DNA from: a virus | Length of the DNA stretch: 37,006 nucleotides | Virus record (IMG/VR): IMGVR_UViG_3300021197_001720 | Coordinates: 1 to 37,006 of that record | Reading direction: 5' to 3' (one strand) | In this document: in pieces, positions 1 through 37,006 of the stretch | Numbering within the stretch: position 1 is the first letter of the stretch | Layout of the letters: each line of letters starts with the position of its first letter | Program-made: the position numbers and the translations under genes | Notes under the pieces: generated by a model | The model's input: only the letters and a program-made list of their open reading frames with translations | Databases searched by the model: none | What the model was told of the DNA's origin: nothing

Positions 1-452
1 CATATTTTTTTCTCAAATGCTTCAATTGTGCCTAAATTGTCAGATCCTGCACGCCAATCGTTTAGCAATGTTTGTATAGTCTCATATGTTCTATACTCAG
101 GAACCCTAGTGTTATAGAAATTGTCATCAGTTAACTTATGATTAATCTCTTTGATTAAAAGAGATTTTTCTTTATTAAGTTTTGTAGCATTGTGATCAGA
201 AGCAGCAGATTGTGCCTTTTCTATGATTCGACTTGCAATAGTATCGGATGATACTGTAGTCTTAACAAGAGAATTGAATAGCCGAAACTCTTTATAGAGC
301 TCAGTGCCTTTCCGGAAATGCTCTTTAAGGATTGTTAAAGCAACGTCGGCCTGTTCCTTATCACCCTCTACAAGACATTCTGATACTTTTCTGCACAGTT
401 GCTCGTATATGATTCCAACATTTCTTTTCTTATTGTGATTCTTACTCGTCAT
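1..452 (-). CDS. Conserved phage protein downstream of portal (partial, runs off left end)
   Basis: Reading frame open from an ATG at 452 to the window edge, giving 150 visible residues that begin MTSKNHNKKRNVGIIYEQLC and have no stop. The start overlaps the last 11 nt of the portal gene, and a GAGGG ribosome-binding site sits 5 nt before the ATG inside the portal coding sequence, so translation is probably coupled. The product looks mainly alpha-helical and charged, with segments such as KEHFRKGTELYKEFRLFNSL and LNKEKSLLIKEINHKL. No enzymatic motif is visible. In T4 the genes just after portal gene 20 are the prohead core genes 67 and 68 and then protease gene 21, so by position this may be a capsid-assembly or core protein. 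That role is inference; I do not recognise the family by a name. Confidence 0.8.
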   Translation of the reverse strand, partial: MTSKNHNKKRNVGIIYEQLCRKVSECLVEGDKEQADVALTILKEHFRKGTELYKEFRLFNSLVKTTVSSDTIASRIIEKAQSAASDHNATKLNKEKSLLIKEINHKLTDDNFYNTRVPEYRTYETIQTLLNDWRAGSDNLGTIEAFEKKI

Positions 453-2439
453 CTTTGCCCTCTTCAATCAAGTCAATTTCATACTCTTGATCTTCACTTA
501 CGTCTTCACTAAGTATGGCGCGCCGAGTGATTCCTATCGTACTCGACATATTCGATAAAGTTCTATTCATTTGTTTTGTCATAATAGTTCTTTGAGTTAT
601 CTTATCATCAATGAACTTGTCCATAAATTCATTTCTAGGCAAAGATGCCTCTTTAAATGGATTTTTAATAAAATCGTCATCAAAAGGTTTGCTGAGAGAG
701 TCTTGTTTTCTACCAGCTTTTCCAACGCCTGTCATTGTCTTAAAGTCAGGCATGTGTGTAGCTGACGGACCTGCGGTGACTTTTCTCTTTTTTTGCATAG
801 GTTCATTAAATATATTCTTAATTCTATTATGTGCCTTGACAGGTGCATCGTCGTCATTAATAGATAATCGTGAGAGAATGTCTTCATCATCATCAGAATC
901 ATCTTCAGTGTCCTTGCTCTTCTTGCCTGGCGTACCTATGAGAAGAGGTCCTTCTGGCTGGTCTGCACTAAACAGATCATCCCCTCCGCCTTCGTCCTCA
1001 CCACCTTCGTCACCACCGCCTTCTTCATCCCCTCCGCCAGTATCAGGACCTGCCTCAACCTTTGCATCTTCGGCTGTGTCCGCAATTCTCTCTTTAATCA
1101 TTCCTGAGATTTGTTCGTCTGAAAGTTCTAATATGCTCTTTCTAATATAAGACCTGCTAACTAGCCCTTCAGGGGCTGATCCTGCAATTTCAAACTTTGT
1201 ACGTATCAACTCTAGTTTTTGCTGCTGTGCTATTGACGATGGATTTGAGAGTTTAATGTCAAAGTCGACTATGTCATCGCCTTCATATCCATGCGCATAT
1301 AAGTGAATCATCGCCAGCTTATTAAGCTCAGCAACAATAGTTTTTTGAATTCTGGCGATATTTCTGCTGAACCTTATATCTTCCTGGGCCAGTGTTGCCT
1401 TAGCTCCGACGTCTTCATCATATCCCAAATATGCCTTTGGAATCTTTAATGCAGCAAACAACTTTTTCTGTACATATTCTACATCTTCAATAGCTGCTGC
1501 GTTTTGACCACCTGCTAAGGTGTCAATTCTAGTACCAGATTCACTTCCTCGAACTGGAAGAAAATAGTCTTCATCGACAGAAAGCGGATTATATCTTAGA
1601 TCAACCTTTCCTGTAGTTTTATCTACGATCTGAGATCGTTTTAGAGATGTTTTTGCTTGCTCCAAGTAGTTTGAAACTTCTTCAGGTGGTACATTACCTA
1701 CATCGATGTAGAACACGCGTCGTTCAGGAGCTCTAATTACACGATACACTAGCATTGCGTCTTCAATTAAGATCATTTGTCGCCAGATTCTTCTAGCTGA
1801 CTCCAAGACTGATGATCCGTACGGTAAAAATGCATCATTTCCTAGCAGCCTAAAATGTGAAATCTGCCAGTTTTCTAGAATCTTATTTCCTTGTGTGATC
1901 CACCTAAATCGTACTGCCATTGGATCATTAGGATCAAAACCTTCTTCTCTTTCAATTTCTGATATTGCGATAGGAAACACGTTCATTATGCCGTATTCCG
2001 GGGAAACATCATTAAAGAGAAAGAAGTCGCCATACTTGACAAGGTTTCTTACCCACATTCCTAAGTTAAACTCAATGTTTAACGTCTCGTAGAAAAGATC
2101 GTCTAGCAAGCCTTGAACTTTTCTGTTTTCTGAGTAGACATGCAGAGCTTGACCTTGTGCATCTGGTGATACACACTCTTCTGCGTAAATGTCTAATGCA
2201 GAAGATATCTCTGGGGTTGACTCCATCTCACTAAAGTCACTATACCTCGACATTCTATCGAAAGCGCCGTAGGATGACAGTGTACTATTATAGACATCAC
2301 TATGGGCTCTCTTAAAAACCTCAAGTGCTGTGCTAGTGCCGCCTGTTTTTGCGTTATAATTCTTAACGCGCCTTTTAATAATCGGACCTGATCTAAAAAG
2401 CTTAGTCAGCCTTACAAATAGATTCTTATTTTCCGCCAT
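442..2439 (-). CDS. Portal protein, T4 gp20-like
   Basis: 665-aa portal (head-tail connector) protein, the dodecameric ring through which DNA is packaged and at which the tail joins. Family features: the N-terminal block with YSDFSEMESTPEISSALDIY, the segment YGDFFLFNDVSPEYGIMNVF, the IWRQMILIEDAMLVYRVIRA and APERRVFYIDVGNVPP stretch, and the conserved central helix region with KIPKAYLGYDEDVGAKATL. All are typical of the T4 gp20 portal family. T4 gp20 is 524 aa; the extra length here is mainly C-terminal, where residues about 461-497 are almost only Gly, Asp and Glu, followed by a charged tail. Start: ATG with GAGG about 8 nt upstream. It lies directly after the large terminase (57-nt gap), in the packaging module. 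Identity is firm; the role of the acidic tail is unknown. Confidence 0.95.
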   Translation of the reverse strand: MAENKNLFVRLTKLFRSGPIIKRRVKNYNAKTGGTSTALEVFKRAHSDVYNSTLSSYGAFDRMSRYSDFSEMESTPEISSALDIYAEECVSPDAQGQALHVYSENRKVQGLLDDLFYETLNIEFNLGMWVRNLVKYGDFFLFNDVSPEYGIMNVFPIAISEIEREEGFDPNDPMAVRFRWITQGNKILENWQISHFRLLGNDAFLPYGSSVLESARRIWRQMILIEDAMLVYRVIRAPERRVFYIDVGNVPPEEVSNYLEQAKTSLKRSQIVDKTTGKVDLRYNPLSVDEDYFLPVRGSESGTRIDTLAGGQNAAAIEDVEYVQKKLFAALKIPKAYLGYDEDVGAKATLAQEDIRFSRNIARIQKTIVAELNKLAMIHLYAHGYEGDDIVDFDIKLSNPSSIAQQQKLELIRTKFEIAGSAPEGLVSRSYIRKSILELSDEQISGMIKERIADTAEDAKVEAGPDTGGGDEEGGGDEGGEDEGGGDDLFSADQPEGPLLIGTPGKKSKDTEDDSDDDEDILSRLSINDDDAPVKAHNRIKNIFNEPMQKKRKVTAGPSATHMPDFKTMTGVGKAGRKQDSLSKPFDDDFIKNPFKEASLPRNEFMDKFIDDKITQRTIMTKQMNRTLSNMSSTIGITRRAILSEDVSEDQEYEIDLIEEGKDDE

Positions 2440-2496
2440 AATGAATGCCTCATCTCACTAATTAGGATTCTACGTGAAAGTATTAAACTTTAAACA

Positions 2497-4089
2497 CTAT
2501 AGAAGCCAGCTAAAGTCTCCGTAGGGCTGATTTGAACCGCTTTCAGGCATTTGTGTAATTACAATTGGCTTAAACGGATTCATGCTCTTATTTTCCCATG
2601 GGGACGTAACTTTATCTGCACTGGTTCTATTGACAGCAAAAGCACCTAACATAGCCTTATTAATGTCGACTGAATGTTTGCTATTAACAGGTGATGTATC
2701 AAATAGCCAAACACCAATTGCTAGCGACATTACAAGGTCATCATTTTTGCCTTTTTGTGCCTGTGCCTTAGCACCCTTCCAGATAAATGTTTTCATTTCG
2801 TCATATAAACGACTAGAGTATACCTTGATTTCCTTGTTTCGGATAACTTGTTCAAGTTTAGTTAGTATTTGACTTCTAGACTGGCCTGTTGTTGTGAACC
2901 CTATCTTATGAATAGGAATTTCTCCAATACCATACAATGCATTAAACTTGTCCTTTTGATCTTTAAAGTACATATTCTTATAGCCCATCTCTTTGAGCTT
3001 CATAATGACTGCATACCCGTATGTATTGTTTTCAGGGCAAATTAATGCTTCACAGTATCTCTTTCCAGCCTCTGCCAATAAAGCTGCAAACTGATCCGGT
3101 GGTACTTTTCCTCTATACTCACAAACAACCTCAGAAGTGTTTGTATCAATAACATGAAACGTACTGTAGTCTTGTGCATCGCCTCGTGCGACGTCAGCTG
3201 ATACTATGTATTTGTGTTCACTTAGAGAGTATTTCCACACCCATACCCCCATGTCCGGCCCCCACCGTTCCATAGGGGGCTTTACACAAGATCCGATCCA
3301 GTCTATTTCATCGTTGCTTAGGTAAGTGTCACCAGATGCTGCAAAATCACACATAAGCTCTTGTGCAATCTGCTTATTGGTAAAGTTGCGACTTTCCTTG
3401 GCAAACCATTCAGCGTCATGCTCAGGATGTACGTCCCACGGAAGCTTTATAGGGTTAAACTCATTTTCACTTGATTCTGCTTTGAGCCAGATATCATGAT
3501 ACTGACCTCCTACGCCATTTGGCGTCGAAAGAACAATAGCACGCCCACCGGTTGAAATGGTTGGATATAGAGATGTCCACAGTTCATCAAAGTTTCTAAT
3601 AAATGCTGCTTCGTCCACAATCAATAATGAAAGTGCTTCAGAACGACCAGCATCATCGGATGTCGGTACAGCCTTTATTTGAGACCCATTACTAAACTCA
3701 ACAGTCTGTTTATTGTTTGCTGTAATCTCTGGAAGAATTAGCCAGTTTGGCATACTCTTCAAAGATATCTTTACCTTTTTAATAAAGTTTTGAGCAACAG
3801 CTAGTTTAGTTGCGATAACTAGAACATTCTTGTCTTTGTAGAATATTGCTAGCCATACCGCATAAGCAGCTGACAACGTAGAGATGCCTAGCTGTCTAGA
3901 CTTGAGTATAACATTGAACCTATGGTCAACAAACTGCTTTAAACAGTCATCCTGGAATGGATACGTGTCAAAGCCTATCAAACCTCGGGTCGGGTGCTGA
4001 ATTCTCAGGTACTTATTGATAAAGTACACCGGGTCCTTTCCGCACTTAATGATTTCTTTGATCTGCTTTTGTTTGTTGACTATAGCCAT
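2497..4089 (-). CDS. Terminase large subunit, T4 gp17-like
   Basis: 530-aa DNA-packaging motor, with an N-terminal ATPase and a C-terminal RNase H-fold nuclease. Visible motifs: Walker A SRQLGIST (residues 64-71, the deviant form typical of gp17), Walker B LLIVDEAAF (E160 is the likely catalytic glutamate), and the coupling motif LSTPNG (187-192). The nuclease acidic residues are D299 in SADVARGDAQD, E353 in CPENN and D451 in KNDDLVMSLA. All key residues are present, so it should be active. It is shorter than T4 gp17 (610 aa). It starts at an ATG 3 nt after the stop of the 122-aa gene and is followed by the portal gene, the usual phage packaging order. It stops with TAG, which is unusual in this window. 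Confidence 0.97.
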   Translation of the reverse strand: MAIVNKQKQIKEIIKCGKDPVYFINKYLRIQHPTRGLIGFDTYPFQDDCLKQFVDHRFNVILKSRQLGISTLSAAYAVWLAIFYKDKNVLVIATKLAVAQNFIKKVKISLKSMPNWLILPEITANNKQTVEFSNGSQIKAVPTSDDAGRSEALSLLIVDEAAFIRNFDELWTSLYPTISTGGRAIVLSTPNGVGGQYHDIWLKAESSENEFNPIKLPWDVHPEHDAEWFAKESRNFTNKQIAQELMCDFAASGDTYLSNDEIDWIGSCVKPPMERWGPDMGVWVWKYSLSEHKYIVSADVARGDAQDYSTFHVIDTNTSEVVCEYRGKVPPDQFAALLAEAGKRYCEALICPENNTYGYAVIMKLKEMGYKNMYFKDQKDKFNALYGIGEIPIHKIGFTTTGQSRSQILTKLEQVIRNKEIKVYSSRLYDEMKTFIWKGAKAQAQKGKNDDLVMSLAIGVWLFDTSPVNSKHSVDINKAMLGAFAVNRTSADKVTSPWENKSMNPFKPIVITQMPESGSNQPYGDFSWLL

Positions 4090-4092
4090 TCT

Positions 4093-4461
4093 TTAGTTTT
4101 GAATCTCAACTACATGGTGTCGCCTATAAACAGCCACTCTAACAGGATTTAAGGGGTTTGACAGCATTTCAACTGCATCATCACTAGCAACATCCTTCAC
4201 CTTGAGGGTGTTTCCTGTTGCTTCTTTAAAGTGAGCCTTAACTTCGCTTAGTTTTGCGTCTAATCGCTGTACAGCTTCGTCAACAAGCTTGTCAACCTGC
4301 AACTTAAGACTCTGCTCATTTGCAAAATGAACTACTTGATTAAACTTTAAGATTAGCTTGTTTTCAGCTAGTCTAGCAATGCAAGAAGATTGCCCATCAG
4401 GGCTAGATCCTGCAACGTTGAGCACTGTACCCAGTGCATTTATTTCTTTCATGTCCAACAT
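4093..4461 (-). CDS. Hypothetical protein in the small-terminase position
   Basis: 122-aa protein of unknown function. Residues about 1-50 look beta-rich (ALGTVLNVAGSS, NKLILKFNQVVHFA). A charged helix follows at about 50-85 (QVDKLVDEAVQRLDAKLSEV), then a VKDVASDDAVEMLS segment and a basic C-terminal strand (VAVYRRHHVVEIQ). It lies immediately before the large terminase (3-nt gap), where T4-type phages carry the small terminase gene 16. The central helix would suit an oligomerising DNA-recognition subunit, but I see no clear helix-turn-helix, so small terminase is only a positional guess. Start: ATG at 4461 with AGGAG 9 nt upstream, inside the end of the preceding gene. A second ATG lies three codons downstream. 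Confidence 0.8.
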   Translation of the reverse strand: MLDMKEINALGTVLNVAGSSPDGQSSCIARLAENKLILKFNQVVHFANEQSLKLQVDKLVDEAVQRLDAKLSEVKAHFKEATGNTLKVKDVASDDAVEMLSNPLNPVRVAVYRRHHVVEIQN

Positions 4462-4465
4462 GTGT

Positions 4466-4711
4466 TTACACTCCTTTAAGAGGACTACTTCCTAAGTATG
4501 CTGCATCTAGATTGATTCTATTCAGCAATTCATCGACCTCATCCTTAGACGGTCGCCATCCGGTCTTCCATTTTTCTTGATTCGGATACATAAAAAAGTC
4601 GCGGCAAACGCTGCAGCAGCCATATTGATGCCAAACTACAACGTCATGCTTGTCCGCGAATAGTATATCACATAATGGGCATGATAAAGGCGCAACTTTT
4701 TTATTACTCAT
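4466..4711 (-). CDS. Small putative zinc-binding protein
   Basis: 81-aa protein with two cysteine knuckles, CPLC (C11, C14) and CCSVC (C32, C33, C36), separated by a segment with H22 and H28. This is consistent with one structural zinc site in a ribbon-like fold. The C-terminal half is polar and probably helical (SKDEVDELLNRINLDAAYL). Its ATG overlaps the end of the Mre11-Rad50 gene by 8 nt (ATGAGTAA), suggesting coupled translation, and the next gene starts 4 nt after its stop. I do not recognise the family. A role as accessory factor for the recombination complex or for packaging is possible from position only. Confidence 0.82.
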   Translation of the reverse strand: MSNKKVAPLSCPLCDILFADKHDVVVWHQYGCCSVCRDFFMYPNQEKWKTGWRPSKDEVDELLNRINLDAAYLGSSPLKGV

Positions 4712-7700
4712 GGATTACTCTTGCATTTTTCTCAAACTGAGTTATCTCTAAGACATTATCCACTGCATCTTTGACAGCATCTACATGAGATATTACCATA
4801 ATGTTCTTAAACCACTTCTTGAGAGAGTTAAGAAGGCGACTGCACGCCTCTATATTAGTATCATCTAGTGCGCCAAAGCCTTCGTCAATAACAAGCAAGT
4901 CTGTCTTAGGTAGCGCGCTGACGTTTATCAGGGCGACTCTTATTGCTAGCGATGACATCATCTTTTCCATTCCTGATCCGCACTCAACAATTCTTCTGGA
5001 GTCACCGTAATTAATGTAGACCTGCATATCATTTGAACCAGGCTTAGTTTCTAGCTCTACAGTAAATCCAACTACTCCTTGTAGAATCTTAGATATCTCT
5101 TCATTGATCAAAGGTAACTGAGACGCTATAATTTGCAATGGGATGCCTTTCTTTGAAAAGGCGTTTTCGACAAGATTAAATATTCTCCATTTCTTTGTCA
5201 ATGATGAATATTGGTCTTTTTCATCTTCTAGACGCTGAATTTCTGTTTCAGACTTGGTAATCTCGCTAGTAAGACTAATTCTTGCAGCATCTTCCACATT
5301 AATTCTATTGTTAAGCTCTGAAGCTTGTGCCTTGACCATTGAAACTTTTTTTGCTTCATCCGATGTTGAAACTCTGGCACGCATTGATGTTAATTCAAGT
5401 TCAGAAGTATCAACTTGTTCACTTAACATCTTTTTCTTATTATTGGTCTGGTTTAGTTCAAGCCTAACTTTGCCTAAATCGATGTGCATTTCATTTTCTT
5501 TTTGTAATACACGATCATATTTTTCAATTTTTTCACTTAGGTTCTCTTTTAGCATTACTCTTAGTGATTTTTGTGCTGCACGTACCTTTTCTTGGGCTTC
5601 TTTGGCTTTTGCTGCCTGCTTTTCAATTTGTCGCTTATGTTTAGTAGCATTTTTAACATGGGGGCAAGAAGGCAAGTGGTTTGCAGTGCAACTACACGGC
5701 GCAAGTTTCTCATCTAAGTTTTTCTTACTAGACAAAAGTTGTTTGTCTAGCTCTCTTTGATGTTCTAAATCCTTAAGTGTTCTTTCTAGGTCACCTAGCG
5801 CGACTTTTCTTTCGCGAAGCTCATCAATAGGAAACTGTTCTTTTATTCCTTGAACAGCAGTTAGTTTTGATTCTAAGTCTCGCACCCGCTGTAGATGCAA
5901 TTTGCTCTTTTCCTCAATTGACTCTAAAGACTTCTTAGAATTACTCAGTACTTGAACGTGATTATCAATATCAGCTTCTGTAACTAATCCTGAGCTTTCT
6001 GAAGTTGCCAAAGCAATATTAAGCTCCTGAAGCATCAACCTTAGTTTTGCAAGATTATCTTCAGCAGCCTTTCGACTCAATTCATTCTTTTTCTTTTCAG
6101 ACTTTTCTGCAGAAATTAAAACGTCCCACTCTCTATCAGGCGCATTTTTTAGAAGTGCTTTTACTTCAGACGCGTCTTCTTTAATGTGATTAGACATCTC
6201 ATCATAGATTTCTAGATCTAAAAACTTAGTTAAGATTGCTTTTCTCTGGGTTGCCTTGTTCTTAATGAAATTATTCATCTCTCCTTGGCTGGCAAGTGAT
6301 GTCATTAAGAAGTCTTCAGGCGTACCTACAATTTGACGTAGTACCTTTTCAGTCTCACGACGTTGCTCGCCATTCAAATCCTTAACTTCTACGCCCATGT
6401 CATCTACTTGACTTAAATTTAAGTGTGTTACAGCACTTTCAACACCTGATCTATTAGTCTTCCTAGTAGCTTGACGCTCAATTTTATAGTCTTTACCGTT
6501 TGCGCTGAGCATTATCTTAGCCACACAGTGACCTTTCCTCATGTTAATCACATGAAGGTTACTCATGGCACCCCTATCAGTAGTATTATAGAGGCCAAAC
6601 ATAAGCGTACCGGGTATAGATGACTTGCCGGCCCTGTTTTTTCCAAAGATGCCAGTGATTCCATTGATCTTTTCAAAGTCTACAATGTTGTTTTTACCAT
6701 ATGAAAAGGTATTATCGAACTCCAGACGCTTGACAGACCACTTAATGTTCCTAGGGTTGTCTGACTTGGCTGCTAATACTACGTACTTAGACACTATAGA
6801 TTCTATTTTTTCCCATTCTTCATTGCTTATTTCGACGTCGCCATAGTACTCTTTAAGAAATGTCATGTGGGTCGAAGGATCACGAAGGTCTTTTTTGAAA
6901 AACTTACCTGAAGTGGTATTAATTTCTTGCGTTGAAATAGCGTTTTCGTATTTAAAGACTATTTCAGAAGCAATTTTTTCTTCTTTTAGTGCATTATGAA
7001 GCTGCTTAATCTCTGCCTGGGTTATGGGTGCCTTTGCACGAACCCTAAACCTAGCTTTGTCTGGATATGTTTCCGCCTCTGCTACAGTTTCATTGATATC
7101 ACCGTTCCACTCTATGGTAACAAATGGCCTACTAAATGGGACCTCATAAAAAGTCGACTTATAGTTGTCCTTGTCGTCGATTTCCCAAAAGAGGAACCCT
7201 TTTCCAGGGTCTTCTCCATAGTTTTGCTGAATTGTTGACCCTGGGTATGCAACTCTTTTGTCTTTGTCTAGATACTGCAGCTTGTGAATGTCACCTAAGA
7301 ATGTAAACTCAAACTTATTGAAGAAATCTAAGTCAACATCGCCGTCGATATTCCAATCAATATCTGTAGTGGAACCATTGACACCACCATGAAATGTTGC
7401 AATGTTAACATCACCCTCAATAGGTTCTACTTTATCCCAGTTTTCTTCATCAAAGCATGAAAACACAGACCAATTAAAGCCGTCAATTCCTGTAGGATAT
7501 GTTCCTGACTTTTTATAGAGGAAAATGTTAGAATTGTCCAGGGCATTTAGAATAGGTGATATTGCATCTTGACGATGCTTATTAAGAATCAACCCATCAT
7601 GATTACCTAGAATGACGTGTGTAGGGGCAATGTCTGCTAAGCCATTAAACCACCAAATTAGGCAGTCAATTAGCTCAGGAGATATTCCTTGGGTCTTGCT

Positions 7701-7856
7701 ATGTACAATATCACCCCCGATAAAGATTGCATTGGGCTTAAGGCCCTTGGCAATATCAAAAAGGGCCTGAAACGACTCTTTGTACTCTTCATGGCGGGTT
7801 AACCCACGCCAATGTACATCACTAATATGTAAGCAACGAAATTTTGAATTAGTCAT
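4704..7856 (-). CDS. Single-chain Mre11-Rad50 (SbcD-SbcC / gp47-gp46) fusion
   Basis: 1050-aa DNA-end-processing enzyme joining nuclease and ATPase in one polypeptide. Residues 1-360 form an Mre11/SbcD calcineurin-like phosphoesterase, with D13 and H15 (ISDVH), D49 (IGGDI), N85 and H86 (LGNHDG), H156 (FHGG) and H191 (GDIH). Residues about 375-1050 are Rad50/SbcC: Walker A GKNRAGKSS (405-413), Q-loop Q524, a long coiled coil (about 550-890) with a Cys/His-rich apex at 721-733, signature ECGSGMEK (958-965), Walker B LLVIDEGFG (987-995) and switch His H1024. In T4 and most bacteria these are two genes; the fused order matches the 47 then 46 (sbcD then sbcC) order. No internal stop or start signal suggests two products. 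It should process recombination intermediates and ends during replication. It starts 7 nt after the primase stop, and a zinc mini-protein gene overlaps its end. Confidence 0.95.
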   Translation of the reverse strand: MTNSKFRCLHISDVHWRGLTRHEEYKESFQALFDIAKGLKPNAIFIGGDIVHSKTQGISPELIDCLIWWFNGLADIAPTHVILGNHDGLILNKHRQDAISPILNALDNSNIFLYKKSGTYPTGIDGFNWSVFSCFDEENWDKVEPIEGDVNIATFHGGVNGSTTDIDWNIDGDVDLDFFNKFEFTFLGDIHKLQYLDKDKRVAYPGSTIQQNYGEDPGKGFLFWEIDDKDNYKSTFYEVPFSRPFVTIEWNGDINETVAEAETYPDKARFRVRAKAPITQAEIKQLHNALKEEKIASEIVFKYENAISTQEINTTSGKFFKKDLRDPSTHMTFLKEYYGDVEISNEEWEKIESIVSKYVVLAAKSDNPRNIKWSVKRLEFDNTFSYGKNNIVDFEKINGITGIFGKNRAGKSSIPGTLMFGLYNTTDRGAMSNLHVINMRKGHCVAKIMLSANGKDYKIERQATRKTNRSGVESAVTHLNLSQVDDMGVEVKDLNGEQRRETEKVLRQIVGTPEDFLMTSLASQGEMNNFIKNKATQRKAILTKFLDLEIYDEMSNHIKEDASEVKALLKNAPDREWDVLISAEKSEKKKNELSRKAAEDNLAKLRLMLQELNIALATSESSGLVTEADIDNHVQVLSNSKKSLESIEEKSKLHLQRVRDLESKLTAVQGIKEQFPIDELRERKVALGDLERTLKDLEHQRELDKQLLSSKKNLDEKLAPCSCTANHLPSCPHVKNATKHKRQIEKQAAKAKEAQEKVRAAQKSLRVMLKENLSEKIEKYDRVLQKENEMHIDLGKVRLELNQTNNKKKMLSEQVDTSELELTSMRARVSTSDEAKKVSMVKAQASELNNRINVEDAARISLTSEITKSETEIQRLEDEKDQYSSLTKKWRIFNLVENAFSKKGIPLQIIASQLPLINEEISKILQGVVGFTVELETKPGSNDMQVYINYGDSRRIVECGSGMEKMMSSLAIRVALINVSALPKTDLLVIDEGFGALDDTNIEACSRLLNSLKKWFKNIMVISHVDAVKDAVDNVLEITQFEKNARVIHE

Positions 7857-7863
7857 AAATTTA

Positions 7864-8838
7864 TTAGATCAGCGAACCACTTCTGATCTCTCCTATCTTT
7901 GAAAAAAGTTGGTGGCTATAGTTCCAGTTAATAGCATTTTTTGCTATTTCTTCAAATTCACCTAACTTCATATCACCTACATCTTGTCCGGACGGTAGAC
8001 ACACATACCTTACCCTTACACCGTATGAGGTTAGCACTTTTGCTATGTTGTGCATTTTGTTTATCGCATCATTGTCTAAAGACAACAGAACCGGTGTCTG
8101 TCTTTTAACAACTTGTTTAAATAATAAAGAGTCTTCGGGCAAATGAGACCCTAAAAGACATCCAACGTTTGATCGTACTTTCATTAGATCAAATGGACCT
8201 TCGACCAATATCAGTTCTTGGGTCCAGTCAATGTTTAATTCATTAAAGATTACATCCTTTTTAGACACCTTTGCATTTAGGTACTTAAATTTGTTTTCTG
8301 GGTCTATTGATCGAGCTGAATAGTAGTTTAAGTCACCTTCATCGTCAAAAGACGGAATTATTACACGTCTTCGAAACTGCGATACTGTGCACGTGCCCAG
8401 GCGATACTTCCATATCTCACGATCTGTCAAGCCTCTAGACTTGCAGTATCTAATAGCAGCACGTATATCAGGATCTTTGGCTAAAAGATTGTCCCCTAGA
8501 AGCCTAAAGCCTTTTGGGATCTTTAGTTTTTCTATGAAGGATTCATCTATTTTACCTTCAAGGCTAAATTTCGAATTCTTTGACCACTTTTTAAATACAG
8601 GATGTTCTGCGGCAGATGCAGATACCATTCTTACAACTCTAATAACATTTCTGCCTTTTAAGCCGCAAACCCAGCAGTGATACATGCCCTTTTCTAGATT
8701 TATTACCAGTTTTTTCTTATTTGAGCCAGGTTTTGAACATTTTGGGCACTTTACAGATACATCATCGCCATCGCGACTCAGATCCAGGGCACCAAATGCC
8801 GCTTTTAAGGCGGACACTTTTTGAGTTCTATCAGACAT
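7864..8838 (-). CDS. DNA primase, DnaG/gp61-type (zinc ribbon plus TOPRIM)
   Basis: 324-aa primase that would make RNA primers for lagging-strand synthesis. A four-cysteine zinc ribbon is at residues 31-58 (CPKC at 31-34, CWVC at 55-58). The TOPRIM domain shows ILVEGPFDLMKV (E213, the catalytic glutamate) and LLSLDNDAINK (D255, D257). The intervening YCKSRGLTDREIWKYRLG is typical of DnaG-type catalytic cores. The length is close to T4 gp61 (342 aa), and there is no helicase domain fused. It lies between the RuvC-like gene (19-nt gap) and the Mre11-Rad50 fusion. No ribosome-binding site stands at normal distance before the ATG; instead a promoter-like sequence places the expected transcript start on the ATG itself. 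The stop is a tandem TAA TAA. Confidence 0.93.
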   Translation of the reverse strand: MSDRTQKVSALKAAFGALDLSRDGDDVSVKCPKCSKPGSNKKKLVINLEKGMYHCWVCGLKGRNVIRVVRMVSASAAEHPVFKKWSKNSKFSLEGKIDESFIEKLKIPKGFRLLGDNLLAKDPDIRAAIRYCKSRGLTDREIWKYRLGTCTVSQFRRRVIIPSFDDEGDLNYYSARSIDPENKFKYLNAKVSKKDVIFNELNIDWTQELILVEGPFDLMKVRSNVGCLLGSHLPEDSLLFKQVVKRQTPVLLSLDNDAINKMHNIAKVLTSYGVRVRYVCLPSGQDVGDMKLGEFEEIAKNAINWNYSHQLFSKIGEIRSGSLI

Positions 8839-8845
8839 CTATAAA

Positions 8846-8874
8846 ATTATAGACGCCTTATGCTATGTGTTCAA
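8846..8874 (-). promoter_or_regulatory. Candidate sigma70-type promoter for primase, leaderless geometry
   Basis: On the minus strand TTGAAC (8874-8869) is followed after exactly 17 nt by a perfect TATAAT (8851-8846), then 7 nt (TTTATAG), then the primase ATG at 8838. The expected +1 falls on the A of the ATG, so the transcript would be leaderless. It overlaps the last codons of the RuvC-like gene. The -35 matches the consensus in 4 of 6 positions. Chance occurrence in AT-rich DNA is possible; the support is the spacing together with the absence of a ribosome-binding site before the primase ATG. Confidence 0.4.
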
Positions 8875-9424
8875 GTTTTGCAGCGCGTGCTATTACATAA
8901 GCATCGGCCATGTCATAGCATCCAGGTTCAAGGACGACCTGGTTCTTCCGGGGGCCACTTTTTAGCACCTTTTTAGGCCAGTCGTAATTAGCTAGTTCTT
9001 GAGATGTCCATTCAAATACTTGCTCTTTAGTTTCTGCTCCACCTTTTCTCTTTGATAGAATTTTAAGGCCAACAGATTTCCTTGCTGCATTAACATTAAA
9101 GAATTGTGGCTCTATTTCAAAAGTATCTTGACACAAGTAGGAAACAATACCATTAAATTTTGCCAAAGAAGAAAGTGTTTGTGCTGAAGAAAAGCCTGAT
9201 CTAAATGACTGCAAGTTTTCTTCTATTGCAATTTCTGTAATATTGTACTCAGCCTGAATCGTCTTTAGTTCTTCTAGAACACGCTTTGCCTTGCTAAAGT
9301 GATTTTTAAGCTTTGCCAATGGTATAAAGCATAGTTTTAGCAAAGATGTCTCAGAAGTTAATTCTGGATCTAATATGCAGTAACCTGTGCAGCTGGTTGA
9401 TATATCTAATGCTAGTATCGCCAC
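8858..9424 (-). CDS. RuvC-like Holliday-junction resolvase
   Basis: 188-aa RNase H-fold nuclease of the RuvC type. Motifs: N-terminal strand with the first catalytic aspartate, ILALDISTSCTGYCILD (D7); the second acidic position AIEENLQSFRSGFSS (E68/E69); the segment FFNVNAARKSVGLK; and a C-terminal helix GCYDMADAYVIA with D171 and D174, equivalent to the closing HxxDA motif of RuvC. Expected role: resolving branched recombination and replication DNA before packaging, the job done by the unrelated endonuclease VII (gp49) in T4. The start codon is GTG, read from a TAGTG overlap with the stop of the 1175-aa gene, so translation is probably coupled. The ribosome-binding site is weak (AAGATGGA). 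Confidence 0.88.
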   Translation of the reverse strand: MAILALDISTSCTGYCILDPELTSETSLLKLCFIPLAKLKNHFSKAKRVLEELKTIQAEYNITEIAIEENLQSFRSGFSSAQTLSSLAKFNGIVSYLCQDTFEIEPQFFNVNAARKSVGLKILSKRKGGAETKEQVFEWTSQELANYDWPKKVLKSGPRKNQVVLEPGCYDMADAYVIARAAKLEHIA

Positions 9425-12400
9425 TAATAATCCATCTTGAGTCTAAACATGTATCCGTCTGTGTCCCTTTTCGCAATCGGCTGGGCTAAATTTGCACGAC
9501 CAACAATATTAAAGTTTTCATCGTGTAAGTTAATAGACGTTATATAGACAAATTTATTCGCAGTTTCAGATGCGTAATCAGATGGTTTTAGATTTTTGTA
9601 ATTTGGATTAGAAGAAGAGTTGATTTTTCCTTTTGGTGCAGGAACATTAATCTCTAAGACGTGAACGTTGTGTTCACCCTGCATTGTGACTTCAAACTGA
9701 TCTTTTCCAAAGAAAGGAATGTTTGGAGTCTTGACGACTGCTATCCCTTCTTCGTATATTAGCGTTCCTATCTCATTCCAGGTGGCTGCTTTTGTTTTGC
9801 AGTCTGCTCTATAAAGACCACCCTCTTTATTGTCGCGTAATGTTATTCCAACACGTCCACCTGAGCCTGTGACTGATGAGTCTGTTACAATATATGAACC
9901 CGGCTTGATCCTATTGCCGTAGAATAAGTTTGACGCATCAAAGAATACAACCTCGTTAGAGCTTGGATCTCTTGTTCTATTTAAAATTGTAAGAATTCCG
10001 CCTGGTGCTATGCCTGGATCTTCTGGGCTTGCGCCTTCTAGGCTGTTAAGAATAGAAGCATCTGGGTTGTCTTGACCACCTGAAAATGCTGATGGGACTG
10101 CAATAGAGTTGTCCCATGTTCCTGTCCTTGTAATAGACGTGTTTCCATTTACACCCTTAATAGACTGTTTCAATATCAAGGAAGTCATTTCAGGGTCAAA
10201 GCTATCATACGAAGATGGTGCTACAACAGAAGGTGCTGTTGCGTTAATGTAACCTGCATGGCCTGAATTGACTGCGGACATAAATCTATACCACACATCA
10301 TTAATATTAGTCGCGGAACCTGCGTCGTCAGAGTCTACTGCTGGTCGAGCGTCAACGATTACAGTACTATCACCGTCAACTGTTCCGTTTGCCCTGCCAC
10401 CCAAAGAATCGTTTAAAAACTTGTAAGTAACACTCTTACCGTTATGAGAAACAATTGTTATGGTTGCCTTATCCTCAATTGTTATGTTTTTAGTCCAGGT
10501 TATTTCAGCAGTTGCAGCAAAAGAACCTACGCCTGGCTTGCTACGATACTCACTAACAATATCAACCAGACCTTCAGGAATTGATCCTGTGCTTACCATC
10601 TTCTCTAGACTTATTAACCCTAGGTTCTTAACGCCAAAAGCGTCTACAAACTTATCTGTAGCTGTGCCTGTCACATCAGGATCATTTTCTCCGCCGGAAA
10701 AGCTAACTACTGTTGCATTTGTCAAAGACGTTTGATTTAACTTGGGAAACGAAGTTACCACGTCTGTGTTTCCTGCTGATCCATTTCTGCCTTGACGCAA
10801 TGTAACTAAATTTTGACCTGTGTTTATGACAGCACTTAAATCACTGCCAAATGTTGTGGCTTGAGTAGCAGCAGCTACAAAATTTGTGTATGTGGCATCT
10901 TCGGATCCTGCTATGACAACATTAACAATGCCGTTCAAGTCTTTGGCACCATTAACTCCGCTGGATGTAAAAGAAAACGTATGTGATGTACCTGACGTTC
11001 CTGTTATTTTAATTCTGTCATTAGCAGCCGGCTGACCTGTGTATGTTATAGACCCTGATGCTGGAATTATTCCGAAGGTACTTAACTTAGTCTTGAAAGT
11101 ATCTAGTAGCGCCCAGTCCGGATTAAATAGACCGTTGTCGTTAGGCAAGATAGAAAGGTTTCCCTTTCTTATGTTAGAAAAGCCTCTATCTTCGCCGCTT
11201 TTAGAGCCTATTTGCTCACCTGTATTAGTTGTATGCTCTGCGTCATACAAAAGCTCATTAGCAGACATAAACTGAGTGGCGCCTGTATTTTCTGATGCAA
11301 CTAGATTATAGTGTCTAGGTGAAACTCCTTGCACCAACTCTCTTGTAAAGTTAGGAAGATTGAGCTCTCGGCCACCTACACCAAACGATAACGCAGCATT
11401 GAATGGATCATCTGTTTTTGTTCTAAAAGACTGAAATGGTGTTTGCAGAACTTCTCTTTTTCTGGTTTCTTTAGTAAACCATGGCGGTACATAAAATATT
11501 AGACTGCCGCTCAACTGTGTAAGTGAGCCTTTGGACCCAGTTATTAGATTGTCTACAGACCTATATTCTTTCCACACCCTGACTTCATGAATTTCAGCGT
11601 TTAGTGGGTTGGTAAACTTAAACCTATTACTTTGAGGATCTGAATGTGAAGGCTCTGCTGCTAGACTTTCGTCATACTTGCCTCTATACATGGAAACTAA
11701 ACCTTCCTTGTATGCAGTATTGACGTTAAAGAATCTCGCTAAAATAGGCTCAGGTGCACCAACAAATGTCGTATCTAAGTAGTTACCTACAATCAAGGCA
11801 TCTGGGTCGCCGTCAGGTACATCCATCTTAAGCGGCATTATGTCGCCAGTGTACGAGTTTGTGCAAACAGGAAAAGTACCTGCTAGCTGTCCATCGACAT
11901 AAAAGGATCCTGAGTTATTATTAATGCCTTTGCCGCCTCTAATTGCCACGTGGTGCCAGTGATTCTTTTTTAAGATATTGTCTGATGTCAGTGCTATTGA
12001 GCCTTTGCCTTTGGTGTAATTGTTGTCAAAGCCTTCGACTTCTGAGGTTCTTGCTGTAAACAGCTGTGTATTTGATCTTAAGGTCGCGCCGTATCTAGGA
12101 TTCGTGCTAGACGATGTTCCGTCTGAATTATATAAACCTACTTTGTGCGGTCGTGTTTGGGCTGCATGCCCTAACTGAAGCATGACTCTAAACTTATCTG
12201 GGTAGCCGTCCTGGTCTATAGAGCTTCCTGATACTAGTGATATACAGTATGATGACGACAAATGCATAATTGTGCCGGCATGATAATGATGATCAGAAGA
12301 TACGCCGCCCGGTCCGTTTGTAGGTAATGTGGTTGTGTATCTAGGGTTTATCCAGAATTCAAATGTAAACTCATTGCCCGGTGTGTAGGGAAAGTTATCT

Positions 12401-12951
12401 ACGTCAGAAGTTTGTGCACTACCTGTTGAACACGGATAAATTAGGCAACTTGAATTGCTTGATTTGCTGCCTGTAAAAAAATTGAGCGTGTGGTAGTTTG
12501 GATATGACCAGTCACAAGACTTATACAGAGGGCGGTATCTAGGAAACAGAACGTTTTTAACAACGTTCTTTCTCATTGAGTCTTTGGTAAACTTATGAGA
12601 AGGCTCAAACCTAGTAACTTCAACCCTTTTGGACTTAACTGCTGATTTTGGTGCCTTGTTGACAGAGTTTAAATAAGTCTCAAGGCTGCCTGCAATAGAT
12701 CCTGTGGTGCCTTCAAAAACTGACTGTTGATAGGCATTAATTGCGTCTATTCTTGACTGCTCTATCGTAGAAGAATCAAACTGACTACTAAAGTCCGCTG
12801 GTGGAAAAGCGTCTTTTTCTCGATCTGAGGTTCGGCCGAAAACTGCTATCGAGCCCGTTAGACCATTTGAGCTAGATACTAAGGTCCTCTTTGGGCTGGT
12901 CTGGATCTTAAATCTTTCCAGATTATCTGCAGTGATCGGTACAATGGCCAT
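9424..12951 (-). CDS. Large virion protein with LamG-type lectin domain
   Basis: 1175-aa structural protein. Residues about 190-470 form a laminin-G/concanavalin-like domain, with FTFEFWINPRY near 195-205, NHWHHVAIRGG followed by SGSFYVDGQLAGTF at 330-360, and closing strand NAEIHEVRVWKEYRS at 451-465. Residues about 635-757 and 815-957 are two copies of a beta domain, each ending in a FSGG(E/Q)(N)DPD-like motif. The last about 50 residues share a motif with the 442-aa protein encoded just upstream. LamG domains in phage virions usually bind glycans, so a tail- or capsid-surface adhesion role is plausible but inferred. Start: ATG with GAGGG 4 nt before it. It ends in TAG overlapping the GTG of the RuvC-like gene. 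Confidence 0.9.
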   Translation of the reverse strand: MAIVPITADNLERFKIQTSPKRTLVSSSNGLTGSIAVFGRTSDREKDAFPPADFSSQFDSSTIEQSRIDAINAYQQSVFEGTTGSIAGSLETYLNSVNKAPKSAVKSKRVEVTRFEPSHKFTKDSMRKNVVKNVLFPRYRPLYKSCDWSYPNYHTLNFFTGSKSSNSSCLIYPCSTGSAQTSDVDNFPYTPGNEFTFEFWINPRYTTTLPTNGPGGVSSDHHYHAGTIMHLSSSYCISLVSGSSIDQDGYPDKFRVMLQLGHAAQTRPHKVGLYNSDGTSSSTNPRYGATLRSNTQLFTARTSEVEGFDNNYTKGKGSIALTSDNILKKNHWHHVAIRGGKGINNNSGSFYVDGQLAGTFPVCTNSYTGDIMPLKMDVPDGDPDALIVGNYLDTTFVGAPEPILARFFNVNTAYKEGLVSMYRGKYDESLAAEPSHSDPQSNRFKFTNPLNAEIHEVRVWKEYRSVDNLITGSKGSLTQLSGSLIFYVPPWFTKETRKREVLQTPFQSFRTKTDDPFNAALSFGVGGRELNLPNFTRELVQGVSPRHYNLVASENTGATQFMSANELLYDAEHTTNTGEQIGSKSGEDRGFSNIRKGNLSILPNDNGLFNPDWALLDTFKTKLSTFGIIPASGSITYTGQPAANDRIKITGTSGTSHTFSFTSSGVNGAKDLNGIVNVVIAGSEDATYTNFVAAATQATTFGSDLSAVINTGQNLVTLRQGRNGSAGNTDVVTSFPKLNQTSLTNATVVSFSGGENDPDVTGTATDKFVDAFGVKNLGLISLEKMVSTGSIPEGLVDIVSEYRSKPGVGSFAATAEITWTKNITIEDKATITIVSHNGKSVTYKFLNDSLGGRANGTVDGDSTVIVDARPAVDSDDAGSATNINDVWYRFMSAVNSGHAGYINATAPSVVAPSSYDSFDPEMTSLILKQSIKGVNGNTSITRTGTWDNSIAVPSAFSGGQDNPDASILNSLEGASPEDPGIAPGGILTILNRTRDPSSNEVVFFDASNLFYGNRIKPGSYIVTDSSVTGSGGRVGITLRDNKEGGLYRADCKTKAATWNEIGTLIYEEGIAVVKTPNIPFFGKDQFEVTMQGEHNVHVLEINVPAPKGKINSSSNPNYKNLKPSDYASETANKFVYITSINLHDENFNIVGRANLAQPIAKRDTDGYMFRLKMDY

Positions 12952-12966
12952 CGAGCCCTCGCTTCT

Positions 12967-14295
12967 TTAGAAGTCTAACCGAACTCTAAACGTCACATCT
13001 CGTTCGTCATTCTTTTCAATCGGTCTCGAAAGTTTCGCTACGGCTAGAAGGTTTCCGAATTCATCATGAAGACCTACTGTGGTTGGGAATGTAAATGACC
13101 GCTGGGAATCTTCTTGTCCTTGGTCAACGACCCGAATTCTTCCTGACGTATTTGTAAACGTCGGGTTTGTTGAATAGTTGAATTCATCAGCAGTTGCTCT
13201 ACAAAATATAAGCGTGCTGTTAATTGTTGTGACGTTTTGAAACGTCATAGCTGTTAATGTTCCAGACTGAAATCTGCATGTGGCAAAATGGTCTAGAATT
13301 TGATCAATTGATGCCGAGACTAAAAGGTCTGGAATGTACTTAGCACGCTTTGCATTTGTATTTGCGTCCGGTGCACCGTTGTTGGCACCAGGAGATGTTA
13401 CCAGTGTAGCACCTGATGCTGCTGAATTGTAGTTATGTAAGCCACCACCAATCATCATCGTACCAACTGGCTTTCCAGACTTGCCAGTGCCAGCATTCAT
13501 TGCATCAATTGTTCCGTATACATGCTGTGAACCTGAAATTATTTTAGCCAGGTCAAATACACATGTTCCGTGATCATAAAATACTAGTCCTACTTTTCTA
13601 GAAGTATCTGTTGCTGATACGATTGCTGCCACATCACCGCCGAATGTGCGCTGTGTATTTGTTGCAGCGCCAATATCAGTAAAAATCATAGAGCCTGATG
13701 TTGATGTCTGTGATAGAGTTTCGCGATCTGACTGGCCTTTGATTTCATGCATTGTCATCGAGCCAGTTTCGTAAAATCGCATTGCAAAGGTTTCTTTTTT
13801 AATCTTATCACGAGCGAACAAGCGCTTAAATGACACAAAGAGAGCTTCATCAATTCTATTTGCAGCAGCAGCATCACCAAAAGGTGAACTAAATGATGAG
13901 TTGGCGTCGCCTAGCAAAACCTTGGCATATTGTTTATAGACATCAACCTTTTCTCTCATCATAACTGACTGTGAAGGAAACAGTAGTTTTCCTGCAGAGT
14001 CGATTCCTGTCTTGCATGTTGTAACTGTAGATCCGCTTTCGTACAATCCCACAGTCATGTCAAAAATTGGATTTGCGGTTTGAAGCGTAAAGTCTTGATC
14101 GTAAATAGTCTGGTACAGTGAAGATGTTACCCCAGGGCCTACGCCTCCTGTTACGAATACTTGATATGCTCTTCTAGTCGTTGAACCAGAAACGTCTTCT
14201 TGAATAACATCTACCAGCTGATTTAAGGCAGATCTTCTTACCTTGATATCTTCCGGAGAGATTCTTTTAAAACTTCCACCTGTTAGTTGTGCCAT
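12967..14295 (-). CDS. Virion structural protein (442 aa)
   Basis: 442-aa protein with no recognisable enzyme motif. It has a Gly/Ser/Thr-rich beta character, with segments such as YQVFVTGGVGPGVTSSLYQT and DQDFTLQTANPIFDMTVGLY. It ends in NLLAVAKLSRPIEKNDERDV followed by TFRVRLDF. This closing motif recurs in degenerate form at the end of the 1175-aa LamG protein encoded next, so the two probably share an assembly interface. Its place among tail-type genes suggests a tail or baseplate component. Start: ATG with GAGG 6 nt upstream, 12 nt after the stop of the 238-aa gene. I cannot assign a T4 equivalent. Confidence 0.85.
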   Translation of the reverse strand: MAQLTGGSFKRISPEDIKVRRSALNQLVDVIQEDVSGSTTRRAYQVFVTGGVGPGVTSSLYQTIYDQDFTLQTANPIFDMTVGLYESGSTVTTCKTGIDSAGKLLFPSQSVMMREKVDVYKQYAKVLLGDANSSFSSPFGDAAAANRIDEALFVSFKRLFARDKIKKETFAMRFYETGSMTMHEIKGQSDRETLSQTSTSGSMIFTDIGAATNTQRTFGGDVAAIVSATDTSRKVGLVFYDHGTCVFDLAKIISGSQHVYGTIDAMNAGTGKSGKPVGTMMIGGGLHNYNSAASGATLVTSPGANNGAPDANTNAKRAKYIPDLLVSASIDQILDHFATCRFQSGTLTAMTFQNVTTINSTLIFCRATADEFNYSTNPTFTNTSGRIRVVDQGQEDSQRSFTFPTTVGLHDEFGNLLAVAKLSRPIEKNDERDVTFRVRLDF

Positions 14296-14307
14296 TTGTT
14301 CCTCTTA

Positions 14308-15024
14308 TTATGCGCTCGGTCTTGTTATTGTAACACTAAAATCTTTTCTGTAACCAGACTGATCGCCTATAATTGCTACAACAGCTGAAATTGTGTTTTT
14401 ATTGCCCTGGTTTCCGTATGTATTAAACACGGTGTCGTCTAAACCTGGCTGTAGTTGAAGTGTAAACTCTGTTCGAGCGCCATTCTTCTCGTTTGGTGTG
14501 CCTGCTTGTGATGTGTACGATGCAATTCTAGTAGACGCCTCAATATTAAAAGGAGTCTTTTCTTGCAACGACAAAAATCTATCTGGTACTTCAACAGTAA
14601 ATGATGTATCAGATACACCATCTGGAATTCTGGTTTCACCTTCAATAGTTTGTTCGAACACAACTTTTCTTGATGTGTTGCTGTTTGTATTGAAAGAAAC
14701 TGTATTGCCGGAAAGCCCAGATGTACCTTCAATTGTGACTGTTGGCAGCCTTACAATAGATGGATCAGGGAGGCTCAACATTCTGTGTTTTTGCGCAATA
14801 GTCCCCACAGTTTGTGCCTCAAATACTGGTGTATTCTTAATAATTTTTTCTTTACCTACAGATCTGCCAAACTTTTCGATGATTGTGTAATCTACTTCGT
14901 CATCGGAAAGAGAGAAAAAAGCAATCTTAAAATCGCCTTTGTTTGCAGCCAAAAATTCTCGGCCTGTATCTGTTAAAACTGCATCAACAATGATATTATT
15001 GGTGGAATGGTCTAAAAAGCCCAT
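14308..15024 (-). CDS. Virion-associated protein with conserved N-terminal FLD...TxxGR domain (238 aa)
   Basis: 238-aa protein. The first about 60 residues (MGFLDHSTNNIIVDAVLTDT, then GREFLAANKGDFKIAFFSLS and DDEVDY) match in pattern the start of the 320-aa protein at 23534-24496. The rest (about 95-238) is a Thr/Ser-rich beta region (FTVEVPDRFLSLQEKTPFNI, then a C-terminal DFSVTITRP) resembling an immunoglobulin-like fold. A clear AGGAG ribosome-binding site precedes the ATG. It is the first gene after the only sizeable intergenic gap and may head its own transcript. Expected to be a tail or baseplate component; the exact role is unknown. Confidence 0.85.
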   Translation of the reverse strand: MGFLDHSTNNIIVDAVLTDTGREFLAANKGDFKIAFFSLSDDEVDYTIIEKFGRSVGKEKIIKNTPVFEAQTVGTIAQKHRMLSLPDPSIVRLPTVTIEGTSGLSGNTVSFNTNSNTSRKVVFEQTIEGETRIPDGVSDTSFTVEVPDRFLSLQEKTPFNIEASTRIASYTSQAGTPNEKNGARTEFTLQLQPGLDDTVFNTYGNQGNKNTISAVVAIIGDQSGYRKDFSVTITRPSA

Positions 15025-15136
15025 AGTAATAATCTCCTACATTTCTTCAATTAAATATAACCTACCCGATGTTTACGGTAAATCGTTTGATCTCTTGTTT
15101 GCATAGACACTAATATTTATTACTTCCGTTGCTGGT
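15025..15136 (-). promoter_or_regulatory. 112-bp intergenic region with promoter-like elements
   Basis: This is the largest non-coding gap in the window. Read on the minus strand it holds AATAAATA (15121-15114), one base off the T4 late-promoter core TATAAATA. About 50 nt further on there is a TTTACC/TATATT pair spaced 17 nt apart that resembles a sigma70 promoter. A TTTAC/GTAAA dyad overlaps its -35 region. The AGGAG ribosome-binding site for the 238-aa gene follows. Either element could start a transcript covering the 238-, 442- and 1175-aa genes. With one example and AT-rich DNA this remains tentative. Confidence 0.35.
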
Positions 15137-16933
15137 TTAGCTAGTTCTTCTATTTTTTAGCTTTATTGACAATGTCTTGCTTTTCTGCCTGTCTAGATTT
15201 AAAACCTCAAACTTGTAAACACCACCGGAAGCGTCGTCAGCCAAGTGCTTTAGGTCTACATTCTGTTTATCTACAACCGTATAGTGTTCAGGATCAAAAT
15301 AAACTCTCATATTTTTATGCATGCTGTCTTTGATAACGTCTTCAGTGAGTCGGACAGCATTTATGTTTTGCGCTTCGTTTGGGCTTATGAACATGTTTGG
15401 GTATTGCCTTGGTGCACCAGGCTGACTTATGTTGTGTAGACGTATCTTATTAGTATTTTTATCAAATGTAACCCTAGTTTGTGTTCCATAGTTGGAAATA
15501 TAACCGTGTGCGTCTATAGAGCATACTGTGTAGATGTAAGAAGAACCCCTGTTGAATTCTAAATCCTCGTATGACATCACTGGGTATTTTGACTGTTCTA
15601 CTAGGCTTGGAGCAGGAACTTCACCTGTCGGGTAAATCAATATTGAGTCATTGAAGTTGTACTGGCGCTGAAGAGCGAATGGCTCGTTAATTGAATTTCT
15701 TCTAAAAACTTGGAAGCCTTTTATGTCACGCTGTGATGTAATTGGGTGGCGCCAGTCAATTGCTAAGCTGTCTCTATCATAGTCATATCTATAGAATATG
15801 GCATCTGCTGGTGGAGGTGCTTCTTCTTCTACACACATAATTCTTGTGTCTCTTGAAGGATTGCTTTGCACAAGATATCTTACAAATCTTATGCTTGGTT
15901 CTTCTGCTTCTTCTTCAACATCAATAGACATTTCAACCAGAGACACTGACGATACTTCATATACATAGGTTTGTCCATACGCAACTTTTGTATCTATGAA
16001 CTGGGTATTGTGTACTCCGTCTAGATAGAAATTTTCTACAAATGTTTTTCCATCTTTTGCTAGACGACTTTTTGTTATCATATAGCCTACTGACCCTACT
16101 TTGGGTACGATATGCTTATTGATCTCGGCACCCTCATTGATAATTTTTACATCTGGTTCGTAGTCAACATCCAGGTTTATTGCTGCAACAGAAGCAGCGC
16201 GTGCCTCCGCTTGAGAAGCGCTAATGCTAGTAAGATGCTGTAGACCTTTTATTCCTCTGTTGAGTTTGCAATTATTTGTGCTATATATGTCGCCTATAAA
16301 TCGAGTGTCGATTTGCATACTAGTCTTAAATCTTTGTGCGTCATCATACAGCTTTTTTGTTATTGTATCAGTCTGGTTTGAAAACTTTACGCTCTTAAAA
16401 AGCTCTTCATGGATCAAGGACAAAAGAACATCTTTAGATATATAGTCACCTGTAACATCATTGACTATGGTAGCAATATCTGTTTGTGATATTTCGCTAG
16501 CACCACTTAAATCAATGCCTGAGATTGCTGCAAGCCGCATGACCTGGCTCATTATCTTTTCTCTCAGTTTCTCATCTTGATATCTGGCTGATGAAAAGAA
16601 GTTTGTAGTAATGTGCCCCTCTAGATTAATTTTATTTTTGTTTTGAGAAACTAGTCCTGATCTTGCCTCATTGTCAAAGTCTAAGTAAGCACCTGAATTT
16701 GTGCCTTTAAAGCTAACAATTGTGTATCTAGATATTTTTTTCTGCAAAGCCCTTCTGTCAATTGCGTCTGCAGTTGATGCGCCAACAGGTCGTGCTTGTA
16801 CTGACAAGTCTCCTGTTTCGTTAATAGACTCGTCCTTAACAAAAAAGTTATAGTGAAACTTTACTGATACCTCGCTGACTGCTGGAAACTTTGTGCTAAA
16901 AACTTCCCTAGAGATAAAACTTTCTTTTGACAT
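15137..16933 (-). CDS. Large virion protein with fibronectin-like domain (598 aa)
   Basis: 598-aa structural protein. Residues about 1-250 are helical and charged. About 280-340 is a beta domain ending in an acidic EEEAEE linker. About 373-485 is a fibronectin type III-like domain, with IDWRHPITSQRDIKGFQVFR and a closing strand SSYIYTVCSIDAHGYISNYG. The C-terminus is beta-rich and basic. The fibronectin pattern also occurs in the 948-aa protein two genes upstream, so these are probably parts of the same tail or baseplate assembly. Its ATG overlaps the stop of the 1250-aa gene as TAATG, with GAGGAT 8 nt upstream, indicating translational coupling. The T4 equivalent is unknown. Confidence 0.87.
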   Translation of the reverse strand: MSKESFISREVFSTKFPAVSEVSVKFHYNFFVKDESINETGDLSVQARPVGASTADAIDRRALQKKISRYTIVSFKGTNSGAYLDFDNEARSGLVSQNKNKINLEGHITTNFFSSARYQDEKLREKIMSQVMRLAAISGIDLSGASEISQTDIATIVNDVTGDYISKDVLLSLIHEELFKSVKFSNQTDTITKKLYDDAQRFKTSMQIDTRFIGDIYSTNNCKLNRGIKGLQHLTSISASQAEARAASVAAINLDVDYEPDVKIINEGAEINKHIVPKVGSVGYMITKSRLAKDGKTFVENFYLDGVHNTQFIDTKVAYGQTYVYEVSSVSLVEMSIDVEEEAEEPSIRFVRYLVQSNPSRDTRIMCVEEEAPPPADAIFYRYDYDRDSLAIDWRHPITSQRDIKGFQVFRRNSINEPFALQRQYNFNDSILIYPTGEVPAPSLVEQSKYPVMSYEDLEFNRGSSYIYTVCSIDAHGYISNYGTQTRVTFDKNTNKIRLHNISQPGAPRQYPNMFISPNEAQNINAVRLTEDVIKDSMHKNMRVYFDPEHYTVVDKQNVDLKHLADDASGGVYKFEVLNLDRQKSKTLSIKLKNRRTS

Positions 16934-19900
16934 TACGATATCCTCACATCACAAACAAAACCTGATATGTCAAAGTGCGTCCTTGACTGAGGACCTTCTT
17001 TGTAGTTGTTTCGCTCTGTTGCAATACCTGCAACTTCATCTAATACAAAATCCTGCGTATTAACAGGTACGTAAAAAACCCTATCAAATGATGATGTTCC
17101 AATAATTCTATGGCGATCCAGCTCTGCTGTGAATAGGCATGATTGTCCGCTGCGCTTAATATCACTTATGTCATTTTCACCAATGTCCATAAAAGACGTC
17201 TGTCCTGTAGGGCTGCTGTTTAAGGCATAGAAAACTGTTGACTCGTCTATTTCTATAGATGTAGTTACTCTGTCTACAGCAACTTTTCCTGACTCAAACA
17301 TAAAAATGTTCTTATTTTTAGCCAATTCTTGTACCAGCGTCCGGCCTTCACTAGATATGTGCGAAGCATTAAGATCTTCATACTTTTTTAAGTCTGACTC
17401 ATTAATGTCAATACCCATAGCTACGTCTATGCTAATTCTTGTTAGATCACTATACACATGATTCTTTAGTAGCTCATATACACTTTCATTACCGTCTTCA
17501 ATTAGCTCAGCGCCTGTTTTTGCTTCTACAATATTGCCGCCGATAATTCTATAAAAAACTACATTGTTGACTAGATGTCTAATAGGATCCGGATTTTTCT
17601 TTTTTGAGCTTATGTCCTCTTCACTTTCGATACTAGTTATCAGATTGTAAGAGTCAGGAAGAATATATAAGCTGGAGTCGTATCTCATTTCAACGTCTCC
17701 AAATGTCAATGAAGTATAAAGTTCATTGTCACACAAAAATCGCAAAACTAATTCAGAAGAACCTATGGTTTGAGCTGACCTTTCTGTTTCTGTCGCAGTA
17801 CTTGTTCTTAAGTTGTCTATCATTCCATTGGGCAAACCTACACATATTACGTTTTGTGTGTTGTCCAGTAAGTTGCTTTCATGAAAAACCCTTAAGGCTT
17901 CTACGACACCAGGTGTCATTACAAATCGCGATTGTCTTTTTTCTAGCTCAGAAGCCGGTTTCATTCTATGAAAAGCCACTGCAGTTGTGGATGCCTGCAT
18001 GGACGTTAGCCCTCTAAGTGCTTCTTTTCCTAGTGGTTGATTTACTAGTGCTACAAAAGAAGCTAGCTTTTTATTTTTGACGTTTGCCAACTTAACCTTA
18101 TTAGTTAAAACTTCTCTTGCAGACATTTGAAAACTAGAAAGAGACTCACTTTTTTGAGATATATTTTGCGGAACAGAACCTATAGCGTGAATACCACACT
18201 TCATAAATGACCTATGTTTTTTAAGGCCATCAACAATATCTATGAGCTGTCCCATTGTCAAGTTTTTTCCAACCTTAGAAGACAATGAAACGTTTTCAAC
18301 TGCTAAAGCATTGCCTTCGTCATCAAATAAAGACTCAAAGCTTCCGCCTTCTTTGTAGGTGCTTAGTATTGCAAAAATAGCGTCAGATGCTTTCTTGTTT
18401 TTGGCTCGATCCAGCAAGATGGCTTTAGAGTAGTCTGGGCTTGTTCCTGTTCTTCTTATACAGCCCCAATGAAACAAATCACCTATGAGTTTGTGGTACA
18501 TCTGATATACTATGCCTAAAAGCGCAGAGTAGTCTAGTTTTGACAGTGCTGTTACACCGTCTGTATTTAAATACGATGAGTTTTTTCCTTTGCGGCCGGC
18601 GAACCTGTCTGCCTCAGACATTATCTCGTCTACTGCAGTCAATATCATTCTATGAGGTGTTTCAGTTTCTCCGTCCAAGTCTATTTCAAACTTGGCTAAG
18701 CTTTCTCTTCCTATAGGTACAACGTCAGGTGAGCTCATATCCTCAGTTATGTTCTGTATGGCTGAGCGCCAATCAACCTTTACAGCATTATCAAAATTGC
18801 CTCTATTTAAAAATCTATCGCTAGTATCATCTATTTCCTCTACAACTGTAGAGTTACATTTCGCCCTGTAATCAGGTTGATCTTCTTCTTGAAGTGAAAC
18901 TTCTATCATGTGACGAAGGTCGGCGGCGCACATAATGTGCTTAGGATATGTTCTAAATTCAGGATCAATAGTTTTTGACTCACTAGACAGTGATACTTTT
19001 ACTGCTGAAAGGATTGTGTTTCTGTCTACTTGATCTATTGGTTTTGCAGCTTCGAGACAAATTGTGTATACATCTTCTAAGATTCTTATGAATAAGCTTT
19101 GAGGTGCTAATGGTGTTGCCTCATTTAGCGCAAATAGTTCTGTAATGTATTCTATTGCGCTTTTTGACTCACCTGCAAGATTGTTATTAAATTTTCTTAA
19201 AGGATCTGCAAAGTTTTTATCTATCTTTCTAGCAGGACCTTCAACCATGTAGCTTGACCCTGGAAGATACTTTGTGTTTCCTACAAATGTATCAGAAACC
19301 TCAAAAGGCAAAACAATACGACTAGAATCTATGTCTTCAGCTGTGATAAAGTCACACAATGAACCGGGTTTGGGGTCTATTTCAGGAATATTGACTGGAC
19401 TAGCCCCGTATACAACTGACATGTCGATGCCAAAAACATTTTTAAAAGGGTCGCCTGAGGCTACACCATATTTGTTGCCTAGCTCTGTGCCCAAAAGCCT
19501 GTTAATACCTCCGGATACAATTAGCTCATTGCTTAGACAGCATAGCAACTGCTGAATGTGTTTTGTCATGTTGTTTTTTAGCACTGGAGACACAATTGCT
19601 GAAGTGCCTTCTGTTACAACTGACTTTATTCCCTGACTTATTTGATTTGATTGCTTTTGTTTAAACTTTTCTATTGAAAATCTAGATCTCTCGTTTGATG
19701 CATAGTGAAAAGGACCTGTTGCCTTTACTGAATCTCCTAAGTGAGGAGCGTAGCCAGACATAGCTTCATATAGGGTTGATAAAACGGAAAAGTAAAGCTT
19801 TGTATTAGAGCAGGATCGCTCTACGTCAACTGTAGAGTTTGTAGCTCTTACAACTAGTTCCTGAATTGATGCCGGTAAGTCTTCAACTATAATGTCTTCA

Positions 19901-20685
19901 GGTGCCAGTATGCTTGAAACTTTATCCAAAAACAAAGAACCTAGCTCTTCTCCACACTCATGAAGATCTAAAGAGCTTAGTGCAGTGTCTATCATTGTCC
20001 TATATGCTACTAAGACATCCATTTCATTCTTGGTTGTCTCAAATACATTGTCTACTCTTTCTGCTGCTGACGTCAAGACCTTTTCAGCGTTTTCCTCCAG
20101 GTGTGCATATACTTTTTTATACACGTCATCGGATAGTTGATCTCTAACAATGTTACCATCCAACAGGTCTTTAAAATTATTTCCGCCGATTCCGTCTATT
20201 CTGTCTTGGGTGTCGTAATTTCCGTTAAATCTAGCAATAATTTCTGGGCGCAGTACTGACATTGACAAGTCATCTAGATCGTCTATTGTATCAATATCAA
20301 CATCAACAGCTGTTTGGTCTTGAAACTGCTTTTCGCTAGGCTTGGGGGCAGCAAATGATGAGCTAATCCCGTCTATGCTTATTCCTTCTTCTTCAGAGGC
20401 AGCACTCATTGCAGCAATCATATTGTCTGCATATTCTTGCATCTTTTGATTTTGTTCTTCCAAAAGACGCCTCATTTTTTCTTCTTCAGTCTCAACAGAC
20501 TTAAATGCACGCTCTAGTGCCTTAGTTTGACTAGACTTGTTAGAAAGACCTCCGAACGGAGAGTTGCTTGTTAGACCAAATGACGAACTTCCTTGAGGGC
20601 CTAGCGGCGATGCAGGCCCACTAGATTTACTACTATTTGATCCTGCTGGAGGCCCGGCAGAATATGGTGGTTGCATATTAAACAT
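16933..20685 (-). CDS. Very large virion protein of unknown function (1250 aa)
   Basis: 1250-aa protein. Residues 1-50 are a Pro/Gly/Ser-rich disordered head (QPPYSAGPPAGSNSSKSSGP). A short coiled coil follows at about 55-90 (TEEEKMRRLLEEQNQKMQEY), then a long mixed helical body with no recognisable enzymatic motif. It is not the repetitive helical pattern of a classic tape-measure protein, although its size and place among tail genes are compatible with a structural role. It is translationally coupled on both sides: its ATG shares a base with the upstream stop (TAATG), and its own stop overlaps the next ATG the same way. An AGGAG lies 12 nt before its start, inside the preceding gene. I do not recognise the family. 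Confidence 0.87.
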   Translation of the reverse strand: MFNMQPPYSAGPPAGSNSSKSSGPASPLGPQGSSSFGLTSNSPFGGLSNKSSQTKALERAFKSVETEEEKMRRLLEEQNQKMQEYADNMIAAMSAASEEEGISIDGISSSFAAPKPSEKQFQDQTAVDVDIDTIDDLDDLSMSVLRPEIIARFNGNYDTQDRIDGIGGNNFKDLLDGNIVRDQLSDDVYKKVYAHLEENAEKVLTSAAERVDNVFETTKNEMDVLVAYRTMIDTALSSLDLHECGEELGSLFLDKVSSILAPEDIIVEDLPASIQELVVRATNSTVDVERSCSNTKLYFSVLSTLYEAMSGYAPHLGDSVKATGPFHYASNERSRFSIEKFKQKQSNQISQGIKSVVTEGTSAIVSPVLKNNMTKHIQQLLCCLSNELIVSGGINRLLGTELGNKYGVASGDPFKNVFGIDMSVVYGASPVNIPEIDPKPGSLCDFITAEDIDSSRIVLPFEVSDTFVGNTKYLPGSSYMVEGPARKIDKNFADPLRKFNNNLAGESKSAIEYITELFALNEATPLAPQSLFIRILEDVYTICLEAAKPIDQVDRNTILSAVKVSLSSESKTIDPEFRTYPKHIMCAADLRHMIEVSLQEEDQPDYRAKCNSTVVEEIDDTSDRFLNRGNFDNAVKVDWRSAIQNITEDMSSPDVVPIGRESLAKFEIDLDGETETPHRMILTAVDEIMSEADRFAGRKGKNSSYLNTDGVTALSKLDYSALLGIVYQMYHKLIGDLFHWGCIRRTGTSPDYSKAILLDRAKNKKASDAIFAILSTYKEGGSFESLFDDEGNALAVENVSLSSKVGKNLTMGQLIDIVDGLKKHRSFMKCGIHAIGSVPQNISQKSESLSSFQMSAREVLTNKVKLANVKNKKLASFVALVNQPLGKEALRGLTSMQASTTAVAFHRMKPASELEKRQSRFVMTPGVVEALRVFHESNLLDNTQNVICVGLPNGMIDNLRTSTATETERSAQTIGSSELVLRFLCDNELYTSLTFGDVEMRYDSSLYILPDSYNLITSIESEEDISSKKKNPDPIRHLVNNVVFYRIIGGNIVEAKTGAELIEDGNESVYELLKNHVYSDLTRISIDVAMGIDINESDLKKYEDLNASHISSEGRTLVQELAKNKNIFMFESGKVAVDRVTTSIEIDESTVFYALNSSPTGQTSFMDIGENDISDIKRSGQSCLFTAELDRHRIIGTSSFDRVFYVPVNTQDFVLDEVAGIATERNNYKEGPQSRTHFDISGFVCDVRIS

Positions 20686-23531
20686 TATGTTCTATTTTCT
20701 CCTGTAGACTTCTTAAGGATCATTCTATCTAGTAGCTCAGAAGAGATATCTCTTTTTCTATTAATAATATTTGTCTCTAGCGGTTTTCCTACCTTCATGT
20801 TGTTGTATACTGGCATGATGGAATACGATAGTGCTTCTAGCTCTTTAAAGTAAAGCTTATCTCTAAACGATACTGTTCTAGAACTTGTTGATGGAATTGT
20901 ACCAATTACACCCTTAGATCCTTTGTAGTTTAGCGTCACAACATAAAAATTAATGTCAAATGGATCGCCTTCGACTTTCCACTCCACCAAGTTAAATCTT
21001 TTTCGAGGAATTGCTCTAGAAGCTAATACCTGTGTTCTTCTTTTTGCTGTCTTAATAGTCTCGTCCAGCTCAATTCCTGTTTTTCCGATTTCAAACTGAC
21101 CTATTAGTCCTATTTCTGACATGTTTTTGAGCTCTGCATCACTAGCTAGACCGCTTGTTGCACCAAAACCTGACATAAATCTCTGCGCCAGTACTTCATA
21201 CCTATCTGTTTCTGATAGATTCAGCAGCGCTCTATTTTGTACGTCAACGTTAGTCATTGCATTCTTAAAGAATGCTTCAGGAGGCCTCAATGCAAGTTTT
21301 GCAATGTATCGATATTTTCTTCCTGGTATCATGTAAGAATTAACTCGCTTCTGCATGTCAACGTTGTCGACAAACTCACCGGGTGCAAATATTCCAAGCC
21401 TTACTGATCGACCTGTAAATAGATCGACCCGGGTCACTAAAAATGCAGGAACATCTTTGAGCTGATCTCTGTTTTTTCTAATGTCCTCAATAAAGTTACC
21501 AGACACTCCGCTAGCAGCAAATATATCGCCTAGTAGCTCCAGCCCTGGATCGGTAAACTCTGCACTTAATGCAAAACTTACTTCAGTTTTGTCACCTACA
21601 GTTTTTGTTTGCACATCTGATATTGTTGCTAGTACAGGTGTTCTGGCTCTTGGCTTTATGTAGTGTATTACCTCTTCTTCATTTGCTTCTGATTCTGGCT
21701 CTCTAAGCCTTCTAAGAGTGCATTTGTATCGGTATGTCCTGTCAGGTACTACTTTGTCGTCTTCAACATATACAGAAGTCAACCCTTTACCTACTTCTAT
21801 AATTCCTGTTTTTGTGCCTGGCGGAACTACAGGCTTATACATGTTTTCGCTATTTTCAAAAAAAGAATCAGACTTTAAGTCTTCCCTAAAAATTCTTATT
21901 GCAACAACATCGTCTGGAATTGACTCAACTGTCAACCCTACTCTATCATACTTGTTTACAGCAGATATTGCTACATTGTTGTCAGGGTTTGCATATTTTT
22001 GAGCAGCAATACCTATGGGCTTTACACCCTTTACTATAATAGATGCTGTATGCTCAGGTGCTTCAGAACCTGTTGGGCCAACTGGCACAGCTCTGTATTC
22101 GTATGATACTGGGTGCACGTTTGTGACACCGTTGTCAATATATGCTGCAGAGCCTGTCTCAGCGTGAACATCTATTTGGGCAATTTCCATAAATAGATGT
22201 TCTGGATCTGCTGTATCTTCTGTTATTTTTCTTCTTAACAGCACTACAGATGCAGCAATGTCGTCATTTTGACCAACTCTAATTCTGACTTCGTTAGGCT
22301 TATTTCCAACTATGCCAGCTGATATATCTGGAGCGACATCAGGCGTAAGCATTTCATCTACTTGCTCTTTGTGATTTATGTAGAATCCTTTTGTTTCTCC
22401 CGGTGTGTTTTTATTATGAATAAGCTTGACACTCACGTACAGAGTGTCACGTAATCCGGCGCGCCTAATATTGACACCTAAAGATAAGCTATAAGAGATC
22501 ATCTTTGTCTTAAACTTGATTTCCCCTAAAGATTCTTCAATCTTGTCTCTTCTATTTTTAAGCTCTGTTATAAATGATCTTTGCGCTTCACGGGTTTGAT
22601 TACTCTGTGATATGCTTTTAGGTCTATGTTTCGAGGCAACTGCTGATCTTCCTCTTTTTGTATTTTTGACTGTAAATTTTCTAGTCTTTTTGTGCACAGA
22701 CTTTTTAGACTTGTCACTAGTAACACTGGAATCTTTAGACACAGAAAGAAAAAGTGGCATAACAGGGTGAAGTGCACTACCTATTTTAAGTGGGCTTATA
22801 CCATGCTTTTGAGACTTCTTTAAGCTAGCTTTTTTTGAAACTGATTTGCCGGCTTTTATCAATGAAGACTTGGTAGCAACACCTGAAGGTGTTGCGAGCT
22901 TTGTTAAGTGAAACGTTGAGCCAATAGAATGAAGTGCGCTAGACGTGACCCTTATGTTCTTGTTTTGAGAATCTTCTTTAGGGCTTGAAGTCCTTATTAA
23001 GACTTCCTCTTCAGGCGCTGATTCTTTGATGTTCGATAGTTTTGAATTAATTTTTTCTAAGTGAGTTCTTAGCAGGGCTGCCTGCTTAAACTCTTCACCT
23101 AGACTGATCTTTGCTGTAGATATCGGTCTATGTCGCCTAGATCTTACATTTGACTCTGCAGAATCATAACTCTTTGACCTGTGCTTCTTTTTTCTTTTAA
23201 ACGCGTCTCGAACATCTTTCTGACTTTTACCTGATACTTGTGATCTTCGGCTAGGTTTTTCTCTAAAAACAGATATTTCAACAGCTGTGACTGATTCACC
23301 TATTGCGTCTTCTGCATCAATTATGAAGTCTATATCGTATATAAACTCACCCTTTGCATTTAATACTGACTCTCCCGATGTTCGAGTTCCCGGGACTTCT
23401 TCAATGTCTACTAGGTCTGCTTTTTCTTCGGCGTCGCCTATTATTATAATGTCACTAAAAGACTTTTTAGAGTGTACACTTTTCTTTTTAGCTGTTTTGC
23501 CTGCCATTCTAAGAGTTGAATTTATTCTCAT
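20685..23531 (-). CDS. Large virion protein with basic low-complexity N-terminus and fibronectin-like domains (948 aa)
   Basis: 948-aa protein in two parts. Residues about 1-330 are strongly Lys/Arg/Ser-rich, with patches such as AKKKSVHSKKSFSD, RKKKHRSKSYDSAES and KSVHKKTRKFTVKNTKRGRS and little predicted order. Residues about 340-948 contain several fibronectin-like beta units whose closing strands read YEYRAVPVGPTGSEAP, RTYRYKCTLRRL and RKYRYIAKLALRPPEAFF. It is likely a tail or baseplate protein together with the neighbouring 1250- and 598-aa proteins. The basic region could contact DNA, membrane or acidic virion proteins; that is inference. Start: ATG 2 nt after the previous stop, with only a weak ribosome-binding site. 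A second in-frame ATG lies eight codons in (MAGKTAKKK), so the start is uncertain. Confidence 0.85.
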   Translation of the reverse strand: MRINSTLRMAGKTAKKKSVHSKKSFSDIIIIGDAEEKADLVDIEEVPGTRTSGESVLNAKGEFIYDIDFIIDAEDAIGESVTAVEISVFREKPSRRSQVSGKSQKDVRDAFKRKKKHRSKSYDSAESNVRSRRHRPISTAKISLGEEFKQAALLRTHLEKINSKLSNIKESAPEEEVLIRTSSPKEDSQNKNIRVTSSALHSIGSTFHLTKLATPSGVATKSSLIKAGKSVSKKASLKKSQKHGISPLKIGSALHPVMPLFLSVSKDSSVTSDKSKKSVHKKTRKFTVKNTKRGRSAVASKHRPKSISQSNQTREAQRSFITELKNRRDKIEESLGEIKFKTKMISYSLSLGVNIRRAGLRDTLYVSVKLIHNKNTPGETKGFYINHKEQVDEMLTPDVAPDISAGIVGNKPNEVRIRVGQNDDIAASVVLLRRKITEDTADPEHLFMEIAQIDVHAETGSAAYIDNGVTNVHPVSYEYRAVPVGPTGSEAPEHTASIIVKGVKPIGIAAQKYANPDNNVAISAVNKYDRVGLTVESIPDDVVAIRIFREDLKSDSFFENSENMYKPVVPPGTKTGIIEVGKGLTSVYVEDDKVVPDRTYRYKCTLRRLREPESEANEEEVIHYIKPRARTPVLATISDVQTKTVGDKTEVSFALSAEFTDPGLELLGDIFAASGVSGNFIEDIRKNRDQLKDVPAFLVTRVDLFTGRSVRLGIFAPGEFVDNVDMQKRVNSYMIPGRKYRYIAKLALRPPEAFFKNAMTNVDVQNRALLNLSETDRYEVLAQRFMSGFGATSGLASDAELKNMSEIGLIGQFEIGKTGIELDETIKTAKRRTQVLASRAIPRKRFNLVEWKVEGDPFDINFYVVTLNYKGSKGVIGTIPSTSSRTVSFRDKLYFKELEALSYSIMPVYNNMKVGKPLETNIINRKRDISSELLDRMILKKSTGENRT

Positions 23532-23533
23532 AT

Positions 23534-24496
23534 TTAATCCATCATGACTGTAAAAATGTTGATATAAGTACTGTTGCCGTCAGAATCACTATAAATTTTA
23601 CCAACAAAAAATACTCTTCTTCCCGGAGAGTCTGGGTCATTATCTTGAAACTCTCCATAATCTATCACAGCTAGCTTTTTAATACCATCGTCTCTAAACT
23701 CAATAGGCTGGACTAGTATATTGTTCTCCCTAGAGGTTTCCGAAAAATCAAAATCAACATAAGTTTTTCCAGCTAAGCCTGCCATAAGATCACCTAGTCC
23801 ATTTATCCTTCTCTTGTTTAAGTTAGGATAGTTTCCTAGCTGTGTATCTATACCATCTGTTGTCTTATTAACAGGTGGCATGTACATGTAATTAGGAATG
23901 TGTCCTAGTCTAGGATCCTGAAATAAACTTTCACAATGTCTTACATCTGCTTTCGCGCTTGTAGTTCTTCCCCAACGCTTAGATGACTCCTCACTAAATT
24001 CAAATGTCTTGGACTCCGGAAATATTTCAAAATCAGAAGAATCGTCAAACGGATCAAGTGTACCTATAATTTGCATGTCTTTAAAGTTTTGACTTAAAGA
24101 GCTACAAATACTATTAGCAAGATTTCCAATAGAAGAACCTGTAAGCAGGTTTGACAATGACTTTCCAGATGCTGCAGCTTTTGCAATATTAGTTCCAGCT
24201 ATCTTGAAGTCAGATGTCTGGAACGGTTTAATAGCAGCATGCTTGGCTTTTGTATCAGATGCGTATACAGGTGGGTTCTCTAAAATAAGAGAGTCTTGAG
24301 GCTTTACATTTACCTCAAAGTGAATTCTATTGGATATGTCTTCTGCATAGGACCCGGACTTTTCTGTATAAAAAGCTCCTGAATCACTAAAAGACGCATA
24401 ATGAACTCTTAGCTCACCATTAGCAGCTTGGTTTCTTCCCTCTTCTGTAATGATGAAATCTAAAATTCTTTTCTTTTTATCAAGTATGCCTGACAC
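23534..24496 (-). CDS. Virion-associated protein with conserved N-terminal ILD...TxxGR domain (320 aa)
   Basis: 320-aa protein. Its first about 50 residues (SGILDKKKRILDFIITEEGR, then NQAANGELRVHYASFSDSGA) follow the same pattern as the 238-aa protein at 14308-15024: hydrophobic-LD, then T/I-x-x-x-GR, A-x-N-G, then a strand ending in FSD and a tyrosine. The remainder has no recognised domain. The start codon is GTG, supported by a strong AGGAGG ending 4 nt before it and by alignment of the conserved N-terminus. The stop is 2 nt before the ATG of the 948-aa gene. Probably a tail or baseplate component; the exact role is unknown. Confidence 0.85.
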   Translation of the reverse strand: MSGILDKKKRILDFIITEEGRNQAANGELRVHYASFSDSGAFYTEKSGSYAEDISNRIHFEVNVKPQDSLILENPPVYASDTKAKHAAIKPFQTSDFKIAGTNIAKAAASGKSLSNLLTGSSIGNLANSICSSLSQNFKDMQIIGTLDPFDDSSDFEIFPESKTFEFSEESSKRWGRTTSAKADVRHCESLFQDPRLGHIPNYMYMPPVNKTTDGIDTQLGNYPNLNKRRINGLGDLMAGLAGKTYVDFDFSETSRENNILVQPIEFRDDGIKKLAVIDYGEFQDNDPDSPGRRVFFVGKIYSDSDGNSTYINIFTVMMD

Positions 24497-24502
24497 ACGG
24501 CC
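24497..24502 (-). promoter_or_regulatory. Ribosome-binding site region deciding the GTG start of the 320-aa gene
   Basis: The transcript reads AGGAGGCCGT immediately before GTG at 24496. The near-perfect Shine-Dalgarno AGGAGG (about 24506-24501) and the absence of an in-frame ATG that keeps the conserved ILD N-terminus make GTG the best start. An in-register alternative GTG exists 2 nt upstream, but it is in another frame. Confidence 0.6.
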
Positions 24503-24545
24503 TCCTAATCGACTCGACGCTATTCTATAAGAATAACAAACTCGA

Positions 24546-24755
24546 CTAGTAAAGTAACTTTTTTAGGTTTTTGATGTGCGTGTCGAATTTGCAGCAATCA
24601 GAAGATAGAAACTCTACTGCTCTAGATCTAGCATTGCTGTTTGGGTCTTCGAACACAAACTTAAACTTTCCGGTAGACAAACGGCCCGCGTCAGTTAGCT
24701 TAAATTCGTGTAGCATAAGATAAGCAGCTATAGCTAAATCAGATGTTTCGTACAA
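24546..24755 (-). CDS. Small conserved phage protein, DUF5659-like (69 aa)
   Basis: 69-aa protein reading YETSDLAIAAYLMLHEFKLT at its N-terminus, FKFVFEDP in the middle, and FLSSDCCKFDTHIKNLKKLL at its C-terminus. From memory this matches the small DUF5659-type proteins (TSDL-x-x-AAYL, FxFED, CCKFDxHIKxLKxL) found in phages and some bacteria, whose function is unknown. The start codon is TTG, chosen because GGAAGGA lies at proper spacing before it, an in-frame TAA is only six codons upstream, and the first ATG (residue 13) would remove the conserved TSDLAIAAYL. It stands between the fibre genes and the 320-aa structural gene, with short gaps (59 and 49 nt) on each side. Confidence 0.82.
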   Translation of the reverse strand: MYETSDLAIAAYLMLHEFKLTDAGRLSTGKFKFVFEDPNSNARSRAVEFLSSDCCKFDTHIKNLKKLLY

Positions 24756-24814
24756 GTCATTTCCTTCCTGTTATCACACAATTGAATTCTTGTATAAGTA
24801 TGTGGTCAAAGGTC

Positions 24815-26863
24815 TTACTGAATTAATACTGTGATCTTGTCGTCAGTCCCTAGGTTAAAGTTAACAACGACATTTTGTGCATCTCCAGCGAGGGTGTAAT
24901 CTTCATTTGACCCAGAAGCCATTAGAACACCATTGATAAATATGTCTATGTTAGTGTCGGAGTAAGAACCTCCTGCAAAATTAATTCCCGGGACTAAAAG
25001 ATTATTGCCAGAAGGATGAGATCCTGTAATGGTATAAGATACTTTCTGCCTGGTTGTACTAATAACAACTGAATTTGAAGGACTAGTATCAATGGCTATA
25101 CCAGACCCTGCTGTTATTACTTTTTCGTTAGTAAGATCTCCGGATGCACCAAAAGTTACATACGGTGAGTTTTTAGGTGCACGGTCTGAGGCACCTGAGC
25201 TTTCTGGTGTCATTACAATGGCATCTACAATATCATCAGGCTCCAATGCAAAACTAAACTTAATTTCACTGTTACCACTAATAGTATAGTCTGCTTCGCT
25301 GCCGGTAACTTGATCAAGTGTTCCGGAGTGTACTAGCATTCCATTAACATGTACATCAATTGCACTTGGCGAAAATAAAGCTGTACTGAAGTCTATTCCA
25401 GATGTAGGGAAAGCTGTGAGTGCTGCTATTGTAGAGTTAATTGTATAGTCTTTTTTGTTTCTAGTTAGACTAAGTGCATTAGACTTGATGGTGAGAGCGC
25501 CTGCTTCACTAGTACTAAGTGTTATTCCTGCGCCTGCTGTAAGAACTCTTTCGTTACTTGCGTGACTAGTCTGGCCGTACGTTATAAATGGCGCTGTTCT
25601 AAGATTAGTATCTACAGCACCGGCCGGAGCCGGTGCTGATATCGTCAATTGACCATTTGAGGCAGATGCTATGGTTACATTTGACCCTGCGACCAAATAG
25701 CTTAAACCAGACTGTATTTTTTGAAGTGATCCGCTGAGCCCTTGATTAAACTTTACTGGGCCTGTAAATGTTGACCCAGAAATTGTTGCAATGATATCAT
25801 TGTCTATGTTTAGAGTAAATGCGTTTCCGGCACCGGAGTCTGTTGCTACTAGGCCTGAACCTGCTGTAAATACTCGTTCGTTGTTAATTGACCCGGTTGC
25901 GCTTAACACCAGAAATTGTGAATTTCTATCAAAGCCGTCAACAGAAAGGCCGGGGGCTGCAATTGTAACAGATCCGTCTGTCCCTGTAGTAATCTGTACA
26001 TTTGTTCCGGCCTTCATATAAGAGGTGCCGTTTGTCAAATGTGTTAGAGACCCGGATAATCCGGCATTAAACTTTTGTACACCGGAAAATATGCTGCCTG
26101 CTAGCGTTGGGACTACATTTTCATCAACTCTAAGCGTGGCCGATGATCCAGCGCCACCGTCTATTAGTGTAAGGCCTGATCCTGCTACTAATGCTCGCTC
26201 TCCGCTCAAAGATCCTGTGTTTGACAAGACAATATAGGTTGCACCTTGATCTCCGGCGCCTGAATTTCCTAGCATCGACCCTACATAATCGCCAATGTAT
26301 ATAAAAGCGTCTACATATGTTGGGTTTTGCGCGTGAAAGCCTGTCCCAGGAGGATCTTGTTGAAAAATAGTACCATTAAAGTAGTCTATATTCCAGTCTC
26401 TTGCATCCAAAAGAGGTATTCTAGTTTGGGTGCTAGATGCTGTATGATATAATTTGGCCTCGTAACTATTACCAAAAGACGGAGGTACTAATTGAAGTCC
26501 GCCCTGTGCAGTATTCACCTCTCGGCCGTTAGTATAGAACCCTGTTCCTTTTTTGGTGTTAGAAGAGTGTGTAACGTAGTCATCAGGCAAAGTAAGTTTA
26601 AAACCATGTTGGCCATCACTAGTGTCTGAGCCCTGTATAAAAGAAGCAGATAACCTTACGTACTCAACAACACCGCTAGTTATTGAATAAAGTGAACTTG
26701 ATGATGGACTACCAGGTATTGATTGACCAAAGACAGACGCAGCTGCAATTGTAACACCCGAAGGCAGTGCCTCGTTTGACAAGCCCTTGTTATTAGACGT
26801 ATGCGCCTTGCCAGACAGCTTTTTAAGCGACAGCAAACGCTCTGTTTTTGCATCAAATGCCAT
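24815..26863 (-). CDS. Tail-fibre-like protein, short paralogue (682 aa)
   Basis: 682-aa fibre-type protein. Residues 1-200 are a virion-anchor domain closely matching the start of the 2082-aa protein (shared LKKL-x-GKAHTSNNKGL and YFNG-x-x-FQQDPPGTG). Residues about 205-600 are a shaft of repeats of two kinds: (ATG)xLxNERVLTAGSG-type (four copies, near 216, 322, 432 and 574) and GSLxxLxxGxSYxxAGxNV-type (two copies, near 271 and 378). The C-terminus has two copies of a small beta domain, IDVHVNGMLVHSG...DYTISG (502-550) and IDIFINGVLMASG...DYTLAG (639-681). It lacks the large C-terminal module of its two neighbours. Likely role: host recognition or baseplate decoration. Start: ATG with GAGGGA 6 nt upstream. 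Confidence 0.9.
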   Translation of the reverse strand: MAFDAKTERLLSLKKLSGKAHTSNNKGLSNEALPSGVTIAAASVFGQSIPGSPSSSSLYSITSGVVEYVRLSASFIQGSDTSDGQHGFKLTLPDDYVTHSSNTKKGTGFYTNGREVNTAQGGLQLVPPSFGNSYEAKLYHTASSTQTRIPLLDARDWNIDYFNGTIFQQDPPGTGFHAQNPTYVDAFIYIGDYVGSMLGNSGAGDQGATYIVLSNTGSLSGERALVAGSGLTLIDGGAGSSATLRVDENVVPTLAGSIFSGVQKFNAGLSGSLTHLTNGTSYMKAGTNVQITTGTDGSVTIAAPGLSVDGFDRNSQFLVLSATGSINNERVFTAGSGLVATDSGAGNAFTLNIDNDIIATISGSTFTGPVKFNQGLSGSLQKIQSGLSYLVAGSNVTIASASNGQLTISAPAPAGAVDTNLRTAPFITYGQTSHASNERVLTAGAGITLSTSEAGALTIKSNALSLTRNKKDYTINSTIAALTAFPTSGIDFSTALFSPSAIDVHVNGMLVHSGTLDQVTGSEADYTISGNSEIKFSFALEPDDIVDAIVMTPESSGASDRAPKNSPYVTFGASGDLTNEKVITAGSGIAIDTSPSNSVVISTTRQKVSYTITGSHPSGNNLLVPGINFAGGSYSDTNIDIFINGVLMASGSNEDYTLAGDAQNVVVNFNLGTDDKITVLIQ
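25615..25638 (-). other. Perfect 10-bp GC-rich hairpin with UNCG tetraloop inside a fibre gene
   Basis: In the mRNA sense the arms CAGCACCGGC and GCCGGTGCTG are perfectly complementary and enclose the tetraloop TCCG (UCCG in RNA), closed by C-G. That is the very stable cUNCGg type. It encodes the Ala/Pro-rich linker SAPAPAGAV (residues 409-417) of the 682-aa protein. No T-tract follows, so it is not an ordinary intrinsic terminator. Possible roles are RNA stabilisation, processing or a translation pause between shaft segments; all are inference. Confidence 0.6.
26264..26863 (-). repeat. Anchor-domain copy 2 (first 200 residues of the 682-aa protein)
   Basis: This segment encodes the same domain as 32521-33129. 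In residues 11-36 of the two products 22 of 26 positions are identical. The DNA is also alike: both copies read GGATCTTGTTGAAAAA in the plus strand near 26352 and 32602. This indicates gene duplication within the fibre cluster. Confidence 0.85.
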
Positions 26864-26880
26864 CGCAATCCCTCAGAAAA

Positions 26881-28590
26881 TTATGCAGTTCGCCAGGCTA
26901 GTGTCATGTCTGTAATGTTACCCGTCCATGTTGAGTGTGCCTTAACCCTGATAAGTATGTACTCGTTGTTACTAACAAAATGAGTTCCGAACGTTCCCCA
27001 GTTGGTTGCGTTTAGAGAACTATCAAAAGCACCGTTTCCAGAATCAAAACAACCATCATCATCAGAATATTCACCTGTATTAAAAGTAGCTGCAATATCC
27101 ATCCACCCTGTAGACTGCGATGCACTTGTTGAAGGTATTTTAAAATGAACCATCAAGTTGTTATTTGCGCCTAATGTCCCCGTGGAAGCAATAATTGTTC
27201 CTGTACCGTTAATAGTAATCTGGAACATTTGTCTTGCAGAGCCCTCTGTATTTCTAAACCACCGAATATACTCACGTGTGGATGCTGATACTGCACTATA
27301 ATTCGGATTGCCGCTAGGACCAACTAGAGTACCAAAATTTGTATTCGTATTGTGGCCGGCTGTAAATGCGACCAGCTTTCCATTGAAAACCATGAGCCCT
27401 TGATTGTGTCCTGTGTCAGATCCGTGAACAAGAGAAACTGTAGAGTCCCAATTATTACTAGAGGCTGTTACATGTGATTGTTGTGTGTATGTGCCTGACT
27501 TACGCCTCTTAGACTCGCCGTTAAATTGCTCAACCAAGTTAGTAGAATTATCTGTCGATGTAAATATTAGTAAGTTTCCGCTCTGTGTAGATGAAGTATC
27601 CGTATTTCCTTTAAGCGGGTGATTAACTCTACCTACCAAAGTAACTGTTTGCAAACTTCCGGGAATTGATGTGGAAGAATCAACAGAAAAAGATCCAGTA
27701 ACTACTAAGTTTTGATCATGTGCTGCACTGACGCCTGTATCCAATACAGGTAGCGTTGTTTGTACAGCACTGGTAGTTGCATTAGTTACCCCTGTGCCGC
27801 CTGCTGCAATTTGTGTGACTGTACAGTTAGTTGTTGTTGGAAATCTAATCGCGTTGCTAGCATCACTATAGACGTACTTGTATAAGTTAGCTACTGTAAA
27901 GTGAAACTTGCCAACCGGTGAAACAAAGTAAGTTACACCTGATAGTGAAAACGAAGACCCAGACTCTGAGAAGTCTCCCACAGCGACATTTGACATCGTT
28001 ACTGTTGATCCGTCATCATCGTTTACCCATTCTACGTAAGAAGACTCATGGTCTGAACCCCCTATTGTATGAATAACACGGGCGTAATTAAAGCCTTTTC
28101 GCTGCGCGGCTACTGCTACCTTCCAAGATCCTGTTCTATACCACTTTGTAAAGTCTGGTAAGCTACTTGTGTCTAATCCATTAGTAGCTGCAGATAATCC
28201 TGTAAAACCTGAGTTGCTAGTTAAGCTGTCTCCCGATGCAAATGAAGCCAGGTTAGTTGTGTGTATAACTGATCCGTTAACTTCTAGCTTAAGAGTGCCC
28301 GTATTGGCGACACCACTACCAAATGCATTAGCTGGATAAGCATTTGCGCTAGCTGATGTGGATTCATTTATTGTGCCTACAACATTTGTCGCGCCGTTGA
28401 GAACACCATGACGTGGGGCGCTTAGAGCATACAAATCGTTAGCGTTTCTAGCTGTTCCTCCGGCTGTGGTTTCAATAGTTGAGTATCCTGATTTTGTTAG
28501 AGTGTCACCGAACGATAGATTTGCAGCAACGCCGTCAGTATCTTGATCGATATTGTTGACGTTAGGCGAGGCTGCAACGCTTCCGACAGC
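26881..28590 (-). repeat. C-terminal fibre module, copy R2
   Basis: About 570 codons at the 3' end of the 2082-aa gene. Landmarks in order: NLSFGD, NAYPANAFG, WYRTGSWKVAVAAQRKGFNY, SSYVEWVNDDD, VSGVTYF-type strand, KYVYSD, NHPLKGN, SLVHGSDTGHNQGL, GPSGNPNYS, REYIRWFRN and SNNEYILIRV...STWTG. The same landmarks recur in 28591-30408 and 33143-34936. This copy is the more divergent of the two in its own gene. Confidence 0.85.
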
Positions 28591-31500
28591 ACCAAATGTA
28601 ACAACTAGGGAGTCAATATATCCTGTCCAGGTATGTGCTGCTTCAATTTTTGCAACAATAAACTCATTATTACCTATTTCAATTGTACCGAAAGAGATGT
28701 GGTTTGTCATTGCATCGCTTGTATCAACTGATCCTATTGCACCGCCATCGGCGTCTGCCGTGCTACCTAATGCAAATGCATTTTTAGCATCCAAAAAGCC
28801 TGTAGTGTTTCCTGATCCGTCGTTTGGCATCTTAAAAGAAAGCTTAAACTTGTCATTTGCCCCAATAGAATCAGATGCACCAACTAGTGTTACATCACCT
28901 GCAATTGTGTAGGTAAAGTCTCTAACGGCAGCACCTGATGTGTTCTGAAACTTTCTATAATATGTACGCGTTCCTGATGATGCAGAATAGTTTGGGTTTC
29001 CAGCTGGGCCATTTGCCAATGAACCTCCATCACCGCTATTTCTAAAGTCACCTGAGTTTAGAGTATTACGCGGTGCGTATAGTCTTTCTCTATAGACCTG
29101 AAGTCCTGTATTGTGTGCAGTATCTGATCCGTGTACAAGACTTACTGATGAGTCCCAAGCGTTGCCACTAGCTGCGTCTGATTGATTTGCATACGTGCCT
29201 ACCTGTAACCTATAGTCTTCATCTTGAAATGTCTCTGACAGGGCCGTAGCTGTATCAGAGACATTATAGAGTAATATGCCTGAGGCTGAAGCTTGCCCGG
29301 CGTTCGACAAATTGGATTTAAGAGGGTGCGCGACGCTAATTCCTGCTGTTAATGATCCGCCTAAAATGTAGTTTGCTGTCACGGTATCAGTTTCATCTAC
29401 AGCAATCTGTTTCGTGTGATCTTCAGATCCGCCAATGTCTTCAGGGGTAATAGCAGAGATTGCATATGATACTCCTGAAGTCAGACCTGAATTTGATGTT
29501 GTAAAAGTATGATTTGTTGTCTTGTCATAAACATATTTGTATGCATTTGAAACTGTAACCTGATATCTTCCTGTACCTCCTGTAAAGTATGTGACACCAG
29601 ATATTTGCTTAGACCCAGTTCCTGAATATGTTAACGTGTTTGCGCTGGCTGCCAGTGCGTTAGAGTCATTATCGTTTACCCACTCAACGTAGTTGGTGTT
29701 GATAACTGAGCCCTTGCTGTGCTTGACTCTTGCATAGTTCCAGCCGTTTCTTTGATCAGCTGCTGCCACTTTCCAGCGACCTGTTCGATGCTTGAAACTA
29801 GCAAACGATGCTCCACCGTCAAAGGTTCCTGCTGTGGCTGCTGACAGGTTTGTGAAACCCGAACCGTTTCCATTGACGTGTGTTCCTGTTCCTGATCCTG
29901 GTGATCCTGTTCCTGTACTTCCTGCTGTAAGGCTTAAGGTATATAAATCTGCACCGTTAACTTCTAGTATAAGTGAGCCAACGTCCGCGTCACCAAATGA
30001 ATTCACAGGATAGTTTGTTCTGCTTGATGGTGAAGTAATATCTGCAACGACATCCTCGTTTAAGTCTCCAGTCTGATCGACTGTCCCGTTAAAAAGACCT
30101 CTTCGTAAATTGTTGCTATTTTCTGCTGTCGTGTATAAACCGTTAACGTCGAGAGCAGATCCAAGACCGGCGGAGGCTGCGACTGAAATATATGGAGGTG
30201 AAGCGGAAGATTGATTGTTTGCTGAGCCGAATGATAAGTCACCTGCAACTCCTGAGGTTACATTGCTGTCAATATCATCCAAGTCAGGTGCTGGTGCTGG
30301 AACTAGTAGCTTAAGAACCTCATTAAATCTATCAATAGGTGTTCCAATAGCTGTTGATGTAGTAAAGTCAGTAAAGAGTCCGTCAGTATAAGCACCATCT
30401 TCTGCTGCACCAATTGTTCCGCCAGGTAGTTGACTTGGATTAATGTGTTTGACTACAGCAGCATCATTATCATATACTAATAGTAAGTCATTACTAGCAT
30501 CGACTGTAATTCCTGTTCCGTCAGTAGCAGCCTTCACAAAAGAATCTGCACCTGCATAGTCTAAAGATAGTTCTGTACTGTCTATAGCCAAACCGCCACT
30601 TGCCTTAAGATCTAGACTAAACGTAGTTCCAGATAAGTCCAAACCGTCTCCAGCTGCGAACGTTGTATCAGCATCAATTAGTGTCTTTAATTGTGTCAGC
30701 GTTATCTTTTTTGTAAGATTACTATCACTAGCATCAGCAATAGCAATTGAGTCACTTAAGTTGCCAGCGTTTCCATCAGCACTTAAGCCATGCACATGTA
30801 TACGAAGATTGTCAGATCCGTCGTCTTCTAATCCAGCACCTGCAAAGTCTGTCGGCTCAACAGATAGTTTTGCGCCGTCTATTTTTAGACCTGCACTTGA
30901 ATTAAGATCTAGACCCAGCACGCCTGATGCGGCTGCAATTCCGTCTCCGGCGGCAGCTGTCATTACGTCTGCAATCGATTCTTTCTTTGATGAGTCATCT
31001 GTGGCATCTATAATAGGAATTGAGTCATTAGCTACGTCGACAACAGCTGCTGACAATTCATTTAAGTCGACAGCTAGAGCCGCTCCGCCGCCACCAGATA
31101 AACCATTTCCGGCGGCGGATGTTGCAATTCTTAAATTGTCTGATCCATCATCTTCTAGTCCTGAGCCTGCAAAGTTTGCCGGCTCAACCGCTAACTCAGT
31201 TGAATCAATCTTAAGACCGCCTGACGCTTTTACATCTAGGCTAAATACTTTTCCTGTAAGATCTAGACCGTCACCTGCAGAAAATACTCCAGGCCCAGAA
31301 AACTGCGACCATGTGATAGCAGTCGTACCTACAGTAACAGCGCCATCGTTAGTACATACAAAACCTGTGTCACCATTTACTGTTCCTTGCTCAACAAAAA
31401 CGTGGGCACCGCCTGTTATATCATCTTGATCTGCATCAGAAGCTCTTGTCAATGTCAGCGTGGTACCGGATAAAGCACCTACTATATAGATACCGTTCCA

Positions 31501-33129
31501 TTTGTTATGTACGCCTGCCCCATTTGAATTAACACCGTCTTTAATTAGTACACGTCCACCAGCAGCCACTGAAGTTCCGTCAATTGTTAGTGAGTCGCCT
31601 GATGCACTAAATCCACCTTCGCCATCGGCTAAAATCAATGTAGATGCTGAGGCTGTGGATGCCATTGTAAACGAAGCTACTGTGGCGACGACAACAGAAG
31701 CCTTAGGATCTAGCCCTTGTGCCACTGAGTCCACATATGCTTTGATAGACTGTTGCGATGCCAAAGAAGTTGAGCTATTAGATGCCATGTTGTCTTCATC
31801 TAATATGGCTATAGCAGAAGGAGCTGAAGCACCGCCTGAAACGTTTCCTAATACTTTCATGTTAGCAATATTTGCCATTTTTGCTAGTGTAACACCAGAA
31901 TCTTTTAGTCTTAGTGCATCAGAATTAATTTCAATACCAGTATCGTCAACACCGACTGAAAGTACTCCACTAGAAGCAGCTAAGCCAGAGCCTGCTAATC
32001 CTGTCGCGACATCATCATTCAACATGGAGTCTTCGACAGCAGTAGCAGCAATTGTTAAGGCTCCGTTGGCTGCAATTGTAGCGTCACCTGTTACTAGTGC
32101 AAATGCTCCTGCAGCAACGTTGGTCATGCTAACACGTTTTTCAGTTCCGTTATCTGACACCATAAACTCATCTTCTGTAGCATGAGGAGCTGCTGCCAAT
32201 TCATCTAGTTCGTCAATATCGACTGATAATACACCTGATGTTGCTGCTAGACCGGCGCCTGCTTGAAACGTTGATATATCATCTATAGACTCCAGCTGAT
32301 GTGTTGATCCGTCCTGATCCAGCATAAGAAACTTGTCGCCTGAGGCGACCTGGACATCTCCATACTCGCTGATATCTACATCTAGCGTGAGATTTCCACC
32401 TGCGCCGGCATCAGTCAAGTCTAAACCTGTACCTGGTGTTAAAACTCTTTCATTTGTCAATGTAGCGTCAGCTGCCAAGGTAACATATTGTGCGCCTGAA
32501 GGTGCACCAGATGCTGCGCCTAAGTCGTCAGAAACAAAGCTTCCTACAAAAATGTATGCATCGACAAATCTTGGGTTTTGTGCATGATCTCCGGTGCCCG
32601 GCGGATCTTGTTGAAAAAGAATACCGTTAAAATAGTCAATATACCAGTCTCTACCGTCCAATACTGGAATTTGAGTTTCGGCGCCGGTGCCGTTAACGTG
32701 CATAAATGGTTTTGCTTCATATCCAGTACCATAAGATGGAGGAACTAATTGAAGTGCACCTCCCGTAGCATTCAGTGTCTGTGTGTTAACAAAAACACCA
32801 GAGCCTTTCTTAGCCAAAGAATTAGTAGTTCCAGCTGGGGTCTGATAATCGTCTGGTAGTGACAATGCAAATGCATGACGGCCCGAGCCTGTATCTGAAC
32901 CTGCGATAAATGATGCAGAAAGCCTTACATATTGAACAGCATTGCTGGTAATTGCATACTGAGTGGCTGTTGGTGATGCAGGAATATCCGTGCTAAATAC
33001 TGTCTTAGCAGAAACTGTCAGGCCTGACGATAGTGCCTCGTTTGCCAACCCTTTGTTGTTAGACGTGTGGGCTTTGCCTTGTAGTTTCTTAAGAGAGATG
33101 TATTCTTTAGATGTCTCGTTTAATGCCAT
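26881..33129 (-). CDS. Giant tail-fibre-like protein (2082 aa)
   Basis: 2082-aa fibre protein. Residues 1-203 are the anchor domain shared with the 682-aa protein. About 205-450 carry NERVLTPGTGLDLTDAGAG and D-x-hydrophobic-x-x-D...K-type shaft motifs. About 450-620 is a well-known phage fibre domain (STSLASQQSIKAYVDS, then GRVLIKDGVNS and GFVCTNDGAVTVGTTAITW). About 620-900 has two GLEDDGSDNLRI repeats with SIAIADASDSNLTKKITL-type units. Residues about 908-1513 and 1514-2082 are tandem copies of a large C-terminal module, marked by RxGxWKVAxAxQRxGxNYARV, NYVEWVND, HPLK, SLVHGSDT and GNNE(F/Y)I...TWTG. It probably forms a long trimeric host-binding fibre. Start: ATG with AAAGGA about 9 nt upstream, 13 nt after the preceding gene. 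Confidence 0.92.
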   Translation of the reverse strand: MALNETSKEYISLKKLQGKAHTSNNKGLANEALSSGLTVSAKTVFSTDIPASPTATQYAITSNAVQYVRLSASFIAGSDTGSGRHAFALSLPDDYQTPAGTTNSLAKKGSGVFVNTQTLNATGGALQLVPPSYGTGYEAKPFMHVNGTGAETQIPVLDGRDWYIDYFNGILFQQDPPGTGDHAQNPRFVDAYIFVGSFVSDDLGAASGAPSGAQYVTLAADATLTNERVLTPGTGLDLTDAGAGGNLTLDVDISEYGDVQVASGDKFLMLDQDGSTHQLESIDDISTFQAGAGLAATSGVLSVDIDELDELAAAPHATEDEFMVSDNGTEKRVSMTNVAAGAFALVTGDATIAANGALTIAATAVEDSMLNDDVATGLAGSGLAASSGVLSVGVDDTGIEINSDALRLKDSGVTLAKMANIANMKVLGNVSGGASAPSAIAILDEDNMASNSSTSLASQQSIKAYVDSVAQGLDPKASVVVATVASFTMASTASASTLILADGEGGFSASGDSLTIDGTSVAAGGRVLIKDGVNSNGAGVHNKWNGIYIVGALSGTTLTLTRASDADQDDITGGAHVFVEQGTVNGDTGFVCTNDGAVTVGTTAITWSQFSGPGVFSAGDGLDLTGKVFSLDVKASGGLKIDSTELAVEPANFAGSGLEDDGSDNLRIATSAAGNGLSGGGGAALAVDLNELSAAVVDVANDSIPIIDATDDSSKKESIADVMTAAAGDGIAAASGVLGLDLNSSAGLKIDGAKLSVEPTDFAGAGLEDDGSDNLRIHVHGLSADGNAGNLSDSIAIADASDSNLTKKITLTQLKTLIDADTTFAAGDGLDLSGTTFSLDLKASGGLAIDSTELSLDYAGADSFVKAATDGTGITVDASNDLLLVYDNDAAVVKHINPSQLPGGTIGAAEDGAYTDGLFTDFTTSTAIGTPIDRFNEVLKLLVPAPAPDLDDIDSNVTSGVAGDLSFGSANNQSSASPPYISVAASAGLGSALDVNGLYTTAENSNNLRRGLFNGTVDQTGDLNEDVVADITSPSSRTNYPVNSFGDADVGSLILEVNGADLYTLSLTAGSTGTGSPGSGTGTHVNGNGSGFTNLSAATAGTFDGGASFASFKHRTGRWKVAAADQRNGWNYARVKHSKGSVINTNYVEWVNDNDSNALAASANTLTYSGTGSKQISGVTYFTGGTGRYQVTVSNAYKYVYDKTTNHTFTTSNSGLTSGVSYAISAITPEDIGGSEDHTKQIAVDETDTVTANYILGGSLTAGISVAHPLKSNLSNAGQASASGILLYNVSDTATALSETFQDEDYRLQVGTYANQSDAASGNAWDSSVSLVHGSDTAHNTGLQVYRERLYAPRNTLNSGDFRNSGDGGSLANGPAGNPNYSASSGTRTYYRKFQNTSGAAVRDFTYTIAGDVTLVGASDSIGANDKFKLSFKMPNDGSGNTTGFLDAKNAFALGSTADADGGAIGSVDTSDAMTNHISFGTIEIGNNEFIVAKIEAAHTWTGYIDSLVVTFGAVGSVAASPNVNNIDQDTDGVAANLSFGDTLTKSGYSTIETTAGGTARNANDLYALSAPRHGVLNGATNVVGTINESTSASANAYPANAFGSGVANTGTLKLEVNGSVIHTTNLASFASGDSLTSNSGFTGLSAATNGLDTSSLPDFTKWYRTGSWKVAVAAQRKGFNYARVIHTIGGSDHESSYVEWVNDDDGSTVTMSNVAVGDFSESGSSFSLSGVTYFVSPVGKFHFTVANLYKYVYSDASNAIRFPTTTNCTVTQIAAGGTGVTNATTSAVQTTLPVLDTGVSAAHDQNLVVTGSFSVDSSTSIPGSLQTVTLVGRVNHPLKGNTDTSSTQSGNLLIFTSTDNSTNLVEQFNGESKRRKSGTYTQQSHVTASSNNWDSTVSLVHGSDTGHNQGLMVFNGKLVAFTAGHNTNTNFGTLVGPSGNPNYSAVSASTREYIRWFRNTEGSARQMFQITINGTGTIIASTGTLGANNNLMVHFKIPSTSASQSTGWMDIAATFNTGEYSDDDGCFDSGNGAFDSSLNATNWGTFGTHFVSNNEYILIRVKAHSTWTGNITDMTLAWRTA
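28591..30408 (-). repeat. C-terminal fibre module, copy R1
   Basis: About 606 codons. It opens with AAEDGAYTDGLFTDFTTSTA and DRFNEVLKLLVP, which the third copy (33143-34936) also has and the tandem second copy lacks. It then shows the common landmarks: YPVNSFG, HRTGRWKVAAADQRNGWNYA, NYVEWVND, HPLKSNL, ILLYNVSDT, SLVHGSDTAHNTGL, GDFRNSGDGG, RTYYRKFQN and GNNEFIVAKI...HTWTG. Confidence 0.85.
32521..33129 (-). repeat. Anchor-domain copy 1 (first 203 residues of the 2082-aa protein)
   Basis: Paired with 26264-26863; see that entry for the similarity. A conserved N-terminus combined with different C-termini is the usual layout of alternative phage fibres that dock on the same virion site. Confidence 0.85.
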
Positions 33130-33142
33130 TTTTTAATTTCCT

Positions 33143-34936
33143 TTAGATCCAGCTTACCGAAAGCTGACTTAGACTTCCTGTCCAACTTGCGTTAGCAGTA
33201 ACCCGTAAGATTATATATTCATTGTTTCCAACAGATTGTGTACCAAATGTACATCTATTGGTAGAGCTAGCTGTGTTGTCGAATGATCCGACTAGGCAAC
33301 CATCACCGTCAGAGCCTACTTGTCCTGTTGAAAAAGATTTTCGGATATCTAACCATGCAGTCGCGAAATCAGATGATGTTTCAGGCAGCTTAACTGCTAC
33401 TGATATATCTGACGTGTTTAATGTACCATCTGATAGCACGATTGTTGTTCCTGACTTGCTCATAGCTAAGTTAAAGTCCGTTTTTGATCCACCCGTATTA
33501 TTGGTAAACCTTCTATAGTATGTTCTGGTGCCTGTTGCACTACTATAATTAATATTCCCGGACGGTCCGTTCACAATTATTCCACCATCTGATGAATTTC
33601 TAAAGTCTCCGCTACCAATTCCGGACAAAGGAGAGACCAGTGTGTCATTATAAACTATTAGACCTGAAGCGTGATTTCCAGCGGATCCACCTTCAATGTT
33701 TGTGGAGCTAGCCCACGTTCCTGAGCCTACTGCAGATTGATTACCATAAGCGCCGGACTGTAATCTATAGGTCTCTCCGTTAAAATTTTCTGCCAAAACT
33801 GTTGAAGTTTCACTAACATTATAGAGTAGTATTCCTGCAAGTGATGAGCTGCCGGCGCTACTTAAATTATTGCGCAAAGGGTGCGGAACATTAATTGAAA
33901 CAGATAGTGATTCATTCAACATTTTTGTATCATTTATTGTTGCAGTGGCTGTAACACTAAGTGTTTTTCCACTATTTTCTCCGCCGCCAACTGACGGTAG
34001 TGATTGGCTCGGCACAGTACAGCTAGTTCCTGAAAACGTTATGCTTGAATTAGAATACACATCTTTGTATGCATTAGCTATTGATACTTGGTATGCTGCA
34101 GTTCCACCTGTATTATATTTTACACCTGACAAATATTTTGTACCTGTCATGCTTAAGCTAGCCAAAGAATTTGATGAAGCTGCCATGCTCTCGCCGGCGT
34201 CTGCTGTTTCATCTACTACCCATTCAACGTAATTTGTTGTATACGTAGTAGATACACTAACAACATGTTTTACCTGAACATAATTCCAGCCGTTTCTCTG
34301 GTGTGCTGTCCCAACCTGAAAATTTATGGTTCTGTGCTTAAACACATCGAACGCAGAACCATTTGAAAATTTTCCAGAAGCAATTGCGGAAATATTTATA
34401 AACCCAGATCCTGAAGTTAACATTGAAGCCGTGCCTGATCCTGGTACTCCGGCTCCTAATGAGCCGTCAGTCAAGTCTATTGTCCGGACTAGCGAACCGT
34501 TAACGTACAGCTGCAAGGATCCTTGATTAGCGTTTCCCATACTGTTTGCTGGGTAGTTTACTATGCCACCATCAAAGCTATTTGCCGCAACTCCTGAAGC
34601 CACCGTCCCTGTTATTACTGTACCAGAAGATACTGCGCCGGATCTGACATTTCCTGATGACGTAGCAGATGTGTACACACCGTTTGTATCCAAAGCACTA
34701 CCTAGACCAGCGGATGCTGCTACAGCTGTGTAGCCTGATAAGGCGTTACTTGCCCCAAATGATAACTTGCATGTTGCTGTAGATGTTGTCATGCTTATTG
34801 CTGATAAATTAGGTGCAGGATCGGGTGCCAGTGACTTTAAGACTTCATTAAATCTGTCCACAGCAACTCCTACATTTGTACTAGATGTAAAATCAGAAAA
34901 TAATCCATCAGTATAATCACCATCTTCAGCGGATCC
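33143..34936 (-). repeat. C-terminal fibre module, copy S
   Basis: About 598 codons beginning GSAEDGDYTDGLFSDFTSST and DRFNEVLKSLAP. It aligns with copy R1 over its whole length, including GDFRNSSDGG, GILLYNVSET and RTYYRRF, and with copy R2 mainly in the GNNEY(I)...WTG end and the YVEW region. Confidence 0.85.
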
Positions 34937-37006
34937 TATAGCACCGGATCCTCCTCCACCGCCTGTAGAAGCAATAGTAATTGAACCATTTGCGTTATTT
35001 GTTACTGTGACATTTGTACCTGCTTGAACAAAATTTGTGGTGCCGTCTGATAGCTTTTGGATTGACCCACGGATGCCGCCGGCGCCTGGAACTGTTACGT
35101 TTCCTGTAAAAGTTGCCCCTGCTAGCTTTGCAACAACAGTGTCGTCAACTTCTAATTCTGTTGCTGTTATCTTTAATCCACCGCTTGTCTTGATATCTGT
35201 GCTTATTGTGCCACCGGCAATGTCTATTCCGTCGCCTGCGGTAAAAGCTGCTGCAACATCTGACGCGACTGTAATCGAGCCGTTTTCGTTGTTTGTGATT
35301 GTTATGTTGCTACCACCCTGTATAAAATTAGTGGTTCCGTCTGATAGCTTCTGGATTGATCCTTGAATTCCTTGTGGAAATTTTCCGGTGCCTGCGTAAG
35401 TAACTGTAGCTGAGTCTGTTTCTAGATAGCCCATTCCTGTTACAAGTTTGTTGCCCATCCCGGAGGTATTTGCATCATAATAGTACAAAACATCAGGGTC
35501 TTCTTGTGTAAATTTTACTTCAAGGTATGCGCCTGAATTTCCTGGTGTGCCGGCTGTTGTTACTCCATTTGTAAACTGCGCGCCGCTTCCGTGTGTTCCG
35601 TCGCTAGTCGTAGACAAAGCAAAAACTTTTCCGGACATACTAGAATCGCTTAAATCAAAGTAATAATCTAGTGTTTTAGGGGCTGTAATCATTGGTTTTG
35701 ACTGACCGTCTATTACAAATGCTCCTCCTGCTGAGGCGACTGCGAGTACTGCCCTCTGCTTAAATGCTTGCCCTGTAAGTGACAATCCATCGCCGGCCGT
35801 GTATGAAACACTAGACTGGACTAAAGATTTAAGGCGATTAATAGTCAGCTTTTTAGTCACATTGTCGGTTGCATCTGCTACTGCGATGTGATCTGCCAGT
35901 GCTGCCTGTCCGTCTGTAAGCTCTGTCGATAGATTATGAATATCTAATTTAATATTGTCCGAACCATCATCAGAGAGCCCGTCTCCAGCTATGTCGCTAG
36001 GTTCTAGCGTAAGTTCTCCGGTGTCTATTTTTAGCCCACCGGATGATTTTAGGTCTAAAGACAAGGCAGAACCAGCGCCGCCAGTTAATCCGTCGCCTGC
36101 AGCAGACGCAGCAATTCTTAAATTATCTGATCCGTCGTCTTCTAAGCCTGTACCTGCAAAATTGGCAGGCTCAATAGCTAGCTGTGTATTTCCTGAAACT
36201 GCTTTTAGACCGTCTCCTGCAAAGTCAGCTGTATTTACAGCTAATTTAGCTGAGGTTATCTGCAAACCACCGCCTGACTGTAAATTAACACTAAATGTTG
36301 TTCCTGAAGCGGTGAGCCCATTTCCTGTTGTGTATGTTGTATCTGTATTTGTATCTGTTGCTGATATTGTAATAGAGCCGTTTACATTATTAGAGACAGA
36401 AACGTTAGATCCTGCCTGTATAAAGTCTGTAGAGCCATCTGATAGCTTTTGAATAGAGCCTTTTATATTTCCTTGAACTACAACATCTGATGTGAATGTA
36501 TTATTAGCATTTAACTGTGGCGTTTTTGTGGTGTCAACACCTACTGTAAAAGTGCCGCCTGCACCAGCATCTGTCACGCTTATACCGGTACCTGCGGTAA
36601 ACACTCTTTCGTTATTTAGATCACCTGTTGCCTCTAAGGTCAAGTATTTAGGGTCAGCAGAGCCTCCTGAACCTGAGCCGGCTTGTACGTCAGCTGATAT
36701 CGTAAAGGAGCCGTCTGCGTTCTTAGCAACCTGAATTCTGTCACCTGCTCTTACAAACTCTGAGCCGGCATCGTCAGTAACAATACCACCTGTAACAGTC
36801 ATTGGGCCCTTAATGTCTACAGATCCAGTAACACCTAAGCGTGTTAGGTAAACAACACCACTTGAGTCTGTGATAACTTGCTTTCCGTTAAACTTTAAGA
36901 CGCCTGACTCGTTGTATAGTACGTTAGCTGTGTCTGTAGGCTTTCCTGCAGGAAACTTTACGCCTCCATGGGTGGTCAGCGCAGACCTTAAAGTTTCAGA
37001 ATCTAG
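33143..37006 (-). CDS. Giant tail-fibre-like protein (partial; N-terminus beyond right edge)
   Basis: 1287 residues are visible and the frame stays open to 37006. An internal ATG at 36802 is not the true start, because in-frame coding continues upstream of it with typical fibre sequence (FPAGKPTDTANVLYNESGVL, then KFNGKQVITDSSG). The shaft contains three GSIQKLSDG(T/S)T(N/D)F-type repeats, one NERVFTAGTGISVTDAGAGG repeat, two DDGSDN repeats and a DHIAVADATDNVTKKLTI unit. The last about 598 residues are one copy of the large C-terminal module (RNGWNYVQVKHV, TNYVEWVVD, HPLRNNL, ILLYNVSET, GDFRNSSDGG, RTYYRRF, GNNEYIILRV, SWTG). Expected role: host-recognition fibre. It is followed after 13 nt by the 2082-aa gene. 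Confidence 0.9.
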   Translation of the reverse strand, partial: LDSETLRSALTTHGGVKFPAGKPTDTANVLYNESGVLKFNGKQVITDSSGVVYLTRLGVTGSVDIKGPMTVTGGIVTDDAGSEFVRAGDRIQVAKNADGSFTISADVQAGSGSGGSADPKYLTLEATGDLNNERVFTAGTGISVTDAGAGGTFTVGVDTTKTPQLNANNTFTSDVVVQGNIKGSIQKLSDGSTDFIQAGSNVSVSNNVNGSITISATDTNTDTTYTTGNGLTASGTTFSVNLQSGGGLQITSAKLAVNTADFAGDGLKAVSGNTQLAIEPANFAGTGLEDDGSDNLRIAASAAGDGLTGGAGSALSLDLKSSGGLKIDTGELTLEPSDIAGDGLSDDGSDNIKLDIHNLSTELTDGQAALADHIAVADATDNVTKKLTINRLKSLVQSSVSYTAGDGLSLTGQAFKQRAVLAVASAGGAFVIDGQSKPMITAPKTLDYYFDLSDSSMSGKVFALSTTSDGTHGSGAQFTNGVTTAGTPGNSGAYLEVKFTQEDPDVLYYYDANTSGMGNKLVTGMGYLETDSATVTYAGTGKFPQGIQGSIQKLSDGTTNFIQGGSNITITNNENGSITVASDVAAAFTAGDGIDIAGGTISTDIKTSGGLKITATELEVDDTVVAKLAGATFTGNVTVPGAGGIRGSIQKLSDGTTNFVQAGTNVTVTNNANGSITIASTGGGGGSGAIGSAEDGDYTDGLFSDFTSSTNVGVAVDRFNEVLKSLAPDPAPNLSAISMTTSTATCKLSFGASNALSGYTAVAASAGLGSALDTNGVYTSATSSGNVRSGAVSSGTVITGTVASGVAANSFDGGIVNYPANSMGNANQGSLQLYVNGSLVRTIDLTDGSLGAGVPGSGTASMLTSGSGFINISAIASGKFSNGSAFDVFKHRTINFQVGTAHQRNGWNYVQVKHVVSVSTTYTTNYVEWVVDETADAGESMAASSNSLASLSMTGTKYLSGVKYNTGGTAAYQVSIANAYKDVYSNSSITFSGTSCTVPSQSLPSVGGGENSGKTLSVTATATINDTKMLNESLSVSINVPHPLRNNLSSAGSSSLAGILLYNVSETSTVLAENFNGETYRLQSGAYGNQSAVGSGTWASSTNIEGGSAGNHASGLIVYNDTLVSPLSGIGSGDFRNSSDGGIIVNGPSGNINYSSATGTRTYYRRFTNNTGGSKTDFNLAMSKSGTTIVLSDGTLNTSDISVAVKLPETSSDFATAWLDIRKSFSTGQVGSDGDGCLVGSFDNTASSTNRCTFGTQSVGNNEYIILRVTANASWTGSLSQLSVSWI
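36109..36174 (-). repeat. Shaft repeat segment (EDDGSDNLRI unit) shared between fibre genes
   Basis: This segment is nearly identical at DNA level to 31127-31192 in the 2082-aa gene (both contain GCAATTCTTAAATT, then TCTGATCC and CTGCAAA at the same spacing). Two further, more diverged copies lie near 30796-30860 and 35945-36005. They encode GLEDDGSDNLRI-type turns of the shaft. Confidence 0.75.

Follow-up and report, generated by a model that had tools for sequence, protein, structure and literature searches.

The window that we analysed is a 37-kb fragment of a marine-type bacterial virus (IMG/VR record IMGVR_UViG_3300021197_001720, 37,006 nt), in which the main open reading frames of the ORF list all run on the minus strand. 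One of these frames encodes an Mre11-like nuclease and a Rad50-like ATPase in a single chain, and the genes around it are the following:

442..2439, minus strand: T4-type portal protein gp20 (Pfam Portal_T4, 4e-77)
2497..4089, minus strand: T4-type terminase large subunit (Pfam Terminase_6N, 3.6e-16)
4466..4711, minus strand: Cys-rich small protein of 81 aa (ORF), whose start overlaps the fusion stop by 8 nt (ATGAGTAA)
4704..7856, minus strand: Mre11/Rad50 fusion gene, 1050 aa (ORF and translation, Pfam domains, single frame in complete relatives)
7864..8838, minus strand: DnaG-type primase (phrog_47, 9.9e-44), directly upstream of the fusion with a gap of 7 bp
8858..9424, minus strand: RuvC-like Holliday junction resolvase (phrog_159, 7e-13)

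The window also encodes long structural-type genes. Two large proteins of this type (24815-26863 and 26881-33129) have a common N-terminal stretch, SLKKL.GKAHTSNNKGL.NEAL, and look like paralogous virion proteins.

The fusion frame reads from 7856 to 4704 with an ATG start and no internal stop, while the plus strand in the same frame contains many stops across 4704-7856. The claim of a preliminary description of this DNA, that Mre11 and Rad50 lie in one uninterrupted frame of 1050 aa, is thus borne out by the ORF, by Pfam and by fold matches, the strand being the minus one. Pfam recognizes Metallophos at residues 7-181 (1.9e-10), AAA_23 at 377-596 (8.7e-8) and SbcC_Walker_B at 956-1010 (1.1e-4, slightly short of the cut-off). 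Judged by its sequence, the protein begins with an Mre11/SbcD-like nuclease and continues with a Rad50/SbcC-like ATPase, both of them complete. A single-chain AlphaFold model built with 82 sequences has a mean pLDDT of 86 and the canonical domain order, although its pTM of only 0.51 leaves the mutual placement of the domains uncertain. From N- to C-terminus, all on the minus strand, the parts are:

7137..7856, minus strand: Mre11/SbcD-like phosphodiesterase domain, residues 1-240 (Pfam Metallophos 7-181, SbcD fold match, ligand alignment)
6948..7124, minus strand: capping domain, residues 245-303 (AlphaFold secondary structure and pLDDT; inside the SbcD match 6-304)
6768..6878, minus strand: helix-loop-helix, helices 327-337 and 345-363 (AlphaFold DSSP)
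6744..6767, minus strand: inter-domain linker, residues 364-371, 8 residues (coil between helix 345-363 and strand 372-381, AlphaFold)
6213..6743, minus strand: N-terminal lobe of the Rad50 ATPase head, residues 372-548, with Walker A 405-413 and Q-loop Q524 (Pfam AAA_23, SbcC fold match)
5706..6212, minus strand: coiled-coil arm 1, residues 549-717 (AlphaFold helices)
5664..5705, minus strand: apex with remodelled zinc hook, residues 718-731 (C721-x-C723-x7-C731, then H733)
5157..5663, minus strand: coiled-coil arm 2, residues 732-900 (AlphaFold helices)
4707..5156, minus strand: C-terminal lobe of the Rad50 ATPase head, residues 901-1050, with signature 961-964, Walker B 986-992, D-loop 998 and H1024 (Pfam, 82-protein alignment, fold match)

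The VIA fold search places both halves with their expected families. The top SbcC/Rad50 head is that of E. coli SbcC (7yzo_D, Z 31.6 over 373-1050), and the SbcD matches have an overall Z of about 25 over residues 3-304, including S. aureus SbcD (7dog, Z 25.8 over model residues 6-304) and E. coli SbcD (Z 25.4). With profile and fold matches to both halves, chance motif matches are ruled out. In a comparison with predicted structures of viral proteins, repair proteins of Tupanvirus, Harvfovirus and Yasminevirus as well as Tenacibaculum phage pT24 stand among the best long matches, the Tupanvirus protein being 22% identical over 1316 columns of the fold alignment.

The fusion is neither an accident of assembly nor peculiar to this window. 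A first scan of viral contigs returned 16 relatives with best-segment identities of 42 to 96%, and a profile-guided scan found at least 588 loci encoding relatives among its first 600 candidates, of which the best 80 were kept and joined by a further 10 loci from MAG contigs. Nuclease, N-lobe and C-lobe occur together in 100 ORFs (the window copy and some duplicate loci included), which reduce to 85 distinct metagenomic sequences plus Microcystis phage Mel-JY01 and LR756501. Every relative with a complete, uninterrupted gene, that is, all 85 distinct metagenomic loci and the two phage records, encodes it in one frame; since the retrieval favours full-length matches, this shows that the lineage is fused and not that separate relatives are absent. 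The ORFs that lack one part run off contig ends, with two exceptions, an interrupted gene (L019) and a nuclease-only gene of 277 aa (L109). Two relatives from other samples, one 78% identical (L001) and one 94% identical over residues 325-1050 (L002), carry the same gene in the same gene order. Independent contigs thus keep the same frame and synteny, which rules out an assembly join or a frameshift artefact, and the many fused relatives in metagenomic and phage records rule out a fusion unique to the window.

Could the single frame nonetheless yield two proteins, with translation or cleavage giving an Mre11 and a Rad50 that would work as an ordinary two-subunit complex? The partly ordered linker 364-371 and the loop 305-310, where pLDDT falls below 50, could be cut. 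However, the frame crosses the junction in every complete, uninterrupted relative. In the comparison with L001, synonymous sites are near saturation and both enzyme parts show little non-synonymous change along their whole length; across residues 360-376 of the linker region pS is 0.80 and pN only 0.09, so that the junction itself is translated and constrained. Nor is there a conserved internal start near the junction: a start codon with a Shine-Dalgarno-like site was found in 4 of 82 relatives, never as ATG, and M331 and V355 of the window come without a clear ribosome-binding site. Neither an internal start nor a split near residue 365, flagged in the preliminary description as events that could give two proteins, is therefore supported, and we consider separate products very improbable.

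The surroundings of the fusion are as stable as its frame. Over 107 loci, the order RuvC-like resolvase, primase, fusion, 81-aa protein, 122-aa protein, terminase, portal is strongly conserved, with the primase upstream of the fusion in 90, the RuvC-like gene as a conserved neighbour in 78 and the terminase downstream in 96. A homologue of the 81-aa protein, which bears CPLC and CCSVC motifs, lies downstream of the fusion in 85 of the 107 loci, and this small protein is a candidate partner of the fusion. The window being a fragment, we turned for the rest of the gene content to ten long related contigs (123-320 kb), in each of which the single phrog_77 match is the fusion. It is also the only AAA_23 match in nine of them (G010 has none), and Metallophos too gives one match per contig, save for three additional small ones in G004. 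Mel-JY01 has two additional weak and short phrog_77 matches. A RecA gene is found in all 11 records, the ten long contigs and Mel-JY01. As a separate case, the 735-kb phage LR756501.1 (L018) encodes a 1202-aa fusion and also a strong phrog_77 match at 670999-672753 (3.7e-74); in at least one huge phage, then, a separate Rad50 seems to accompany the fused one.

The preliminary description had listed the catalytic motifs, and the residues it gave are all present and nearly invariant in the 82 aligned proteins: D13, H15, D49, N85/H86, H156 and H191 in the nuclease, and Walker A 405-413, Q524 of the Q-loop, SGME 961-964 of the signature, D991/E992 of Walker B and H1024 in the ATPase. The list was nevertheless incomplete, as it missed both the altered hook and one metal ligand, Asp189. 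The metal ligands of the fusion are D13, H15, D49, N85, H86, H156, D189 and H191, and Asp189 aligns with H185 of T4 gp47 and H222 of E. coli SbcD, the first His of GHxH. A second replacement, H52 instead of the last Asp of GDxxD, is found in 79 of the 79 aligned proteins that have letters there.

The change of His to Asp could lower or alter nuclease activity. In the extreme the nuclease half would be impaired and the protein would serve mainly as a DNA tether or an ATP-driven clamp, a reading that draws on the presence of Asp189 in 82 of 82 relatives where T4 and E. coli have His. Yet aspartate is itself a good metal ligand, every other ligand is conserved, and a dead site would hardly be kept so strictly. 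Neither substitution is exclusive to fusions either: BSP38 has GDxxH, and the T5-like D12 has the same GDxH. Finally, Mimivirus R555 bears both replacements, GDxxD to GDxxH and the counterpart of P. furiosus His206 to Asp (PMC3175470). We regard an impaired nuclease as very unlikely.

The presentation of the fusion as something new, implicit in the preliminary description, does not survive a look at the literature. Mre11/Rad50 fusion proteins (MRFP) were described in 2011 by Yoshida, Claverie and Ogata (PMC3175470), who listed 13 proteins, including Mimivirus R555 and one from a Bacillus phage, with others from plasmids and eukaryotes. They also reported abundant R555-like genes in aquatic viral metagenomes, with phages inferred as the likely source, and primase genes on some R555-like metagenomic scaffolds (PMC3175470), a neighbourhood shared by 90 of our 107 loci. 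Many more fusions are now found in metagenomes and cultured phages. The window protein has the MRFP layout, with an N-terminal Metallophos/SbcD part and a C-terminal Rad50/SbcC part in one polypeptide, and in the model its cap (245-303), helix-loop-helix (327-363) and linker (364-371) match those by which MRFPs are recognized. The linker of 8 residues in the model is short, slightly under the ~9-12 quoted for MRFP (PMC3175470). Compared through its published description, R555 shares with the window fusion the domain order in one chain, the retained cap and helix-loop-helix region and the two substitutions at H52 and D189, but it is a protein of 1351 aa from a giant virus, whereas the present one has 1050 aa, belongs to a T4-type phage and comes with a CXCX7C/CX6C hook.

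Single-CDS versions also exist in Microcystis phage Mel-JY01 (WWT39521.1), Tenacibaculum phage pT24, Sphingomonas phage PAU (gp288) and Chryseobacterium phage MA9V-1, all of 1066-1326 aa and aligning over both the nuclease and the ATPase parts. Their annotations read only AAA domain protein, DNA repair, gp288 or metallo-phosphoesterase. The Mel-JY01 protein is 33% identical to the window fusion over the matched part and has a CXXC hook (CKHC), while the LR756501 protein led to those of pT24, PAU and MA9V-1, at 23-24% identity, in a tblastn search that gave 13 records, 11 of them at a coverage of at least 80%. The fusion is real and standard across a large group of aquatic viruses, and as a type it was already described in 2011.

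Two-gene systems are found in T4, a cyanophage, an Ackermannvirus, a T5-like phage, a Bacillus phage and E. coli; the preliminary description had likewise stated that the subunits are separate in T4 and E. coli. T4 gp47/gp46 resembles the fusion in coming from a T4-type phage, with the same two activities, the nuclease gene first and a role in end resection, but its genes are separated by two small ones, its ligand is His185, its hook is CPTC and its ATPase subunit is shorter (560 aa). With its hook at residues 288-291 of 560, gp46 must have a shorter coil than the fusion, whose arms are of ~170 residues each. E. coli SbcCD has the same fold in both halves and the other catalytic motifs, and differs in its separate subunits, its CPLC hook, its His ligand and its SbcC of 1048 aa. 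From canonical SbcCD the fusion departs in that the subunits are not separate and the hook is not CXXC. The PHROG profiles of the two subunits have 967 and 989 positions, of which T4 gp46 and gp47 each cover a part only; this suggests, short of proof, that fused members already sit inside those families.

In a concatenated tree all sampled fusions group in a single clade (UFBoot 86), distinct from the two-gene pairs of phages and E. coli, although with few outgroups, a long branch for L018, and giant viruses, pT24 and PAU absent. This topology fits one fusion event for the sampled lineage, and we do not claim a single origin of fusions.

A further difference lies at the apex of the coiled coil. 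The CXXC zinc hook has been described as highly conserved (PMC9569753), and we find it in all six two-subunit controls (T4, cyanophage ACG-2014a, Maynard, BSP38, the T5-like phage and E. coli). The window apex has instead CXCX7C (C721-x-C723-x7-C731), and the family consensus is VPCGDxFPTCKFIK, a CX6C form present in 71 of 82 fusion proteins; CXCX6-7C marks a subgroup that includes the window (CXCX6C in five, CXCX7C in the window), L063 is irregular and four have CXXC. The model is weak at this point (pLDDT 53 at 721-730). We found no published CX6C Rad50 hook in a literature search that had most subscription journals outside its reach, which is weak evidence of novelty, and the hook change appears to be the only part of our finding that lacks a prior description. 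End tethering by a hook without CXXC may differ. It is conceivable, and we say so tentatively, that the altered apex closes the arms or tethers DNA in a way that differs geometrically from the Rad50s examined to date, perhaps with a metal held within one chain. Two relatives, L082 and L083, have a CXXC hook like that of Mel-JY01, yet L082 sits within the CX6C group in a tree of nuclease plus head, which suggests exchange of the coiled-coil segment between lineages.

Domains, fold, conservation and context together indicate that the protein is very probably an MRFP of a T4-type tailed phage that serves as the phage's own version of the SbcCD/gp46-gp47 complex, joined in a single chain, its activity being what we infer from homology; we found no biochemical work on any MRFP in the literature. 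In T4, gp46/gp47 resect ends to give single strands for the recombinase (PMC3016280), and the fusion fits this scheme as the sole Rad50-like gene of the ten long relatives, which also carry RecA. Two chains would pair through their ATPase heads and a nuclease dimer, forming the equivalent of M2R2. The ATP-bound heads would restrain the nuclease until DNA-end sensing and hydrolysis release it, and the enzyme would then resect or clip double-strand ends, leaving 3' single strands that the phage RecA and recombination-dependent replication could use.

The helix-loop-helix would be the Rad50-docking element of Mre11, by analogy with T. maritima Mre11 as described in PMC3175470, and in each chain it would dock in cis, at the coiled-coil root of that same chain. 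Docking in this way is feasible with little room to spare: a linker of 8 residues spans ~28 Å at most (3.5 Å per residue), close to the ~28 Å gap in T. maritima (PMC3175470). The same narrow reach speaks for docking in trans, a domain swap in which the helix-loop-helix binds the coiled coil of the other chain and interlocks the dimer. Cis is however the simplest arrangement, and we judge the swap unlikely. What would the covalent bond bring? The preliminary description had proposed that fusion fixes stoichiometry and constrains the movement of the nuclease, which is overstated, as the canonical complex is already 1:1 (M2R2). Given in addition that in the canonical complex the helix-loop-helix already docks on Rad50, and that the linker has only ~8 residues, the fusion probably alters assembly and inheritance more than mechanics. 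Joining would mainly secure co-expression, co-inheritance and assembly, leaving the 1:1 ratio unchanged.

By itself, then, the fusion leaves our knowledge of how Mre11-Rad50 works unchanged. It does tie the R555-like metagenomic reads of 2011 to a definite and abundant group of T4-type aquatic phages, and it offers a naturally single-chain Mre11-Rad50, moderate in size, that lends itself to structural work since stoichiometry and assembly are set by the chain. The hook variant provides a way to test how much alteration a zinc hook tolerates before the enzyme ceases to work.

Several relatives deserve mention in their own right. A contig of a Bacteroidales MAG (L109, 5986-6819) encodes a complete nuclease-only relative of 277 aa, 34% identical to residues 9-251, with no ATPase attached and with GHIH, not GDIH, as metal motif. 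In the 484-kb phage LR756508.1 (L019, 3944-8169), the fusion gene is broken within the nuclease, shortly after GDIH, by an ORF of 305 aa that has Cys motifs as well as a TnsA-like endonuclease domain (PF08722, 5.8e-6); the interrupted gene has no Rfam match to an intron, and the insertion is possibly a homing element. On MAG contig JAQUPX010000020.1 (L107), the ORF start reads ...VYCLSVLNENLLIRYNGKISISGN|C... directly before the nuclease match, which looks like the C-terminus of an intein placed immediately behind the metal motif GNHD in a fused gene. MAG contigs labelled Halobacteriovorax, Methylococcaceae, archaeon and others (L100, L101, L102, L103, L105, L106) carry the phage-type fusion adjoining a primase, L100 and L101 with phage terminase and portal as well, and they are probably phage contigs binned with host genomes.
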